Assembly: GCF_005886805.2 (NCBI RefSeq)
Contig: NZ_CP045429.1
Location: 4,310,501-4,374,500 of the forward strand
Source of the DNA: Pseudoalteromonas rubra
GTDB lineage: Bacteria; Pseudomonadota; Gammaproteobacteria; Enterobacterales; Alteromonadaceae
Reading direction: 5' to 3'
DNA: 64,000 nt
Part shown: in pieces, positions 1 to 64,000 of the stretch
Layout of the letters: every line of letters begins with the position of its first letter
Numbering within the stretch: position 1 is the stretch's first letter
Program-made: the position numbers and the translations under genes
Notes under the pieces: generated by a model
What the model saw: the letters and a program-made list of their open reading frames with translations, nothing else
What the model was told of the DNA's origin: nothing
The model's database searches: none

Positions 1-1074
1 ACCTGGGCGAATGCCTGGAATAAATGCGCCAGATTTCTTCAGGTTGTCTGCTGTCTCACGCGGGTTAAATACCAACGCAGTGTAGAAAAAGCAGAAGAAG
101 ATAATCGCTGCTGCAAGTACCATCGCATACAGAGGTTGACCGGGAGTCAACACTGCAGAGACAGCCTGCAAGAAGTCAGCAACTGGACCTTCACCTTGAC
201 CGAACCAGCTTGCAATTGTACCAGGGAACAAAATGATGCTGCTAGCAAAGATTGGTGGAATAACACCCGCCATGTTAACTTTCAATGGTAAATGCGTGCT
301 CTGCGCTGCGAAGACCTGACGACCTTGCTGACGTTTTGCGTAGTTAACAACGATACGACGCTGACCACGCTCAAAGAACACTACCAAATAAGTAACTGCG
401 AATACGATTACCGAAATTACAACCAAAGCTAATACATTCAGATCACCTTGACGCGCCATTTCTGCTGTCGAACCGATTGCAGACGGCAGGTTAGCTACAA
501 TACCAACAAAAATCAGAACAGAGATACCGTTACCAATACCACGCTCTGTGATTTGTTCGCCCAGCCACATCAGGAACATAGTACCGGTCACTAAACTCAC
601 CACAGCGGTGAAGTAGAAACCGAAACCAGGATTGACGACCAACCCATCCATCATATTAGGAAGGTTAGTTGCAATACCGATAGACTGGAATGTAGCAAGC
701 ACAAGCGTACCATAACGCGTGTACTGACTGATCTTCTTACGACCTTGCTCACCTTCTTTCTTAAGCTCTATCATCGCAGGATGTATGTGCGTTAATAGCT
801 GCATAATAATTGAAGCTGAGATATAGGGCATAATACCCAGCGCGAGTACCGAGGCACGCTCAAGCGCACCACCGCTGAACATGTTGAACATTTCAACAAT
901 GGTGCCCTTTTGTTGCTCGAAGAATTCGGCAAGTACGGCGGCATCAATCCCAGGGATCGGCACGAACGAACCTAAACGGTAAATAATGATAGCACCCAAT
1001 ACGAACAGTAGTCGGCGCTTCAGTTCCGCTAGCCCACTCTGTGCGCTTTGCATATCTTGACCTGGTTTAGCCAT
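1..1074 (-). CDS. secY: Protein translocase subunit SecY (partial, C-terminus outside window)
   Basis: Channel subunit of the SecYEG inner-membrane translocon. The reading frame opens with [10 protein letters not shown] and runs off the left edge, so about 358 N-terminal residues are present and the last roughly 80 are missing. Translation gives the family hallmarks: an early segment [25 protein letters not shown] in TM2, ERGIGNGIS, and the basic loop [13 protein letters not shown], with hydrophobic segments throughout. It is the last visible gene of the spc operon, 11 nt after rplO, the standard gammaproteobacterial position. Expression is presumably coupled to ribosomal protein synthesis. 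Confidence 0.97.
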
Positions 1075-1085
1075 AGTGTACTTCC

Positions 1086-1520
1086 TTAGTCTTCTACCTT
1101 GCCTCCGGCAGCTTCGATAGCTTCGCGAGCACCTTTAGACACTTTAATGCCTTTAACGGTAACTGCGCGTGAAACTTCGCCAGATTTAACAACTTTTACG
1201 AACTGGATGTTCTTTTTAACAATACCAGCTGCTTGTAACGCGCTTACATCTACCGTATCGCCTTCAACTTTAGCGATTTCGTACAGGTTTACTTCAGCAG
1301 ATACTAGAGATTTGCGAGAAGTGAAACCGAACTTAGGCAGACGACGTTGCATAGGCATTTGACCGCCTTCGAAACCAACGCGTACTTTACCGCCTGAGCG
1401 TGATTTTTGACCTTTGTGACCACGACCACCAGTCTTACCAAGACCAGAACCGATACCACGGCCAACACGCTTACCAGCTGTCTTTGCACCAGCAGCAGGT
1501 GAAAGTGTATTCAAATGCAT
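1086..1520 (-). CDS. rplO: 50S ribosomal protein L15
   Basis: Large-subunit protein of 144 residues, the usual length. The N-terminus [13 protein letters not shown] and the Gly/Arg/Lys-rich stretch containing [19 protein letters not shown] are diagnostic; this extension penetrates 23S rRNA. The C-terminal globular part contains [14 protein letters not shown]. It lies between rpmD and secY in the conserved spc order, with only a few bases between neighbours, so it is cotranscribed. Confidence 0.98.
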
Positions 1521-1524
1521 CGAA

Positions 1525-1704
1525 TTAACCCTCTACCTTAACCATGTAAGAAACTTGGTTGATCATACCGCGAACTGCTGGCGTATCTTCTAGCTCAACA
1601 GTGTGGTTGATACGACGTAAACCAAGGCCACGTAATGTAGCTTTATGCTTCGGTAAACGACCGATTGAGCTACGTACTTGAGTTACTTTTACTGTGTTTG
1701 CCAT
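1525..1704 (-). CDS. rpmD: 50S ribosomal protein L30
   Basis: A 59-residue protein starting [16 protein letters not shown] and ending SYMVKVEG, followed by TAA. The motif [16 protein letters not shown] is the bacterial L30 signature. It is short and easily missed, but it sits precisely in the gap between rpsE and rplO where L30 is always found in this operon. The stop lies 4 nt upstream of the rplO start codon. Confidence 0.97.
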
Positions 1705-1710
1705 GGTGTC

Positions 1711-2217
1711 TTACCCCAAAATTTCGTCAACGCTAAGACCACGTTTAGCAGCAATACCCTCTGGAGAATTCATGTTCTCTAGAGCTGAAACTGTTGCACG
1801 AACGATGTTGATCGGGTTAGTAGAACCGTATGCTTTTGAAAGTACGTTCTGAACACCAGCAACTTCTAGTACTGCACGCATCGCACCACCGGCGATGATA
1901 CCCGTACCTTCTGATGCAGGCTGCATGTATACTTTAGAACCAGCATGGCGACCCTTGATAGGGTGCTGCAAAGTATGACCGTTAAGGTCTACTGAGATCA
2001 TGTTACGACGTGCTTTTTCCATTGCTTTTTGAATAGCAGCTGGAACTTCACGTGCTTTACCGTAACCGAAACCTACTTTACCTGCGCCGTCACCAACTAC
2101 AGTCAGTGCTGTGAAGCTAAAGATACGACCACCTTTAACTACTTTAGACACACGGTTTACCGCGATTAGCTTTTCAGCCAATTCAGGCTGTTGTGCTTTT
2201 GCTTCTACGTTAGCCAT
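1711..2217 (-). CDS. rpsE: 30S ribosomal protein S5
   Basis: Small-subunit protein of 168 residues involved in decoding fidelity and mRNA helicase action at the entry tunnel. The N-terminal double-stranded-RNA-binding-like domain contains [33 protein letters not shown] (written here only as a landmark around residues 22-54), and the C-terminal domain has [20 protein letters not shown] and [12 protein letters not shown]. Start ATG and position between rplR and rpmD follow the standard spc order. Confidence 0.98.
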
Positions 2218-2226
2218 TGTCTACTC

Positions 2227-2577
2227 CTAGAATTGCAGACCGGCTTCACGCGCTGCATCAGCAAGCGCCTTCACACGGCCGTGATATTTAAAGCCACTGC
2301 GATCAAAAGCGATTTTTTCAACGCCTTTGTCAGCTACGCGCTCAGCGATTGCTTTACCAACTGCTTGAGCCGCTTCGATGTTGCCTGTGCCTTTAACTGT
2401 TTCAGCAATTGCTTTTTCAACAGTAGAAGCAGCAGCCAGTACACTACCCTCAGCGTTGATCACTTGAGCGTAAATGTGACGTGGCGTGCGGTGGATAACA
2501 AGGCGAGTTGTGCCCTGTTCGATAATATTTCTACGAGTGCGCTTAGCACGACGTAGACGAGCTGTTTTCTTATCCAT
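2227..2577 (-). CDS. rplR: 50S ribosomal protein L18
   Basis: A 116-residue 5S rRNA-binding protein. It begins [18 protein letters not shown], the basic N-terminal tail typical of L18, and carries [16 protein letters not shown] and the C-terminal [26 protein letters not shown]. Together with L5 (rplE, upstream in the same operon) it forms the 5S RNP. It is 9 nt from rplF and 9 nt from rpsE, consistent with one polycistronic message. Confidence 0.98.
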
Positions 2578-2586
2578 CGTCTTACC

Positions 2587-3117
2587 TTACTTCTTCTTAG
2601 CCTCTTTACGACGCACGTATTCGTCAGCATAACGTACACCTTTACCTTTATAAGGCTCTGGCTCACGGTATGAACGAATGTTCGCAGCAGTTTGACCAAC
2701 AAGCTGCTTGTCTGCGCCCTTAACAACAATTTCAGTTTGGCTTGGAGCTTCGATAGTGATACCCGCTGGGATCTCGAAGTTCACTGGGTGAGAGAAGCCA
2801 AGAGTCAAGTCTAATACTTTACCCTTAACTGCTGCACGGTAACCAACACCTACTAGTTGTAGTTTCTTCTCAAAACCTTCGTTAGCACCAATGATCATGT
2901 TATTGATCAACGCACGTGCAGTACCCGCTTGAGCCCAAGCGTTAGCAACTTCACGTGGAGTTGTAGTGATAACGTTGTCGTTAAGTGAAACTTCAACCGC
3001 AGCATTGATAGTGCGCGTTAATTCACCGTTTTTGCCTTTAACTTTGATGTCCTGGCCGTTAACTGTAACTTCAACACCGGCAGGAACAGTAATAGGAGCC
3101 TTCGCTATACGAGACAT
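2587..3117 (-). CDS. rplF: 50S ribosomal protein L6
   Basis: Large-subunit protein of 176 residues with two tandem L6 folds. Recognisable segments are [17 protein letters not shown] at the start, [21 protein letters not shown] in the middle, [15 protein letters not shown] and the C-terminal signature around [21 protein letters not shown]. Normal length and normal place between rpsH and rplR. Nothing unusual. Confidence 0.98.
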
Positions 3118-3130
3118 AGTTCCCCTCCGA

Positions 3131-3523
3131 TTAAGCTACAAAGCCAATGATTTCACCACCAACACCAGCGTTACGCGCAGCGCGGTCTGTCATCAGGCCT
3201 TTAGAAGTTGATACGATAGCGATACCTAGACCACCCATTACCTTTGGTAATTCGTCACGTCTCTTATAGATACGTAGACCAGGGCGGCTAACACGCTGGA
3301 TGTTTTCGATAACAGCTTTGCCTTCGAAGTACTTAAGTTCGATAGTCAATTCTGCTTTAACGTCACCAGATACTGCGAAGTCACCGATGTAACCTTCGTC
3401 TTTTAGTACCTTAGCAATAGCTACTTTCAGCTTTGAAGTTGGCATAGTTACAGATACCTTCTTCGCAGTCTGACCGTTACGGATGCGTGTAAACAAATCC
3501 GCAATTGGATCTTGCAAGCTCAT
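3131..3523 (-). CDS. rpsH: 30S ribosomal protein S8
   Basis: A 130-residue primary 16S rRNA-binding protein. The N-terminal [18 protein letters not shown] and the C-terminal [19 protein letters not shown] are the family signatures. In Escherichia coli S8 is the translational repressor of the spc operon, binding near the rplX-rplE junction; the same gene order here makes equivalent autoregulation likely, although the RNA target was not verified by folding. Confidence 0.98.
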
Positions 3524-3543
3524 GTCTTACTCCCGTGATTCTA

Positions 3544-3849
3544 TTACCAACTAGCCTTTTTAAGGCCAGGAATTTCACCGCGCATAGCAGCTTCGCGAAC
3601 TTTGATACGGCTCATGCCGAACTTGCGAAGGTAACCATGTGGGCGGCCCGTGATGTTACAACGATTACGTTGACGTGAAGGGCTAGAATCGCGTGGTAAA
3701 GACTGTAGCTTTAACACTGCATCCCAACGCTCATCATCAGATGCGTTAACATCGCTGATGATAGCTTTTAACGCAGCACGCTTTTCAGCATACTGAGCAA
3801 CTAATTTAGCACGTTTTACGTCACGTGCTTTCATTGAATTCTTTGCCAT
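3544..3849 (-). CDS. rpsN: 30S ribosomal protein S14 (long, zinc-free form)
   Basis: A 101-residue S14 beginning [17 protein letters not shown] and ending [11 protein letters not shown]. The core [18 protein letters not shown] retains a single Cys, so the zinc-ribbon CxxC pairs of the short form are absent; this is the long C-minus type usual in gammaproteobacteria. It lies between rplE and rpsH in the spc operon. Confidence 0.98.
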
Positions 3850-3859
3850 AACCCTACCC

Positions 3860-4399
3860 TTACTTTTTGAATGGGAAGTTGAACGCTTCTAACAACGCAC
3901 GGCCTTCGTCATCTGTTTTCGCAGAAGTAGTGATTGTGATGTCCATACCGCGAACACGGTCGACTTTATCATAATCGATTTCTGGGAAGATGATTTGCTC
4001 ACGTACGCCCATAGAATAGTTACCGCGACCGTCGAAAGACTTTGCGCTAACACCGCGGAAGTCACGAATACGTGGCATCGCGATAGAGACTAGACGCTCT
4101 AGGAAATCCCACATACGCTCGCCGCGTAGGGTTACTTTACAGCCAATTGGGTAACCTTCACGGATCTTAAAGCCAGCAACAGATTTGCGTGCTTTAGTTA
4201 CCAGAGGCTTCTGACCAGAGATAGCTTCTAAGTCTGCTACTGCATTCTCTAGAATTTTCTTGTCAGCTAGGGCTTCGCCCACACCCATGTTTAGTGTGAT
4301 CTTTTCGATCTGAGGGACTTGCATGACAGAGCTGTAACCGAACTTTTCGAAAAGTTCTTTTACTACTTTGTCTTTGTACACTTCATGCAGTTTCGCCAT
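3860..4399 (-). CDS. rplE: 50S ribosomal protein L5
   Basis: A 179-residue 5S rRNA-binding protein. Signatures include [53 protein letters not shown] and the C-terminal [20 protein letters not shown]. It is 15 nt downstream of rplX. In E. coli the beginning of this gene overlaps the S8-binding control element; that position is conserved here by synteny only. Confidence 0.98.
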
Positions 4400-4414
4400 C
4401 GTCTACTCCAACTA

Positions 4415-4729
4415 TTAGATAGTTTTACCAGTAGACTTGAAGAAACGGACTTTTTTACCGTCTTCAAATCTAAAACCTACACGATCTGCTTTGCCAGTTT
4501 CGGCATTAAAGATCGCGACATTAGATACGTCGATAGACGCTTCTTTCTCAACAATGCCGCCAGCTTGCTGTAGTTGTGGTACAGGCTTCTGGTGCTTTTT
4601 GATGATATTGATGCCTTCGACAAATACTCGACCAGTTTCAGTTACAAGTGAAAGCACTTTACCGCGCTTACCTTTGTCTTTACCGGCTAGTACGATTACT
4701 TCGTCATCACGACGGATTTTTGCTGCCAT
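4415..4729 (-). CDS. rplX: 50S ribosomal protein L24
   Basis: A 104-residue assembly-initiator protein of the 50S subunit. The N-terminal KOW motif is clear ([20 protein letters not shown]), followed by [15 protein letters not shown] and [13 protein letters not shown]. Second gene of the spc operon, 10 nt after rplN. Standard length. Confidence 0.98.
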
Positions 4730-4739
4730 GATCGACTCC

Positions 4740-5108
4740 TTATAGTACTTCTGGTGCTAGTGAAACGATCTTCATGAACTTTTCGTTACGTAGTTCACGA
4801 GTCACAGGGCCGAAGATACGAGTTCCGATCGGCTGTAGGCTATCGTTAAGGATAACAGCAGCATTACTGTCGAAACGGATCAAAGAACCGTCTGGACGAC
4901 GAACGCCTTTTTTGGTGCGCACAACTACTGCGTTTTTAACATCACCTTTCTTCACTTTACCGCGAGGAATCGCTTCTTTAACAGAAACTTTAATGATGTC
5001 GCCAACCGCTGCGTAGCGACGGTGCGAACCACCTAAGACTTTAATACACTGCACTTTGCGAGCGCCGCTGTTATCAGCAACGTCCAGCTGAGTTTGCATT
5101 TGGATCAT
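4740..5108 (-). CDS. rplN: 50S ribosomal protein L14 (first gene of spc operon)
   Basis: A 122-residue protein starting [20 protein letters not shown], the canonical L14 N-terminus. The frame is open 18 codons further upstream, but this ATG is preceded by GGAG at a good distance and gives exactly the family length, so the longer form is rejected. Signatures [21 protein letters not shown] and [10 protein letters not shown] are present. Upstream there is no rpsQ-rpmC-rplP; the S10 operon is therefore not contiguous with spc in this genome segment. Confidence 0.97.
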
Positions 5109-5418
5109 CTTGATGAGCTCCGGTGTAATATACAACACGCCTAGATTTTGTTTAAAACCCAAGCATTTAGATTAATTTCCACTCAAATTACGAACGTGTC
5201 GTGCTTCAAGGGCGGGCAATTGTAACAGCAAAGCAGCGCTAAAGATAGTTCAATTTTTAATTAATTTGAGCAGGCTGCTGTGCTGAACTTGCTGTAAAAC
5301 AGGGATATGGGGACAAACCAAATCTTCACAAGTCACACTGCCAAACTAATTATGCAAAACAATTACAAAGGCTATCTACATAACTTCTTATCTGCGAACA
5401 AAAAATAGACTAATCAGG
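5109..5418. other. Intergenic region upstream of rplN, probable spc leader/promoter
   Basis: About 310 bp without a gene between rplN and the deacetylase, both on the minus strand. It must hold the promoter of the ribosomal operon here. On the minus strand a -10-like TACAAT (5219-5224) is followed by a GC-rich stretch resembling a stringent discriminator, but its -35 is poor. A second pair (TTAAAC, 17 nt, TATATT, 5127-5155) would place the start too close to the rplN ribosome binding site and is not credible. No terminator with a T-run was seen. Confidence 0.4.
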
Positions 5419-6252
5419 TTATTTGCGATGCATTTTTATGTAACTGGCCACCTTTTCGACAGTGTCTACCCAATAACCGTTTTCAGGTGTATTTAAATAT
5501 TGAATTAATTGTGACAGCACCCTTGCATCGACACTGTAACGGCCGTTTTCGCCCACCTCGTGTCCAGCCAGGATAATCCATTTGTTGTTTTCCCGCAGCG
5601 CTTCAAGGGTTGCTTTTAGCTCCTCAAAGGTCAGTCCATCCATTCTTATCCCGGTGAGTTGAGCGAAATCGGTATAAACGGGGTTGTTTGCAGTTTCATC
5701 CAGCCAGGTGCGGCCAGTCTCAAAATGCCGGTCAATCAGCGGGACGTAGCTTTTAACCTGTGCGCCCCGGCCAACAAAGGTATTACCACATGGGTAGGCA
5801 AAGCTTTTAGGCTCAACACCCAGCTGGGTTTTCAGATACTGGTTGGTGGTTAGAATATCCTGTTCCAGCCAGGCAAGATTAACCTGCTCCAGCCCCTTAT
5901 CCTGTGCTCTCAGCCAGTCGAAGTTACCGGTGCACAAATGAGACAACGTGTGATTGCCCAGCTCATGACCCATTTTTACCACCTTGCGCCAGTCCTTAAG
6001 GCGTGCCCCCACCGGTTCTGGCATCACGTAGAAAGTCGCTTTGATCCCGTGTTGTTCGAGAATAGGGATGCCCACGTCAAGTTGACTCTTTCGGGCATCA
6101 TCAAAAGTCAGACTAACCGCATTGCGTGCGCCCTGCGGGTATTGGAAAGTCGTCATATGCGATTGTTCAGTCGCACTGTGTGTGTCTGCCAGGACGCACG
6201 CATGGCTCAGCATACCGCATAGCAGGGTAAGAAGTTGTCGTTTATTTATCAT
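5419..6252 (-). CDS. Secreted polysaccharide deacetylase (NodB-homology, CE4)
   Basis: A 277-residue protein with an N-terminal signal peptide (MINKRQLLTLLCGMLSHACVLA). The NodB domain shows motif 1 TFDD (near residue 50, catalytic base and metal Asp) and motif 2 HTLSH (metal-binding His pair) within MGHELGNHTLSHLC; a later SFAYPCGN segment matches motif 3. The family removes N- or O-acetyl groups from glycans such as chitooligosaccharides, peptidoglycan or capsule using a divalent metal. The substrate cannot be told from sequence. An upstream GGAG supports the start. It stands alone between the spc operon and the AsmA gene. Confidence 0.88.
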   Translation of the reverse strand: MINKRQLLTLLCGMLSHACVLADTHSATEQSHMTTFQYPQGARNAVSLTFDDARKSQLDVGIPILEQHGIKATFYVMPEPVGARLKDWRKVVKMGHELGNHTLSHLCTGNFDWLRAQDKGLEQVNLAWLEQDILTTNQYLKTQLGVEPKSFAYPCGNTFVGRGAQVKSYVPLIDRHFETGRTWLDETANNPVYTDFAQLTGIRMDGLTFEELKATLEALRENNKWIILAGHEVGENGRYSVDARVLSQLIQYLNTPENGYWVDTVEKVASYIKMHRK

Positions 6253-6429
6253 ATGTCACTCCGGGTAAATGGTTCAGGGTCTTGGCGAGGAGGATATGAG
6301 TGTGACAAAGCCACGTATACTTCGGGACTTAAGGTTTTCTGAAGGATGCTTATGAAAGTGTTAAGGTTATGAATTACGAGCATAATACACCGGGCAGCAA
6401 GGCCCGATGTATTACCTGATTGACCGAGA

Positions 6430-8379
6430 CTATCCGCCAAAAAAGCCCTTTAACTTATCTTTGAGCTTCTCTTTAACCGCGTCTTTGGCTTTGTCTTTGG
6501 CCGCGCCACTTAAATCCAACTTAGTCTCCACTTGATGGAATGGCCCCTTAATTCTGACCGGGATTTTAAAGCCAGTGCTGTCATCCTGGCTCTGCTGGCC
6601 TTCAATGGTATCTACAATGCCGGTCACGACCCGATAGTTGACGTACGTTTTGGGCAGATCGACTTCCCCTTCTCCGGTGATGCGAATTAATGGACTTGCC
6701 AGATTCAGGTCGCGGTTACGACCAACCCCGTTAAGGAACTGGAAGCTTCCGGTCAGCGCAGAGAAATCTGTTTTCTGATCCGGGTCAAAATCGGCGTTCA
6801 CCCCCTCAGAAACCGAAGAGAAATTCCCTTTGAGCATTTCTTTTCCTTTGCGCACCATCTCCGCTAGGTTTGCTCCTTTGACACCCCCATCTTTAAACTC
6901 AAACGCCAGTTCGCCAGCCAGTGCCGAAACAAATTGCTTCTGACTGACACCTCGGGTCTCGAGGTCCCAGTTCAGGCTTCCCTTACCCAATACCTTGTCA
7001 AACCCTATTGCATCGGTCAAAAGCGGCTCGGCATTAATACCATTCAGGGCAAAATTGGTGGTCACCTGATAAGGCTTAGACGCGGCATTAACATGCACAA
7101 CCCCTTTGCCCTGTCCTTCATAGGCAGCAAACTTATCCATCGACAATTTTGCTTTGCCTTTGTTGAGCTGGACTGAGAACTGATTAGCACCCAGTTTAAT
7201 TTCTCTGGCACGTAAACCACTGGAGCGGATCACGACATTGGCATCCAGCATATTCAACGCCGACAGATCAATTTCACTGTCATCCCAGACAATCGGCTGT
7301 GGTTCACCCGGTGCGCTTTTGGGCTGCTCAGGTGCCTCAACCGGCTCTGGTAAATACGGGTTGAGGTCCAGCATCCCTAAATCCACATCCGCATTCACAC
7401 TCAGGCGTTCGCCTAGTGTGATCTCACTGCGTCCCTGAATGTCCAGCTTGTCCAGTTTGGCTTTTAAAGACTGCAGTGCAAATACGTTACTGGCAAAACG
7501 CATTTCTCCGGCTACTTCAAACTGATTAAACGCTTGAGGCTTCGCTTTCAGGTCAACCTTTTGCCACTGGGCAATGTCTTTCACTGAATCGCCAGATAAT
7601 GTCAGTGCCCCGCCGAACACTTTGCCCTGCTCAGTGATCTGGCCATCAAAGGTCAGATTCACCAGACGCGACTCCAACGCTTGAGAAAAGCTAAAGTCTT
7701 TACTTTCTATGGCTTTCGCGGGTGTATCAACCGTCATATTGAGCGCAAACGTTTCACCCTGAAAAGCCACCTTGCCATTTAACTCCAGCGCCTTATACAA
7801 CGAGGGGAGTGTAATCGTCAGTGCCAGGTCTGAAATCGCGTGCCGCGCACCTGATGTGGCATCGGCGTAAATCAGCTCTCCCCCATAAATAGCAACCTCA
7901 CCCAGCGCAATATCGAATCCTGTTGGCAGTACCACAGGACCCGACGCGCTCGGAGCCTGTTCTGCTGGCGCATCTGATGCGGTTCCTTTGCCTAACGCCA
8001 TGACCCAGTTGGCCTGACCTGCAGCGTTCTTTTCAAGCAGAATTTTTGGGTTGCGGATCACAAACTGCTCTAACTGGAACTCCCCTGAAAACAGAGAAAC
8101 CCAGGGAATGTGCACAGCCAACTGGTCCATCGTCAGCATATGTGGCTGACTGCCCCCAGGCATGTTCTCAAAGCGAACATCGTTGAGGACAATATTCAGG
8201 CGCGGCAGAATACTGAGCTCACTGTCGCCTGCAATGTCGAGCTTACGCCCGGTATTTGCTTCGACCTGTTGCTCCAGCTGCGCAATAATGGTCGAGGTCG
8301 GGATCAGCATAGGGGCGACCACAACAGCAATCACCAACACAAGTATCAGTGCGCCGACCAATTTGAGCACGCGTTTCAT
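6430..8379 (-). CDS. AsmA family protein
   Basis: A 649-residue protein with one N-terminal transmembrane helix (VLKLVGALILVLVIAVVVAP) followed by a large beta-rich periplasmic region. N-terminal signatures GRKLDIAGDSELSILPRLNIVLNDV and the C-terminal AsmA_2-like region are typical. AsmA-like proteins are implicated in lipid transport to, and homeostasis of, the outer membrane. The start was moved to the ATG at 8379 because AAGGAAGAG precedes it; seven extra codons are open upstream. The C-terminus is a Lys-rich tail. About 180 bp without a gene separate it from the deacetylase. Confidence 0.88.
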   Translation of the reverse strand: MKRVLKLVGALILVLVIAVVVAPMLIPTSTIIAQLEQQVEANTGRKLDIAGDSELSILPRLNIVLNDVRFENMPGGSQPHMLTMDQLAVHIPWVSLFSGEFQLEQFVIRNPKILLEKNAAGQANWVMALGKGTASDAPAEQAPSASGPVVLPTGFDIALGEVAIYGGELIYADATSGARHAISDLALTITLPSLYKALELNGKVAFQGETFALNMTVDTPAKAIESKDFSFSQALESRLVNLTFDGQITEQGKVFGGALTLSGDSVKDIAQWQKVDLKAKPQAFNQFEVAGEMRFASNVFALQSLKAKLDKLDIQGRSEITLGERLSVNADVDLGMLDLNPYLPEPVEAPEQPKSAPGEPQPIVWDDSEIDLSALNMLDANVVIRSSGLRAREIKLGANQFSVQLNKGKAKLSMDKFAAYEGQGKGVVHVNAASKPYQVTTNFALNGINAEPLLTDAIGFDKVLGKGSLNWDLETRGVSQKQFVSALAGELAFEFKDGGVKGANLAEMVRKGKEMLKGNFSSVSEGVNADFDPDQKTDFSALTGSFQFLNGVGRNRDLNLASPLIRITGEGEVDLPKTYVNYRVVTGIVDTIEGQQSQDDSTGFKIPVRIKGPFHQVETKLDLSGAAKDKAKDAVKEKLKDKLKGFFGG

Positions 8380-8589
8380 ATCTCTTCCTTTATAAATCAT
8401 CTATGACTCATTCTATGATAGCGATTTGGTTGATAAATTCACCTTCACCCCGGAAGATTTTTCAATCCGCCATATCTCGCATTGCACTTGTTGGAGATCC
8501 CGGTATGATCCACGCCCTTGTCAGTTTTACCGACCTTTCGCTAAACTGAATAGTCTGAATTAACCCTCTAGTTGGAGAACCGCTGCGAC

Positions 8590-9756
8590 ATGAAGAAGCT
8601 GCTCATTTCACCGTCGAATATGGCTTTGGGCGAACAAGAAAGTCAGATTTACCAGAACATCCTGAAACAGGCGACCGAGATCAGTCTCAACCTGATGGCC
8701 GTTAAGGTTGAAAATCATCCAGAAGACTTTCTGGGATGGTGCTATGAGCTATTGGATGTAGCTAAGAACCGCATTAATTTTGAGCTGCTGGACGATCATC
8801 AGTTGCCTATTGTGAAAAAACTTCAGGACATGCTGATCAGCGCTATCAGCTTTTTGCAGCTAAAAACACTGCGTATTGCGCCCTGGCCGATGATCTGCGA
8901 ATTCATTCGTCAGCGAGAATCAGAGCTGGCACTGACAGAACAGCTCAAGCTCATTGACTACCTGGCTGCGTTACGTGCTACGCCGTTGCAGGATATGATC
9001 AACGAAGACCGCCTAGCATTCAGTGGTAAACATGCTGCCAGCCTGGATACCGGTGTATATCAATTCGATGTGGAGTGGTTTGCCTCAACCAAAAGTGCCA
9101 AAGGATTCCATCAACTCCTGGCTGACTTGCCCGGTGAGTTTGATACGGCACTGGCTCATATTCCGCTCGAAGGCGAAGTCACTCAGCAGCACTATCAGGA
9201 GTTTGTACTGGCTTACCTGATGGCATTCGGTCACAGCGACGAAAAACCGACTCTGGCGCCTGCCACTCGCCTGCTTGCGATGCGCCGCCCGGATGTATTT
9301 ACTCCGCTGGTTAACAGCAAACTGGACGCCCTGTGTCAGGCGCTCGGCATTGCTAAGCTAACAAACCGAGATTTCGAACGTTACTGGCAGGATATTGTCG
9401 TGACCATTAATAAGATGCCTTGGTTTGCAACGGGCAATGCTGCAGACGAGTTTGAAGCCAGGTTGCGCGCCATTAAAGCCTTATTGCCATGCTTCTTTTT
9501 CTATGCGGACAAAGACACGCCACAAAGCTCCAACTACTATAAGCTGTTAAATAAGCCAAAACGGACAAGTTCTGGCAGCACCACCAGAACCACCCGCCGC
9601 AGCAAAGAGTCAGCAGAGACCTTAGTCGATCGGGCTCTGAGTGACGACAGCATTCCTGAACATATTCGTGCCAAGCGCGACTCTATCATCGCTGAAGTAG
9701 AAAAAGGCCGTAGCGTCGACGAAACCATTTCACTAATGCGTGCAATTTTCGGGTAA
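8590..9756 (+). CDS. Conserved hypothetical cytoplasmic protein
   Basis: A 388-residue protein I do not recognise with confidence. It has no signal peptide or transmembrane segment. The first 150 residues look mainly helical. Around residues 235-285 the pattern RRPDVFTPLVNSKLDALC, then LGI, then ERYWQDIV and INKMPWF resembles a segment I associate with the C-termini of some McrB-like or defence-related proteins; this is a weak impression only. A Ser/Thr/Arg-rich linker (SSGSTTRTTRRS, about residues 331-342) precedes a small helical C-terminal part. ATG at 8590 is preferred over the in-frame TTG at 8572; GGAG lies 12 nt upstream. It stands alone, divergent from the AsmA gene. Confidence 0.75.
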   Translation: MKKLLISPSNMALGEQESQIYQNILKQATEISLNLMAVKVENHPEDFLGWCYELLDVAKNRINFELLDDHQLPIVKKLQDMLISAISFLQLKTLRIAPWPMICEFIRQRESELALTEQLKLIDYLAALRATPLQDMINEDRLAFSGKHAASLDTGVYQFDVEWFASTKSAKGFHQLLADLPGEFDTALAHIPLEGEVTQQHYQEFVLAYLMAFGHSDEKPTLAPATRLLAMRRPDVFTPLVNSKLDALCQALGIAKLTNRDFERYWQDIVVTINKMPWFATGNAADEFEARLRAIKALLPCFFFYADKDTPQSSNYYKLLNKPKRTSSGSTTRTTRRSKESAETLVDRALSDDSIPEHIRAKRDSIIAEVEKGRSVDETISLMRAIFG

Positions 9757-9773
9757 CCGAACAATTTGTCCCT

Positions 9774-9804
9774 ATGATCAGGTAGTTATAATCTGCCTGA
9801 TCAT
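9774..9804. terminator. Hairpin downstream of the 8590-9756 gene
   Basis: ATGATCAGGTAG and CTGCCTGATCAT form a 12-bp stem (one G-T pair) with a 7-nt loop, starting 17 nt after the stop codon. There is no convincing T-run, so it may be an mRNA-stabilising hairpin or weak terminator. Confidence 0.45.
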
Positions 9805-9996
9805 TGTGCAACGACGAACAAAAATGCACCAGCGGCGTGCATCCAACCTTTTCCCCCTTATCTAAGCACGCTGCCTGCTTGAAAATATATTCATTTAAAT
9901 CAAGACAGTAAATTGGAACTTCGTCTTTTCTTCAAGGCTGGCTTAGCCATTGCAACCTCCCGGGCGACAACCACTTTGTGCTCCAGAGGACTCTAC

Positions 9997-10683
9997 ATGA
10001 ACAATAAATACTCATTAATCTGTGCAATCTCACTGCTACTCGCTCACCCACTGGCATTGGCCGATACGTCAGCTTCCGTTAGCGCCAATGTGGCCGCCAG
10101 CTCCAATTATTTCTGGCGCGGGATCACCCAATCGGATGATGGTGCCACCGTCTCTGGCGGGCTGGACTATGACAGCGGGAAAGGATTTTATCTTGGTGCC
10201 TGGGCGTCCAACGTGGACTTTGGCGATACAGCCAGTACCAGCTATGAGCTGGATCTCTACGCGGGCTTCAGCGGCGAATTCAAACAGCTCAGTTATGATC
10301 TGGGTTACATTCATTATGCCTATCCGGATGCAGCTGGCGACATCGACTTTGGTGAACTCTTTGCCTCGGTTGGCTGGCAGTATTTCACTGTCAAACTCAG
10401 TCACCTGACCACTGCACAGAGCGACTCAAGCACGGAAGAGGATATGCTATATCTGGAACTCAACGCAGCGTTTGCGGTGTTTTCTGAATCTGAATTGGGC
10501 TTACACCTCGGCCGTTCAAGTGGCGATACTGTTATGGAATGGACGGGTGAGGATGACAGCTACATGGATTATGGCGTCAGTCTGAGCACGGGCGGACTCA
10601 CGCTGGGACTGGTGAAGACAGACCTTGATGCCGATGATGACATCAAGGCGTATGTGAGTTATGCGCTGGACTTTACACTCTAA
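9997..10683 (+). CDS. TorF-family putative outer-membrane porin (Gcw_chp)
   Basis: A 228-residue protein with a signal peptide (MNNKYSLICAISLLLAHPLALA) and a beta-barrel-like body of alternating residues. The region SANVAASSNYFWRGITQSDD followed by VSGGLDYDSGKGFYLGAWASNVDF is characteristic of the TIGR02001/Gcw_chp family. Acidic and Gly-rich, ending YVSYALDFTL with a terminal aromatic/hydrophobic residue pattern compatible with BAM recognition. Start chosen at the ATG preceded by AGAGGA; the frame is open 28 codons upstream without a plausible signal peptide. Convergent with the aldo/keto reductase gene. Confidence 0.88.
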   Translation: MNNKYSLICAISLLLAHPLALADTSASVSANVAASSNYFWRGITQSDDGATVSGGLDYDSGKGFYLGAWASNVDFGDTASTSYELDLYAGFSGEFKQLSYDLGYIHYAYPDAAGDIDFGELFASVGWQYFTVKLSHLTTAQSDSSTEEDMLYLELNAAFAVFSESELGLHLGRSSGDTVMEWTGEDDSYMDYGVSLSTGGLTLGLVKTDLDADDDIKAYVSYALDFTL

Positions 10684-10701
10684 GTCCGGCGATCTAACTC
10701 A

Positions 10702-11589
10702 TTAAGGTACACTATGACCGGTCGATGCCTGCCAGATGCGATACCATTGCTCACGGGATAACGTCAACGTACGTGCCGCCACAGCGGTGCGCACTCGTTC
10801 GATGTTGCCGGTACCCAGCACCACGGACGGTTTGCTTGGGTGCATCAGCAACCAGGCATAGATCACCGCATCAATGCCGCTGGCCCCAACTTCCTCAGCC
10901 ACTTCACTCAGGCACTCACGCAATCGCAGCGCTTTGGCGTCTGCCTCGGCAAATATACGTCCGCCTGCCAACGGTGACCACAGCATAGGATGTATACGCA
11001 ACTGCTGACACTGGTCTAAAGTACCATCATCCAGTGCTTTCATTTCATAAGGTGAAAACTCGATCTGATTGGTCACAAGCTCAAAATCGAGACGAGACTG
11101 CAACAGGCTCAGCTGAGAAGGCGTAAAATTCGACACCCCAAAATGCAATACATCACCATTTTGTTTGAGCCGGGTAAACGCCTCAGCCACTTCATCGGCA
11201 TCCATCAGATAATCCGGGCGGTGGATCAACAAGGTATCAATGCGATCGGTGCCAAAATGCTGCAAAGACTGCTGCACTGAGGTGATAATGTGGGCCTGAC
11301 TTGAGTCATAGTGATTCGCCTTACCCGCAAGCCCTTTGCTGGCAAGCGCAGGTCGAATACCGCATTTGGTGATGATGCTGATCTGATCCCGAACCGACGG
11401 CTGCAACGCCAGTGCACGGCCAAAAGCCGCTTCACATTCATACTGGCCGTAAATGTCAGCATGATCGGTATCTCGTACACCCAGCTCTGTCAGTTGCTTT
11501 ACAAAATCCAGAGTCTGGGCTGGGCCTTGCTGCCAGTCCAGTAAACGCCAGAACCCGGCGACCAGATCGCCCATTACCTTGTTTGTCAT
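10702..11589 (-). CDS. Aldo/keto reductase (YdhF-like)
   Basis: A 295-residue NADPH-dependent oxidoreductase of the AKR superfamily. The TIM-barrel tetrad can be placed: Asp and Tyr in [11 protein letters not shown], Lys in IITKCGI and His in [10 protein letters not shown]. The overall pattern (FWRLLDW near the N-terminus, [12 protein letters not shown]) is closest to the YdhF group. Its start codon overlaps the purT stop by 4 nt (ATGA), so it is translationally coupled to purT. Physiological substrate unknown. Confidence 0.88.
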
Positions 11590-12773
11590 AAAATCGTGCC
11601 TATAGTTGAACTTACTCTTTTTGCTTTCTCTACAGCCAGATCACAACTTGCATCGCGCGCCAGCGCCACACCCATCCGACGTTGACCCACCACCTCAGGT
11701 TTGCCAAATAAACGCAGGTCGGTATTTGTTTCACTCAACGCTTCGGCAACCTGAGTGAAGCTAAGCTGCTGTGATGTACCGTTGACCAGTATAACACTGG
11801 ATGCCGAGGGGCCGTGACAATGAATGTTGGGAATTGGCAAGCCCAGGATCGCCCGCACATGTAAGGCAAATTCACTGAGGTCCTGAGAGATCAGGGTCAC
11901 CATGCCAGTATCATGAGGCCGCGGTGAGACTTCGCTAAAATACACATCATCGTTTTTGATAAACAGTTCGACCCCAAACAGCCCGCGTCCGCCGAGTGCT
12001 TCTGTGATCTGCTCTGCCATCGCTTTGGCTCGCGACAATGCCAACTCAGACATTACCTGTGGTTGCCAGCTTTGCTGATAATCTCCACCTTCCTGCACAT
12101 GCCCAATCGGCTCACAGAAACTGGTGCCATCAATATGGCGAATTGTCAGCAGGGTAATTTCGTAGTCAAAATCAACAAACCCCTCCACAATCACCCTGCC
12201 CTGACCTGCGCGCCCACCTTGTTGCGCATAGGTCCAGGCGGCTTCCAGATCAGCCTCACTACGCACCACACTTTGCCCTTTGCCCGAGGAGCTCATAATA
12301 GGTTTAATAACACAGGGCATGCCAATCTCGGCAACAGCATGGACAAACTCCTGCTGTGTGTCGACAAATCGATACGGCGAAGTTGCCAGACCCAGTTCTT
12401 CGGCTGCAAGACGACGGATCCCTTCCCGGTTCATAGTGAGCTGTGTCGCTTTTGCAGAAGGCACCACAGTAAACCCCTGTTGCTCGAGCGCCACTAATGT
12501 ATCGGTCGCAATTGCTTCGATCTCTGGCACAATATAGTCTGGTTGCTCCTGCTCAATAATTGCAGCCAGTTGATTACCGTCCAGCATAGATAAAGTGTAA
12601 CTGCGATCAGCCACTTGCATCGCTGGCGCATTGTCATACCTATCTAACACCACCACTTCTGCGCCCAGACGTTTGAACTCAATCACCACCTCTTTACCCA
12701 GCTCTCCGCCACCACATAACAGCACCTTACACGCAGTCGCACTAAATGGCGTGCCCAATTGCTTAATTTTCAT
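11586..12773 (-). CDS. purT: Formate-dependent phosphoribosylglycinamide formyltransferase 2
   Basis: A 395-residue ATP-grasp enzyme converting GAR plus formate plus ATP to FGAR in purine synthesis, the folate-independent alternative to PurN. Landmarks: N-terminal [33 protein letters not shown], the grasp core [19 protein letters not shown] and [16 protein letters not shown], and [23 protein letters not shown] metal site (here [19 protein letters not shown]). Length matches the E. coli enzyme. It is the border gene of the NRPS locus, transcribed away from it. Confidence 0.96.
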
Positions 12774-12892
12774 GATTTATTCCTAAGTAACGATGAATAT
12801 CAAAAGTGACCGACAAAATAACACAAATTGCAATACCGCCAGCATAAAAAAAAGCGCCAAAATATCCAAAAAAAAACAATAAAGACACAATT

Positions 12893-12911
12893 TGTACACA
12901 GTTGGTGTACA
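12893..12911. promoter_or_regulatory. Perfect 7-5-7 palindrome in the NRPS promoter region
   Basis: TGTACAC-agttg-GTGTACA, flanked by AATT on both sides. It lies about 50 nt upstream of the first NRPS start codon in an otherwise A-rich 186-bp intergenic region and overlaps a -10-like CATAAT (12910-12915). The arrangement fits a dimeric repressor or activator operator controlling the biosynthetic operon. No dedicated regulator gene is in the cluster, so the binding protein is unknown. Confidence 0.55.
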
Positions 12912-12959
12912 TAATTCACACGCAACCAAGTTGAACATGTTAGCGAAGGACTAGAAGAC

Positions 12960-15900
12960 GTGAACACGAAGCATTTTTCAGACCGTGGTATGCCACCACT
13001 GGCGAAGACTCTCTCACAAGTTTATGGCAAATATGCGAATCGAACTGCGCTTATTTATGAAAATAATCATATCAGCTATCAGGAATTAGCACAGCGGGTT
13101 ACTTTCCTTGCTGGGCACATTCGTCTGCAACTGTGTGAACAGGCAGAAACAGCCCCTTCTTCTCAATACATTGCACTTTATCACGAGCGCGGCATTGATA
13201 TGGTTGTCAGTATGCTGGCAGCTGCGCATTGCGGGCTTGGCTATATTCCCATTTCTACCGATGCACCGGCGCAACGGACCCAGTTTATTTTACAAGATAG
13301 CCAGCCAGCTTTGATCCTAACCCACAGTCACCTCAGTAAGGTTGACGCCATTGCGGATCGTCCGCAGCTGTGCGTGGACACCCTCTGCCCCCGTGAGGCA
13401 CTCGACACAGCCCCCGCACAAACGCAAGACGCGATAGGGTACGTGATTTATACCTCAGGAACAACCGGGCAACCCAAAGGCGTGCAGATCCCGGCGCAAA
13501 ATATTTTACACCTCGCCGACACCCATATTGACGCGTTCAACACGCCACAGTATCAGCGCGCCTTGCTATTTGCCTCCTACATTTTTGATGCCAGCGTATT
13601 CGAACTGTTCGTCCATTTATTACTAGGCCAAAGCGTGTATATTGCCAGCGAGCACGAGCGTAAAGATGCGCAAGCCTTGAGCACACTGGTACAGCAAAAT
13701 AACATCGAGTTTGCCTCTATTCCGCCTGCACTGCTGGCATTAATTCCACCGCAACAACTCAGCGCACTCAAATGCCTGATCGTGGCCGGTGAGACACCCA
13801 ACGTAGCCATGCTCGAAGCTTACAGCCAGGTCACCGCGATCTATAATGGGTATGGCCCGACAGAAAACACCGTTGCAACCAGCTTGCATCGCTTTTCACC
13901 ACAAGACAGTGAGCTGAATATTGGCCAGCCGCTCAATGATACGCGCTTATATGTGCTGGATCCCCAGCTTAATCGCTGTCCACAAGGTGAGGTCGGTGAA
14001 TTATATATTAGTAGCCCGCGCCTGGCACTCGGGTATCTCAACCGTGATGAGCTGACCCAAAGTCGCTTTATCGCCAACCCGTTTTATGACCCCCAGTCCG
14101 ATGCCAGCGGTTTCAGCCGCTTATATAAAACAGGCGACTTAGCCTCCTTTGATGGTCAGGAGTACCATTTTGCCGGCCGTGACGATGGTCAGGTCAAGCT
14201 ACGCGGTTTTCGTATCGAGCTCGAGGAAATCGAACAAACCATCGCCACTTTAGACACAGTCAAACTGGTCAGTTGCGTTATCAAACAACAGGGCAATCGT
14301 CGCTTACTCGCCGCCTATGTCGTGACACAGCACGATGAAGCAACTCAGACTCAGGACATCGCCAACCACCTTAGCCGCACTCTGCCAGATTATATGCAGC
14401 CCGACCTGATCGTTCTGCTCAGTCAGCTGCCGATGACAGAAAATGGCAAAACGGACAAACGCGCACTGGCGGCATTACCTATTGAAGTTGAACACACCCA
14501 TCAGGATGCTCAGTTATCGCATACGCAGCACGCCTTTTTGACCCTGATGCAGGGCTATTGCCCGGCAGAGCTACACTGGCACAGTGATTACTTTGAACAA
14601 GGTGGTGACTCCATCTCTGCTATCCGTATCGCCAATGAAGTTCAGCAACAGCTTAAATTGCATCTGGATACCCAGCTGATTTACCGCTTGCGTACCCCGG
14701 CACAGATCTGGCAGGCGTTACTAACTCACAACGCCCGTCCGCCCGTCGACATTGCTCCGCGCGCAGCACACCATCAACACACGGCGCCGCTGTCTGCACA
14801 ACAAAGTGGGTTGTGGTTTTTAGCACGCCAGGCACCCGATAATCTCGCCTATCACTCGGTCAGCCGCCTGACGCTGAGCGGTGTGCTCGACCCGGCGGTA
14901 CTACAAGGTGCACTCAGTACGTTAGTTCAGCGCCACGAAATTTATCGAACGTCATTTGACCTGCACGAGCCGCTTCAGCATATCCACCCGCATTGTGTCC
15001 CTGAACTGCCAGTCTTAGATTACAGCGTTCTGAGTGAACAGGACGCCCAAGCGAAGATCACCCAGCATTTGGCCCGGCTTAATGCCCCATTCAAGCTAGA
15101 CAGCCTGCCACTGGCACGCTGGACACTAGTTAAACTGGATACTGAAAAACACGTCTTGCTGCAAGTAGAGCACCATTTGATCCATGACGGCTGGTCAGCC
15201 AATCAGTTTGCAACACAATTACTGGCCCTGTATGCCCAGCTCAACAATGGCGAATCTCTTGCCACAATGCCCGATGTCATCCAATATGCCGACTATGCCT
15301 GCCACCAGGCGCAGTGGCTGGACAGCGAGCAGGCACAGCAGCAACGTTTGTACTGGCAGACTCAGTTACAATCCGCTTCGCCGCGTATCAATTTACCTGT
15401 TTCACAGCTGGCACAAGATGTGCCCGTCAGCGCCGATACCTTTCGTCTTGAACTACCCAGACGTGTCTGGCAACAGCTTAAGCAATTTTGTCAGCGCAAT
15501 CAGATAACCCCCTTTTCGGCTACGTTGGCCACATTATATGTCGTACTGTCGCGCTTCAGTGGAGATGAGGATATCTGTATTGGTTCAGCCATGGCCAATC
15601 GCAATCACCCTCAGCTTGAAACCACCATGGGTATGCTGGTGAATACGGTGGTACACCGCTTACAAAGTGATCCGCAGACCACCATCAATGAACTTATCCA
15701 GCAGAGCTTTGAGGTATGCGCAGAAGCACAAGCGAACCAGGCTTTACCCTTCCCAGCGCTGGTTGATGCACTCAATGTGCCACGTATTCCCGGCGTAAAC
15801 CCGCTGTTTCAGGTATGTTTTACCTTCCAGGACACGCCACTGCCCGCAACCCCCCAGGATACATTCAAGGACATTCAACTTGATCAGGGGGCACCAGCAC

Positions 15901-17969
15901 AGGATGCTAAATTCGAGCTGAATATTGCGATGCTGGACATGCACAGTCAGGATCCGGACCGCCCAGTCGTCATGCAATGGGAATATGACCGCAGTCGCTA
16001 TGATCTTTGGTTTATTGAGTCTATGGCCAACAATTTTGCTCACCTGTTAGCGCAACTGGTGACATGCACGTCTCCATCCGCACTGTCTCAACCTTTGGCT
16101 GCACTGGCACCCGCGGCAACGCAGCCTGAACCGCTCACTACTCCGTTGCACTCCAGTGAAAGTCTGATTGCCTTATTCGAGCAACAGGCACAGCGCCAAC
16201 CCGGCAATACCGCCTTGTTCACCTCAACAGGCTCCATGAGTTACGATCAGCTGACGCGTCGTGCGAACCGGCTGGCACACTGGTTGATGGCCCAAAATGT
16301 GGCCGGTCAGTTTGTCGGACTATATTTACCGCCGGGCCCGGATACCCTGGTTGCGATTCTCGGCGTACTAAAAGCGGGGGCTGCCTATGTGCCGCTGTCT
16401 ACACGTGCGCCCGTCAGTCGTAATGGCTTTATTCTCGAGGATGCTCAGGTACAGGTCGTTATCAGCTATCGTGAACTCATTGATGACCTGAATACACCGC
16501 AGCTGACTCCCCTTTTCCTTGAGGATGAGGCAACCCTGCTCAGCTATCCGGACACATCGCCCACCAGCTCCATCACAGGCGTAGATCCAGCCTATGTCAT
16601 CTATACCTCTGGCACCACAGGCAAGCCCAAAGGCGTGGTTCAGACCCATGGCAATGTCGCCCGTTTGCTAAGCGCAGCCGAACAGCATTTTAGCTTTTCA
16701 ACACAAGATACCTGGGTGCTATACCACGACTATATCTTTGATTTCAGTGTCTGGGAGATCTGGGGCGCACTGGCCTATGGTGGCAAGCTGTTTATTCCGG
16801 ACTATCTGGAGATCCGCGACAGTATGCAATTTGTCGAGCAATGTCAGCAATTTGGCGTCACCGTACTCAACCAGACGCCCAGTGCGTTTTATACTTTTGC
16901 CGACATCGCCAGCACCGCTCAGATGCCGCTCAACACATTGCGCTATGTCATTTTTGGCGGTGAGCAACTGAACTATAGCAAGCTGGCGCCCTGGTGGCAG
17001 CAATATGGTGACCGCATCACTTTGGTCAATATGTATGGTATCACCGAGACCACAGTACACGTCACCGCGCTGACTCTGAGCGCTACTATGCCACGTCACA
17101 TTGCCGACATCGGTCAGCCGCTTGCCGACATGCAGGCGCTGGTGCTGGATGAGCAACATCGCCCTGTCCCTGTAGGTTGCCCGGGTGAGCTCTATATCAC
17201 CGGCGCAGGCCTGGCAGCGGGTTACCTGAACCGTGATACGCTAAGCGCAGAGCGCTTCTTTACCCTGACCCTGAGCGAGCGTGAATGTCGGGTGTATCGC
17301 ACCGGTGACAAAGCACGCCAGCTCCCAACCGGACATCTGGAATATCTGGGTAGGCTGGACGATCAGGTCAAGATCCGGGGTCACCGGATAGAGCTGGGTG
17401 AGATAGAAGCGCAGTTACTGACCTTCGGCGAAATTTCAAAAGCCTGCGTACTGACTTATGACAATCAGGGGCAAACAGCACTGGTGGGATACATAGTTCC
17501 TGCCGTGCATACCAGTGAGTGCGAAGCGCTGCGTCAACGCCTGGCTACACGTCTGCCTAATTATATGATCCCGGACCAGCTGATTGCGCTGGACGCATTT
17601 CCGCTCACCGTCAATGGCAAACTGGATAAAAAAGCATTGCCGGCGCCCAGCCTGACCAGTCAGAGTAACTATGTCGCCCCTCAGACACCATTACAACGGC
17701 AGCTTTGCCAGCTCTGGCAACAGATCCTGGGGGTGAGTCAGGTGGGGATCCAGGATGACTTTTTCCAGCTAGGTGGGAACTCTATTCTGGCAGTCAAGCT
17801 GGTACGCGAAGCGCAGGAGTCTATGCAGCTGGCTATGCCGCTATCAGCCCTGCTGAATTACCCAAATATTGCCACACTGGCTGAGCACCTGAGCAGCACT
17901 CAGGTAAATACCATCGTTCGTTCACAGCGTGCAACACAGACCAGCGCAAAGCAGGTCATGGAGCTTTAA
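12960..17969 (+). CDS. Nonribosomal peptide synthetase subunit 1 (A-PCP-C-A-PCP)
   Basis: A 1669-residue two-module initiation subunit. Module 1: adenylation domain (about 15-510; YTSGTTGQPKG near 163, YGPTEN near 298) and carrier protein (GGDS, Ser near 549). No condensation domain precedes it, as expected for a starter module. Module 2: condensation domain (about 605-1040; HHLIHDGWS near 737), adenylation domain (YTSGTTGKPKG near 1213) and carrier protein (LGGNS, Ser near 1607). Reading the ten specificity positions against GrsA gives D-F-W-N-I-G-M-V-H-K for A2, the canonical threonine code; A1 reads D-A-F-S-I-A-G-V-A-K, which I cannot assign. Start is GTG with AAGGA 9 nt upstream; ATG at 12990 is an alternative. 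The protein ends QVMEL, matching the tail of subunit 2. Confidence 0.95.
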   Translation: MNTKHFSDRGMPPLAKTLSQVYGKYANRTALIYENNHISYQELAQRVTFLAGHIRLQLCEQAETAPSSQYIALYHERGIDMVVSMLAAAHCGLGYIPISTDAPAQRTQFILQDSQPALILTHSHLSKVDAIADRPQLCVDTLCPREALDTAPAQTQDAIGYVIYTSGTTGQPKGVQIPAQNILHLADTHIDAFNTPQYQRALLFASYIFDASVFELFVHLLLGQSVYIASEHERKDAQALSTLVQQNNIEFASIPPALLALIPPQQLSALKCLIVAGETPNVAMLEAYSQVTAIYNGYGPTENTVATSLHRFSPQDSELNIGQPLNDTRLYVLDPQLNRCPQGEVGELYISSPRLALGYLNRDELTQSRFIANPFYDPQSDASGFSRLYKTGDLASFDGQEYHFAGRDDGQVKLRGFRIELEEIEQTIATLDTVKLVSCVIKQQGNRRLLAAYVVTQHDEATQTQDIANHLSRTLPDYMQPDLIVLLSQLPMTENGKTDKRALAALPIEVEHTHQDAQLSHTQHAFLTLMQGYCPAELHWHSDYFEQGGDSISAIRIANEVQQQLKLHLDTQLIYRLRTPAQIWQALLTHNARPPVDIAPRAAHHQHTAPLSAQQSGLWFLARQAPDNLAYHSVSRLTLSGVLDPAVLQGALSTLVQRHEIYRTSFDLHEPLQHIHPHCVPELPVLDYSVLSEQDAQAKITQHLARLNAPFKLDSLPLARWTLVKLDTEKHVLLQVEHHLIHDGWSANQFATQLLALYAQLNNGESLATMPDVIQYADYACHQAQWLDSEQAQQQRLYWQTQLQSASPRINLPVSQLAQDVPVSADTFRLELPRRVWQQLKQFCQRNQITPFSATLATLYVVLSRFSGDEDICIGSAMANRNHPQLETTMGMLVNTVVHRLQSDPQTTINELIQQSFEVCAEAQANQALPFPALVDALNVPRIPGVNPLFQVCFTFQDTPLPATPQDTFKDIQLDQGAPAQDAKFELNIAMLDMHSQDPDRPVVMQWEYDRSRYDLWFIESMANNFAHLLAQLVTCTSPSALSQPLAALAPAATQPEPLTTPLHSSESLIALFEQQAQRQPGNTALFTSTGSMSYDQLTRRANRLAHWLMAQNVAGQFVGLYLPPGPDTLVAILGVLKAGAAYVPLSTRAPVSRNGFILEDAQVQVVISYRELIDDLNTPQLTPLFLEDEATLLSYPDTSPTSSITGVDPAYVIYTSGTTGKPKGVVQTHGNVARLLSAAEQHFSFSTQDTWVLYHDYIFDFSVWEIWGALAYGGKLFIPDYLEIRDSMQFVEQCQQFGVTVLNQTPSAFYTFADIASTAQMPLNTLRYVIFGGEQLNYSKLAPWWQQYGDRITLVNMYGITETTVHVTALTLSATMPRHIADIGQPLADMQALVLDEQHRPVPVGCPGELYITGAGLAAGYLNRDTLSAERFFTLTLSERECRVYRTGDKARQLPTGHLEYLGRLDDQVKIRGHRIELGEIEAQLLTFGEISKACVLTYDNQGQTALVGYIVPAVHTSECEALRQRLATRLPNYMIPDQLIALDAFPLTVNGKLDKKALPAPSLTSQSNYVAPQTPLQRQLCQLWQQILGVSQVGIQDDFFQLGGNSILAVKLVREAQESMQLAMPLSALLNYPNIATLAEHLSSTQVNTIVRSQRATQTSAKQVMEL

Positions 17970-17970
17970 T

Positions 17971-20900
17971 ATGTTATCTTTTGTTCAAAAACTACATGCG
18001 CAAGGCTTGCGGGTCTGGCTGGGTGACAACAATTCGCTGGCACTGGGATATGAGGAAACCGTCGCAGCAGAATTGATTGCCGAGTTAAAAGCCAACAAGC
18101 CTTGCTTGCTGGCTTTGCTTGAAGAGCATCAGATACACTCGGAGCAGGCCTTTTTAAACTGGTCTGTGTTGCAGCTGTCTTCATTGTCGAATGCCCAGGC
18201 AAGACTCTTATTTGTTGACCGAATGCAGCCACAGCGCTGTGCCTATCATATTCCGATGCTGGTTGAGCACACGCATCCCCTTGATATTGCAGCACTGGAT
18301 AACGCGATTCAATCCTTGACGGTGCGTCATCCGATCTTAAACAGCCAGATTGTAGAGCATGACGACCTGCTCTATTGCCAGCCTCGTAGCACGATATGGC
18401 GCTCAGAGCAGCATGAATGCGCAGATCACCAGACACTCAAAGCAGAGGTGAAAGCTCAGGTGCTGACACCGTTTGATCTAACTCAGGACGCCCCCATGCG
18501 AGTGGTGCATTATCACTGTGCATCAACCACTTACACGTTGTTTTTATGGCATCACATTGCCTTTGACGGCTGGTCAATGCAGCTGTTTTTTGCTGAGCTG
18601 GGCCAGGCCCTGGGTGATCCCTTGTGGGCTGTGCAACAAACGTCACCCTTATCGTACTTTGACTACGCGGCCTGGCACCGAGATCTGGACCAACAAAAAG
18701 CCCATGATTACTGGCAAACATACTTAAAAGGCGCGCTGCCAACCCGGCTGCCAAAGACGCTGAGTGAGCCGCTGAGTACACCACTGACACGCGGCAGCAA
18801 CCTATACTTCACTCTGCCCGACTCACTCGGCACGCAGATCCGTCAGCTGGCCAGCAACCTCAGTGCAACGCCATTTAGTGTGTTGCTCAGTGCCTATTAT
18901 TACACTCTGATGCTCTTCACCAATCAGAATGATGTGCTGCTTGGCGTTCCATCTGACAACCGGGATCATCCTCAGACGCAGGATATTATTGGTTTTTTTG
19001 TCAACACCCTGGCCTTGCGGGCACAACTGGATAAACAAGCCAGCTTCGCGCAACTGGTCTCGCAGGTGAAAGAAAACCTGCATCAGGCCAAGCAACATCA
19101 AGATCTGCCATTTGACGAAGTGGTTCAATATTTTGCCCAGGACGACCGCGAGCAAAGTGCGCTGCAAATCATGTTCAGTGTGCAAAAGCTGGCCAGTCAG
19201 CTCGACCCCGCGCTGTCATTGCCCTTTGCGCTCAGCCCGCTACTCAGTGATGAAGAATTGTATCAGCCTATTAAGGTTGACCTGTTGCTGGCATTGGATG
19301 ACAGCGAAGAGATTATCTCAGGTCAGATTGATTACAACCCAAACCGCTTCAGTCATGCTTACATTGATGCCTTTCGTCAGACCTTTATTCACTTGCTTGA
19401 ATCCTGTGTGGCCGCGCCCCACCAGCCTTTGCAGTCACACAGTTATGTACCTGAGGCACAATCCATAAGCAACGTATTGAGTGCTGAAAAGCCGGTGTAT
19501 GAGCACCTGTATGAACGCTTTATCGAGCAAGCAGAAAAGACCCCGGATGCCACAGCACTTATCTACCAGGAACAAACGGTGAGCTATCGAGCATTGGCTC
19601 GGGAAGTCAGGATATTGGCCACTCATCTGCGCGCTCAGATTGCCCATCATGACGACCCCAAAGTCGCGCTGATGTTTGTCCGTGGCCCACAGATGGTCAC
19701 CGCTATTCTAGCCACCCTCGCTGCTGGCGCAGCATATGTGCCCCTGAGCCCGACCCAAGCCAGTAGCCGTAATCAGTTTATTCTCAGCGACTGTGGCGCG
19801 GCGTTGCTACTGACACTTCCCCACCTGGCCACACAGGCACAGCAATTGGCGCAGCCGAGTGCCTTGCCTGTGGTCACAACAGAGGCACTGCTAACAGGCC
19901 CGGCGGATGATGCGTTACCGCAAGGCTGTACTGAGCAACTTGCCTATGTCATTTACACCTCAGGCAGTACCGGACAACCCAAGGGCGTCATGGTTGAGCA
20001 TGGCCACGTTGACGCGCTGGTGCATAGTATCTCAGAGGTCTATCAATTCGACGCTGACGAGCGGACCTATTGGTTACCACCTTACTTTTTTGATGCCTCG
20101 GTCGAACCCCTATTTATGACTCTGCTCAATGGCGCCTGCCTGATCATTCCCAGCGAACGCAGCTGTAACGACCCGCTGGCAATGCGAGAAGAAATTCTCG
20201 ACCGGGAAGTCACCCACCTGGTAGCGTCGCCATCGCATTTACAGACCATAGGTCACTGCGGTAAGGCCAGCGCCATCCGGCGTGTGATTTTTGGTGGAGA
20301 GTCTTGTAGTCAAAGTCTGATCGATACCTGGCAGCAGCGCTTGTTCAGTGAATATGGCCCCACAGAAGCCACGGTAACAGCAACAGTCCATACCCAGTTT
20401 GCCCAACAGCAAAACCTCAAAGCCATTGGCAAGCCCCTCAGCCATGTCACCATCGACATCGTCGATGACACCTTAAGTGCGCTGCCAGTGGGCTGTCCTG
20501 GTGAGATACTCATTTGGGGCCACAGTATTGCCCGCGGCTATCTCAATCTGCCAGAACAAACCGAAGCACGTTTTATCACCACCGCGGCCGGACGTGCCTA
20601 CCGCACTGGTGATATGGCGCGTCGTCTGCCTTGTGGCAACCTCGAATTTATGGGCCGTAATGATGCGCAGGTCAAACTCCGGGGATATCGAATCGAGCTC
20701 AACGAAATTGAAGCCGTGCTGCTAAAACATGGCGACATTGAACAAGCCTGTGTGAAAGTACAGACACTGGCTCAGGGACCTGCACTGGTTGCGTATCTCG
20801 GCACCAACAGCACCCTAACGCTCGAGCAGTTATTACCCTGGCTGAGTGAGCGCCTACCAGACTATATGCACCCGGCGGCAATACAATGTAGTGCGACCTT

Positions 20901-23900
20901 ACCTCTGCTGCCATCTGGTAAAGTCGATGCCCGAGCCCTCACGCCACTGGACGTCAGCATCAGCACCACCTATGTCGCGCCGCAAAGCCCGCTGGAAAAA
21001 GATCTGTGTGCACTGTGGGCTGAGCATCTGGGAGTGGAGCAAGTGGGGATGTATGACAGCTTTTTTGCTCTGGGTGGCAATTCACTCAGTGCGATGACGC
21101 TGGTTGCCAAAATGCAGCGTACCTTATCACTGCCGGTCACACTCAAAGCACTGTTTACCCATAAGACACCCGCTGCGCTGCTGGCTAACCTGGATTCTCA
21201 ACATAATATTGAGCCAATCCCCGTGCTCACTGATCCTACTGTGCGCGTCGCCGTCACCCCGCAACAGCAGGCCATGTTACTAAGTGAGCGCCTTGCCACC
21301 ACCGCCGGTGCCTATCATATCCCACTCATGCTGGGTTGCGACTCCCTCGCTCATCAGCAGGCCCTGATGGAGGGGGTACAACAGGTGATCAGCCGACATT
21401 TGGTGTTACAACAAGGCTACGAACAGGATGAGCAAGGGCACTGGTACATTAGCCAAACTCGCTATCCCATCCCCTGTCAGGTACTGGCTGTGAGCGGCAA
21501 TGATGACAGAGGGTTGCAGGAATTTGTCAATGCACCGTTTGCACTGGACACTTCTGCTCCGGTGAAAGTGGCACAGTTACGCGTTGGGCCTTTGCCTAGC
21601 TACAGACTGCTACTGGTGTTTCATCATATCGCCTTTGACGGCTGGTCAGTCGAACGCTTTATTCATGAGCTGGATCAGCAAATGGCTGGCAAAGTTATCA
21701 CGCCTCCAGCACTGACCTATCGGGATTACGCGCACTGGCGCAGTCAACAAGATGAAAGCACTGAGCTGGCTTACTGGCAGCAGGCGTTTGCCGGTATAGA
21801 CCTGACTCCCTGGGAAAGCGACTTTAGCCGCAGTGCCAGTTATGATCCGCAAGGCCGGGCGCTGACCTTCACATTACCCGATATCCTGACCCAGTCATTA
21901 CGCACTCTGGCACAACAACAGGGCGTAAGTCTGTATGCGACACTGCTTAGCAGTTTTCAGCTCGCTGCTTGCTTCTGGGCTGACCGGGATGACATTGTCA
22001 TTGGCACCCCCAGCGACAACCGCGCCCATCCGGATAGTCATGAGCTGATGGGCTACTTTGTTAATACCCTGGCGCTGCCTCTGCGCTTGGACAGCACGCT
22101 CAGCTTTACCGCACTCATGACACAAGTGCAGGGACAGGTTCATGAAGCCAAAAGTCATCAGGGTGTGTCAGCGGATGTATTGGCAGACGCACTGAACGTT
22201 GAACGACAAAGTGGCTTATCGCCGCTCTTCCAGCTGTTCTTCACTCTGGACCAGTTCAATCCAATGGATCAGGCATTTAATGGCTTTGAAGTGATCCAGG
22301 AAAACCCAGAGGATTACGCCTATACCCCGGCCAAGTTTGAATGGAATATGGTCTTTAAAGACGACGGCACTCAGCTGCAAGGGCAGTTCACCTATGCCAC
22401 GACCCGCTTTGATGCTACTCGTTGCGAGCAATTCCTGACATTCTACCAGGTACTGTTAGAGAACCTGGTGAGTGCACCGGAACGCGCGGTGCGCGACTGT
22501 CCACTACTGAGTGACATACAGTTTCAGGCACTCGTTGCCCAACAGGCTCAGCAGTACAGTGAATCACAGACAAACTGGTTAGCCTGCTTTGCACAAGCCT
22601 GCCAACGTGCACCACACAACATCGCCCTGTCATTTGAAGACCAGCAACTGAGTTATGCTGAGCTGGATAGCTTGTCGTCACAACTGGCAGCTACACTGCA
22701 TCAGCGCCTGGGTACACCGGGTGTTGAGCCAGCCCATGTCGCGCTGCATTTTCACAAAGGCTGCGATATGATCATCGCCATGCTGGCCACACTCAAGGCA
22801 GGTGCGGCATTCGTCGCGCTATCGCCTAACCACCCACAATCCCGGCGCGAAACCCTGTTGGAGCAGGCACAGTGTGCACTGCTACTCAGTGATGATGCAT
22901 TAAGCTGGTCAACGGTGCCCACTTTGCTGTATCACTGGCGTGACTGGCCAGAAACGCAATCCGACTCTTATTGTATCGACTTTAACCACAACGCTGATCG
23001 CCTCGCTTATCTCATTTATACCTCAGGTACTACTGGCACACCTAAAGGGGCCATGCTCAGCCATCGCGGCTTGATAAATCTCTCAGAACATATGATGTAC
23101 AGCCACCGCTTAATTGGTCGATCACGTCAGGTGATTGCCAGCCAGTATGCAGAATACGTCTTCGATGCGTCCATCATAGAGATATTTCCTGCGCTTGCTG
23201 CGGGCGCGAGACTCGAGATCATGCCTGAGGCGATCCGTCGTGACGTGCCCAGATTATGTGATTTCCTGCGTCGTCAGCAGGTCGATGTCGCGTTCGTGCC
23301 CACCGTACTGGTCAATCAATTTCCGGATCTGCTGGCGGCGTGCGAGTTAGACGTCCTGTTTGTCGGCGGCGCGCCACTGAATCCGGTACACATACCGCTG
23401 GCAAAAACCTTGTACAACGAATACGGACTCAGTGAAACCAGTGTCTGTATCAGCCAGGCCGAGGTGCTCCCGCAGCAGCCTGTCACCATAGGACGCGCTA
23501 TTCGTAATAGCCGTTTGTATGTACTGGATAAATATCAGCGACCTGTGCCACCAGGTGGTTGTGGCGAGCTGCACAGTGCAGGAAGTAGTACCGGACTGGG
23601 GTATTGGCAAAATGCCGATAAAACAGCAGCGCACTTCTTCGAACTCACACTACATCACGGCTCACAACGCCTCCATGAGCAGGTGTATCGGACTGGTGAC
23701 TTAGTACGCCGCGTAGATAAAGACACCCTGCAGTTTGTAGCACGTACCGATCAGCAGCTGGAGATTAATGGCTATCGCATAGAGCCGGGCGAGATTGAAG
23801 CTAAACTGCTGGCGCATCCCGATATAGCTCAGGCCGTCGTCTGTCAGGTGCAAGGTCATGCACAACAACTGATCGCTTACTGTGTGTTGAATCAGGATGA

Positions 23901-24357
23901 CACCGTACAAGTGGCAGAGTCACAGTCTCGCACCTTGCTCAACTGGCTGAACGCACAGCTGCCCCCTTATATGCGACCAAAACACCTACTGTTTGTGAGT
24001 CACTTCCCGCTGACCTTAAATGGCAAGCTGGATCTGAAACAACTGCCACAACCTGAACTGAATCAGCTTCAGGTCGAACAACGGGCACCACAAACCCAAA
24101 CAGAACAAACCGTGCTCGAACTCTGCCAGCGACTGCTTGGCGTGTCTGAGTTGAACATCAATCATGACTTTTTCGAACTGGGTGGCTCTTCCGTACAAGC
24201 CGCCCGGTTAATCGCCGAGTGCGAAAAAGCATTTGTGGTCAGTATTGAACTGGCCACCCTACTGACGCATCCGGTACTGGCCGAATTTGCTGCCGCCGTA
24301 GATCGGCTTCTGGCTGAACAAGCCATCCCTGACGCCGAATTTGAAATGGAATTATAA
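17971..24357 (+). CDS. Nonribosomal peptide synthetase subunit 2 (TubC dock-C-A-PCP-C-A-PCP)
   Basis: A 2128-residue subunit beginning 1 nt after the stop of subunit 1, with GGAG before the ATG. Residues 1-55 (MLSFVQKLHAQGLRVWLGDN onward) form a TubC-type N-terminal docking domain. Module 3: condensation (HHIAFDGWS near 194), adenylation (YTSGSTGQPKG near 660, EYGPTE near 794), carrier (LGGNS, Ser near 1036). Module 4: condensation (HHIAFDGWS near 1218), adenylation (YTSGTTGTPKG near 1681, EYGLSE near 1815), carrier (LGGSS, Ser near 2074). Specificity positions read D-A-E-V-I-G-E-V-T-K (A3) and D-A-I-F-F-G-E-V-C-K (A4); neither matches a code I know. A4 has a divergent core around ARTDQQLEINGYRIEPGEIE. 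No epimerase or methyltransferase inserts. C-terminus EFEMEL. Confidence 0.95.
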   Translation: MLSFVQKLHAQGLRVWLGDNNSLALGYEETVAAELIAELKANKPCLLALLEEHQIHSEQAFLNWSVLQLSSLSNAQARLLFVDRMQPQRCAYHIPMLVEHTHPLDIAALDNAIQSLTVRHPILNSQIVEHDDLLYCQPRSTIWRSEQHECADHQTLKAEVKAQVLTPFDLTQDAPMRVVHYHCASTTYTLFLWHHIAFDGWSMQLFFAELGQALGDPLWAVQQTSPLSYFDYAAWHRDLDQQKAHDYWQTYLKGALPTRLPKTLSEPLSTPLTRGSNLYFTLPDSLGTQIRQLASNLSATPFSVLLSAYYYTLMLFTNQNDVLLGVPSDNRDHPQTQDIIGFFVNTLALRAQLDKQASFAQLVSQVKENLHQAKQHQDLPFDEVVQYFAQDDREQSALQIMFSVQKLASQLDPALSLPFALSPLLSDEELYQPIKVDLLLALDDSEEIISGQIDYNPNRFSHAYIDAFRQTFIHLLESCVAAPHQPLQSHSYVPEAQSISNVLSAEKPVYEHLYERFIEQAEKTPDATALIYQEQTVSYRALAREVRILATHLRAQIAHHDDPKVALMFVRGPQMVTAILATLAAGAAYVPLSPTQASSRNQFILSDCGAALLLTLPHLATQAQQLAQPSALPVVTTEALLTGPADDALPQGCTEQLAYVIYTSGSTGQPKGVMVEHGHVDALVHSISEVYQFDADERTYWLPPYFFDASVEPLFMTLLNGACLIIPSERSCNDPLAMREEILDREVTHLVASPSHLQTIGHCGKASAIRRVIFGGESCSQSLIDTWQQRLFSEYGPTEATVTATVHTQFAQQQNLKAIGKPLSHVTIDIVDDTLSALPVGCPGEILIWGHSIARGYLNLPEQTEARFITTAAGRAYRTGDMARRLPCGNLEFMGRNDAQVKLRGYRIELNEIEAVLLKHGDIEQACVKVQTLAQGPALVAYLGTNSTLTLEQLLPWLSERLPDYMHPAAIQCSATLPLLPSGKVDARALTPLDVSISTTYVAPQSPLEKDLCALWAEHLGVEQVGMYDSFFALGGNSLSAMTLVAKMQRTLSLPVTLKALFTHKTPAALLANLDSQHNIEPIPVLTDPTVRVAVTPQQQAMLLSERLATTAGAYHIPLMLGCDSLAHQQALMEGVQQVISRHLVLQQGYEQDEQGHWYISQTRYPIPCQVLAVSGNDDRGLQEFVNAPFALDTSAPVKVAQLRVGPLPSYRLLLVFHHIAFDGWSVERFIHELDQQMAGKVITPPALTYRDYAHWRSQQDESTELAYWQQAFAGIDLTPWESDFSRSASYDPQGRALTFTLPDILTQSLRTLAQQQGVSLYATLLSSFQLAACFWADRDDIVIGTPSDNRAHPDSHELMGYFVNTLALPLRLDSTLSFTALMTQVQGQVHEAKSHQGVSADVLADALNVERQSGLSPLFQLFFTLDQFNPMDQAFNGFEVIQENPEDYAYTPAKFEWNMVFKDDGTQLQGQFTYATTRFDATRCEQFLTFYQVLLENLVSAPERAVRDCPLLSDIQFQALVAQQAQQYSESQTNWLACFAQACQRAPHNIALSFEDQQLSYAELDSLSSQLAATLHQRLGTPGVEPAHVALHFHKGCDMIIAMLATLKAGAAFVALSPNHPQSRRETLLEQAQCALLLSDDALSWSTVPTLLYHWRDWPETQSDSYCIDFNHNADRLAYLIYTSGTTGTPKGAMLSHRGLINLSEHMMYSHRLIGRSRQVIASQYAEYVFDASIIEIFPALAAGARLEIMPEAIRRDVPRLCDFLRRQQVDVAFVPTVLVNQFPDLLAACELDVLFVGGAPLNPVHIPLAKTLYNEYGLSETSVCISQAEVLPQQPVTIGRAIRNSRLYVLDKYQRPVPPGGCGELHSAGSSTGLGYWQNADKTAAHFFELTLHHGSQRLHEQVYRTGDLVRRVDKDTLQFVARTDQQLEINGYRIEPGEIEAKLLAHPDIAQAVVCQVQGHAQQLIAYCVLNQDDTVQVAESQSRTLLNWLNAQLPPYMRPKHLLFVSHFPLTLNGKLDLKQLPQPELNQLQVEQRAPQTQTEQTVLELCQRLLGVSELNINHDFFELGGSSVQAARLIAECEKAFVVSIELATLLTHPVLAEFAAAVDRLLAEQAIPDAEFEMEL

Positions 24358-24368
24358 TGAGGTTCTCC

Positions 24369-27300
24369 ATGCACCAGTTAATGTACACCCTGAAAAGCCA
24401 ACAGATCAGTGTCTGGCAAGACCAAGGTAAGCTAAAACTTGCCAGCCAGAGTGATGTAAGCCAGTCGGACATAGTGGCGACAATCCGCGCTCATAAAACC
24501 CAGCTGCTGGACTATTTGCAACGCCATAACATCAACAGCAGGCTGTGCTTTGAGCAAACACAGATCTTTGCAGCCGAAAGCAATGCTGCGCCGCTGACGC
24601 TGGGACAGACACAAATGATGTTTTCTCAGCAAGTCAGCGAGCAGACCCATACCTATCATATTCCCTGCTTATTGAAGCTTTCCAAAGACTGCGATAGAGA
24701 CGCAATGGAACAAGCGTTGCAGCGTCTGTGTCAACGACACAGTGCACTCAGTGTCTGCTTTGTCTCCAGTGCACAGGGTCAGATACAGCAACAGTGTTGT
24801 GATACCCCTTTTGTACTGACACAGCTAGACTGCGATGAGGCCACACTGGATGAAACCTGCCAGCAGCTATTTACCCGACCCTTTGCATTAAGTGAGGAAC
24901 GCCCGTTTCGTGGCACCTGGTTGAGTACAGAGTCACACAATTATCTTTATCTGCTATGGCACCATATTGCCTTTGATGGCTGGTCTTTGGGTGTGTTCTT
25001 AACTGAACTGCAGGCCAGTTATCAGGGTACGGCACTTGCCCCCGCATTACAGTTTAATGATTACGCTCACTGGCAGGCACAACGTCTGAGTGCACAGCGT
25101 ATTGCAACACTGAAAGACTACTGGCTAACGCAACTTGATGCCCATTCTGCCTTACATTTGCCCTGCGCCTACACCAGACCTAAAGTGTTTGACCACACTG
25201 GGGCAAATGCCACGCTGACCCTGCCTGATGGCAGCAGCGAACAACTTCAGGCCCTGGCAAAACGTCACAAGATCAGCACCAATACGCTGGGTCTGGCAGC
25301 CTGGTTCCATACCCTGAGCTTATACAGCGGCCAGCAGGATCTGACTATCGGGTTACCCAGCGACAACCGCCCTAATCAGGCTTGTCAGCAGATCCTGGGT
25401 TACTTTGTAAACTCTTTGCCAATCCGCCTTCAAACTGAGCTGAGCCACACGCTGGGCGACTGGCTGGCGTTGGTACAACGTCAGGTTAATGAAGCAAAGG
25501 CGCATCAGGATTTACCTTTTGAGGAAATCAAATCAGCACTGGATGTGACCATGGACACCAGTCGCCACCCGGTGTTTCAGACCATGTTTACTTCCAGTCA
25601 GTTTCAGCACGCCACTGAACATGCGTTGTGGCAGCAGCATATGACCGACACAAATGCAAATGTAACCGCTAAGTTTGACCTGACTATGCATTTGGAACTG
25701 GCCCCAGATCAAGCTCAGGTCAACCTCAACTATGCCAGCGCACTATATAGTAAAGAGCATGCCCAGCGTATCGCTGCACTCTATACCCAGATCTTAACCG
25801 CCTATGCACAGAGTATGGAGACAGAACGCGATACGCTATTTAGCTTACCGCTACTTAGCCAGTCAGATTTAGACGTACAACACCTGCTCAGTGGTCATTC
25901 TGACGCCTTCCCGCCTCTCCTGACTATCACGGAACGATTTGCGCACATCGCTGCCAAATACCCGCAACACATCGCCCTGCAAAGCGCCGAACGACACTGG
26001 ACCTATCAGCAGCTAGATCAGGAAACCAATCGTCTGGCAGCCCAAATCCAGGCATTTGCCCCGGGCGTTCAGGTAGTTGCACTACATTTGCCCGGAAATG
26101 CTCCGTTAGTCATCGCCATGCTGGCGACCCTTAAGGCTGGTGCAGCTTACACCACTTTGCCGTATAAAGACCCGCTGCCACGACGGGCCTATCAGCTTGA
26201 AGACAGTCAGGCAGAGCTGCTACTGACGCAAAACAGTTTAATTGAAGAAGCCGGGATCCTGGCTGACTCTGCGCAATTGCCACTGCTTAATGTCGATGAC
26301 ATCCTGGGTAATACATCTTTGAGTACTGAGCCCGTGCAATGTGAAACGACCCCACACAGCCCGGCCAATATCATCTATACCTCAGGGACAACCGGCAAAC
26401 CAAAAGGCGCCTTACTGACGCATTATGGCTGCACGTCTTTCACGGCTGATTGTCAGTACATCAAAATCACGTCTCAATCACGCATGATGCAGCTGGCCAA
26501 TCCCGCTTTTGATGCCACGACCATTGAGACCTGGATGTGTTTACTCAATGGTGCAACCCTCTATTGCGGTTACAGCGACTTACTCAGTCAGATCACTGAG
26601 TTCAAAAAGATGTTGTGTGAGGAGCAGATCTCAACCTTGTTCCTGACCCGGGCATTATTCGACACCCTGTTCCAGCAAGACCCCACACTGTTTGCTTCTT
26701 TGGAGCATCTGCTTTCGGGCGGGGAAGCACTGACCCCGGAGCTGGTTAATCAGCTGGTCAATTCACAGTACGCACCTAAACACTTTTATAACCTCTATGG
26801 CCCGACGGAATGCTCCAGTTGTACAACCAGTCATGAGATCACTGGTCAGGATACCCGTATCCCCATAGGCAAACCCATCCAGGGCCGGGCCGTTGCTGTC
26901 ATTGGTCAATATGGCCAGCTGCTGCCGCTGGGCTGTCCCGGCGAATTGTACATTGGCGGCGCAGGCCTCGCGCTGGGGTATTTGAATCGCGATACACTCA
27001 GTGCTGAAAAATTCGTCACGCTCAAAGTGTTTGGTCAACCTCAGTCTTATTACCGAAGCGGAGATCTGGTTTACTGGCAACCAGATGGCACACTGGCTTA
27101 TCTTGGCCGCAATGATGAGCAGGTCAAGATCCGCGGTCACCGCGTTGAACTAGGAGAAATCGAACAACATCTCAATGCCCTCCCCGAAGTCAGCAATTGT
27201 GCCTTAGTGGTACGCAAACACCAAGGCCACAGCCAGCTTGATGGCTATGTGGTGCTGGCAGAGGCAGGTGACATCAACACGCAGCTTGATACACTACGCG

Positions 27301-28490
27301 ATACACTCAATCAGCGGCTGCCCGACTATATGCAGCCACATACCTTAAGCGCCATCGAGCAGCTGCCATTGACCACCAGCGGGAAACTCGACAAGCGTCG
27401 ATTACCTGAGCCGCAACGGGTGTCGGATACCGTGGTAGAACCTGAGAGCGCAACAGAGAGAAAGCTCTTGGCACTGTGGCAATCCCTGCTGGGCATCGAC
27501 AGCATGTGTGTCACGCAACCTGTGATGCATTATGGCGCTGACTCTATTCGACTGTTGCACTTTTGCAGTGCAGCAAGCAAAGAAGGTTGGCAGCTGACGC
27601 CTAAGCTCTTGATAGAGCACAACACCATTCGCACCCAGGCGGCACTGCTGGAGCAGCAAAATCGAGATCTGTTCAACTGCATGACTGATGATGAGGCGCT
27701 ACAGGCCGTGTTAACGTTGCCACATTTCGAACCCGGGCTAATCCGCCCCGCAGAAATAGCAGATGCGGCCATTGTGCATCTGTTCCCCGCAGCGGCCAGT
27801 GCAGATAGCTTTAATCCCCTGGTTGAAAAATTAAGCACGCAGTTTGAGGTACATGCGCTGGAGAACGTGAAAATATTCACCGGTCGCCACCTCAACCAAC
27901 TGAGCCTGGTGCGTTATTATGCCGAACGCATTGTTGCGCATCAAAGCGAGGGACCCTACTACCTGGGTGGTTTCTGCGAAGGCGCGGCCCTAAGCCTTGA
28001 AGTTGCCAGACATCTGGAGTCTATGGGTCATGAGGTAGCACACAGCTTCCTGATTGACCCCATCCTGCCGCAACTGAGCGCAACCCAACTGGCCGACGCA
28101 GAGCAACGCGTACAGGACAGTGACCCAAGCCTGGAAACCTGGCCAATCGGTCGTGCTTTTGTGGACTTTGTACGTCACTTCCGGACTGCCCACCCTTACG
28201 CCTACCCGGTGAGCTTTTTTACCGCCGATCGGGTCAACGATGAAGCAATGCCAACAGAGGCGTTAGGCCTGTTCGAACCGGTGTTTGATGTCGCGACGGT
28301 ATATAAAGCCACTTTTGCGTTACCCGACAATGGCTTTGCAACCTTGCTGCCCCAGGCCGAGTACATTGACTTGCACAGCGCCCATGATGAAATAATGACC
28401 GATGAAGAAGATCTGAATTGCATTGCCACACGCTTCAATCAAGTGTTGTCTTCAGCACAATCTCACCTGGTCCAGGAGCGACGCGCATGA
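24369..28490 (+). CDS. Nonribosomal peptide synthetase subunit 3 (TubC dock-C-A-PCP-TE, termination)
   Basis: A 1373-residue termination subunit. The ATG at 24369 has GAGG 6 nt upstream; another ATG at 24357 overlaps the subunit 2 stop and would add four residues. Order: TubC-like docking domain (1-55), condensation (HHIAFDGWS near 198), adenylation (IIYTSGTTGKPKG near 668, LYGPTE), carrier with an atypical YGADS core (Ser near 1058) and a C-terminal alpha/beta-hydrolase thioesterase from about 1140. In the thioesterase the nucleophile motif is GGFCEGA, so Cys (near 1203) replaces the usual Ser; FLIDP supplies a candidate Asp and SAHDEIM the His. The adenylation code reads D-A-I-F-L-G-L-S-C-K, unassigned. 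The thioesterase should release the pentapeptide by hydrolysis or cyclisation. Confidence 0.95.
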   Translation: MHQLMYTLKSQQISVWQDQGKLKLASQSDVSQSDIVATIRAHKTQLLDYLQRHNINSRLCFEQTQIFAAESNAAPLTLGQTQMMFSQQVSEQTHTYHIPCLLKLSKDCDRDAMEQALQRLCQRHSALSVCFVSSAQGQIQQQCCDTPFVLTQLDCDEATLDETCQQLFTRPFALSEERPFRGTWLSTESHNYLYLLWHHIAFDGWSLGVFLTELQASYQGTALAPALQFNDYAHWQAQRLSAQRIATLKDYWLTQLDAHSALHLPCAYTRPKVFDHTGANATLTLPDGSSEQLQALAKRHKISTNTLGLAAWFHTLSLYSGQQDLTIGLPSDNRPNQACQQILGYFVNSLPIRLQTELSHTLGDWLALVQRQVNEAKAHQDLPFEEIKSALDVTMDTSRHPVFQTMFTSSQFQHATEHALWQQHMTDTNANVTAKFDLTMHLELAPDQAQVNLNYASALYSKEHAQRIAALYTQILTAYAQSMETERDTLFSLPLLSQSDLDVQHLLSGHSDAFPPLLTITERFAHIAAKYPQHIALQSAERHWTYQQLDQETNRLAAQIQAFAPGVQVVALHLPGNAPLVIAMLATLKAGAAYTTLPYKDPLPRRAYQLEDSQAELLLTQNSLIEEAGILADSAQLPLLNVDDILGNTSLSTEPVQCETTPHSPANIIYTSGTTGKPKGALLTHYGCTSFTADCQYIKITSQSRMMQLANPAFDATTIETWMCLLNGATLYCGYSDLLSQITEFKKMLCEEQISTLFLTRALFDTLFQQDPTLFASLEHLLSGGEALTPELVNQLVNSQYAPKHFYNLYGPTECSSCTTSHEITGQDTRIPIGKPIQGRAVAVIGQYGQLLPLGCPGELYIGGAGLALGYLNRDTLSAEKFVTLKVFGQPQSYYRSGDLVYWQPDGTLAYLGRNDEQVKIRGHRVELGEIEQHLNALPEVSNCALVVRKHQGHSQLDGYVVLAEAGDINTQLDTLRDTLNQRLPDYMQPHTLSAIEQLPLTTSGKLDKRRLPEPQRVSDTVVEPESATERKLLALWQSLLGIDSMCVTQPVMHYGADSIRLLHFCSAASKEGWQLTPKLLIEHNTIRTQAALLEQQNRDLFNCMTDDEALQAVLTLPHFEPGLIRPAEIADAAIVHLFPAAASADSFNPLVEKLSTQFEVHALENVKIFTGRHLNQLSLVRYYAERIVAHQSEGPYYLGGFCEGAALSLEVARHLESMGHEVAHSFLIDPILPQLSATQLADAEQRVQDSDPSLETWPIGRAFVDFVRHFRTAHPYAYPVSFFTADRVNDEAMPTEALGLFEPVFDVATVYKATFALPDNGFATLLPQAEYIDLHSAHDEIMTDEEDLNCIATRFNQVLSSAQSHLVQERRA

Positions 28491-29770
28491 CCAAACAACA
28501 ATTGTGTAAGCGTTACGGTATTCATCTCGGTCTGACCATGTTTGCTGCCATGTTGCTGCTGCCGATCCTGACCCCTTACCTGCTCGCGCAGGGCTTTGTG
28601 GTCAGCCAGATAGCCATTGCCATGGTCGTCATGAGTGCCGTGATCATCATCTGTGAAGTACCCAGTGGGGCGCTGGCCGATCATTTTGGCCGTCGCCGAC
28701 TATTTTGCTGTTCATTGATATTTGCTTTACTGACCAACCTGTTACTGTTGGTCGCCACGGATTTTGTGACTTTACTGATTGCTGTCAGTTGCTGGGGGCT
28801 TAACCAGGCCACCCTGAGTGGGACACTCAACGCCTGGTTTGTGGAGCGCTTTCATGAAGCAGAAGGCGAACAAACCCTGAATCAGGGGTTCGCCGCGACC
28901 TATGGCCTGGCGTATGGGATTGGTGCCTCCTCCGCGGTGCTCTCCGCTTTGTTTCTGGCGTTTGGCGATCACCTTGCGCTGTCGACCTTGCAGATGTATC
29001 AGCTGATCTTTGTGGTGTCGAGCATCGGCTTTATCTTGCTGCTGCCGCTGACCTTTCACTGGGTCAAAGAGGTCAAATCTCCGGCTCAGCAGCGCTTTAA
29101 ACAGGCACTGAGCCAACATGTTGGCACCACTCTCAGCACAGTGCGTCAACCAGCACTGGCTAAACTGCTCATTGCGCTGGTAATCGTGATCCCGGTCAGC
29201 GCCAGTATTGAAAAATTCTGGCCAATCTTTGTTCACCAGCTGGAGCAAGTCGATATGGATTCAGTGGCCTGGTTATTTCCAGCCGTCATGGCTGCAACCT
29301 TTGCTCTGAACGGTGTCGCCGCGGTACTCAGTGCTAAGCTGTGTACACTGCTCAATCAAAAGCTGGGGCAGGCAATGGCTGTTGCCCACTTACTTAAGCT
29401 GGTGGCTTTGGTTGCCATGGCACTGGCACCTGATCTCAGTTGGTTTGTGGCAGCGTTACTGCTGTTCTTCCTGTGCTTTGGCCTGACCCAGCCGGCACAA
29501 TTACAGCTGCAGCATCAACTGTGCGACGACAGTGTGCGAGCTACTATAGAATCACTGGGCTCACTAACGACCCGCATGGGTGGCATGCTGGGTGCCGCAC
29601 TGACAGGCGCTTTACTGAATCTGGTTTCGCTGCCGGTGAGCTGGTTACTGCTTGGCGCCTTGTCGCTACTGGGCATCGTGCTGCTGTTCAGCCCATCGCT
29701 CAACCAGCAAGACCCGCCTGCAGTAACAGAGCCAGAGGCTGAACCCGCTTCCGCGGACCTTAACGCCTGA
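28487..29770 (+). CDS. MFS transporter, probable exporter of the NRPS product
   Basis: A 427-residue polytopic membrane protein with about 12 hydrophobic segments and the MFS loop motif SGALADHFGRRRLF between TM2 and TM3. Its ATG overlaps the NRPS stop by 4 nt (ATGA) and is preceded by AGGAG, so it is translationally coupled to the synthetase; an upstream extension of the frame lies inside the NRPS gene and is rejected. A short acidic, Pro/Glu-rich tail ends the protein. The coupling argues for export of, or self-resistance to, the peptide. Its 3' end overlaps the convergent hydrolase gene by 11 nt. Confidence 0.9.
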   Translation: MTKQQLCKRYGIHLGLTMFAAMLLLPILTPYLLAQGFVVSQIAIAMVVMSAVIIICEVPSGALADHFGRRRLFCCSLIFALLTNLLLLVATDFVTLLIAVSCWGLNQATLSGTLNAWFVERFHEAEGEQTLNQGFAATYGLAYGIGASSAVLSALFLAFGDHLALSTLQMYQLIFVVSSIGFILLLPLTFHWVKEVKSPAQQRFKQALSQHVGTTLSTVRQPALAKLLIALVIVIPVSASIEKFWPIFVHQLEQVDMDSVAWLFPAVMAATFALNGVAAVLSAKLCTLLNQKLGQAMAVAHLLKLVALVAMALAPDLSWFVAALLLFFLCFGLTQPAQLQLQHQLCDDSVRATIESLGSLTTRMGGMLGAALTGALLNLVSLPVSWLLLGALSLLGIVLLFSPSLNQQDPPAVTEPEAEPASADLNA

Positions 29771-30425
29771 CAGTAACCGTCGCGCTATACAGAGGGGCAT
29801 CCTGGAGCTGTAACGCCAGGGTGTCGCCTTCGTTTAATGCCCCCACCCCCTGTGGGGTGCCAGTCATAACGATATCACCCGGGTTCAGGGTAAAATATCG
29901 GCTGATCTCAGTCAGCAAGCTCGTCAGTGAAAAAATCATCAAGCTGCTGTCTCCGTGCTGCTTAAGCGCGTCATTTTGCCAAAACCGATAGTGCAGCACA
30001 CTGTTTTCATCCAGGCCATTTACGGCTCTGAATGGGGTGACACTGCAACTGTTATCAAACGCCTTGGCACACTCCCAAGGGTGCCCCTGTTGTTTTAATT
30101 TGCTCTGTAACTCCCTGAGTGTCAGGTCCAGCCCGGTCGCAATCCCACAGATATGTTGCAACGGCTCACGGGTGTGATTATCTATGGTCTCTCCCACCAG
30201 CAGTACGAGCTCAGCTTCATAATGGTGCTCACCCAGCGTGGTATTGAGTACCAGTGGCGACTGAAAATGGCAAAATGCCGAGGCTGGTTTGATAAAAAGC
30301 AGGGGGTTATCGGGTATTGGGTTGTTTAGCTCTTTGGCATGTGCCACGTAATTGCGACCCACACATACCGCTTTACCAACCTCCAGAGCGACTGCGTCAC
30401 CTGATTCCCATAAGTGCTGATACAT
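29760..30425 (-). CDS. Fumarylacetoacetate hydrolase family protein (YcgM-like)
   Basis: A 221-residue FAH-fold protein. Landmarks are VCVGRNYVAHAKELNNPIP at the N-terminus, metal-ligand Glu residues in HHYEAELVLLVGE, Asp in GLDLTLRELQ, and GDIVMTGTPQGVG. Members hydrolyse or decarboxylate small oxo-acids such as acylpyruvates; oxaloacetate decarboxylase activity is also known. GGAGGT precedes the ATG. It is convergent with the MFS gene and probably a core gene marking the right border of the NRPS locus. Confidence 0.9.
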   Translation of the reverse strand: MYQHLWESGDAVALEVGKAVCVGRNYVAHAKELNNPIPDNPLLFIKPASAFCHFQSPLVLNTTLGEHHYEAELVLLVGETIDNHTREPLQHICGIATGLDLTLRELQSKLKQQGHPWECAKAFDNSCSVTPFRAVNGLDENSVLHYRFWQNDALKQHGDSSLMIFSLTSLLTEISRYFTLNPGDIVMTGTPQGVGALNEGDTLALQLQDAPLYSATVTVRR

Positions 30426-30677
30426 AATGACCTCCGTTCAGAAATGGGTCACTATTATAACGGATCCTGACCGAGCGACAGAGTCCTGACGGTTGATGTT
30501 CAATATAACCAATAAGAATAACAGTCGCCTTTTTACTCTAGCCATTAAAGGTAAAGTAAAATTGCCGTCAGCTCACAGTTAGCTTTACATTGCTCAGCCC
30601 CCTGAATTGCCTGCTGGTTGCAAGGGATAGACAGTCAGGATATAACAAAATATAAACAAAAAAGACAAAGGTAAATC

Positions 30678-31355
30678 ATGAAACAACATGCGAACGTGCC
30701 TCTCAACGATTTTATTGAGTACCCACAGGAAGAAATGCTCAGCCGCGCCACGGCATTTCTGGATGAAGCAAAACGCCGCCACACTATCCGCAGCTTTAGC
30801 GACCGTCCGGTGCCCAAAGAGATCATCGAAGCCTGCATCAAAACGGCTGGCTCAGCGCCCAGTGGCGCTAACCATCAGCCCTGGCATTTTGTGGCCATTC
30901 ACAGTCAGGACGTAAAGCAACAGATCCGTGCAGCGGCAGAGCAGCAAGAACAGGCTTTCTATGAAGGCCGTGCTGGCGAAGAATGGCTTGATGCTTTAAA
31001 ACCGTTAGGCACCGATGCAGATAAGCCTTATCTGGAGCATGCTCCCTGGTTAATCGCCATCTTTAGCCAGAAAAAAGGGGGTATCCACACCGAAGATAAA
31101 AATACCAACTACTATGTCCATGAATCCGTTGGGATTGCGACTGGCTTTTTGATCCAGGCGCTGCACCATGCCGGACTGGCGACCCTGACCCATACACCAA
31201 AGCCCATGAGCTTCCTGACCGAGATCTGTCAGCGAGATAAAGAAAACGAGCGACCCTATATGTTACTGATCGCCGGTTATCCAGCAGAAGACGCAACCGT
31301 TCCGGAGCACGCCCTGGTTAAAAAGCCGCTTGAGGAGATTGCGACTTTTCTGTAG
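30678..31355 (+). CDS. Nitroreductase-fold flavoprotein, iodotyrosine deiodinase-like
   Basis: A 225-residue FMN-binding protein. The N-terminal RRHTIRSFSDRPVP and GSAPSGANHQPWHFV are FMN-site motifs. The whole protein tracks animal iodotyrosine deiodinase: SAPSGANHQPW, HESVGIATGFLIQALHHAGL, THTPKP and GYPAEDATVPEHALVKKPLEEI all align with that enzyme. The lid residues that bind the amino-acid zwitterion in the human enzyme (Glu, Tyr, Lys) have apparent counterparts in EQAFYEG and DKPYLE. It would reductively dehalogenate halotyrosines. AAAGG precedes the ATG. Its 3' end overlaps the convergent adaptor gene by 38 nt. Confidence 0.88.
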   Translation: MKQHANVPLNDFIEYPQEEMLSRATAFLDEAKRRHTIRSFSDRPVPKEIIEACIKTAGSAPSGANHQPWHFVAIHSQDVKQQIRAAAEQQEQAFYEGRAGEEWLDALKPLGTDADKPYLEHAPWLIAIFSQKKGGIHTEDKNTNYYVHESVGIATGFLIQALHHAGLATLTHTPKPMSFLTEICQRDKENERPYMLLIAGYPAEDATVPEHALVKKPLEEIATFL

Positions 31356-32418
31356 TCGTTGTTAACGCTGTCGGTGATCCCGTCACCAGGTGTTCACCGG
31401 CACGCAAACCACTGATGACTTCAACCTGCTCACCATACTCTCTGCCGAGACGAATAAAGCGACTCTGCACCTGCCCGTTATGTAACACAGCGACTTTACT
31501 GAGCTGACCATAATGCTGTACCAATGATGTTGGGATCAATATCGCCTTACGTCCGTTTCCAGGTAGTTTCAATACAGCATACATGCCCGGTATCACCCCT
31601 TGCATCCACTGCATATCCAGCTTTACGGTAAAACTGCGCGCATCGCGATCTGCGACTGGCACCAGCTCGCTGATGGTGGCATATTGCGTGGCTTCCGCGG
31701 CCGGGATACTGATCTGATAACGCTCCCCCACCGCCAGCTCCGGCAACAACCGCTCCCGTACAGACACCTCAACCTGCAACTGTGCCGGATTGTAAATAGA
31801 GACTAGCGGCGTGCCCGGGTTAAGCATGGCACCAGGCTCTTGCAGACGCGCTACCAGTGTCCCTGAGATAGGTGCCCTGACCTGAGTATAGCCTAAGGCC
31901 ACCTCTGCCCCAGCCTGCTGTTGAACCAGGGCGGCTTTTCTGGCTGACAGCTCATTGACCTGAGTCTGCCATTCATCGACCTGGTTATGCGCTACCAAAC
32001 CTTTTTGCTGCAAGGTCAGAGCACGCTCAAGCTGTTTTTGTGCCTGGCTTAGCTGTGCCAGATTAGCCTGTTGCTCCGCTTTAACTGCACGTAATTGTGC
32101 TCGCAGATCGGCATCATCCAGTGTGGCAATCAACTGACCTGCCTGGATCGTATCACCAGAACGCACCGTCAGACTTTTGAGCTGTGCCAGCACACGGCTG
32201 GCGACAACCGTATTGTGTTTGGCAATCACACTCCCGGGGATCTGCTCTACGTCATAAACCAGTTGCTGCTCCACCTCATACAACTGAGGGAGTGGCCTGT
32301 TATCCAGGGTCTTATCTCCGGGTGTCACAGTGTCGTTAAATAATCCAGCCATCCAGGCAACCGCCAACAGCAATAAGGCGATCGCCAGCAACGGACGTAC
32401 CCATCGAATATCAGACAT
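31318..32418 (-). CDS. RND efflux periplasmic adaptor (HlyD/AcrA-like membrane fusion protein)
   Basis: A 366-residue protein with an N-terminal membrane anchor (MSDIRWVRPLLAIALLLLAV), a split lipoyl domain (VRSGDTIQAGQLIATLDDADL and YTQVRAPISGTLVARLQEPG), a central coiled-coil hairpin rich in Gln/Ala/Leu and a beta-barrel region. It links the inner-membrane RND pump to an outer-membrane channel. The start overlaps the pump stop by 8 nt and has GGAG inside the pump gene; 49 further open codons upstream are rejected. No outer-membrane factor gene lies in the window. Confidence 0.92.
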   Translation of the reverse strand: MSDIRWVRPLLAIALLLLAVAWMAGLFNDTVTPGDKTLDNRPLPQLYEVEQQLVYDVEQIPGSVIAKHNTVVASRVLAQLKSLTVRSGDTIQAGQLIATLDDADLRAQLRAVKAEQQANLAQLSQAQKQLERALTLQQKGLVAHNQVDEWQTQVNELSARKAALVQQQAGAEVALGYTQVRAPISGTLVARLQEPGAMLNPGTPLVSIYNPAQLQVEVSVRERLLPELAVGERYQISIPAAEATQYATISELVPVADRDARSFTVKLDMQWMQGVIPGMYAVLKLPGNGRKAILIPTSLVQHYGQLSKVAVLHNGQVQSRFIRLGREYGEQVEVISGLRAGEHLVTGSPTALTTTTEKSQSPQAAF

Positions 32419-35400
32419 GCGCAGTCTCCAAATCATCAGAAATCGGGGCTGGTGTATTGTCTTCGTCGGGCGTTTTGAACACCAGATAATAGACAACCGG
32501 CACAACCAGTAAAGAAAACAGAGTTGAGGCAACAATGCCAAACATGATTGCCAGCGCCAGGCCACTGAATACAGGATCCAAAATGATCACCAGATTGCCC
32601 AGCAAAGTGGTCCCCGCAGTCAGTAATACGGGCCGCATACGCACACTGCCGGCACGGATCAAAGCAGCCTCCAGTGGCATGCCTGCCTGTCGGGCCTGGG
32701 TAATAAACTCCACCAGGATCAGTGAGTTTCTCACCACAATACCGGCCAGTGCAATCATGCCGATCATCGCGGTGGCGGTAAACAGGACAGGATCGGGTGA
32801 CCCAGCTATGGTGCGTTCACCCAACTGATTAAGCCCCCAAAAGCCGGGCATAATCCCTATCATGGTTAAAGGAATGGCAGACATGATGATCAGTGCCACC
32901 GCACTGGAAGCGGTCTGCCAACGTAAAATCAAGAAAATAGCTGCCAGCGCAAAAGCAAAGGCAATACCCATATCCCGAAACACTCGGATGGTGATGCGCC
33001 ACTCTCCTTCACCGCTGAAACGATACTGTGTGCCCTCAGGTAGCTGCCACGATAAACCGCTACCACTGCTGAGAAAAGTGCGTTGCTGCCAGGGTGTCAT
33101 GTGTGTTTCGTTCTGCACAGGAACACCCGCTTGTTGCTCATCAGCTACCACATCAGCTATTACCTCAGCAGGTGTGCGGCCATTTAATTCCGCAAAAACA
33201 TAAATGACTGGCGCCAAATCCTTTCGGTAAATCGCAGGCTCTGCCACCAAAGTCTGCATATCTCCGACTTCAGATAAGGCCACCATAGGTCGGGCTGCCC
33301 GGCTAAGACCAAAATTATCTTGCGCCTGAGTCACGTCGCTGCTGCCACGGATCTGAGTTGCGAGTAAGTCCGACCAATGCTGACGGTCCGAATAAGCCAG
33401 CTGTAACGTGATCGGCACCGGCTGAGCCTCACGAGGCTGATATAACAATCCGGCCTGCATGCCACCACTGACCAACGCCAGAGTATGGTTTATTTCTATG
33501 CTGCTCACTCCGGAGAGCGCCGCTTTTTGTTTATCAGTCACAAATCGCTGTAATGTAACCGGGGCGGACAAAGAGGTATCAACTTCCGCCACATGAGGCT
33601 CCTGGCGCAAGCGTGCCGCCAGCCTCAGCGCTGCATCGCGGTGCGTATCCGTGGCAATAAAGGGATCAGCATAAACCTCGGCAGTTAGTGTGCTCATAAC
33701 AGGGGGACCCGGCGGCACTTCCACCACTTTGATCACCGTGCCATCACGATTAAACTCCGCCAACGCTTTGCGCAGCCGCAACACCACAGCATGAGACTGG
33801 TGTGCGCGCTCACGCTTGTCTAGTAACACCACCCGTAGCTCCGCCATGTTGTCACTGTGACGACGATAATATCCCCGCACCATACCGTTGAAATCCATAC
33901 TGGAAGGCTGGCCCACATAGGCGGCAATCGCACTCACCTCATTCATTTGCCAAACGCGTTGCTGCACTGCGCGCGTGATACGCGCGGTGGCTTCCAATGT
34001 GCTGCCCTCCGGTAAATCAATCAGCACCTGAACTTCATTTTTATTGTCATAAGGTAACAGCTTGAGTGGGACAGCCCGAAACACAGGTAAACTGGCACTC
34101 AACACAAACAGCACTAACATCACCCACAACACCCCTTTAGCCTTGCGTGGCGAGCGCAGCAAAGGCGTGAGTAATGCCGCATACCAGCCATTATCCACGC
34201 TCACTACTGATGATGGTTTGGCGCTCAGCAGGCGGCTCGCCAGCCAGGGCGTAATAAACAAAGCCACCCCGGTTGACACCATCACACTCACGGGCACATT
34301 AAAGGCCATAGGGGCCATGTAAGGACCCATCATCCCGGTGATGTAAGCAAGCGGTAGAAACGCCATCATAATGGTCAATGTCGACATCAGTAACGCGGTG
34401 CGGATCTCCATCATCGCGCTCACAACCTGCTGATGACGCGGTTTACCGGGCACCAGCATTCGGCTGATGTTGTCGATGCCCGTGATAGGATCGTCCACCA
34501 ACAGACCCAGCGAGAGGATCAGGGCAAACAGGGTCACCCGGTTAATGGTGTAACCAAACGCCCAGTCCAGCGCCAGCGTCACCCCGTAACACACGGGGAT
34601 CGCCAGCCCGACCACAATCGCCGGTCGCCAGCCAAGAAAGACACCGACAAAGATCACCACAGTCAGCACCGCAAAGAGCAGGCTAGCCATCAAATCATTG
34701 ACCTTTTCATCGGCTGTCTGGCCGTAGTCACGCAATACCTTAATCTCGACTTCCGGTGGCAATAGCTGAGTTTGCAACTGGCCCATCAGCGCGTGAACCT
34801 GCTCAGCAACGGATACCGCATTGCTGCCTTTTTGCTTAGCTACACTGAGGGTCACCAGTGGCAGATCCTGGCTGCTATCACTGATCGCCAGCCACTGGTA
34901 CTGTTCGGGCTCACCCGGCCCATCTTCAATGCGCGCGACATCTTTGAGTTTCACGGCGCGCCCGTTGACCACAGTGATCACTAACGCGCGCAACGCCGCG
35001 GCAGTGCGCAACACGTCGCCAGACTCAAGTACAATCTGCTTGCTGCCCGCGATGCGCTTGCCAACCTGTTGCAACTGATTGCTGTTTTGAATCGCGGTTA
35101 ACACGTCCAGCGGCGTGCTCTGGTGTGCCGCTAATGCCGTGGCATCCAGCCAGACATTCAGCTGGCGCTGTCGTCCAGCCACCACCTTGACCTCGCTGGT
35201 GTCGGGTAACCGCTGCAGCTGCGTTGAGATCTCCTGAGCAAATCGGGTTAAGTCATAATCGTTGTATTGTTGAGGTGCGGTACTATATAAGCCCAGCATA
35301 ACAATCGGCACATCGTCGACTTCGATGGGCCGGATCTGCCAGTCGCTGACCACAGCGGCCATCTGGTGCTCATTGGCATACAGTTTCGTGTAGGTATTTA

Positions 35401-35737
35401 GGATGGCCTGCTCACGACTCTCTCCAACATGAAATCGCAGTGTAACCACGGCGGAGCCACTGTTGGTGATCGAATAAACATGTTCTACACCAGGAATTTG
35501 CAGCAGCAGCTTCTCAAGCGGCGTGGTGACAAGACGCACTACTTCGGGTGCGGCGGTATTGGGCACCGTGACATGAATATCTAACATCGGCACCACTATC
35601 TGAGGCTCTTCCTCCCGCGGCATGAACTGTAAAGCCAGTACACCCAGCACCATAGCAAAGAAGAAAAACAGCGCAGGCAAGCGACCAGTCAGACTCTGGC
35701 GTATCGCTCGCTCAGTAAAGCCCACAGTGCCATTCAT
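32411..35737 (-). CDS. RND efflux transporter permease
   Basis: An 1108-residue inner-membrane pump with TM1 (LPALFFFFAMVLGVLAL), two large periplasmic loops and twelve predicted membrane segments. The TM4 proton-relay region reads LSLGLLVDDPITGIDNISRM, retaining the Asp pair but with DDPITGIDN instead of the common DDAIVVVEN. The C-terminal signature region RMRPVLLTAGTTLLGNL is present. It starts within the ArsR stop (ATGA overlap) and is followed by its adaptor, giving a three-gene operon. Substrate is unknown; context suggests a link to reactive sulfur. Confidence 0.93.
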   Translation of the reverse strand: MNGTVGFTERAIRQSLTGRLPALFFFFAMVLGVLALQFMPREEEPQIVVPMLDIHVTVPNTAAPEVVRLVTTPLEKLLLQIPGVEHVYSITNSGSAVVTLRFHVGESREQAILNTYTKLYANEHQMAAVVSDWQIRPIEVDDVPIVMLGLYSTAPQQYNDYDLTRFAQEISTQLQRLPDTSEVKVVAGRQRQLNVWLDATALAAHQSTPLDVLTAIQNSNQLQQVGKRIAGSKQIVLESGDVLRTAAALRALVITVVNGRAVKLKDVARIEDGPGEPEQYQWLAISDSSQDLPLVTLSVAKQKGSNAVSVAEQVHALMGQLQTQLLPPEVEIKVLRDYGQTADEKVNDLMASLLFAVLTVVIFVGVFLGWRPAIVVGLAIPVCYGVTLALDWAFGYTINRVTLFALILSLGLLVDDPITGIDNISRMLVPGKPRHQQVVSAMMEIRTALLMSTLTIMMAFLPLAYITGMMGPYMAPMAFNVPVSVMVSTGVALFITPWLASRLLSAKPSSVVSVDNGWYAALLTPLLRSPRKAKGVLWVMLVLFVLSASLPVFRAVPLKLLPYDNKNEVQVLIDLPEGSTLEATARITRAVQQRVWQMNEVSAIAAYVGQPSSMDFNGMVRGYYRRHSDNMAELRVVLLDKRERAHQSHAVVLRLRKALAEFNRDGTVIKVVEVPPGPPVMSTLTAEVYADPFIATDTHRDAALRLAARLRQEPHVAEVDTSLSAPVTLQRFVTDKQKAALSGVSSIEINHTLALVSGGMQAGLLYQPREAQPVPITLQLAYSDRQHWSDLLATQIRGSSDVTQAQDNFGLSRAARPMVALSEVGDMQTLVAEPAIYRKDLAPVIYVFAELNGRTPAEVIADVVADEQQAGVPVQNETHMTPWQQRTFLSSGSGLSWQLPEGTQYRFSGEGEWRITIRVFRDMGIAFAFALAAIFLILRWQTASSAVALIIMSAIPLTMIGIMPGFWGLNQLGERTIAGSPDPVLFTATAMIGMIALAGIVVRNSLILVEFITQARQAGMPLEAALIRAGSVRMRPVLLTAGTTLLGNLVIILDPVFSGLALAIMFGIVASTLFSLLVVPVVYYLVFKTPDEDNTPAPISDDLETAHV

Positions 35738-36042
35738 GGTGTATCCTTGTCGGCACAGAAGAGCTGATAAAGCTGCTGCAAGATCACCAGCACCTTGTCA
35801 TCCGCAATGCGGTAATACACAGTAGCACCAGCGCGTCGTGAAGCAACGACCCCAGTTTTCCGCATTGCAGCCAGGTGCTGAGACAGTGCAGATTGAGCCA
35901 GTGGAACCCGCTCATTCAACTCACCGACACTGAGTTCTGTACTTTGCAAACTGCATAAGATCATCAACCGATTCCGATTCGCGAGCATCTTAAGTAATGC
36001 TTCAGCCTGTGCGGCGCTGTCGGCCATTGCGTGTAAATCCAT
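35734..36042 (-). CDS. ArsR-family repressor, SqrR/BigR (persulfide-sensor) type
   Basis: A 102-residue winged-helix protein (helix-turn-helix SVGELNERVPLAQSALSQHL). The start at 36042 is preceded by GAGGTGGGG; an upstream in-frame extension is rejected. Two cysteines are present, one in LMILCSLQ and one near the C-terminus in LYQLFCADK, matching the positions of the redox cysteines of BigR, SqrR and YgaV, which sense persulfides. Metal-site motifs of classic ArsR (ELCVCDL) are absent. It heads the operon with the RND pump and faces a DUF2892-rhodanese operon across tandem palindromes, the usual company of these sensors. Confidence 0.88.
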   Translation of the reverse strand: MDLHAMADSAAQAEALLKMLANRNRLMILCSLQSTELSVGELNERVPLAQSALSQHLAAMRKTGVVASRRAGATVYYRIADDKVLVILQQLYQLFCADKDTP

Positions 36043-36084
36043 ACTTTTCCCCACCTCAATGATGTGGCGAGTATAGAACATAAC

Positions 36085-36116
36085 ATTAGAAATTTCTAAT
36101 ATTAGATCTTGCTAAT
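36085..36116. promoter_or_regulatory. Tandem palindromes, probable operator of the ArsR-type repressor
   Basis: Two abutting 16-bp elements: ATTAGAAATTTCTAAT (36085-36100, perfect dyad) and ATTAGATCTTGCTAAT (36101-36116, outer arms symmetric). They lie between the divergent ArsR/RND operon and the DUF2892/rhodanese operon and could control both. The AT-rich dyad is of the size bound by small winged-helix dimers of this family. Confidence 0.7.
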
Positions 36117-36156
36117 GTTAAATCTTGCCATATACTTGAAGTTGGGAGGTACACTT

Positions 36157-36345
36157 ATGAGACTGGAAGCCGCTATCAGATTGATCGCCGGCAGTATGTT
36201 AATACTGTCATTGTTACTTACCTGGTTTATGGATCCGCGCTGGGTGTGGTTGAGTGTGTTTATCGCATTAAACCTGATCCAATCCGCCTTTACAGGCTGG
36301 TGTCCAATGATGACCTTACTCAAAAAACTTGGAATGGAGAATTAA
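36157..36345 (+). CDS. DUF2892 (YgaP-type) small membrane protein
   Basis: A 62-residue protein with two hydrophobic helices (LIAGSMLILSLLLTWFM and VWLSVFIALNLIQSAF) followed by GWCPMMTLLKKLG, the Cys-containing turn typical of DUF2892. In YgaP this module is fused to a rhodanese; here the rhodanese is the next gene, 3 nt downstream. GGGAGG precedes the ATG. Likely part of periplasmic/membrane sulfur handling. Confidence 0.88.
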   Translation: MRLEAAIRLIAGSMLILSLLLTWFMDPRWVWLSVFIALNLIQSAFTGWCPMMTLLKKLGMEN

Positions 36346-36348
36346 CGG

Positions 36349-36696
36349 ATGCTGACATCCCCACAGGACATTTTAAAAACCGTCAGGCCCAATCAGCGCT
36401 GTATCAGCGCGCAACAGGCCAAAGCAGAAATGGCCACCAATCAGGGCTTATTGATTGACGTGCGAGAGCCTCAGGAGCATCAGGAAAAAGCTGCCCCGGG
36501 GGCAATGAATATTCCCCGTGGCGTGCTGGAGTTTCAGTTACCCTCTGTCGAGAAAGATCCAGGTCGACCTCTGTACTTGCACTGTGCCGCTGGCGGCCGG
36601 GCGGTGTTTGCGGCAGAGCAACTCACCCGCATTGGCTACCAGAATGTCAGCGTGATCACCTGTAAAGTCGATGAGGTGTGTCAGGTCTTTGCCTGA
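36349..36696 (+). CDS. Rhodanese-like sulfurtransferase
   Basis: A 115-residue single-domain rhodanese. LLIDVREPQEHQEKAAPGAMNIPRG (landmark LIDVREPQEH) and the active-site loop HCAAGGRA with catalytic Cys are clear. It has no signal peptide and is likely cytoplasmic, transferring sulfane sulfur between thiols. It is cotranscribed with the DUF2892 gene and divergent from the ArsR regulator, forming the persulfide-response arm. Its last 16 nt overlap the convergent membrane-protein gene. Confidence 0.92.
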   Translation: MLTSPQDILKTVRPNQRCISAQQAKAEMATNQGLLIDVREPQEHQEKAAPGAMNIPRGVLEFQLPSVEKDPGRPLYLHCAAGGRAVFAAEQLTRIGYQNVSVITCKVDEVCQVFA

Positions 36697-37187
36697 CGCG
36701 CCGCTATTTCGGCATCTGTGCGGGCCACACTCTGATACAGCCAGACCATCCGATCAAGAAACCAGGTCTTGCTCAGGATCACCCCCAGTGCGCCGACGCA
36801 GGTACTGATGGCCTCCTGAAACCACAGGCCAATACCACATACCAGGGTACTCAGTGTTAGCAGCGCCATGATGATTTTAATCACCTGATAATGCACCAGT
36901 GGCACTCGCTCCAACTGATAAATTAAGATCTGCTCACCCAATACGGCTTGTGACGCCCAATTATGGGTGTCTCTGGGTTTACTGAAACACCTTGGATTCA
37001 ACCACACCCAAAGTAACAGTCCTACCAGCAGCGGCCAAAAAGCCACTCCCAGCCAGTCGCGCCACCACAGACACGCAATCAACAAAGGCAAACAAGAATA
37101 ACGACTCCAGACACTCCAGGGGTTGGCATGGCGCGCCCACACTTCTTCGCTCATGGCGAAATACTTCGCAGCAGTTCGTTGCATCAC
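36681..37187 (-). CDS. Membrane protein, DUF6653-like
   Basis: A 168-residue protein beginning MMQRTAAKYFAMSEEVWARH. It has about four hydrophobic segments (LPLLIACLWWRDWLGVAFW, PLLVGLLLWVWLNP, IKIIMALLTLSTLVCGIGLW and a later one). The motif EVWARHANPWSVWSRY with NPRCF and NWASQAVLGE matches my memory of DUF6653 proteins. Function unknown. Alternative start at the internal Met before SEEVW cannot be excluded. Confidence 0.75.
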   Translation of the reverse strand: MMQRTAAKYFAMSEEVWARHANPWSVWSRYSCLPLLIACLWWRDWLGVAFWPLLVGLLLWVWLNPRCFSKPRDTHNWASQAVLGEQILIYQLERVPLVHYQVIKIIMALLTLSTLVCGIGLWFQEAISTCVGALGVILSKTWFLDRMVWLYQSVARTDAEIAARQAKT

Positions 37188-37381
37188 TTCAACCTCATAC
37201 GATCAGTTTAGTTCTCCTCCAGTGTAGCCAGAGTCGGCGTTACCCTCTGTTTAAAAATGTCAATGGCCGGGTACATTTTCTGACCCTTTGGCGCAACTCG
37301 CTTACAGCGCCGGCACCCCTCAGCCCCTACACTGGCCACACTACAACAACACATTTGGGTTATTCAGTTAAGGACACAGTC

Positions 37382-39967
37382 ATGTTCAAAGGCTTTTCTC
37401 TGCTCACCTCAGGATTGATTGTCAGCGCCGTGCTCAGTGGCTGCGGCGACAGCAAGGATCATCGCGGGGCATTACAAAAGCACCCGGGGGTCTGGCAGAA
37501 AACCGCCTATGGTGAAATACTCGATATCCGCGCAGATCGCATGCAACGTTATGAATTTAACACTCATGCCTGTATCAAAGTGGCACAACGTACCCTGCCA
37601 CTGAGCTCTGCTCCTGAGGTAACCCAGGCTAAGCTCAGGAACACGGGACAGCTGCAACTGACTTATGCGGGCGAAGTCTATCCGCATATCTATGATCCAC
37701 AGGCGTCACTCCCCGATGCCTGTCAGTCGCCCTTATCCGTTGATACACAAGCCAGCCCTACGGAGGTGTTTGAATACTTCTGGCATGCGTTTAACGATTA
37801 TTACGCCTTTTTTGCGCTGCGCGACATGGACTGGCAGGCGCAATACAACCATTACCGCCCACGAATCCATGATGCGATGTCTGACGATGATTTATTTGAG
37901 GCGTTAACAGAAATGATTGCCCCCCTTGCCGATGGTCATGTGTCAGTTGCCAGAACCCCTGGCCGCCCCTATTTTGTGATGAAAGATGCGCCTATTTTGC
38001 GCGCAGCGCGGGGCACAGCCAGTTACTACCTACGCTATAACATGCAACTGACCGATGAACAGGTCTTTTCAGAGCTGGTTCTGGACTCACTGCAAGTTAC
38101 TCAGCAATATCTGGAGCCTGGCAGTATGGGCAGCTTTCCGGCTGAGCAAGAGGAAAAAACCCTGCTATGGGGTAAGACCAAAAACAACATTGGTGTACTG
38201 GTGATCAATAACCTCGCGCACTTCAGTAGCGACGCAGAGGCGGATGAAACTGAGCATCTCGACGCAGCTAATGTGCTGATTGATGGCATTATGGCAGAGC
38301 TGGCCGGTACTGAGGGAGTGATCCTGGACATTCGCAACAACACTGGCGGCGATGATGCCATAGCTCTGGCTATTGCCTCTCGCTTTAATACCAGCAAACG
38401 CCTGGCATTTAATAAACAGGCTCTGAACCAGGCAGGCCAGGGCGTATTGCTCAGCCAGTCTTTGCAAACTCACCCCGATGCGTATACCAAGCCCATTTAT
38501 TTGCTCACCAGCCAACTGACCATCAACGCTGGCGAAATTCTGGCTATGGCCATGATGCATCTGCCACACGTAACCTTGCTCGGAGAAGAAACATCTGGCG
38601 CCTTGTCGGATAAACGCTTTTTCACCTTACCCAATGGCTGGCAAATATCGCTCTCAAATGAAGTCTACCGGGATGCACAGGGTAATTTATATGAACAACG
38701 CGGTATCCAGCCTGATATCGCAGTACCTGCATTTTCCATGCATGCACTCGAAAGCGGTCGGTTTGAAAGTTATGATCATGCACTGACTTTACTGGGTAAA
38801 GACCACAAACCTCAACTCACCATTAGAGAATTTGAACGTCAGCTCAGGGCGCTTCAGCAACAGGGGAATATTCCCGCCGTGGCCGTTAATATTATTCACG
38901 ACGGCCAGTCGGTCTATCAGCAGGGGTTTGGCAATGTGGATGAACAGGGCACGGAGGTTAACGTACATAGCCGCTTCTATCTGGGTTCGGTGAGTAAAAC
39001 ACTGCTGGGGGCGACCCTGGCCCAGGCCGTTGAACAACAACAGGTTGATCTCGATGCGCCTGTGGAGCATTACCTGAATTTCTCTATCGACTTTGGCGTA
39101 CCACTAGCTCAGCCCATTACGTTACGGCAGTTGATCACCCACACCAGCGGCATCATGGACGTCGAGGCAGTCTATCGCTGTAATTACTTTGTGCATGCCG
39201 ACGGTAGCAGTTTGTACAATCGCTTCAGCCAGCAGTCTGTGTGTGAAGAACCTGCAAACACCAACCTCGACCGTTTCTTCGCCGCTTACCTGACACAATC
39301 CGGCAGCCACTATCACACTGACAATTTTGTCAGTCGCTTTGGTCTGCGCAATAATGAAGCCGCCGTATACTCCAATATCGGTGCTGCACTGGCAGCTTAT
39401 GTCACAGAGCAGGCAAGTGGACAAACCCTGTCGGAGTTAACCCAGGAATATGTCTTCACCCCACTGGCGATGCAGCGTAGTGAATGGGGCATTGCACAAC
39501 CAACAACATCTGTGGTGCACCGCTACATTCACCACCCAGACACGCAACAGCTGCTCCCTTTGCCTGATTATGGCAACATCACCTACAGTGAAGGCAGTGC
39601 GATTTCTACCGCACACGATCTGGGCAATTTTCTAATTGCCACCATGCAACAGGGCAAACTCAATGGAGAACAGCGCATCCCAGCACGTGCCATAGCAGCC
39701 ATGTTGAGCCCACAAACCAATGTCCCGAGTATCTCGGTAGAGCGAGGTTTCTTCTGGGGGCTCGATGGCGACAAAATCTACCACAGCGGGGAAGATCCGG
39801 GTGTACTCACCCAGATATATGGAGATATGCGCCATCAGCGCGGTTTTGTGCTGCTGACCAATGCAGATTCAGGGAACGACACCAGTGCTCAGGCTTATGA
39901 CGACATCGCGCAGCTGGTGCTGGCATTCAGTTACAGCTTCATGAAGGAGCCGCATACCGCACGTTAA
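37382..39967 (+). CDS. Lipoprotein: S41-type peptidase domain fused to serine beta-lactamase-type domain
   Basis: An 861-residue lipoprotein (MFKGFSLLTSGLIVSAVLSGC, lipobox LSGC). The N-terminal half (about 120-480) is an S41/TSPc-like peptidase: YYAFFALRDMDW, LADGHVSV, GVILDIRNNTGG, LGEETSGALSDKRFFTLPNGW. At the position of the nucleophile the usual T-x-S-A-[AG]-E reads T-I-N-A-G-E, so Asn (residue 382) stands where Ser is expected. The C-terminal half (about 490-861) is a class C beta-lactamase/DD-peptidase fold with SVSK (Ser 536), YSN (Tyr 663) and HSG (His 801). AAGGA precedes the ATG. A long open upstream extension has no coding features. Both domains could act on peptides or esters at the cell surface; substrate unknown. 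Confidence 0.85.
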   Translation: MFKGFSLLTSGLIVSAVLSGCGDSKDHRGALQKHPGVWQKTAYGEILDIRADRMQRYEFNTHACIKVAQRTLPLSSAPEVTQAKLRNTGQLQLTYAGEVYPHIYDPQASLPDACQSPLSVDTQASPTEVFEYFWHAFNDYYAFFALRDMDWQAQYNHYRPRIHDAMSDDDLFEALTEMIAPLADGHVSVARTPGRPYFVMKDAPILRAARGTASYYLRYNMQLTDEQVFSELVLDSLQVTQQYLEPGSMGSFPAEQEEKTLLWGKTKNNIGVLVINNLAHFSSDAEADETEHLDAANVLIDGIMAELAGTEGVILDIRNNTGGDDAIALAIASRFNTSKRLAFNKQALNQAGQGVLLSQSLQTHPDAYTKPIYLLTSQLTINAGEILAMAMMHLPHVTLLGEETSGALSDKRFFTLPNGWQISLSNEVYRDAQGNLYEQRGIQPDIAVPAFSMHALESGRFESYDHALTLLGKDHKPQLTIREFERQLRALQQQGNIPAVAVNIIHDGQSVYQQGFGNVDEQGTEVNVHSRFYLGSVSKTLLGATLAQAVEQQQVDLDAPVEHYLNFSIDFGVPLAQPITLRQLITHTSGIMDVEAVYRCNYFVHADGSSLYNRFSQQSVCEEPANTNLDRFFAAYLTQSGSHYHTDNFVSRFGLRNNEAAVYSNIGAALAAYVTEQASGQTLSELTQEYVFTPLAMQRSEWGIAQPTTSVVHRYIHHPDTQQLLPLPDYGNITYSEGSAISTAHDLGNFLIATMQQGKLNGEQRIPARAIAAMLSPQTNVPSISVERGFFWGLDGDKIYHSGEDPGVLTQIYGDMRHQRGFVLLTNADSGNDTSAQAYDDIAQLVLAFSYSFMKEPHTAR

Positions 39968-40782
39968 AAGGTATTTTTTGGTGTACTCCCCGTCTCTTCT
40001 GATAACAGCTGAGGCGGGATAGCTGGCAATTGATAAGGCGCAACCAACTTGTCCAGGATTTTGTTTTTTGCCATTCGCTGCATATGTTCAGTGAACTCGC
40101 GCCCCACATGGCTTTGTGCAAATGCACGACTCATCGCCATGTGCCCATAAATCACCTGAGTATGACGATAGTCCATTTTTCTTAGCTGGTGCGCGGGCTG
40201 AGCAAGCACATTCATGGCCAGATCAGCCGTATCCTCTACTGCAATCACGAGATCAACCCGACCTTTTAGCACCAAATCTACAGCAGTACGTTCAGAAGGT
40301 ACTTCAACCTTATCGAGACGACTGTCCTGATCAAAACGAGGGAAAAACGCTGCACCGCGCATTACTGCAATCCGCTTACCAATGAGATCTTCATAGCGAC
40401 GTACTTCAATCTGACTATGTTGATGACTGTAAAAAACAAAGGAAGAAGATAAAGCCATATAAGGAGGCGTCACAAATGCCATTTGACGTTCACGATCTGG
40501 CGTTCTGATCAGTCCACCCATCACATCGACTTCCCCCTGTGCCAGCATTCGAATACAACGAGAAAAAGGACAAGGAACGGCTTTGACAGCGATGTCTTCA
40601 TCACTGTGGTGTTTAATGTAATTAAGAATATCGAGAATTAACCCTCGTGCGTTACCCTTATCATCCAGGGCACTGTAAGGGGGAGCGTGGTCGATCGCTA
40701 CCAGAATTTGTTCATGGTCTGCCAAGGCCTGTTTTGTTGAACACAAGCTCATCACCAGCATGATTGCTACAAAATACTTCAT
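39964..40782 (-). CDS. Periplasmic solute-binding protein, family 3
   Basis: A 272-residue protein with a signal peptide (MKYFVAIMLVMSLCSTKQALA). The fold signature of amino-acid-type binding proteins is visible: APPYSALDDKGNARGLILDIL, LAQGEVDVMGGLIRTPDRE, LIGKRIAVMRG and LKGRVDLVIA. No permease or ATPase gene is adjacent, so it may be an orphan binding protein, a common situation in this genus, possibly for polar amino acids. It overlaps the convergent lipoprotein gene by 4 nt. Confidence 0.85.
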   Translation of the reverse strand: MKYFVAIMLVMSLCSTKQALADHEQILVAIDHAPPYSALDDKGNARGLILDILNYIKHHSDEDIAVKAVPCPFSRCIRMLAQGEVDVMGGLIRTPDRERQMAFVTPPYMALSSSFVFYSHQHSQIEVRRYEDLIGKRIAVMRGAAFFPRFDQDSRLDKVEVPSERTAVDLVLKGRVDLVIAVEDTADLAMNVLAQPAHQLRKMDYRHTQVIYGHMAMSRAFAQSHVGREFTEHMQRMAKNKILDKLVAPYQLPAIPPQLLSEETGSTPKNTF

Positions 40783-40891
40783 TGCACTACCTACCTCTTG
40801 GGCAATTCAGCAACCTAACTCGTCTCCATGTCACAAATATGTCATAAAAAGATAAAGTCTGAATCGTTAAGATAACACAAGGATTTGCAGC

Positions 40892-42097
40892 TTACTCTGG
40901 TTTTTTGTGATTTATTTCGTTTTGATGACTTGAAATAACCTGGTACGGTCGCAGCCCAAAATATGGCATCACCGTCAAGACGTGGTCCAGCACATCAGCC
41001 TGTAAATGCTCATACTGCACCCAGCGTTTGTCCCTGCTGAAACAATATAATTCTACCGGCAGACCATATTGTGTCGGTGCCAGCTCTCGTACCATACAAA
41101 GACAATCCGAATTTACCTGAGGATGTGCCTTCAGGTAGGTTTCGGCATAACGACGAAACACAGAGACATTGCTCCACCGCTGCGCAGTAGTATCTTGTAT
41201 CAGCGCAGCAACCTCAGGTAACGCCTGACCAAGCGCAGTCAGCTCATCCTGACTTAGTAAGCGAATAGAATCAAAATCAAGGTAGATTGCGCGCTTGATC
41301 CGTCGCCCACTGGACTCTTGCATGGCGCGCCAGTTTTTAAACGAGTCCGAGATAATTTTATAGGTTGGAATAGTTGTGACCGTGTTATCCCAGTTACGTA
41401 CGCGCACTGTATTCAGGCCAACCTCAATGACCTCACCGTCCGCACCAAATGCATCCACCTGGATCCAGTCACCCGTTGCCAGCAAGCGGTTGGCTGCAAT
41501 TTGAATACTGGCCACCAGCCCAAGAATGGTGTCCTTAAACACCAACAGCGTGACCGCAGCGATGGCACCAAATCCAGACAAAATATAGGTTGGCGATTTA
41601 TCGATGGCCAGGCTGATCACCAAAATGGCACAAACAATAAAAATCAGTAATTTACTAACCTGCACTAAGCTCTGAATCGGCACACTTTTAGCGAATGGCT
41701 GTTGCTCATAAATCGCGTTCACAATGTTGACCAGGCTACTTAGCAAAAAACCAATACTGATGATTAGGAGCCCCTGAGACACCACACTCAATACATTGAA
41801 TAAACCTTGTGGCGCCAGAAACAAGGCTTCTTTGAACGCGATAAACAATAGCGTACACACCACCATTGAAAAGCGACCGCTGAATTTACTTAGCTGAGGT
41901 GCCAAAAAGCCGATTTTTGAGTTGGAGTAGGCACCCAGAAACTGCTGTACTCGTGGCAAGAGCCATTGGCGGATCAACCAAAATACCAGCAGCAATATCA
42001 CCAGCGCCAGTAAGTTGGTACTCCATATCAACAGCCCACTGTGCGACGTTGCACCAAGCCAGGGCGTGAGTGCTTCACTAAGGTGTGTCACCTTCAT
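40892..42097 (-). CDS. Small-conductance mechanosensitive channel, YbdG/MscM-like
   Basis: A 401-residue membrane protein with several N-terminal helices, a pore-lining TM near VTLLVFKDTILGLVASIQIAAN and a cytoplasmic MscS beta domain containing DAFGADGEVIEVGLNTVRVRNWDN (around VDAFGADGEVIEVGLNTVRV). The extended family feature IPTYKIISDSFKNW points to the YbdG subgroup. Start at 42097 overlaps the acyltransferase stop by 4 nt with AGAGGTG upstream; an earlier frame extension lies inside that gene. It protects against osmotic downshock. Confidence 0.9.
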   Translation of the reverse strand: MKVTHLSEALTPWLGATSHSGLLIWSTNLLALVILLLVFWLIRQWLLPRVQQFLGAYSNSKIGFLAPQLSKFSGRFSMVVCTLLFIAFKEALFLAPQGLFNVLSVVSQGLLIISIGFLLSSLVNIVNAIYEQQPFAKSVPIQSLVQVSKLLIFIVCAILVISLAIDKSPTYILSGFGAIAAVTLLVFKDTILGLVASIQIAANRLLATGDWIQVDAFGADGEVIEVGLNTVRVRNWDNTVTTIPTYKIISDSFKNWRAMQESSGRRIKRAIYLDFDSIRLLSQDELTALGQALPEVAALIQDTTAQRWSNVSVFRRYAETYLKAHPQVNSDCLCMVRELAPTQYGLPVELYCFSRDKRWVQYEHLQADVLDHVLTVMPYFGLRPYQVISSHQNEINHKKPE

Positions 42098-43011
42098 AGC
42101 TGTTTCACCTCTTCGCCACACACAACCCCTCGGGCTTGCTGCTCCCAGTACGCTATCAGCTGTGCATCTTTGTTGAGCCACAACTGGTTGAGATAAGCCT
42201 GAAAAGCAATCCGGTATTGTTTGTCTGTCTGATAGTTCCCTTGAGGTACGGTTGTCATAGACAACAACTGGATCCGCACCTCAATACGTTGCAACTTACC
42301 GCACATAAAGCTCCGGCAAATATGCTGATCCGGGCTTTGATAAATCACGGTGGCATCGAGCAGGCCGTCCAGTTGCTGTGCCAATACCTCCAAGGCAAAC
42401 GCAACGCCACCGGCTTTGGGCTTAAGCAAATAATGAAAAGCCTCTCCCTGACGTAGATGCTTTTGCGCAGTAAAGCGCGTACCTTCCACAAAGTTGATGA
42501 CCGTTGTCGGGTGCTGTCGAAAATGGCGACAACTGTGTCGGGTTCGCTCAACATCCATGCCTTTAAGCTTGGGGTTTTTGGCAATTTTCGCCTTGCTTGC
42601 CCGTTTCATAAAAGGCATGCCCAGTGCCCATGCACCGGTGCCAATCAGAGGCACGTATTTGAGCTCGTCTTTAAGAAAAAATTTCGGAGCAGGTAACCGG
42701 TCGAGCGCACTTAGCACCACAATATCCAACCAGCTGATATGGTTCGCAACCAGTAAATACCAGGCCTGATTGCTCATGTGATCGGGTATACTCAGGGTGA
42801 TATCAGGACAGCCCAGCTGGAGCCCGAAACGGTTGCCCCGACACCAGCCTTTATAAGCCCAATGTAGGATGTCTGAAACACCACGTAGTGGCAAAACACA
42901 CTTCACCAACCCCAGCGCAAACACGATGATACCCCACAATAGCGTATTCGCCAGTAGTATCATCGTTGCAGTTCCCCCGGCTAACCAGGCTGGTAAAAAC
43001 TTTCTCAACAT
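42094..43011 (-). CDS. 1-acyl-sn-glycerol-3-phosphate acyltransferase family protein (YihG-like) A
   Basis: A 305-residue PlsC-type acyltransferase. Block I HX4D is NHISWLDI, block III is FVEGTRFT. An N-terminal hydrophobic segment (MILLANTLLWGIIVFALGL) anchors it to the inner membrane. A strong AAGGAGGT precedes the ATG. It is the upstream partner of the mechanosensitive channel gene (4-nt overlap) and about 25 nt after a second homologue, pointing to duplication. Acylates lysophosphatidate or a related lipid. Confidence 0.9.
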   Translation of the reverse strand: MLRKFLPAWLAGGTATMILLANTLLWGIIVFALGLVKCVLPLRGVSDILHWAYKGWCRGNRFGLQLGCPDITLSIPDHMSNQAWYLLVANHISWLDIVVLSALDRLPAPKFFLKDELKYVPLIGTGAWALGMPFMKRASKAKIAKNPKLKGMDVERTRHSCRHFRQHPTTVINFVEGTRFTAQKHLRQGEAFHYLLKPKAGGVAFALEVLAQQLDGLLDATVIYQSPDQHICRSFMCGKLQRIEVRIQLLSMTTVPQGNYQTDKQYRIAFQAYLNQLWLNKDAQLIAYWEQQARGVVCGEEVKQL

Positions 43012-43035
43012 GCCACCTCCTTCACCCGCTTTTTA

Positions 43036-43959
43036 TCAGGACTGCTGCGACTTTTCGTGATGTTCGGCGGACACCTGATGACTGCCATGGCGCGCAACTA
43101 AGTCGACTAACTCTTGGTCTTTTTGCCCCCACAGCCGATTCAATTCGCTTTGGAAGCGTACCCGGAACTCGCTGTCATTGCTGTAGTCGCCAATCAGATC
43201 TGCACTCACTGGCATCAGCTCAACCTGTACATTGACCTCGCCAACGCGACCCGCGACAAAGTCCATAAAACTGGGGATCCCCTGCGGATAATGAATGGTA
43301 ACATTCACCACCTGATTGATCTGCTCTCCCATTGCCTGCATCACAAACGCAATCCCGCCGGCTTTCGGTTTTAGCAAATGCTGGAATGGACTGCGCTGCT
43401 GCGCGTGTTTTTGTTCGGTAAAACGCGTCCCTTCCACAAAGTTCACAATACTTACGGGCATGGTTTTAAATTTCTCACACGCCTTTCGGGTCGTTTCAAC
43501 GTCTTTGCCTCGCAGCTTAGGGTTTTTCTTCAACTGACTTTTACTGGTGCGCTTCATAAACGGGAAATCCAGGGCCCACCAGGCCAACCCAAGTACGGGT
43601 ACATACAGTAATTCTTTTTTCAGAAAAAAGTTCAGAAAAGGGATCTTACGATGTAATACCCGCTGCAAGATCAATATATCAACCCAGCTCTGGTGATTGG
43701 CAATCACCAAGTACCAGTCTTTGGCTTTCATCGTCTCTGGCATTAACACATTAAGACGATACGGTGAAATAACAGACTGGTTAAGATTATTACCGGCAAC
43801 CCATAAACTGGCGCACCCTTTGGCGATGCGACTGGCCACTTTTTGCAGTGGCGCAATAGGTAACAGTTTGATCACGCCCATCAGAAAAATGGGGATAAAC
43901 CAAACCAGTGTATTAATGGCGTATAACAATAACCCCAGCACCTGGCGGATTAGCGACAT
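43036..43959 (-). CDS. 1-acyl-sn-glycerol-3-phosphate acyltransferase family protein (YihG-like) B
   Basis: A 307-residue paralogue of the next gene downstream, sharing NHQSWVDI (HX4D), FFLKKELLYVPVLG, FPFMKRTSKSQLKKNPKL and NFVEGTRFTEQKH. Like its neighbour it has an N-terminal hydrophobic segment (LLLYAINTLVWFIPIFLMGV). In E. coli YihG contributes cis-vaccenate-containing phospholipids. AAGGAA precedes the ATG. First gene of the three-gene acyltransferase/channel run. Confidence 0.9.
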   Translation of the reverse strand: MSLIRQVLGLLLYAINTLVWFIPIFLMGVIKLLPIAPLQKVASRIAKGCASLWVAGNNLNQSVISPYRLNVLMPETMKAKDWYLVIANHQSWVDILILQRVLHRKIPFLNFFLKKELLYVPVLGLAWWALDFPFMKRTSKSQLKKNPKLRGKDVETTRKACEKFKTMPVSIVNFVEGTRFTEQKHAQQRSPFQHLLKPKAGGIAFVMQAMGEQINQVVNVTIHYPQGIPSFMDFVAGRVGEVNVQVELMPVSADLIGDYSNDSEFRVRFQSELNRLWGQKDQELVDLVARHGSHQVSAEHHEKSQQS

Positions 43960-44061
43960 GCAATGTTCCTTTACTACGACTGATGATGGTCCGTATGACA
44001 GTGCACTCAGACCATATGATTAGAATAACGAATTGGCCTTATTACATCATACCGAGGCCTT

Positions 44062-44086
44062 GGCTGCCAAGCATCGCTAGGCAGCC
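44062..44086. terminator. GC-rich hairpin downstream of speA
   Basis: GGCTGCC and GGCAGCC form a 7-bp stem around an 11-nt loop, 28 nt past the speA stop on the minus strand. No T-run follows, so it is a weak terminator or a processing/stability element. Confidence 0.35.
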
Positions 44087-44113
44087 CGCGCTGACTTGCG
44101 GATCGATTAAAGC

Positions 44114-45994
44114 TCAATCTTCAAAATAGGTATAGCCGCTAAGTCCGGCGTGTAACTGGGCCAGATAATCGGCTTTCGTTGCTTCATCAACCTCAAGAGC
44201 GGAGATTTGCGTGGTAAAGTTTTCCGCCAGCGCCGCTTTGTCATAATGAACAAACCTCAGCACGTCCTCAACGCTGTCACCTTTAATGGCATTGCTCAAC
44301 TCATACCCTGTCTGAGTGAGTTCAACATGAACCGAATCCGTATCGCCAAACAGGTTATGTAAATCGCCAAGAATTTCCTGATAGGCGCCCACCATGAACA
44401 TCGCAATATGATATTGCTCACCCGGCTGATAAGGCGGAATAGGCAAGCTGGACTCAATCCCTGCACCTTCTACATATTCTCGGATCTGCCCATCTGAATC
44501 ACACGTGATATCCTGGATCACCGCACGCTGAGTCAACGGCTGGTCCAGTGCCGCAATAGGCATCACCGGAAACAGTTGCTGGATCCCCCAAACATCTGGC
44601 AGAGACTGGAATAGCGAGAAATTCACAAACAACTTATCGGCCAGCTTTTCATTGAGCTCATCCAACACCTCACGGTGCGAACGCGAATGCACATTCAGGC
44701 ACTCTCGGACTCGTTGCAGGGTGGTAAAATAAAGTTGCTCAATTTGCGCCCACTGCTGCATGTCTATCAGACCATGGACATATTGATCATGACCATCACC
44801 AAACAGATGCATCGCATCATGATAGGTTTCTATTGCGAGCCTGGGTGTCAGTCGTTGCAGTGACAACCATAACTCCTGCTGGATATGGTGTGCAGAGGAC
44901 GTTGGGGCGCTCGGCGTGGTCTGAAAAGGCGCTTGCTCTACATCAATCACGTCGGTGATCAGTACAGCATGGTGTGCCGTCAGTGCCCGGCCAGATTCAG
45001 TAATAATATCGGGGTGACGCAGACCATGCTGCTCAGCTACTTCGGCAAAAGCCCCTACCACATTACGCGCGTATTCAGCCACTGTGTAGTTCATTGAGCA
45101 CGCACTGCGAGAGCCTGAACCTTCGTAATCTACCCCCAGGCCACCACCTACATCTACTGTTTTTAGTGGTACACCCAACTGTGACAGCTCTGCATAATGA
45201 CGGGCGCATTCACGCAGTGCGCGTTGAATATCACGGATGTTGGCGATCTGCGAGCCAATATGAAAATGCACCAGCTGCATCAGATGCAGTTTGCCCTGAG
45301 TGGTTAGCTTGTCTACCACACTCAGTACTTGGCTGGCAGTCAGACCAAATTTGCCTTTTTCACCGCCGGTGTTTTGCCATTTCCCTTTGCCAATGGAGTT
45401 CAGACGGATACGAATACCTATGGTGGGCTCAATGCCCAACACCGCGATCTCCTTCAGCAAAGTGTCCAGCTCAGACAGCTTCTCAATGACGATGTGCACT
45501 TTATGCCCCATGGCCTGGCCTATCATCGCCAGACGCAGAAACTCACTGTCTTTATAGCCATTACACACTATGGTGATGGGATCTTTCGCGATCCCTAAAA
45601 TCGCCATAAGCTCGGGCTTAGAACCCGCTTCCAGGCCAACCAGGCCACTCGGGTGTGCCAGTAATTTGCTCACCACAGAGCGCTGTTGATTCACTTTGAT
45701 GGGGTAAACACAGGTATACTGCCCCTGATAGGATTTTGCAGCTGTCGCATGTGAAAAAGCCTGTGTCATGGTTTCAACGCGACTATTTAGAATATCGGTA
45801 AAACGCACCAGCACCGGCAAGGTCAGGCCTTGCTCTTTAAAGCGCTCGGTTAATTCAACCAGAGAAATGGCCGGCTTTGCGCGATCACCATCGGGATAGG
45901 CGACTAACTCCCCCTGATCATTGATGTCAAAATACCCTTCACTCCAGTGCGTAACATTATAAGTGGCTCGTGCGGTTTGCAAACCCCAGGTCAT
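44114..45994 (-). CDS. speA: Biosynthetic arginine decarboxylase
   Basis: A 626-residue PLP-dependent fold III decarboxylase converting arginine to agmatine, the first step of putrescine synthesis by the agmatine route. Landmarks: YQGQYTCVYPIKVNQQRSVV with the PLP Lys, GLEAGSKPELMAIL, VHFHIGSQIANIRDIQRA, VDVGGGLGVDYEGS and ITESGRALTAHHAV. Slightly shorter than the 658-residue E. coli enzyme, lacking its N-terminal extension. It is divergent from speE across 238 bp. Confidence 0.97.
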   Translation of the reverse strand: MTWGLQTARATYNVTHWSEGYFDINDQGELVAYPDGDRAKPAISLVELTERFKEQGLTLPVLVRFTDILNSRVETMTQAFSHATAAKSYQGQYTCVYPIKVNQQRSVVSKLLAHPSGLVGLEAGSKPELMAILGIAKDPITIVCNGYKDSEFLRLAMIGQAMGHKVHIVIEKLSELDTLLKEIAVLGIEPTIGIRIRLNSIGKGKWQNTGGEKGKFGLTASQVLSVVDKLTTQGKLHLMQLVHFHIGSQIANIRDIQRALRECARHYAELSQLGVPLKTVDVGGGLGVDYEGSGSRSACSMNYTVAEYARNVVGAFAEVAEQHGLRHPDIITESGRALTAHHAVLITDVIDVEQAPFQTTPSAPTSSAHHIQQELWLSLQRLTPRLAIETYHDAMHLFGDGHDQYVHGLIDMQQWAQIEQLYFTTLQRVRECLNVHSRSHREVLDELNEKLADKLFVNFSLFQSLPDVWGIQQLFPVMPIAALDQPLTQRAVIQDITCDSDGQIREYVEGAGIESSLPIPPYQPGEQYHIAMFMVGAYQEILGDLHNLFGDTDSVHVELTQTGYELSNAIKGDSVEDVLRFVHYDKAALAENFTTQISALEVDEATKADYLAQLHAGLSGYTYFED

Positions 45995-46232
45995 GGCAAT
46001 CTCAATTAACTAGCTTTACAGATCGCATATTTTAATACTTAAGGCCAAGATGTGACAATCTTTTGCCACCCCATCTGCAAAACCAGGCATGATTTATCTG
46101 TCGTGCAGGCAACCTGAGCCGACCTGCGGTATTTTGTCCCTAACCGAGTCGGTGTTTATACGCTAAAATAGATTGAGCTGGGGCGAAAGCGCTGGCAAAA
46201 TCTCTGAAAATTACATCTGCATGAAGGCAACA

Positions 46233-47099
46233 ATGTCAAATTTAGAAGCAAACCGCTGGTTTACTGAGATCAGCGACCGTGATGGTAGCGCGTTTTCTTT
46301 ACGCGTCACTCGTAAACTGGACGAGATCCAGTCGCCATTTCAGAATGTTGAAATGTATGAGACCACAGATTTTGGCAATCTGATGATCATTGACGGCTGT
46401 ACTATGGTCAGCACCCGGGAGAACTTTTTCTATCATGAAATGATGAGCCACCCGGCTTTGTTTTCTCACCCAGCCCCTAAAAATGTTGTGATCATCGGTG
46501 GTGGTGATTGTGGCACACTGCGCGAAGTACTTAAGCATCCGGATGTAGAAACCGTGACCCAAATCGACATTGACGAAGTCGTTACGCAAATGTCGCTAAA
46601 ATATTTTCCAGAGCTCTGTGCCTCGAATGACGACCCGCGTGCAACCGTCATGTTTGACGATGGCATCAAGTATATGCACGATGCGGCACCAGAATCAGTC
46701 GATGTGGTCATTGTGGATGGCACCGATCCAGTGGGCCCAGGCGAAGGCCTGTTCAACCATGCATTTTATACCAGCTGCCTCAAAGCATTGCGCCCGGGCG
46801 GTATTTTAGTGCAGCAAAGTGAGTCTCCTCTGATGCACATGAACCTGCTCAAAGCCATGCGTCAGGCAATGCTGGACGTGGGGTTTGTGGACTTGCAAAC
46901 GCTGCCTTTCCCACAGCCTATCTACCCGAGCGGCTTGTGGTCGGCGACACTGGCACGTAAAGGGGAATCGTTTAACGGCTTCCGTGAGCAAGATGCCGAG
47001 CAGGCCAGCTTTGAAACTGAGTATTACAATACCGGCGTACACAAAGGAGCACTGGCAACCCCAGGTTTTATGCGTCGCGCTTTTGAAAGTCAGGACTAA
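46233..47099 (+). CDS. speE: Spermidine synthase (polyamine aminopropyltransferase)
   Basis: A 288-residue aminopropyltransferase using decarboxylated S-adenosylmethionine and putrescine. Motifs: VVIIGGGDCGTLREVLKH (AdoMet-type fold), TQIDIDEVV, VDVVIVDGTDPVGPGEGLF with catalytic Asp. The start is set at the ATG 46233, preceded by AAGG, giving the E. coli length; 20 further codons are open upstream. A possible promoter TTGTCC-17-TATACG lies about 80 nt upstream. Divergent from speA, so both polyamine genes share an intergenic control region. Confidence 0.95.
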   Translation: MSNLEANRWFTEISDRDGSAFSLRVTRKLDEIQSPFQNVEMYETTDFGNLMIIDGCTMVSTRENFFYHEMMSHPALFSHPAPKNVVIIGGGDCGTLREVLKHPDVETVTQIDIDEVVTQMSLKYFPELCASNDDPRATVMFDDGIKYMHDAAPESVDVVIVDGTDPVGPGEGLFNHAFYTSCLKALRPGGILVQQSESPLMHMNLLKAMRQAMLDVGFVDLQTLPFPQPIYPSGLWSATLARKGESFNGFREQDAEQASFETEYYNTGVHKGALATPGFMRRAFESQD

Positions 47100-47124
47100 T
47101 CGGTCATCACGGTATCCTTTCCAT

Positions 47125-47153
47125 AAAAAAACCCGGCAACAGCCGGGTTTTTT
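47125..47153. terminator. Bidirectional rho-independent terminator between speE and hemE
   Basis: AACCCGGC-aaca-GCCGGGTT stem flanked by A-run on the left and T-run on the right, so it can stop both speE (plus) and hemE (minus) transcripts. It begins 25 nt after the speE stop. Confidence 0.9.
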
Positions 47154-47175
47154 ATTAATTACATCAAGCTATCAG

Positions 47176-48243
47176 TTAATCCTGATGGTACTGACGGCTA
47201 AACTCATGCACTGCATTAATAAACACGCCGGCATTTTCCGGGTCAACATCTGGAGTAATACCATGCCCCAGGTTGAACACATGCCCCGACCCCTGACCAT
47301 AGCCAGACAGAATGTGCTGTACTTCTTCGCGAATACGCTCTGGCGTACCATGCAACATAGACGGATCCATATTGCCCTGCAAAGCGACTTTATCACCAAC
47401 ACGACGTCTGGCATCCGCAATATCAATCGTCCAGTCCAGACCAACCGCGTCACAACCCGTTGCCGCAATGGCTTCAATCCACTGGCCGCCATTTTTAGTA
47501 AAGAGTGTAACTGGCACTTTACGGCCGTCATTTTCACGGATCAGACCGTCAACGATTTTGTGCATATATTGCAACGAGAATTCTTTGTAATCACGCGGGC
47601 TCAGTACCCCACCCCATGAGTCGAAGATCATCAGCGACTGAGCACCGGCTTTCACCTGTGCATTCAGATAGTCAATGACAGAATCCGCAACTTTATCCAG
47701 TAACAGGTGCAATGTCTTAGGCTCAGCAAATGCCATCTTCTTGATCTTACCGAAGGTCTTGCTGCTGCCGCCTTCAATCATGTAAGTCGCCAATGTCCAG
47801 GGTGAACCTGAGAATCCGATCAGTGGCACCTCGCCTTTCAATTCACGGCGAATGGTGCTCACAGCATTCATCACATAACCCAGCTCATCGGTCGGATCCA
47901 GCTTAGGCAGCTTTTGTACATCACTCAGCGAGCTGATTGGACGCTCAAACTTAGGTCCTTCACCGGTTTCAAAATACAAGCCCAGACCCATTGCATCCGG
48001 GATCGTCAGGATATCGCTGAATAAGATCGCCGCATCAAGCGGGTAACGACGCAACGGCTGAAGGGTGACTTCACACGCCAACTCTGCGTTTTTACACAGG
48101 CTCATAAAATCTCCGGCCTGCGCACGGGTCGCGCGATACTCAGGAAGATAGCGGCCTGCCTGACGCATCATCCAAACGGGCGTAACATCTACGGGTTGTT
48201 TCATCAACGCGCGCAGGTAACGATCATTTTTCAACTCGCTCAT
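47176..48243 (-). CDS. hemE: Uroporphyrinogen decarboxylase
   Basis: A 355-residue cytosolic enzyme converting uroporphyrinogen III to coproporphyrinogen III in haem synthesis. Signatures: [16 protein letters not shown] near the N-terminus, [34 protein letters not shown] and LVFDSWGG-type loop (here [11 protein letters not shown]). A -10-like TACAAT (minus strand, 48281-48286) lies about 40 nt upstream. Adjacent and divergent to rsd, as in the E. coli rsd-nudC-hemE area, but nudC is absent here. Confidence 0.97.
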
Positions 48244-48455
48244 AGCGTAATTTCATTCCAATGCTGTAAAAATTGCTCAGATTGTATCATTAACTTCAAT
48301 ACGTCACTATTGAAACAGCACGCAAATTCCCACCAGTATGATCTGGATTAATCCTCTCCCCCTGATCCGGTCACTTTTTATTCGAACTGCATAAAATTAA
48401 AACCCTTTTACTTCAACACATTACAAACCAGATTAAAAACACCCGATTAAACTGT

Positions 48456-48484
48456 TTGCAACAAGGGTAAAAGCTTGCTATAAA
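48456..48484 (+). promoter_or_regulatory. Sigma-70-type promoter in hemE-rsd gap
   Basis: TTGCAA (48456-48461), exactly 17 nt, then TATAAA (48479-48484). It is the best promoter match in the gap and points to a transcript starting near 48491 that ends at the terminator at 48559-48593. Confidence 0.65.
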
Positions 48485-48490
48485 TTTGCT

Positions 48491-48593
48491 GCGCTAAGAA
48501 GAATAAAAACACCTTTAAAACCAATAAAAATAAAGCTCTATTGCTAAACTGCATTGATAGCCGCTCAGGAATACCCCCTGACGCGGCTTTTTT
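48491..48593 (+). ncRNA. Candidate small RNA (about 100 nt)
   Basis: Between a well-formed promoter and a rho-independent terminator there is an A-rich, non-coding stretch of about 65 nt and then a GC hairpin (AGCCGCTCAGG pairing with CCTGACGCGGCT, one bulge, 48559-48588) followed by a run of six T. The segment has no start codon with a useful frame. Size and architecture are those of an Hfq-type trans-acting sRNA, but it could be a short untranslated leader with attenuation. I recognise no known family. Confidence 0.5.
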
Positions 48594-48808
48594 GTTTAAC
48601 TAATTTTCAACATTTTAAGCCGCCTCACTCTTCAGTTTATACAATCCGCTCGTAAACAAGAGTTATTCCCGCACCTACATCAGAGACACACCCTGTTATT
48701 TGCTCACTTGGCTAAAAAAGAGGTTGACCTTTTCATCAGATTTCCTTTTTATAGAAGACAGATAAACATAATCGGCATCACCGCTTTTAGGTGGTCACTA
48801 TCAAGTTT

Positions 48809-48826
48809 TGACCCCACTTTGGGTCA
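48809..48826. promoter_or_regulatory. Palindrome upstream of rsd
   Basis: TGACCC-cacttt-GGGTCA, a perfect 6-6-6 dyad ending 59 nt before the rsd start codon. The preceding bases give TTGACC, which could be a -35 element, but no good -10 follows at standard spacing. Possible operator. Confidence 0.35.
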
Positions 48827-48885
48827 CACTGTGCCGATGTTTTTGGCAAGCCACGGGCAGATGATGACCCGCTAAGGAGATAACT

Positions 48886-49359
48886 ATGCTGTCACGCTTA
48901 GAACAAGCCCAACAAAGGTGGGGAGGTAGCCATAGCGTTATCGACAACTGGTTAGCTGAACGACAGGAGCTTTTGCTGCTGTATTGTAAGGTTGCAGGCC
49001 TGTCTCCATTTGAACAGGATGACCGGGCACTGCCTGATCAGCTACAGATTCAGACTTTTTGTCAGATCCTGATGGATTACCTGTCCGCCGGACACTTTGA
49101 GATTTATGACAACCTGGTCGCAGCGTGTAAAGAGAAGGGCCCGCAAAGCCTGAAACTGGCGCAGTCATTGTACCCTCGTATCACTGACACGACCGACCTG
49201 GCACTGGATTTTAACGACAAATATGCAGAAATGCAGTCCGAAACACTGATGTCAGACTTTGACAAAGATCTGTCGGAGCTCGGTGAAGCCCTAGAATTAC
49301 GCTTCGCACTCGAAGATGAGCTCATCGATAACCTCTATGCCAACCACAGCGAAGATTAA
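48886..49359 (+). CDS. rsd: Regulator of sigma D (anti-sigma-70 factor)
   Basis: A 157-residue protein of the Rsd/AlgQ family. It starts MLSRLEQAQQRWGGSHSVID and contains WLAERQELLLLYCKVAGL and LCQILMDYLSAGHFEIY-type core (here FCQILMDYLSAGHFEIYDN). Rsd sequesters RpoD in stationary phase and favours alternative sigma factors; in E. coli it also activates SpoT. AAGGAG precedes the ATG. Its transcription terminator has been split by an IS4-family insertion 41-52 nt after the stop codon. Confidence 0.94.
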   Translation: MLSRLEQAQQRWGGSHSVIDNWLAERQELLLLYCKVAGLSPFEQDDRALPDQLQIQTFCQILMDYLSAGHFEIYDNLVAACKEKGPQSLKLAQSLYPRITDTTDLALDFNDKYAEMQSETLMSDFDKDLSELGEALELRFALEDELIDNLYANHSED

Positions 49360-49392
49360 TATCAGCTGTGCTTGACCTCGAAAATTGATATA

Positions 49393-49410
49393 AAAAAAGG
49401 ACCTGACGGT
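49393..49410 (+). other. Left half of disrupted rsd terminator plus left target duplication
   Basis: AAAAAAAGG followed by ACCTGACGGT (49401-49410). The same ACCTGACGGT recurs at 50840-50849, followed by CCTTTTTTTT. Removing the IS and one copy rebuilds an A-run, GGACC-TGAC-GGTCC hairpin and T-run, a standard intrinsic terminator. The 10-bp repeat is the target-site duplication. Confidence 0.85.
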
Positions 49411-49466
49411 TAATGCCGATCAGTTAAGAATTAAATAGATCAGTTGACCGATCTTTTAAAGGCTTC

Positions 49467-49501
49467 AAAATCCAATATCATTTCTGATATTGGATTTTTT
49501 T
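49467..49501 (+). terminator. Inward insulator hairpin just before the transposase start
   Basis: AAAATCCAATATCA pairs with TGATATTGGATTTT (14-bp perfect stem, 4-nt loop) and runs into a T-tract that ends at the transposase ATG. Transcripts entering from rsd would be terminated or would have the start region masked, a common way for insertion sequences to avoid activation by outside promoters. Confidence 0.75.
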
Positions 49502-50830
49502 ATGTCTTTAGAACAAGCCTTTTGCAGTGCGTTTGAGCAACTGCCCGAAAGTGTTACCTTTGAAAAACTTAATCACTTTCTGGATGCCGAAATACTGGAG
49601 CAAGCCTTTCAACGCGCTGGCGTTGCAACTATCAGAAAACGCAGGCTTCCACTCGAGGCTGTGATGTGGACTGTGATTGGTATGAGCTTCTTTCGTCAAC
49701 AGTCGGTTTGGGATTTAGCTTCCCACATGGAAATTGCTCTGCCTGGAGATAGCAAATTAATCGCCCCAAGCGCCCTTGTTCAGGGAAGGCGAAGACTCGG
49801 TAAAGACAGTGTCAAAAATGCCTTTGAAATGATGGCTGCGCATTATTATCAGCAAGCAAACTTTGAAACTTGGTGCGGGTTAAACCTCCTGGCCGTCGAC
49901 GGTGTTACTTGGCGAGCTCAAGACACGCCTGAAAATCGTGAATGTTTTGGCTCCCCCAGCAATCAGCATGGCGAAACCGCTTTTCCACAAATTCGAATGG
50001 TGTGTCATATGGAGCTGACCAGCCATCAACTTATCAGCAGTGCTTTCAGCGGATATAAAACCAATGAAATGAAGCTGGCAGACAAATTAGTTGCCACCAC
50101 GCCAGACCACAGCCTCACGATGTTCGATAAAGGGTTCTACTCATTAAACCTACTCCACCAATGGCAAACACATGGCACCGAGAGGCACTGGTTAATACCG
50201 GTGAAGAAAGGGCTTCAGTTTGAAGTGATTAAATCTAATGGTCGTTTAGATAAATTGGTGCGCTTAAAAACAACTCCACAATCTCATAAGCAATCGCCTG
50301 ATTTACCTGCGTATGTAGAAGCCCGACTTGTGACGAAAAAAATTAAAAACAAGGAATATCAAATACTCACATCGATGATAGATGTGCAGAGGTTTCCTGG
50401 CGAAGAAATAGTTGAGCTTTACAGCCACCGCTGGGAAATAGAATTGGGTTATAGAGAAATCAAGCAGACACTTTTAAACAATGAATATACGCTAAGAAGC
50501 AAAAAATCAGATATGGTTGAGCAAGAGCTGTGGGGCTTACTCCTGGGGTACAACTTGCTGCGTCAGGTGATGACTCAAGCGGCATCTCGTAAAGGAATAT
50601 GGGCCAACCAATTAAGCTTTAGTAATTGCGCCAACGCGATATTAAGTTACTTAGGGCGACTCCCCCTCGCCAGCCCGGGAAACATCCCAAAACACTATGA
50701 GATGTTAATACAAACATTGGGTCACTTTGAGCTGCCGACACGACGAGAAGATCGGGTCTATCCTCGAGCCATAAAACCAAAGCCAAGTAAGTACCCAGCT
50801 AGAAAAAACAATGCCAGTCAGCTTAACTGA
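49502..50830 (+). CDS. IS4-family transposase
   Basis: A 442-residue DDE transposase. First Asp in [10 protein letters not shown], second in [12 protein letters not shown], and the Glu lies in the IS4 signature Y-(2)-R-(3)-E-(6)-K seen as [18 protein letters not shown] at 49502 follows directly on the hairpin; upstream in-frame TTG is less likely. No frameshift or stop interrupts it, so it is probably active. The C-terminus is basic ([15 protein letters not shown]). Confidence 0.93.
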
Positions 50831-50859
50831 CTGGCATTAACCTGACGGTCCTTTTTTTT
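50810..50859 (+). terminator. Hairpin at right end of IS and right half of rsd terminator
   Basis: AATGCCAGTCAG-cttaa-CTGACTGGCATT (50810-50838) forms a 12-bp perfect stem that includes the transposase stop codon and the right terminal repeat. It is followed by the second target copy and CCTTTTTTTT (to 50859), giving a functional terminator for the transposase made partly of host sequence. Confidence 0.75.
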
Positions 50860-50906
50860 ATATCTGCTTTCAGTTGCCTCACCTTTAGATGAGGCATCAG
50901 CAGGCA

Positions 50907-51683
50907 TTACTCTGAGTCGTGCGCGTGATCGTGGCCGTGCTCTTTCTCTTCCTGAATTTCCAGCAGCTCTACTTCAAAAACTAAGGTTGAGTTAGCAGGG
51001 ATTTTACCCAGGTTGCGCTCACCGTAGCCCAGTTCTGAAGGAATAGTGAACTTGTACTTAGAGCCAACCGCCATCAGCTGCAGACCTTCAGTCCAACCCG
51101 CGATAACCTGGTTCAGTGGGAAAGTAGCTGGTTGGTTACGCGCATAAGAGCTGTCGAACTCAGAACCGTCAAGCAAAGTACCTTTGTAGTGTACTTTCAC
51201 GATGTCCGTTGCAACTGGCTTTTTACCTTCACCTTCGCTCAGTACTTCATACTGCAGACCCGAGTCAGTGACGTTTACGCCATCTTTCTTCGCGTTCTCA
51301 GCCAGGTACTCAGCACCTTCAACTTTGTTCTTCTCAGCATCAGCTTGTGCTTTCGCTGCTTGCTTTTCACGTACAGAAGAATCCAATGCAGTCAGTACTT
51401 CACGAATTTTCGCTTCGTCTAGTTTTGCATTTCCATCTAGTGCGTCTTTAAATCCACGCATGATCAGTGCCTGGTCCAGCTCAATACCAAGCTCTTTTTT
51501 ATCTGCCATATCTTTTTGCAGGAAGTTACCAACGGATGCACCGATACCATAAGCTTGCTGCTGAACTTCAGTCTCCAGCTTTACTTCTGCAACTTGCGCT
51601 GTTTTTTCTTCTGCTTTTTGGTTACAAGCGGTCAGTGCCAGAACCGAGGCAGCCACTAAAGATAACTTAATTGTGTGTTTCAT
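50907..51683 (-). CDS. fkpA: FKBP-type peptidyl-prolyl cis-trans isomerase (lipoprotein)
   Basis: A 258-residue periplasmic folding factor. Lipoprotein signal MKHTIKLSLVAASVLALTAC, a helical N-terminal dimerisation region (about 35-145) and a C-terminal FKBP domain with DIVKVHYKGTLLDGSEFDSS, NQVIAGWTEGLQLM, YKFTIPSELGYGER and IPANSTLVFEVELLEI. It ends with a His-rich tail GHDHAHDSE that may bind metal. The Cys lipobox differs from soluble E. coli FkpA, so membrane anchoring is inferred. Confidence 0.93.
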   Translation of the reverse strand: MKHTIKLSLVAASVLALTACNQKAEEKTAQVAEVKLETEVQQQAYGIGASVGNFLQKDMADKKELGIELDQALIMRGFKDALDGNAKLDEAKIREVLTALDSSVREKQAAKAQADAEKNKVEGAEYLAENAKKDGVNVTDSGLQYEVLSEGEGKKPVATDIVKVHYKGTLLDGSEFDSSYARNQPATFPLNQVIAGWTEGLQLMAVGSKYKFTIPSELGYGERNLGKIPANSTLVFEVELLEIQEEKEHGHDHAHDSE

Positions 51684-51951
51684 GTTTTCTCTCCGACAAA
51701 CCCAGGCTCAGAGTCAAATATCACTATCCTGGTTGGGTGTCTTTGTTAAAATTATATTAATCTTAAAAAAGGGTGGATGTCACATTACCATCCGTAGCGC
51801 ATAAAGCCAAATTTCTCTTTTTGACGCAAAATTCATTTCGAGATCGGCGACATTGATATACCGATAGGCTAATATCAGTTTTGTGACCTCTACAAATTAC
51901 CCATTAGTCTACTCGGTGCAAATCATGGAGTTAAGAGGAAATACCGATTTT

Positions 51952-52944
51952 ATGCCCAAATTTTTATGGCGCAACGCTCAAACTGCTTTAATTATCACCG
52001 CATCACTGTTATCTGGTTGTTCAACAGACAGTTCAGATGCATTGCTGACCGTTGAACATGCCGCACGTGGTGCATTCGCCGCGGCTATTTCACACGATGG
52101 GCGTTACAGTTTAGTGTCATCCATCGAACATGGCGTGGTTTTATGGGATAACACCACCCATGGTTTAAAATATCAGTGGTCCCAGTCGCAACAAGCGGAT
52201 GAACTGGTGCACTCTCTGGCCATCGCCCATGACAACTCCAGTGCCGTCACTGCAGCCAACGATCGCTTTGCAATCTGGCGCTTGTCCGATGGACAAAATG
52301 TTGGTTATTACCAGATTGAACAAGGCACCATTCGCGACATCGCCATCAGCAACGAAGGCCGTTATGTCTTATATGGACGCAGCGACAATGTGGTTGTGCA
52401 TCTCGACTTAGAAAGCGGCAGACGCATAGAGTTCCTTGGCCACCAAGAAAAAATTAACAGTATTGCTTTATCACCCAATGGCCACTTTGCGTTAACCGGC
52501 GCAAATGATTACAGCGCTTACTTTTGGGATACCCGGACCGGCCAGGTTATCCATAGATTCAATCACCCCAGCCGGGTCACTAGAGTCGCCTTGGATCCCC
52601 AGGGACGTTACGCGTTTACAGCAGACAGTATGAAAAAGGCCAGCATCTGGCAACTCGCATCAGGTGAAATCAAAGCGCAATTACAGTATATTGCGCGGCA
52701 GAAAATATTCAGTGCCGTGCGCTTTAATCAGGATGGGCAATTAATTGCAACGGGCTCGCCAAACAGACAACTGACCCTGTGGCAGGTTGATAGTGGTGAA
52801 AAGCTGGCGACCTGGCGCGTCAAGCCACGCGAGGGAAGCCGGCCTAAGTCTGCTGTTGTCTTTGATGTGGCGTTTACCGGGAATGATGAAACCCTGTTGA
52901 CAGAGAGCTCCAGCGGCCTGTTAGAACAATTTGCAAGAGAGTAA
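51952..52944 (+). CDS. WD40-repeat lipoprotein
   Basis: A 330-residue lipoprotein (MPKFLWRNAQTALIITASLLSGC, lipobox LSGC). About six WD40-like blades are visible, for example ISHDGRYSLVSS, LSPNGHFALTGANDYSAYFWD, DPQGRYAFTADS and FNQDGQLIATGSPNRQLTLWQ. Such propellers serve as protein-interaction scaffolds; partner unknown. The ATG at 51952 gives the only good signal peptide (AGAGGAA upstream at slightly long spacing); the frame is open 23 codons earlier. Two nucleotides separate it from slyX. Confidence 0.85.
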   Translation: MPKFLWRNAQTALIITASLLSGCSTDSSDALLTVEHAARGAFAAAISHDGRYSLVSSIEHGVVLWDNTTHGLKYQWSQSQQADELVHSLAIAHDNSSAVTAANDRFAIWRLSDGQNVGYYQIEQGTIRDIAISNEGRYVLYGRSDNVVVHLDLESGRRIEFLGHQEKINSIALSPNGHFALTGANDYSAYFWDTRTGQVIHRFNHPSRVTRVALDPQGRYAFTADSMKKASIWQLASGEIKAQLQYIARQKIFSAVRFNQDGQLIATGSPNRQLTLWQVDSGEKLATWRVKPREGSRPKSAVVFDVAFTGNDETLLTESSSGLLEQFARE

Positions 52945-52946
52945 TC

Positions 52947-53159
52947 ATGACAGACCTCGAAGATCGCATTAACGAACTGGAAGCCAAAGTAGCATTTCAG
53001 GACGAAACCATAGAAATTTTAAACAACGAACTGAGTGCGCATCAGGCACGTCTGGCAATCATGCAGCGGCAGATTGAGTTACTGGCAGAAAAAATCAAAG
53101 AAGGCAAAGATCCGGGCATGATGCCCCAGCATCAGGAGCCGCCTCCACCACATTATTAG
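52947..53159 (+). CDS. slyX: SlyX family protein
   Basis: A 70-residue coiled-coil protein: MTDLEDRINELEAKVAFQDE with heptad Leu/Ile spacing, LIEILNNELSAHQ-like middle (here TIEILNNELSAHQARLAIMQ) and a Pro/His-rich tail ending PPPPHY. Function unknown; conserved beside fkpA in gammaproteobacteria. Confidence 0.93.
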   Translation: MTDLEDRINELEAKVAFQDETIEILNNELSAHQARLAIMQRQIELLAEKIKEGKDPGMMPQHQEPPPPHY

Positions 53160-53167
53160 CCTGACTA

Positions 53168-53191
53168 CGGAGCCAAGCCATTTGAGCTCCG
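53168..53191. terminator. Hairpin between convergent slyX and yheV
   Basis: CGGAGC and GCTCCG form a 6-bp GC stem with a 12-nt loop. Weak T-tract (ggttattc) on the plus side. Possible shared terminator. Confidence 0.35.
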
Positions 53192-53192
53192 G

Positions 53193-53393
53193 TTATTCTG
53201 GCCTGAATACCCCGATAACCTGCTCAAACTGGCGTGTTGAGGCCTGAACAGCTTCTTTCGGCTGTGTCATGATATGACCACACTTCACACATTCCACCTT
53301 TTCCACGTCATGCTCTTTGTACAACATCATGACATCAGCTTCGTGACACTCGGGACAAGATGCCCCTGCAATAAAGCGTTTTTTCTTTCTCAC
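53193..53393 (-). CDS. yheV: YheV family zinc-ribbon protein
   Basis: A 66-residue protein with two CxxC pairs, CPECHE and CVKCGH, forming a zinc ribbon. N-terminus MRKKKRFIAGASCPEC is typical of YheV. Function unknown. It keeps its conserved place between slyX and yheS. No kefG/kefB genes intervene, unlike in E. coli. Confidence 0.92.
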   Translation of the reverse strand: MRKKKRFIAGASCPECHEADVMMLYKEHDVEKVECVKCGHIMTQPKEAVQASTRQFEQVIGVFRPE

Positions 53394-53565
53394 CTTTAGT
53401 TACCTCAGGTTAGCTAATCCGTAAACGGGTCAGTTGACGATTCATATCACGGGCTGCGCGCCCTGGTTGGCTATTTTATCCTATATTCTCCGCTGTTGAT
53501 ACGCTTGGAGTGTCCGTAGGGATCCGTGTTATGATGGGCGCATTAGTAAACAGTGATGTAACGGT

Positions 53566-55488
53566 ATGATCCAGCTTTCGAATATTGAACTTATGCGCGG
53601 TGGTAAAACGCTGCTTAAAAATGCCAGCGCCACCTTATTTCCACAACACAAAGTGGGTCTGGTCGGTGCCAATGGGTGTGGCAAATCCTCCTTGTTTGCG
53701 TTGCTCAAATCAGAATTACATCTGGATGCGGGCGAGCTGCAAATTCCGAAAGACTGGTCCATTGCATCCGTAAAGCAAGAAACGCCTGCACTGGCTATCA
53801 GTGCACTGGAATACGTGCTACAGGGTCACCCCGAATATTATGCACTGCGCAGTGCGCTGCACAGTGCCGAGGCGTCGGGTGACGGCGCCGAGCAGGCTCG
53901 CCTGCATCAGCAGATAGAAGTAGTTGGCGGCTATGGAATAGAAGCCAAAGCCGGTGAGTTATTACATGGTCTGGGATTTAGCAATACACAATTGGGTGAT
54001 GCGGTCAGTGCCTTTTCTGGTGGCTGGCGAATGCGCCTGAACCTCGCCCAGGCACTGATCCGTGATGCCGACCTGTTACTACTGGATGAGCCAACCAACC
54101 ACCTCGATCTTGACGCCGTTTACTGGCTGGAACGTTTCTTAAAAGCCTATCAAGGTACGTTAGTACTGATCTCACACGACCGGGAGTTTCTCGATGCAGT
54201 GGTCGATCAAATCTGGCACGTAGATCAACAGCAGCTCAACGTGTATAAAGGCCACTACTCCCAGTTTGAACGTCAAAAAGCCGAGCGCATGGCGCAGCAA
54301 CAGGCATTATACGAAAAACAGCAAGCCACCATTGCCCACCTGGAACAGTTTATCACCCGGTTTAAAGCCAAAGCCAGTAAAGCCAAGCAAGCACAAAGCC
54401 GGGTTAAGGCCCTGGAGCGCATGGAAAAGCTGGCGCCCGCCCATGCTGATTCACCGTTTAGCTTTGAATTCAGTAACCCGGATAGCATGCCTAACCCGCT
54501 GATGACATTAGATCAGGCTCAGGCCGGATATGGTGAGGTGACTATCTTACACAAAATCAAACTCAATCTGGTGCCGGGTAGCCGTATCGCCCTGCTGGGC
54601 CGCAATGGTGCAGGTAAGTCTACGCTGATTAAACTGCTTGCCGGTGAACTATCACCTCAGGCGGGAGACGTATTCCAGCATCAGGGGCTGAAAATTGGCT
54701 ATTTCGCCCAGCATCAATTGGAATCGCTCGACCTCTCTGCCAGCGCGGTTACCCACATACAGCGCCTCGACCCACAAGCGAGTGAGCAGTCACTACGCGA
54801 CTTTCTGGGCGGCTTCGCCTTTAACGGCGACAAGGCCCTGGAGCCAGTCAAACCTTTCTCTGGGGGCGAAAAAGCACGCCTGGTGCTCGCCATGCTGGTG
54901 TATCAAAAACCGAACCTGCTGCTGCTGGATGAGCCCACTAACCACCTGGATCTCGAAATGCGTCATGCCCTGGTGATGGCATTGCAAGGCTTTGAAGGAG
55001 CTATGGTCACCGTATCGCACGATCGCCATATGCTTAAACATACGGCGGATGAGTATTACCTGGTCGATCAGGGTGAAGTCAGTGCCTTTGGTTATGACTT
55101 GGATGCCTACTACCAGTGGCTACTTAACGCCAACAAAGAAGCTGTGCGCAAAGACAGCAACGAAGACAAAGCTCACTCAAGTGTTAATCGCAAAGAACAG
55201 AAGCGACTGGAAGCGGAATTCCGCAAGGCCGTACAACCTCTGAAAAAGTCGATCGACAAGCTGGAGAAAGAGCTCGATAAACTCAGCACTGCCCTTGCAG
55301 AGGTTGAAACGGCATTGTCTGACAACGACCTGTACTCTGAGCAAAATAAAGGAAAGCTCAGTGAGTTACTGGCCCAACAAGCTAAACTCACGCCACAGTT
55401 AAACGACACCGAAGAGGCGCTCCTTATGGCTCTGGAAGAGCTCGAAGAAAAACAGACCCATTTCGAACAAAGTGGCGAGATATGTTAG
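53566..55488 (+). CDS. yheS: ABC-F family ATPase YheS
   Basis: A 640-residue tandem ABC protein without membrane segments. Walker A sites GANGCGKSS and GRNGAGKST, signatures FSGGWRMRL and FSGGEKARL, Walker B LLLLDEPTNHLDL twice, and the arm/linker region between them (about 230-300, rich in Lys/Gln/Glu). The C-terminal coiled coil (about 540-635) is Lys/Glu/Leu rich. ABC-F proteins act on ribosomes near the E site; YheS specifically is implicated in relieving some stalling sequences. The next gene starts inside its last codons. Confidence 0.95.
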   Translation: MIQLSNIELMRGGKTLLKNASATLFPQHKVGLVGANGCGKSSLFALLKSELHLDAGELQIPKDWSIASVKQETPALAISALEYVLQGHPEYYALRSALHSAEASGDGAEQARLHQQIEVVGGYGIEAKAGELLHGLGFSNTQLGDAVSAFSGGWRMRLNLAQALIRDADLLLLDEPTNHLDLDAVYWLERFLKAYQGTLVLISHDREFLDAVVDQIWHVDQQQLNVYKGHYSQFERQKAERMAQQQALYEKQQATIAHLEQFITRFKAKASKAKQAQSRVKALERMEKLAPAHADSPFSFEFSNPDSMPNPLMTLDQAQAGYGEVTILHKIKLNLVPGSRIALLGRNGAGKSTLIKLLAGELSPQAGDVFQHQGLKIGYFAQHQLESLDLSASAVTHIQRLDPQASEQSLRDFLGGFAFNGDKALEPVKPFSGGEKARLVLAMLVYQKPNLLLLDEPTNHLDLEMRHALVMALQGFEGAMVTVSHDRHMLKHTADEYYLVDQGEVSAFGYDLDAYYQWLLNANKEAVRKDSNEDKAHSSVNRKEQKRLEAEFRKAVQPLKKSIDKLEKELDKLSTALAEVETALSDNDLYSEQNKGKLSELLAQQAKLTPQLNDTEEALLMALEELEEKQTHFEQSGEIC

Positions 55489-55925
55489 ACGCTGCAGATT
55501 TCTGGACTTATGCCTGCACGCAATATGCGCGCGCAGGCATGCAGGATGCCCTGCTCGCGCTGCAAGATAATGATCACAAAAACGTCAACCTGATTTTACT
55601 GTTGATGTACCTGGACGCACGTGATCTGTCACTTCATGCCACACACGTTCAGGCATTGCACGCGCTGTGTGACGCATTTGACCACACCGTTTTGCATCCT
55701 CAGCGTCAAATACGCCGCATATTAAAGCAGCAACATCAGCACTATGAGGCGTATGCTGAGCTGCGCCGGCACATGCTCAATGCAGAACTGGCCCAGGAAA
55801 AGTGCCAGCAAACTATGCTTATTGACTACCTCAATCAGCAATCACCACAGCAAGACCCGCATCCAGATAACCTGGTACACTACCTGACTCCTACCCAACG
55901 GCTCACTATCCCCATAAAAACATGA
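55482..55925 (+). CDS. TIGR02444 family protein (DUF2390)
   Basis: A 147-residue helical protein. MLDAADFWTYACTQYARAGMQ and NVNLILLLMYLDARDL match the TIGR02444 family, a gammaproteobacterial group of unknown role. Its ATG overlaps the yheS stop by 7 nt, so the two are translationally coupled. Confidence 0.85.
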   Translation: MLDAADFWTYACTQYARAGMQDALLALQDNDHKNVNLILLLMYLDARDLSLHATHVQALHALCDAFDHTVLHPQRQIRRILKQQHQHYEAYAELRRHMLNAELAQEKCQQTMLIDYLNQQSPQQDPHPDNLVHYLTPTQRLTIPIKT

Positions 55926-56043
55926 TCGGGATCAAGCAATTTACCGAGTCCTGTATAGGGCCCCCGGAAACTTGATCTTGATCATATCTGCTCTGTGCAT
56001 GCTCGACTAAGATTACTTCATCGACAAATCAGGAGGCACAGAC

Positions 56044-56184
56044 ATGAACGTATTCTTCAGAGACTTTTTTACTGACCCAGTGTTATTTCTCTCTTTCGGC
56101 ATCTTGGGCGTGGTAATCGTACTGTGTTGTTTCTACGTCTACTACTTCATCAAGAAAGTGCAAGAAGCAGAAGTACCTGAGTAA
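56044..56184 (+). CDS. DUF3149-like small membrane protein (46 aa)
   Basis: A short gene: MNVFFRDFFTDPVLFLSFGI continuing into a single membrane helix (LGVVIVLCCFYVYYFI) and a charged tail KKVQEAEVPE. AGGAGG lies 7 nt before the ATG and a terminator follows, so it is a genuine unit. The arrangement of an aromatic N-terminus, one helix and a KK..E tail matches DUF3149 proteins of Alteromonadales. Function unknown. Confidence 0.85.
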   Translation: MNVFFRDFFTDPVLFLSFGILGVVIVLCCFYVYYFIKKVQEAEVPE

Positions 56185-56270
56185 ATCGTCGACACTCTTT
56201 TATGTTATTCGAAACATGTTGTTGAAACGTTAAGCAATTAGTTCCCGTTCTAGAATTAAGCACGACGCAC

Positions 56271-56309
56271 AAAGCACCTTATCAGCCTGGCTGATCGGGT
56301 GCTTTTTAT
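56271..56309 (+). terminator. Rho-independent terminator after the DUF3149-like gene
   Basis: AAAGCACC and GGGTGCTTT pair, with an inner ATCAG/CTGAT stem, followed by TTTTATT. Clear stem plus T-run. Confidence 0.85.
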
Positions 56310-56310
56310 T

Positions 56311-56484
56311 ATACCAATTTCACTTAATACCTGTTCAATTTGAAGGAGCAAATAGGACGCTAACGGCGTTAAAAATTTCTCATTTAGAACCTTATACCTT
56401 AGACATAGGTTCACAAATTTTTGTCTGGTTATCGACCCTATTTTCTCGCCTCAAAATAGAACACTTAATTAAGCAAATTGGTAT
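56311..56484. repeat. MITE-like intergenic repeat (174 bp)
   Basis: Bounded by ATACCAATTT and its exact inverse AAATTGGTAT, with further related arms (CACTTAAT inside the left end, ACTTAATTAAG inside the right). No open frame. It resembles the short, non-coding, inverted-repeat elements that I recall as abundant in Pseudoalteromonas and relatives. Copy number cannot be seen from one window. Confidence 0.6.
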
Positions 56485-56647
56485 TACCCGAACATTCTTT
56501 TGGTTATTTCCCGCAGTTTGATACACTGGTGGCACTTTCAGGCTCATCATCCCCGCTTTTTGATTGGCGTCACACGATGCGATTGCTCTTCTGGGTGCAT
56601 ACATGAGTCTCACCGTCGCAGAGGTATTTACAGGAAATACAAACCAC

Positions 56648-57637
56648 ATGTTAGAGCCGTCAGAGTTAACCTTTCAACCCGCCTGGTGGATGCGTAACCG
56701 TCACCTGCAAACCATTTTGCCCCGTCTGTTCAGGCCAAACCTGAAAGCCAATGTACGCTACGAGCACCTCGAGACACCCGACGATGACTTTCTAGAGCTG
56801 GCCTGGGCGAATAATGGTAATCAACAAGCTCCGCTGGTTGTCGTACTGCACGGACTTGAAGGTAACATCAATAGCTTTTATGCCAAAGGGCTGCTTCGGG
56901 CACTGACCACTGCTGGGTTGGACGCCGTACTGATGCACTTTCGTAACTGCTCACGTCAGGTGAACCGTCAGGCCCGGGCCTACCACAGCGGTGAAACCGG
57001 CGACCTGGCATTTTTACTGCAAACCTTGAAGCAACGCTTTGTTGATCGTCCCTTGTACGCAGTGGGATTCTCGCTGGGCGGTAATGTGCTGGCCAAATAC
57101 CTTGGAGAACAAGGTCATGACAGCCAGCTGGATGGGGCTGCGGTGATCTCTGCACCCTACCACTTGTCTTCCTCCTGCCAGGTGATCCGCAAGAGCTGTT
57201 TTAAACTGTATCAAAAATACTTGCTTGATCGCATGAAGCGCTCTTTTTCGCGCAAGTTTGAACAAATAGAAGATGCACTTCAGATCGGCCGTGATGAGAT
57301 TCAGCAGATCCGTGATCTGTGGCAGTTTGATGAGCGGATCACTGCGCCATTACATGGCTTTAAAGGTGCAGAAGATTACTATGCCAAAGCCAGTGCGCAA
57401 CCCTATCTGAAGCAAATAACCACGCCGACCTTGCTGATCCATGCAGCCGATGATCCCATGCTGTCGACCCGTGCGATCCCAACTCAGGCTCAGATCAGCG
57501 ATCAGGTTACGCTGGCAGTATCGCCGCAAGGGGGCCATGTCGGCTTTATTGCCGGTCGCAACCCACTCAGGCCTGTTTTCTGGCTTGAGCAAATTGTCCC
57601 CGCTTATTTGCATTCACTACTAAATCATCGAGTTTAA
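56648..57637 (+). CDS. yheT: Alpha/beta-hydrolase YheT
   Basis: A 329-residue hydrolase of the YheT/ABHD1-3 type. [15 protein letters not shown] is the family hallmark; oxyanion region [12 protein letters not shown], nucleophile motif GFSLGGN (Ser), Asp in AADDPML and His in GGHVGFI complete the triad. Natural substrate unknown. The ATG at 56648 has AGGAA about 10 nt upstream and gives E. coli-like length; ATG at 56603 is an alternative. yheU follows 7 nt later. Confidence 0.9.
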
Positions 57638-57644
57638 AGAAGTT

Positions 57645-57890
57645 ATGATCATTCCATATCAGCAACTGGATCCAGCCACGCTAAGCAATCTAATTGAGCA
57701 TTATGTGCTGCGAGAAGGCACCGACTATGGTGACAGTGAAATCAGTACGGAACGTAAAGTCGAGCAGGTTCATGCTCAGCTTAAGTCAGGAGAAGCATTA
57801 CTGGTTTATTCTGAATTGCATGAGTCTGTCAATATTGTTTCGAAAGCCCAATTCCAGGCGATGCAGACCGAGGATTACACCTACGACTAA
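57645..57890 (+). CDS. yheU: YheU family protein
   Basis: An 81-residue acidic protein: [30 protein letters not shown] and [13 protein letters not shown] match YheU. Role unknown. It sits directly behind yheT, as in enterobacteria. Confidence 0.93.
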
Positions 57891-57988
57891 TTTCGGTCAG
57901 TCCCACGGGCAAACCGACAGAATGGATTGTAGATCAACGCCAACTTGCTACAATCGACACACACTACAAAGAATAACAAGGTCAATCC

Positions 57989-59173
57989 ATGAAGTTACCC
58001 GCTACACTCTGCGCCCTGGCTTTAAGCTTGTCGAATGCCTACGCCAGCGACATTAAGGTATCTGAGCGCGCCCACCGCATCGCTCAGCAGAACCTCCTGA
58101 TAGACACACACATCGACGTTCCTTATCGTATCAAGGAGCACTGGGAAGATGTCACTAAGGCCACGAAAGGCGGCGACTTTGATTATCCCCGTGCGGTGCA
58201 GGGTGGTCTGAACGCCCCCTTTATGTCGATATATATTCCTGCGAACCTGGAGTTTGAAGGCAAAGGTAAAAGCTACCAACTGGCAAACCAGCTAATAGAT
58301 GGCATGGAAGCGCTGGCGCAACGCGCACCAGATAAATTTGCCATGGCCTACAATACCAAAGATATCCTTCGTCATTTTCGTGAAAAGAAAATCTCGGTTG
58401 CAATGGGCATGGAGAACGGCTCCCCCATTGAAGGTGATATAAATAACCTGAAGCATTTCTTTGATAGAGGTGTACGCTATATCACTCTGGCACACTCACA
58501 AAGCAACCATATTTCTGACTCGTCGTACGACATTCGCCGTAAGTGGAAAGGCCTGAGCCCATTTGGTAAAAAGCTTGTCGTGGAAATGAATAAGATTGGT
58601 ATGCTGATCGATGTCTCGCATATTTCAGATGCCGCCTTCTATCAAGTGATGGAACTGTCTAAAGTACCCGTGATTGCATCACATTCCTCGTTGCGCAAAT
58701 ACACTCCTGGATTTGAGCGTAATATGGATGACGATATGCTCAAAGCCCTGAAAAAGAATGGCGGAGTCATTCAAATTAACTTTGGTTCAAGCTTTGTTAC
58801 AGCCAGCTCCCGCAGTTGGTACGACCAACGCAATGAAGCAGAAGCGCAAGCAACCAGTCAGGGCAAAAGCAAAACCGATTTCAGAGCAGCATACCGTGCG
58901 AAAAACCCATTCCCGTACGCCACTTTGGAGCAAGTACTCGACCACATTGATCATGTCGTAGAACTCATTGGTATCGACCATGTGGGGATTGGCTCCGATT
59001 ATGACGGTGTTGGTGATTCATTGCCTATCGGATTAAAAGACGTCTCTACTTACCCTAACCTGGTACAGGGTCTGTTGGACCGTAACTACACCGAAGGACA
59101 GATCAAGAAAATACTGGGTGGCAATACCCTGCGTGTATGGCGTCATGCAGAAGAGTACGCAAAACAGTTTTAA
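57989..59173 (+). CDS. Secreted membrane-type dipeptidase (M19 family)
   Basis: A 394-residue zinc dipeptidase with a signal peptide (MKLPATLCALALSLSNAYA). Metal ligands can be placed: H and D in LIDTHIDVPYR, bridging E in GMENGSP, and His residues in IDVSHISD and VIASHSSLR; GIGSDYDGVGD is the later conserved Asp. The family hydrolyses dipeptides, including those with D-residues in the C-terminal position. It is followed by a hairpin terminator and stands alone. Confidence 0.9.
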   Translation: MKLPATLCALALSLSNAYASDIKVSERAHRIAQQNLLIDTHIDVPYRIKEHWEDVTKATKGGDFDYPRAVQGGLNAPFMSIYIPANLEFEGKGKSYQLANQLIDGMEALAQRAPDKFAMAYNTKDILRHFREKKISVAMGMENGSPIEGDINNLKHFFDRGVRYITLAHSQSNHISDSSYDIRRKWKGLSPFGKKLVVEMNKIGMLIDVSHISDAAFYQVMELSKVPVIASHSSLRKYTPGFERNMDDDMLKALKKNGGVIQINFGSSFVTASSRSWYDQRNEAEAQATSQGKSKTDFRAAYRAKNPFPYATLEQVLDHIDHVVELIGIDHVGIGSDYDGVGDSLPIGLKDVSTYPNLVQGLLDRNYTEGQIKKILGGNTLRVWRHAEEYAKQF

Positions 59174-59181
59174 CCTGCAGT

Positions 59182-59210
59182 GAGAAGTGGCCCTGCCACT
59201 TCTCCTTCTT
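59182..59210 (+). terminator. Terminator-like hairpin after the dipeptidase gene
   Basis: GAGAAGTGGC-cct-GCCACTTCTC, a perfect 10-bp stem 8 nt after the stop, followed by CTTCTT. The T-tract is mixed but the stem is strong. Confidence 0.65.
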
Positions 59211-59472
59211 CCTGCTAAGCTCGATTTCGCTCCCTATATCAACGGCCTTTTTGCACTGCCCCAACTCAGATCAAAGCTACATACGAACAATCATCATTGG
59301 CGAATAAACAGCCTGATGAAACCAGACAGAGAAACACTGACATGACAGTAATAAAACTGAGTAAGCGCATTGATAGTCAGAGTAATGAGATAAAACGGAA
59401 GAGAATAAGATTAAATAGAATATTAAACGGGTAGTAACGAGAGGGCTTAGATATAAAGTTACAGAAAAATAA
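59211..59472. other. AT-rich gene-free stretch
   Basis: About 260 bp between the dipeptidase terminator and the first tRNA remnant. It should contain the 3' end of the minus-strand initiator-tRNA transcript, but I see no clear terminator. A 30-codon basic frame (59342-59434, plus) lacks support. Confidence 0.4.
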
Positions 59473-59855
59473 GAAGAGTGAACCGACTTCCTTCGGTGAA
59501 GACCACTTAAGAAGTGATTGCGGGAGCCCTTGACTTATGAAGAGCGAACCGACGACCTTTCGGTGTTGCCACTTTAAAGTGCTTACCGGAGATTTTTAAT
59601 TATGAAGAATGAACCAACTACCTTCGGTGTTGCCACTTGAAAGTACTTACAGGAGATTTTGAACTATGAAGAGTGAACCGACTTCCTTCGGTGAAGACCA
59701 CTTAAGAAGTGATTTCGGGAGCCCTTGATTTATGAAGAGCGAACCGACGACCTTCGGCGTTACCACTCAGAAAGTGGTTGCGGGAGCCCTTGACTTATGA
59801 AGAGCGAACCGACGACCTTCGGCGTTACCACTCAGAAAGTGGTTGCGGGAGCCCT
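59473..59855 (-). repeat. Six tandem remnants derived from initiator tRNA (about 65-nt period)
   Basis: Units start near 59473, 59539, 59604, 59668, 59734 and 59799. Read on the minus strand, a full unit contains CCGAAGGTCGTCGGTTC (anticodon-stem 3' strand, variable loop and T-stem 5' strand of tRNA-fMet), then about 17 nt of unrelated sequence (gctcttcataagtcaag), then GGCTCCCGCAACCA (T-stem and acceptor 3' strands with CCA) and a hairpin ACCACT-ttctg-AGTGGT. Units farther from the intact tRNAs are more degenerate. They cannot form tRNAs because the 5' half is missing. Confidence 0.85.
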
Positions 59856-59921
59856 TGTTGTGATTCAATAAAACCGGACACTATTTTAGGTGGTATTATT
59901 ACCACTCAATGAGAGGTGTTT

Positions 59922-61084
<1,163 letters not shown>

Positions 61085-61092
61085 CCACTACA

Positions 61093-61209
61093 CCTTGACT
61101 TATGAAGAGCGAACCGACGACCTTCGGCGTTACCACTCAGAAAGTGGTTGCGGGAGCCCTTGACTTATGAAGAGCGAACCGAAGACCTTCGTCGTTACCA
61201 CTCAGAAAG
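61093..61209 (-). repeat. Two tRNA-fMet remnants adjoining the first intact tRNA
   Basis: Continuation of the 65-nt array on the other side of the IS3 element; one unit interrupted by the insertion and one complete unit with two substitutions (gaagaccttcg). They lead directly into the 3' CCA of the tRNA at 61210. Confidence 0.85.
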
Positions 61210-61286
<77 letters not shown>

Positions 61287-61357
61287 CCTGTATGTTCAAC
61301 GTTTTACTTCTGTTGAGAGAAGAGACAATCGAATATTCGATTTAACCACTCAAGAAG

Positions 61358-61422
61358 TGGTTGCGGGAGCCCTTGATTTATGAAGAGCGAACCGACGACC
61401 TTCGGCGTTACCACTCAGAAAG
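61358..61422 (-). repeat. tRNA-fMet remnant between tRNA copies 1 and 2
   Basis: One 65-nt unit beginning with the CCA complement TGG and ending against the CCA of copy 2. Same organisation as the main array. Upstream of it (61287-61357) is a spacer with the palindrome TCGAATATTCGA. Confidence 0.85.
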
Positions 61423-61499
<77 letters not shown>

Positions 61500-61570
61500 C
61501 CTGTATGTTCAGTTTTTTACTTCTACTGAGAGAAGGGAAAATCGAATATTCGATTTAACCACTCAGGAAG

Positions 61571-61635
61571 TGGTTGCGGGAGCCCTTGACTTATGAAGAG
61601 CGAACCGACGAACTTCGACGTTACCACTATAAAAG
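61571..61635 (-). repeat. tRNA-fMet remnant between tRNA copies 2 and 3
   Basis: One 65-nt unit with small changes (gaacttcgac, actataaaag) relative to the consensus. Again its end abuts the CCA of the next tRNA. Confidence 0.83.
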
Positions 61636-61712
<77 letters not shown>

Positions 61713-61803
61713 CCTGTATTTTCAACGTTTTACTTCTGTTGAGAGAAGTACTTAAACAGTTCTTTATGAGGCTTAATTTGCCCTAACTCTTTAAGAGGTC
61801 GCT

Positions 61804-61831
61804 ATAATATAGAATTGATTTAATATTGCAA
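61804..61831 (-). promoter_or_regulatory. Promoter of the initiator-tRNA operon
   Basis: On the minus strand TTGCAA (61826-61831), 16 nt, then TATTAT (61804-61809), followed by GCGACC, a GC-rich discriminator of the stringent type expected for stable RNA. It lies about 90 nt upstream of tRNA copy 3; no other tRNA gene intervenes. Confidence 0.65.
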
Positions 61832-61939
61832 GGTATTAATCGAGAAAAGGGCACCAACCGCTCAAAAAGCAGTCAAACCACCCTAGTTTAACGCCCAAAT
61901 ATGACATTTATTGTCTTAGCGGCCAAAACGGCCGCCAGG

Positions 61940-62737
61940 CTATTGCTCTCTCTGATGCGGATTAATCAGCTTCTGAAACTGCCAGTCGGGATGACCCATC
62001 ACAATGAAATCGGGATTTTCTGTACTTTCTCTTTGATTGTATGTCAGCGGGTTAAATTCAGCATCCGTGATACAGCCTCCAGCTTCTTCAACAATCACCT
62101 GTGATGCCCCCGTGTCCCATTCACCGGTCGGCCCAACCCGTAAAAAGCAGTCAGCCTTTCCTTCAGCCACGATGCACGCCTTAAGCGAACAAGACCCCAG
62201 TGCCACCGTATCAAACTGGCTGTTTAAATACTGACTTACAGCCTCAATTTTTTGCCTGCGGCTCACAGCCAGAGTCAGGGTGCTTTTCGGGGCAACAGAA
62301 ATCGGCTCATCGCGTCCAGCAATACGCTTAAACGCACCACCCTGATGAGTAGCAAAATAGGTCACGTCTTTTGCCGGCCAATGGATCACACCAAGCACAG
62401 GCTGATTGTTCTCAATCAGCGCTATGTTGACTGCAAAATCGCCACTTTCAAGAATGAACTCTCCGGTACCGTCCATAGGGTCCAGCAGCCAGTAACGTTG
62501 CCAGTGTTGTCGATTCTCTAGCGGGGGAATGGGTGTCTCTTCTGACATGATCGGTACATCTGGGGCCAGGGCTTGAAGCCCAGCGGTCAGTACTTCATTC
62601 GAAGCCAAATCGGCAGCCGTCACTGGCGTATGATCTGACTTTTCCCGCGCACCTATGTCGTCTTGCTGATAGATGGCCATGATCGCTTGCCCAGCCTGTT
62701 CAGCAAGCGCAATACAGGGCTCTAAAAATGACTGCAT
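61940..62737 (-). CDS. cysQ: 3'(2'),5'-bisphosphate nucleotidase
   Basis: A 265-residue Mg-dependent, lithium-sensitive phosphatase of the inositol monophosphatase fold that hydrolyses PAP to AMP, relieving product inhibition in sulfate assimilation. Motifs: MSEETP (metal Glu), LLDPMDGTGEF (DPxDGT) and WDTGASQVIVEEAGG. Its ATG overlaps the nudE stop by 1 nt (TAATG), so the two genes are coupled. Confidence 0.94.
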   Translation of the reverse strand: MQSFLEPCIALAEQAGQAIMAIYQQDDIGAREKSDHTPVTAADLASNEVLTAGLQALAPDVPIMSEETPIPPLENRQHWQRYWLLDPMDGTGEFILESGDFAVNIALIENNQPVLGVIHWPAKDVTYFATHQGGAFKRIAGRDEPISVAPKSTLTLAVSRRQKIEAVSQYLNSQFDTVALGSCSLKACIVAEGKADCFLRVGPTGEWDTGASQVIVEEAGGCITDAEFNPLTYNQRESTENPDFIVMGHPDWQFQKLINPHQREQ

Positions 62738-63300
62738 TAAGCCTCCGTTGTCAGGTACTGTTGCAGTAACAACAACGCGGCGACACTACGGGCTTCTGTA
62801 AAGTCAGGCTGACTCAGTAACCCTTGCCATTGCGACATGGGCCACTTCACCACCACCAGCGGTTCAGGCTCATCACCAGCCAATTGCTCCGGATATAAAT
62901 CCTGGGCCACTAAAATATGCATTCTGGCATTAAAGTAGCTGGGTGCCAGTGATAAGGTTTTCAAATCACAAAATTGATGAGCGCCAAAGCCAACTTCTTC
63001 TTTTAACTCACGATTTCCCGCTTCAATCGGGGTTTCCCCCGGATCAATCAGCCCTTTTGGAAAGCCAAGCTGATAATCATGTGTCCCCGCACAGTATTCT
63101 CTCACTAATAGTAGCTCATTTTCGGCTGATATGGGCACTATCATTACGGCACCCCGGCCGCCGCCACGAACACGTTCATACTCACGGCGCTCACCATTAG
63201 AAAATGACAGCGACAGTGACTCAACCGTAAAGAGCTTACTTTTTGCGACAACCTCAGAGGCTATTATCTCAGGGGGAATTGGGTGCTTTTTCTGTGACAT
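62737..63300 (-). CDS. nudE: ADP compounds hydrolase NudE (Nudix)
   Basis: A 187-residue Nudix enzyme acting on ADP-ribose, Ap3A and NADH-like compounds. The Nudix box is complete: GLIDPGETPIEAGNRELKEE followed by VGF, with the catalytic REXXEE Glu residues (RELKEE). Gene order nudE-cysQ with divergent yrfG is typical of gammaproteobacteria. Confidence 0.94.
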   Translation of the reverse strand: MSQKKHPIPPEIIASEVVAKSKLFTVESLSLSFSNGERREYERVRGGGRGAVMIVPISAENELLLVREYCAGTHDYQLGFPKGLIDPGETPIEAGNRELKEEVGFGAHQFCDLKTLSLAPSYFNARMHILVAQDLYPEQLAGDEPEPLVVVKWPMSQWQGLLSQPDFTEARSVAALLLLQQYLTTEA

Positions 63301-63361
63301 AGAGATTATTTTGCTATCATGGCGATTAACCTCATCATAAAGCCTTTACAGGTAAAAGCCT

Positions 63362-64000
63362 ATGTTAAATTGGTCAAAGATCGATACTGTGTTGCTGGAT
63401 ATGGACGGCACGTTACTCGACCTGCATTTTGATAATCATTTTTGGCTCGACGTGATCCCAAAAGCCCATGCCGTTAAGCAAGGTCTGACACTCGAACAAG
63501 CCCGGGCTGATATTCTCGCGCGCTATGAAGCTGTCATGGGACAGATTGAGTGGTATTGCCTGGATTACTGGCAACAACAACTTCAATTGCCCATTATGGA
63601 ACTCAAGCGCGAGATCCAGCATCTGATTTCTGTTCGAGAGGATGTACCAGCATTTTTACAAGCATTAAAAGCAGCCGGAAAAGAGTTGATTTTACTCACC
63701 AATGCGCACCCGGATAGCTTAAGTCTTAAAGTAGAAAGAACCCAGTTTGACCAATACCTGGATAAATTAATTTCAACGCACAGCTATGGGGTGAGTAAGG
63801 AAAGCCAGCAGCTATGGCAACAGGTTCAGGCTGATCTGGGGTTTGATAAAGACCGCACCTTATTTGTCGATGACAGTCTGGCGGTGTTGGCCGCAGCAAA
63901 AGAGTATGGCATCGGGCATTTACTGGCCATCGCGAATCCGGATAGCCAGCAACCTCACAACGACATCACTGACTACCCGGCCATTTGCGACTACCGCACG
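63362..64000 (+). CDS. yrfG: GMP/IMP nucleotidase YrfG (HAD family, 3' end outside window)
   Basis: 213 codons are present and the frame runs off the right edge; the E. coli protein is 222 residues, so little is missing. HAD motifs: DMDGTLLDL (nucleophile Asp), LLTNAHPDS (motif II) and LFVDDSLAV (motif IV). Purine nucleotidase converting GMP and IMP to nucleosides. Divergent from nudE across about 60 bp. Confidence 0.93.
   Translation, partial: MLNWSKIDTVLLDMDGTLLDLHFDNHFWLDVIPKAHAVKQGLTLEQARADILARYEAVMGQIEWYCLDYWQQQLQLPIMELKREIQHLISVREDVPAFLQALKAAGKELILLTNAHPDSLSLKVERTQFDQYLDKLISTHSYGVSKESQQLWQQVQADLGFDKDRTLFVDDSLAVLAAAKEYGIGHLLAIANPDSQQPHNDITDYPAICDYRT

Follow-up and report, generated by a model that had tools for sequence, protein, structure and literature searches.

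Does the four-gene locus described here form one complete assembly line and, if so, what peptide might it release? Within the window, the whole stretch of 64 000 nucleotides of Pseudoalteromonas rubra DNA that was analysed, Pfam and open reading frame (ORF) analysis placed three synthetase genes and an MFS transporter gene on the forward strand at positions 12960–29770 (Table 1). Their domain order, A-PCP-C-A-PCP / dock-C-A-PCP-C-A-PCP / dock-C-A-PCP-TE, was that of the original prediction, with five A, five PCP and four C domains and one thioesterase (TE) according to Pfam. We consider this locus, with a probability of about 0.8, to be a complete orphan line for the nonribosomal synthesis of a pentapeptide in Pseudoalteromonas, in which proteins 1–3 act in that order and an all-L product would be released by a cysteine thioesterase and exported by the MFS protein.

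Gene organisation, conservation and boundaries of the unit

Protein 1, preceded by AAGGA in the upstream sequences, was 1660–1669 amino acids long across clusters. The start of protein 2 is most likely the ATG at 17971, 1 nt past the stop of protein 1, the ORF list giving an earlier GTG at 17929. Protein 3 may start at the ATG at 24357, which shares 1 nt with the stop of protein 2, or at an in-frame ATG at 24369, 11 nt past that stop and in agreement with a relative of 1373 amino acids. As read from the sequence, the ATG of the MFS gene (28487) and the stop of protein 3 (28490) gave a 4-nt overlap, identical in 12 of 13 relatives by their ORF lists; the lists gave an earlier MFS start for the 13th relative, G093, and for the P. 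rubra genome. This overlap and the 1-nt spacing had both been predicted correctly, but the predicted 12-nt spacing before protein 3 is 11 nt for the ATG at 24369. A search of 12650–13050 gave no sigma-70-type promoter match. A palindrome, TGTACAC-N5-GTGTACA (12893–12911, strand as printed), was rejected as an operator as it was absent from all 13 relatives.

As originally noted, the four-gene unit contained no epimerase (E), methyltransferase, oxidase, MbtH or phosphopantetheinyl transferase (PPTase) gene. Genome-wide, a single MbtH match (C1:4290366) and two ACPS-family matches (C1:4251015 and C1:3229617) were identified, the latter upholding the view that the PPTase is supplied from outside the unit. 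Inspection for inactive domains, which the original prediction had suggested, showed that the catalytic residues of the C, PCP and TE domains were all present in P. rubra (HHxxxDG in 4/4 C domains, the serine in 5/5 PCPs, and the thioesterase Cys, Asp and His), as was the A10 lysine in 5/5 A domains; the A8 motif of A4 was off consensus. The module 3 C domain carried HHIxFDA, not HHxxxDG, in 10 of 14 clusters, P. rubra not being among them.

The unit was found in 14 of 108 Pseudoalteromonas genomes, P. rubra included. Clusters of the relatives were aligned to that of P. rubra, the Pfam domain scan covering the P. rubra cluster, and active residues, A-domain codes and docking tags were aligned for all 14 clusters with no row dropped; gene order and aligned active-site residues were alike throughout. 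Comparison of P. rubra with the relative G033 gave dN/dS ratios of 0.05–0.11 for the ten whole domains measured and, together with the occurrence in 14 of 108 genomes, these low values indicate that the unit is more than a chance arrangement. Three species lacking the cluster have purT directly beside an FAA-hydrolase gene, representing the empty site, which defines the unit as these four genes. In P. rubra, protein 1 lies 186 nt from purT, and the near neighbours are purT and genes for an aldo/keto reductase, an FAA hydrolase, a nitroreductase and an RND pump. The last three were rejected as pathway genes because they are grouped with purT in cluster-free genomes. Pfam analysis of these neighbours, and of the 44 window ORFs scanned, identified no siderophore receptor and no gene for making a chelator. 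The flanks of the cluster in genome G026 differ from those of other carriers; an independent second insertion there was rejected, as the intact cluster is immediately preceded by a decayed purT piece (aligned residues 208–320, interrupted by stops). Since the remaining purT matches in G026 were only 24–26% identical, it is more likely that this is the same locus with eroded or rearranged flanks.

Table 1. Features of the peptide synthetase unit in P. rubra (positions within the window).
Feature	Position	Strand	Basis or remark
NRPS protein 1 (A-PCP-C-A-PCP)	12960..17969	+	Pfam; GTG start 12960, stop 17969
A1, loading module, DAFSIAGVAK	13023..14489	+	Code alignment; Phe-like aromatic predicted; domain ends approximate
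C domain, module 2, HHLIHDG	14775..16067	+	Pfam; outside D-accepting clade of tree
A2, DFWNIGMVHK	16176..17621	+	Thr; code identical in 14/14 clusters
Putative C-terminal docking tag QVMEL, protein 1	17952..17966	+	14/14 clusters
NRPS protein 2 (dock-C-A-PCP-C-A-PCP)	17971..24357	+	Pfam; ATG 17971, stop 24357
TubC_N-type docking domain, protein 2	17977..18126	+	E 9.6e-5, 22.9 bits, below 26-bit cut-off
C domain, module 3, HHIAFDG	18181..19461	+	Pfam
A3, DAEVIGEVTK	19525..20943	+	Code alignment
C domain, module 4, HHIAFDG	21253..22518	+	Pfam, alignment
A4, DAIFFGEVCK	22606..24027	+	A8 motif ARTDQQLEINGYRIE; acidic residue replaces Lys
Putative C-terminal docking tag EFEMEL, protein 2	24337..24354	+	Alignment
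NRPS protein 3 (dock-C-A-PCP-TE)	24357..28490	+	Pfam; start 24357 or 24369
TubC_N docking domain, protein 3	24372..24521	+	E 2e-10, 41.0 bits, above 26-bit cut-off
C domain, module 5, HHIAFDG	24582..25850	+	Pfam; HHIAFDG in 14/14
A5, DAIFLGLSCK	25938..27386	+	Diverged from Val/Ile-type code of 13 relatives
Thioesterase, Cys nucleophile (GFCEG)	27693..28484	+	Cys codon 27975-27977; Asp of FLIDP, His of HDE
MFS transporter	28487..29770	+	PF07690; 4-nt overlap with protein 3

Predicted residues, stereochemistry and subunit order

Protein 1 opens with an A domain, neither a starter C domain nor an acyl ligase (the marks of a lipopeptide line) being present in the first module, and its A-PCP would take a free amino acid as the starter. 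This residue is probably aromatic, as judged from a code sharing 7 of 10 positions with DAWTIAGVCK, which the portion of PMC2533009 consulted lists at a Phe(Me) position; the code of the relatives, DAFAIAGVCK, shares 8 of 10. Protein 1 would then add L-Thr, the one residue that had been predicted: the A2 code, invariant across the clusters, is assigned to Thr in Table 1 of the same excerpt (PMC2533009). The accompanying statement that only one residue could be predicted was too cautious, given the Phe-type resemblance of A1 and the Val/Ile-type A5 code of 13 relatives. The codes of A1, A3, A4 and P. rubra A5, and the variants tried, were not found in the main text of the open-licence papers searched.

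In a tree of 68 C-domain sequences, all from one genome and without experimentally typed references, the four C domains of the cluster fell outside the clade of after-E and dual-like (D-accepting) domains. Ten dual-like C domains occur elsewhere in the P. rubra genome, so that the lack of an epimerase alone could not exclude D-residues. Their label follows their opening motif only, since the dual-type motif HH[IL]xxxxGD matched 0 of 71 sequences. Because all four C domains of the line lie outside the D-accepting clade and appear to be of the L-accepting type, the peptide is expected to be all-L, and would be unacylated with a free amine.

The C-terminal ME[LI] tags of proteins 1 and 2 (EFEMEL in 10, EFEMEI in 3 and EFKMEI in 1 of the 14 protein 2 sequences) face TubC-type domains at the N-termini of proteins 2 and 3 (Pfam cut-off 26 bits), and this putative pairing would support the subunit order 1-2-3, although the protein 2 domain, at 22.9 bits, scores under the cut-off. 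The MEL tail of protein 1 would dock on protein 2, which would add residues 3 and 4, and that of protein 2 on protein 3, which would add a residue descended from a Val/Ile type. Weak PDB sequence matches linked the protein 3 docking domain with AerJ (E 0.12) and Kj12B-NDD (E 0.24); that of protein 2 had no PDB sequence match. A TubC-like N-terminal docking domain is also found in the docking pairs of the rhabdopeptide system Kj12, as described in the part of PMC6195595 consulted but, unlike Kj12, the P. rubra line has two pairs with near-identical MEL tags. One collinear five-module line with an MFS gene in its operon, the core of the original prediction, withstood these sequence-based tests. 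Its description as plain is apt for the lack of tailoring enzymes, but not for the cysteine thioesterase and the charge-inverted A8 motif of A4, both of which it overlooked, or for the diverged A5 code of P. rubra.

Atypical modules 4 and 5 and proposed release of the peptide

The lysine of the A4 A8 motif was replaced by Glu or Asp in 14/14 clusters and, because of this charge inversion, module 4 may be loaded in an unusual way. An atypical A domain raises the alternative of non-collinear use, in which module 4 is skipped, giving a tetrapeptide, or is loaded in trans by another A domain. The A4 motif was the only acidic one among 60 A8 motifs scanned in the NRPS loci of the P. rubra genome, and A4 has YGLSE in place of YGPTE in the five clusters compared. 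However, the A8 lysine is not universal, Gln or Ser replacing it in five others of the 60 motifs; the A3, A7 and A10 motifs of A4 are kept in P. rubra, the A10 lysine and the module 4 PCP serine are present in 14/14 clusters, and the dN/dS of the A4 core between P. rubra and G033 (0.048) is that expected of a working enzyme. We therefore regard skipping or in-trans loading as unlikely and retain the collinear reading.

Residue 5 appears to be of Val/Ile type in 13 relatives. The A5 code of P. rubra departs from DAFWLGGTFK at five positions and from DAFFLG[GV]TFK at four, and its core has a dN of 0.216 compared with 0.032–0.063 for the A1–A4 cores (P. rubra versus G033), as might be seen if the line were a relic in P. 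rubra that had lost this code and no longer made its product. Such decay is distinctly improbable given that the four genes contain no frameshift or stop, A5 retains each of the eight core motifs sought in it, and the dN/dS of the A5 core (0.129) is far below 1, although dS is near saturation (0.99–1.89, P. rubra versus G033 or G093). Gene conversion was rejected as the origin of the divergent A5, its best matches among the loci searched (those available of 49 named, all before L060) being orthologous A5 domains (71–72% identity in G033 and 47–56% in three other orthologues, then about 44% or less for other A domains). A tentative, perhaps possible, reading is that, while related species keep one assembly line, P. 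rubra A5 was re-coded in place by four or five point changes without a domain swap, and feeds a conserved thioesterase of the little-studied type with Cys and a position I Asp, past the module with the inverted A8 motif. If true, two congeners distinguished by their fifth residue would result, along with the first product of this type of thioesterase.

The completed peptide would be passed to the thioesterase cysteine, freed as a linear acid or small ring, and exported by the MFS protein of the operon; release as a pentapeptide and export are both predictions from sequence. The Cys nucleophile was found in 14/14 clusters, the 13 other thioesterase-family matches in the P. rubra genome having serine. 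Such a cysteine is tied to beta-lactam or lactone release in the part of PMC11298585 consulted, and a second Asp lies past the next strand (model residue 179 in 10/14 clusters, in a register shifted one place later in 4/14), features in keeping with a strained or reactive, beta-lactone-like end as made by the cysteine thioesterases ObiF1 and SulM. Against this, the Asp of FLIDP that follows strand 6, at the ordinary position I, is invariant in 14/14 clusters, whereas ObiF1 and SulM use position II, after strand 7 (PMC11298585, same part); the Val/Ile-type last residue of the relatives lacks the beta-hydroxyl or sulfamate needed for closure; and the 50 fold matches listed for a model of pLDDT only 67.9 included Pks13, NocB and AB3403 but not ObiF1 or SulM. 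A strained end is thus very improbable, and linear or small-ring release is preferred. Cys combined with Asp after strand 6 is shared with AB3403, the terminal NRPS module of A. baumannii (PDB 4zxh), the one structurally characterised example of this arrangement, its product termed uncharacterised (PMC11298585, same part). AB3403 was second among the PDB sequence matches listed for the thioesterase, with 16% identity in the fold alignment.

Relation to known peptides

Listings of the P. rubra and Pseudoalteromonas nonribosomal, orphan and pentapeptide literature showed no paper tied to this locus, and the NRPS regions of P. viridis BBR56 covered by the excerpt of PMC11015633 gave no established match. 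A genome-mining survey (PMC4359443) takes in P. rubra S2471, itself a carrier of the unit; its main text contains neither 'pentapeptide' nor 'modules'. The unit probably makes and releases an undescribed five-residue peptide, and is a real peptide factory of a common type, albeit with some unusual components, its working being ordinary NRPS chemistry. With its compact four genes, clean boundaries and 14 natural variants, it makes three questions directly testable: which peptide explains why the carrier species keep the unit, what function a cysteine thioesterase has when its Asp occupies the ordinary position, and by what route the code of a terminal A domain can shift in situ.

Bromoalterochromides and flavipulchrins are likewise NRPS peptides of Pseudoalteromonas but, in the descriptions available in part, are lipopeptides with D-residues and E domains, whereas the P. 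rubra line has no starter C domain, PKS or E domain. In PMC12819058, most of seven strains, with P. rubra DSM 6842 on the list, are reported to have been refractory to electroporation, P. flavipulchra forming the exception. Pentaminomycin and BE-18257 come from collinear five-module bacterial NRPS pentapeptide lines and resemble the P. rubra line in having five modules, five residues and one peptide per line. The pentaminomycin ring is closed by a separate enzyme; the P. rubra line differs in its built-in cysteine thioesterase and in having no E domains.

Domain organization and boundaries of the synthetase cluster

The 5.94-Mb host genome is in two contigs, and the window is part of the larger one (C1:4310501-4374500). 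The original prediction had read the cluster as one plain collinear pentapeptide line with an exporter; the domain order it gave was matched by Pfam domain calls, the finding is real and its interpretation stands. As an orphan within a class that is well known, the cluster is moderately interesting because it is conserved and cleanly bounded and has three oddities that can be tested. Searching the N-terminus of protein 2 alone gave a Pfam score of 22.9 bits for its docking domain, against a cut-off of 26. HHxxxDG was present in all four cluster C domains and the serine in all five PCPs of the host genome. Module 3 varied in the alignment of 14 clusters: its C domain read HHIxFDA in ten and DG in four, and its PCP motif was GGNS in eight and GGHS in six.

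The C-terminus of protein 1 was QVMEL in all 14 clusters, that of protein 2 EFEMEL in 10/14, EFEMEI in 3/14 and EFKMEI in 1/14. Judged from sequence, the QVMEL and EFEMEL-type tails, opposite the TubC-type domains of proteins 2 and 3, look like docking tags, with MEL probably the motif bound by the docking domain. Docking pairs of a tail and a TubC-like domain are among those described in PMC6195595.

Features of the window and NRPS regions elsewhere in the host genome
Feature	Position	Strand	Remarks
Upstream region	12774-12959
purT	11586-12773		flank before cluster
Protein 1	12960-17969	+	two A, one C, two PCP (Pfam)
Protein 2	17971-24357	+	two C, two A, two PCP (Pfam)
Protein 3	24357-28490	+	TubC_N docking domain, C, A, PCP, TE (Pfam); MFS gene next
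MFS	28487-29770	+
FAA-hydrolase gene	29760-30425		flank after cluster
ArsR-type regulator, RND pump, membrane-fusion gene set	31318-36081	-	beside a nitroreductase
991-aa protein	36992-39967	+	Tricorn C1, peptidase S41 and beta-lactamase-family domains
IS4-type transposase	49490-50830	+	downstream of cluster
WD40 beta-propeller protein	51883-52944	+	good scores to eukaryotic WDR models
Integrase-core protein	60263-61084	+	downstream of cluster
Large NRPS region	C1:1043000-1108000		near-identical duplicated C domains; dual-like C domains
Large NRPS region	C1:3647000-3680000		near-identical duplicated C domains
Large NRPS region	C2:922000-981999		near-identical duplicated C domains; dual-like C domains

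Three genomes not among the 14 (G013, G004 and G014) had a gap of about 110-150 bases between purT and the FAA-hydrolase gene; the outer neighbours were unchanged, and nothing in the gap matched protein 1 or the MFS protein. Because these two genes adjoin in cluster-free genomes, the unit was taken as the four genes between them; the RND pump genes lie outside it, since cluster-free genomes have them too. No purT match was found within the stretch examined in G009 and G002. In G026 (4.1 Mb; cluster on contig C6, loci L040/L041) the four cluster genes adjoined a decayed piece of purT, and intact purT was not found in that genome; a decayed flank beside an intact cluster suggests that the cluster is maintained for its product. 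In G033 and G018, a relative of the 991-aa protein was seen downstream of the RND genes. Spaced ACACA-type repeats, a possible regulator site, were noticed by eye in the upstream region of several relatives, for example, TACACATTTCAAACACATT in G028.

Conservation and predicted substrates

The thioesterase was present in 14 of 108 genus genomes, the host included (E <= 1e-20). Relatives of it that carry a name come from Pseudoalteromonas sp. OOF1S-7 and, at 86% identity, P. rubra S2471; the host is a Pseudoalteromonas and probably falls in the rubra group. In all 13 other genomes the three synthetase genes keep their order and the MFS gene comes after them, with a 4-nt overlap between protein 3 and MFS in 12; ORF lists placed the MFS start earlier in the remaining relative and in the host genome. 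Cluster proteins of the relatives were compared by alignment to those of the host, to which the Pfam scan was applied; identity was 80-87% for three of them and 43-52% for the other ten. Searching the thioesterase region against approximately 5.8 billion proteins gave three close matches (the host's own and those whose source names are P. viridis and P. maricaloris) and two marginal ones; remote relatives were possibly overlooked, as the search depends on shared 5-residue words and clusters proteins at 90% identity.

A-domain codes were read by motif at the Stachelhaus positions in all 14 clusters. The A2 code was DFWNIGMVHK throughout, assigned to Thr in Table 1 of PMC2533009 and found in PMC12283262 among Thr-type codes also paired with modified Thr. 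For A1, DAF[SAC][IV]AGV[ACG]K, the nearest code found was that of N-methyl-Phe (DAWTIAGVCK; PMC2533009, Table 1), so residue 1 is likely to be aromatic. The A3 (DAEV[IV]GEVTK) and A4 (DA[IC]F[FY]GEV[CT]K) codes were both conserved, and neither was found in the open papers searched. A5 read DAFWLGGTFK in seven clusters, a Val code (PMC9113097), DAFFLG[GV]TFK in six, of which DAFFLGVTFK is given as Ile/Val (PMC2533009), and DAIFLGLSCK in the host genome, with five differences from the former code and four from the latter.

Between the host and G033, dN was 0.216 in the A5 core and 0.032, 0.038, 0.063 and 0.061 in the A1-A4 cores; dS was 1.07-1.68 in A cores and, being so high, is a weak yardstick there. 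Among the loci searched, the top match to the host A5 core was the orthologous A5 and no donor was found; the core motifs looked for were intact. Relaxed selection on the host A5 is a possible explanation of its divergence, and the simplest reading is that its specificity would have changed through point substitution.

Stereochemistry, thioesterase and the A8 motif of A4

The host genome abounds in enzymes of this kind. Of its 73 condensation-family matches, four lay within the cluster; two were unlisted, leaving 71, and exclusion of three at <=380 aa left 68 for a tree of this genome alone. Four after-E C domains formed one clade (98/94), with which ten YPLAPLQ-starting domains, which we take to be dual E/C, grouped (100/100); the motif HH[IL]xxxxGD of dual domains was absent from all 71 sequences. 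The four cluster C domains fell elsewhere, in a clade (95/80) that also took in 40 other domains; three of the four made up a clade of their own (100/99), and the first grouped with two others on long branches. The product would thus be expected to be all-L, from a tree of one genome without experimentally typed reference domains.

The thioesterase carried GFCEG, with Cys, in all 14 clusters; the other 13 thioesterase-family matches of the host genome had Ser. The structurally characterised NRPS thioesterases with Cys are SulM, ObiF1 and AB3403 (PMC11298585, section 4), with Asp after strand 7 in SulM and ObiF1 but after strand 6 in AB3403. Here an Asp after strand 6 (FLIDP) was invariant. In a structure model whose quality was modest (pLDDT 67.9, five aligned sequences), Cys95 followed one strand, Asp122 the next and Asp179 the following one; position 179 was Asp in 10/14 clusters, and the other four had Asp one place later. 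With some doubt, the domain was assigned to the AB3403 type.

The A8 motif of A4 was ARTDQQLEINGYRIE in the host genome, and the usual A8 Lys was replaced by Glu or Asp in A4 of all 14 clusters. A pattern run over the NRPS loci of the host genome picked up 60 A8 motifs; at this position 54 had Lys, three Gln, two Ser and one, that of A4, an acid.
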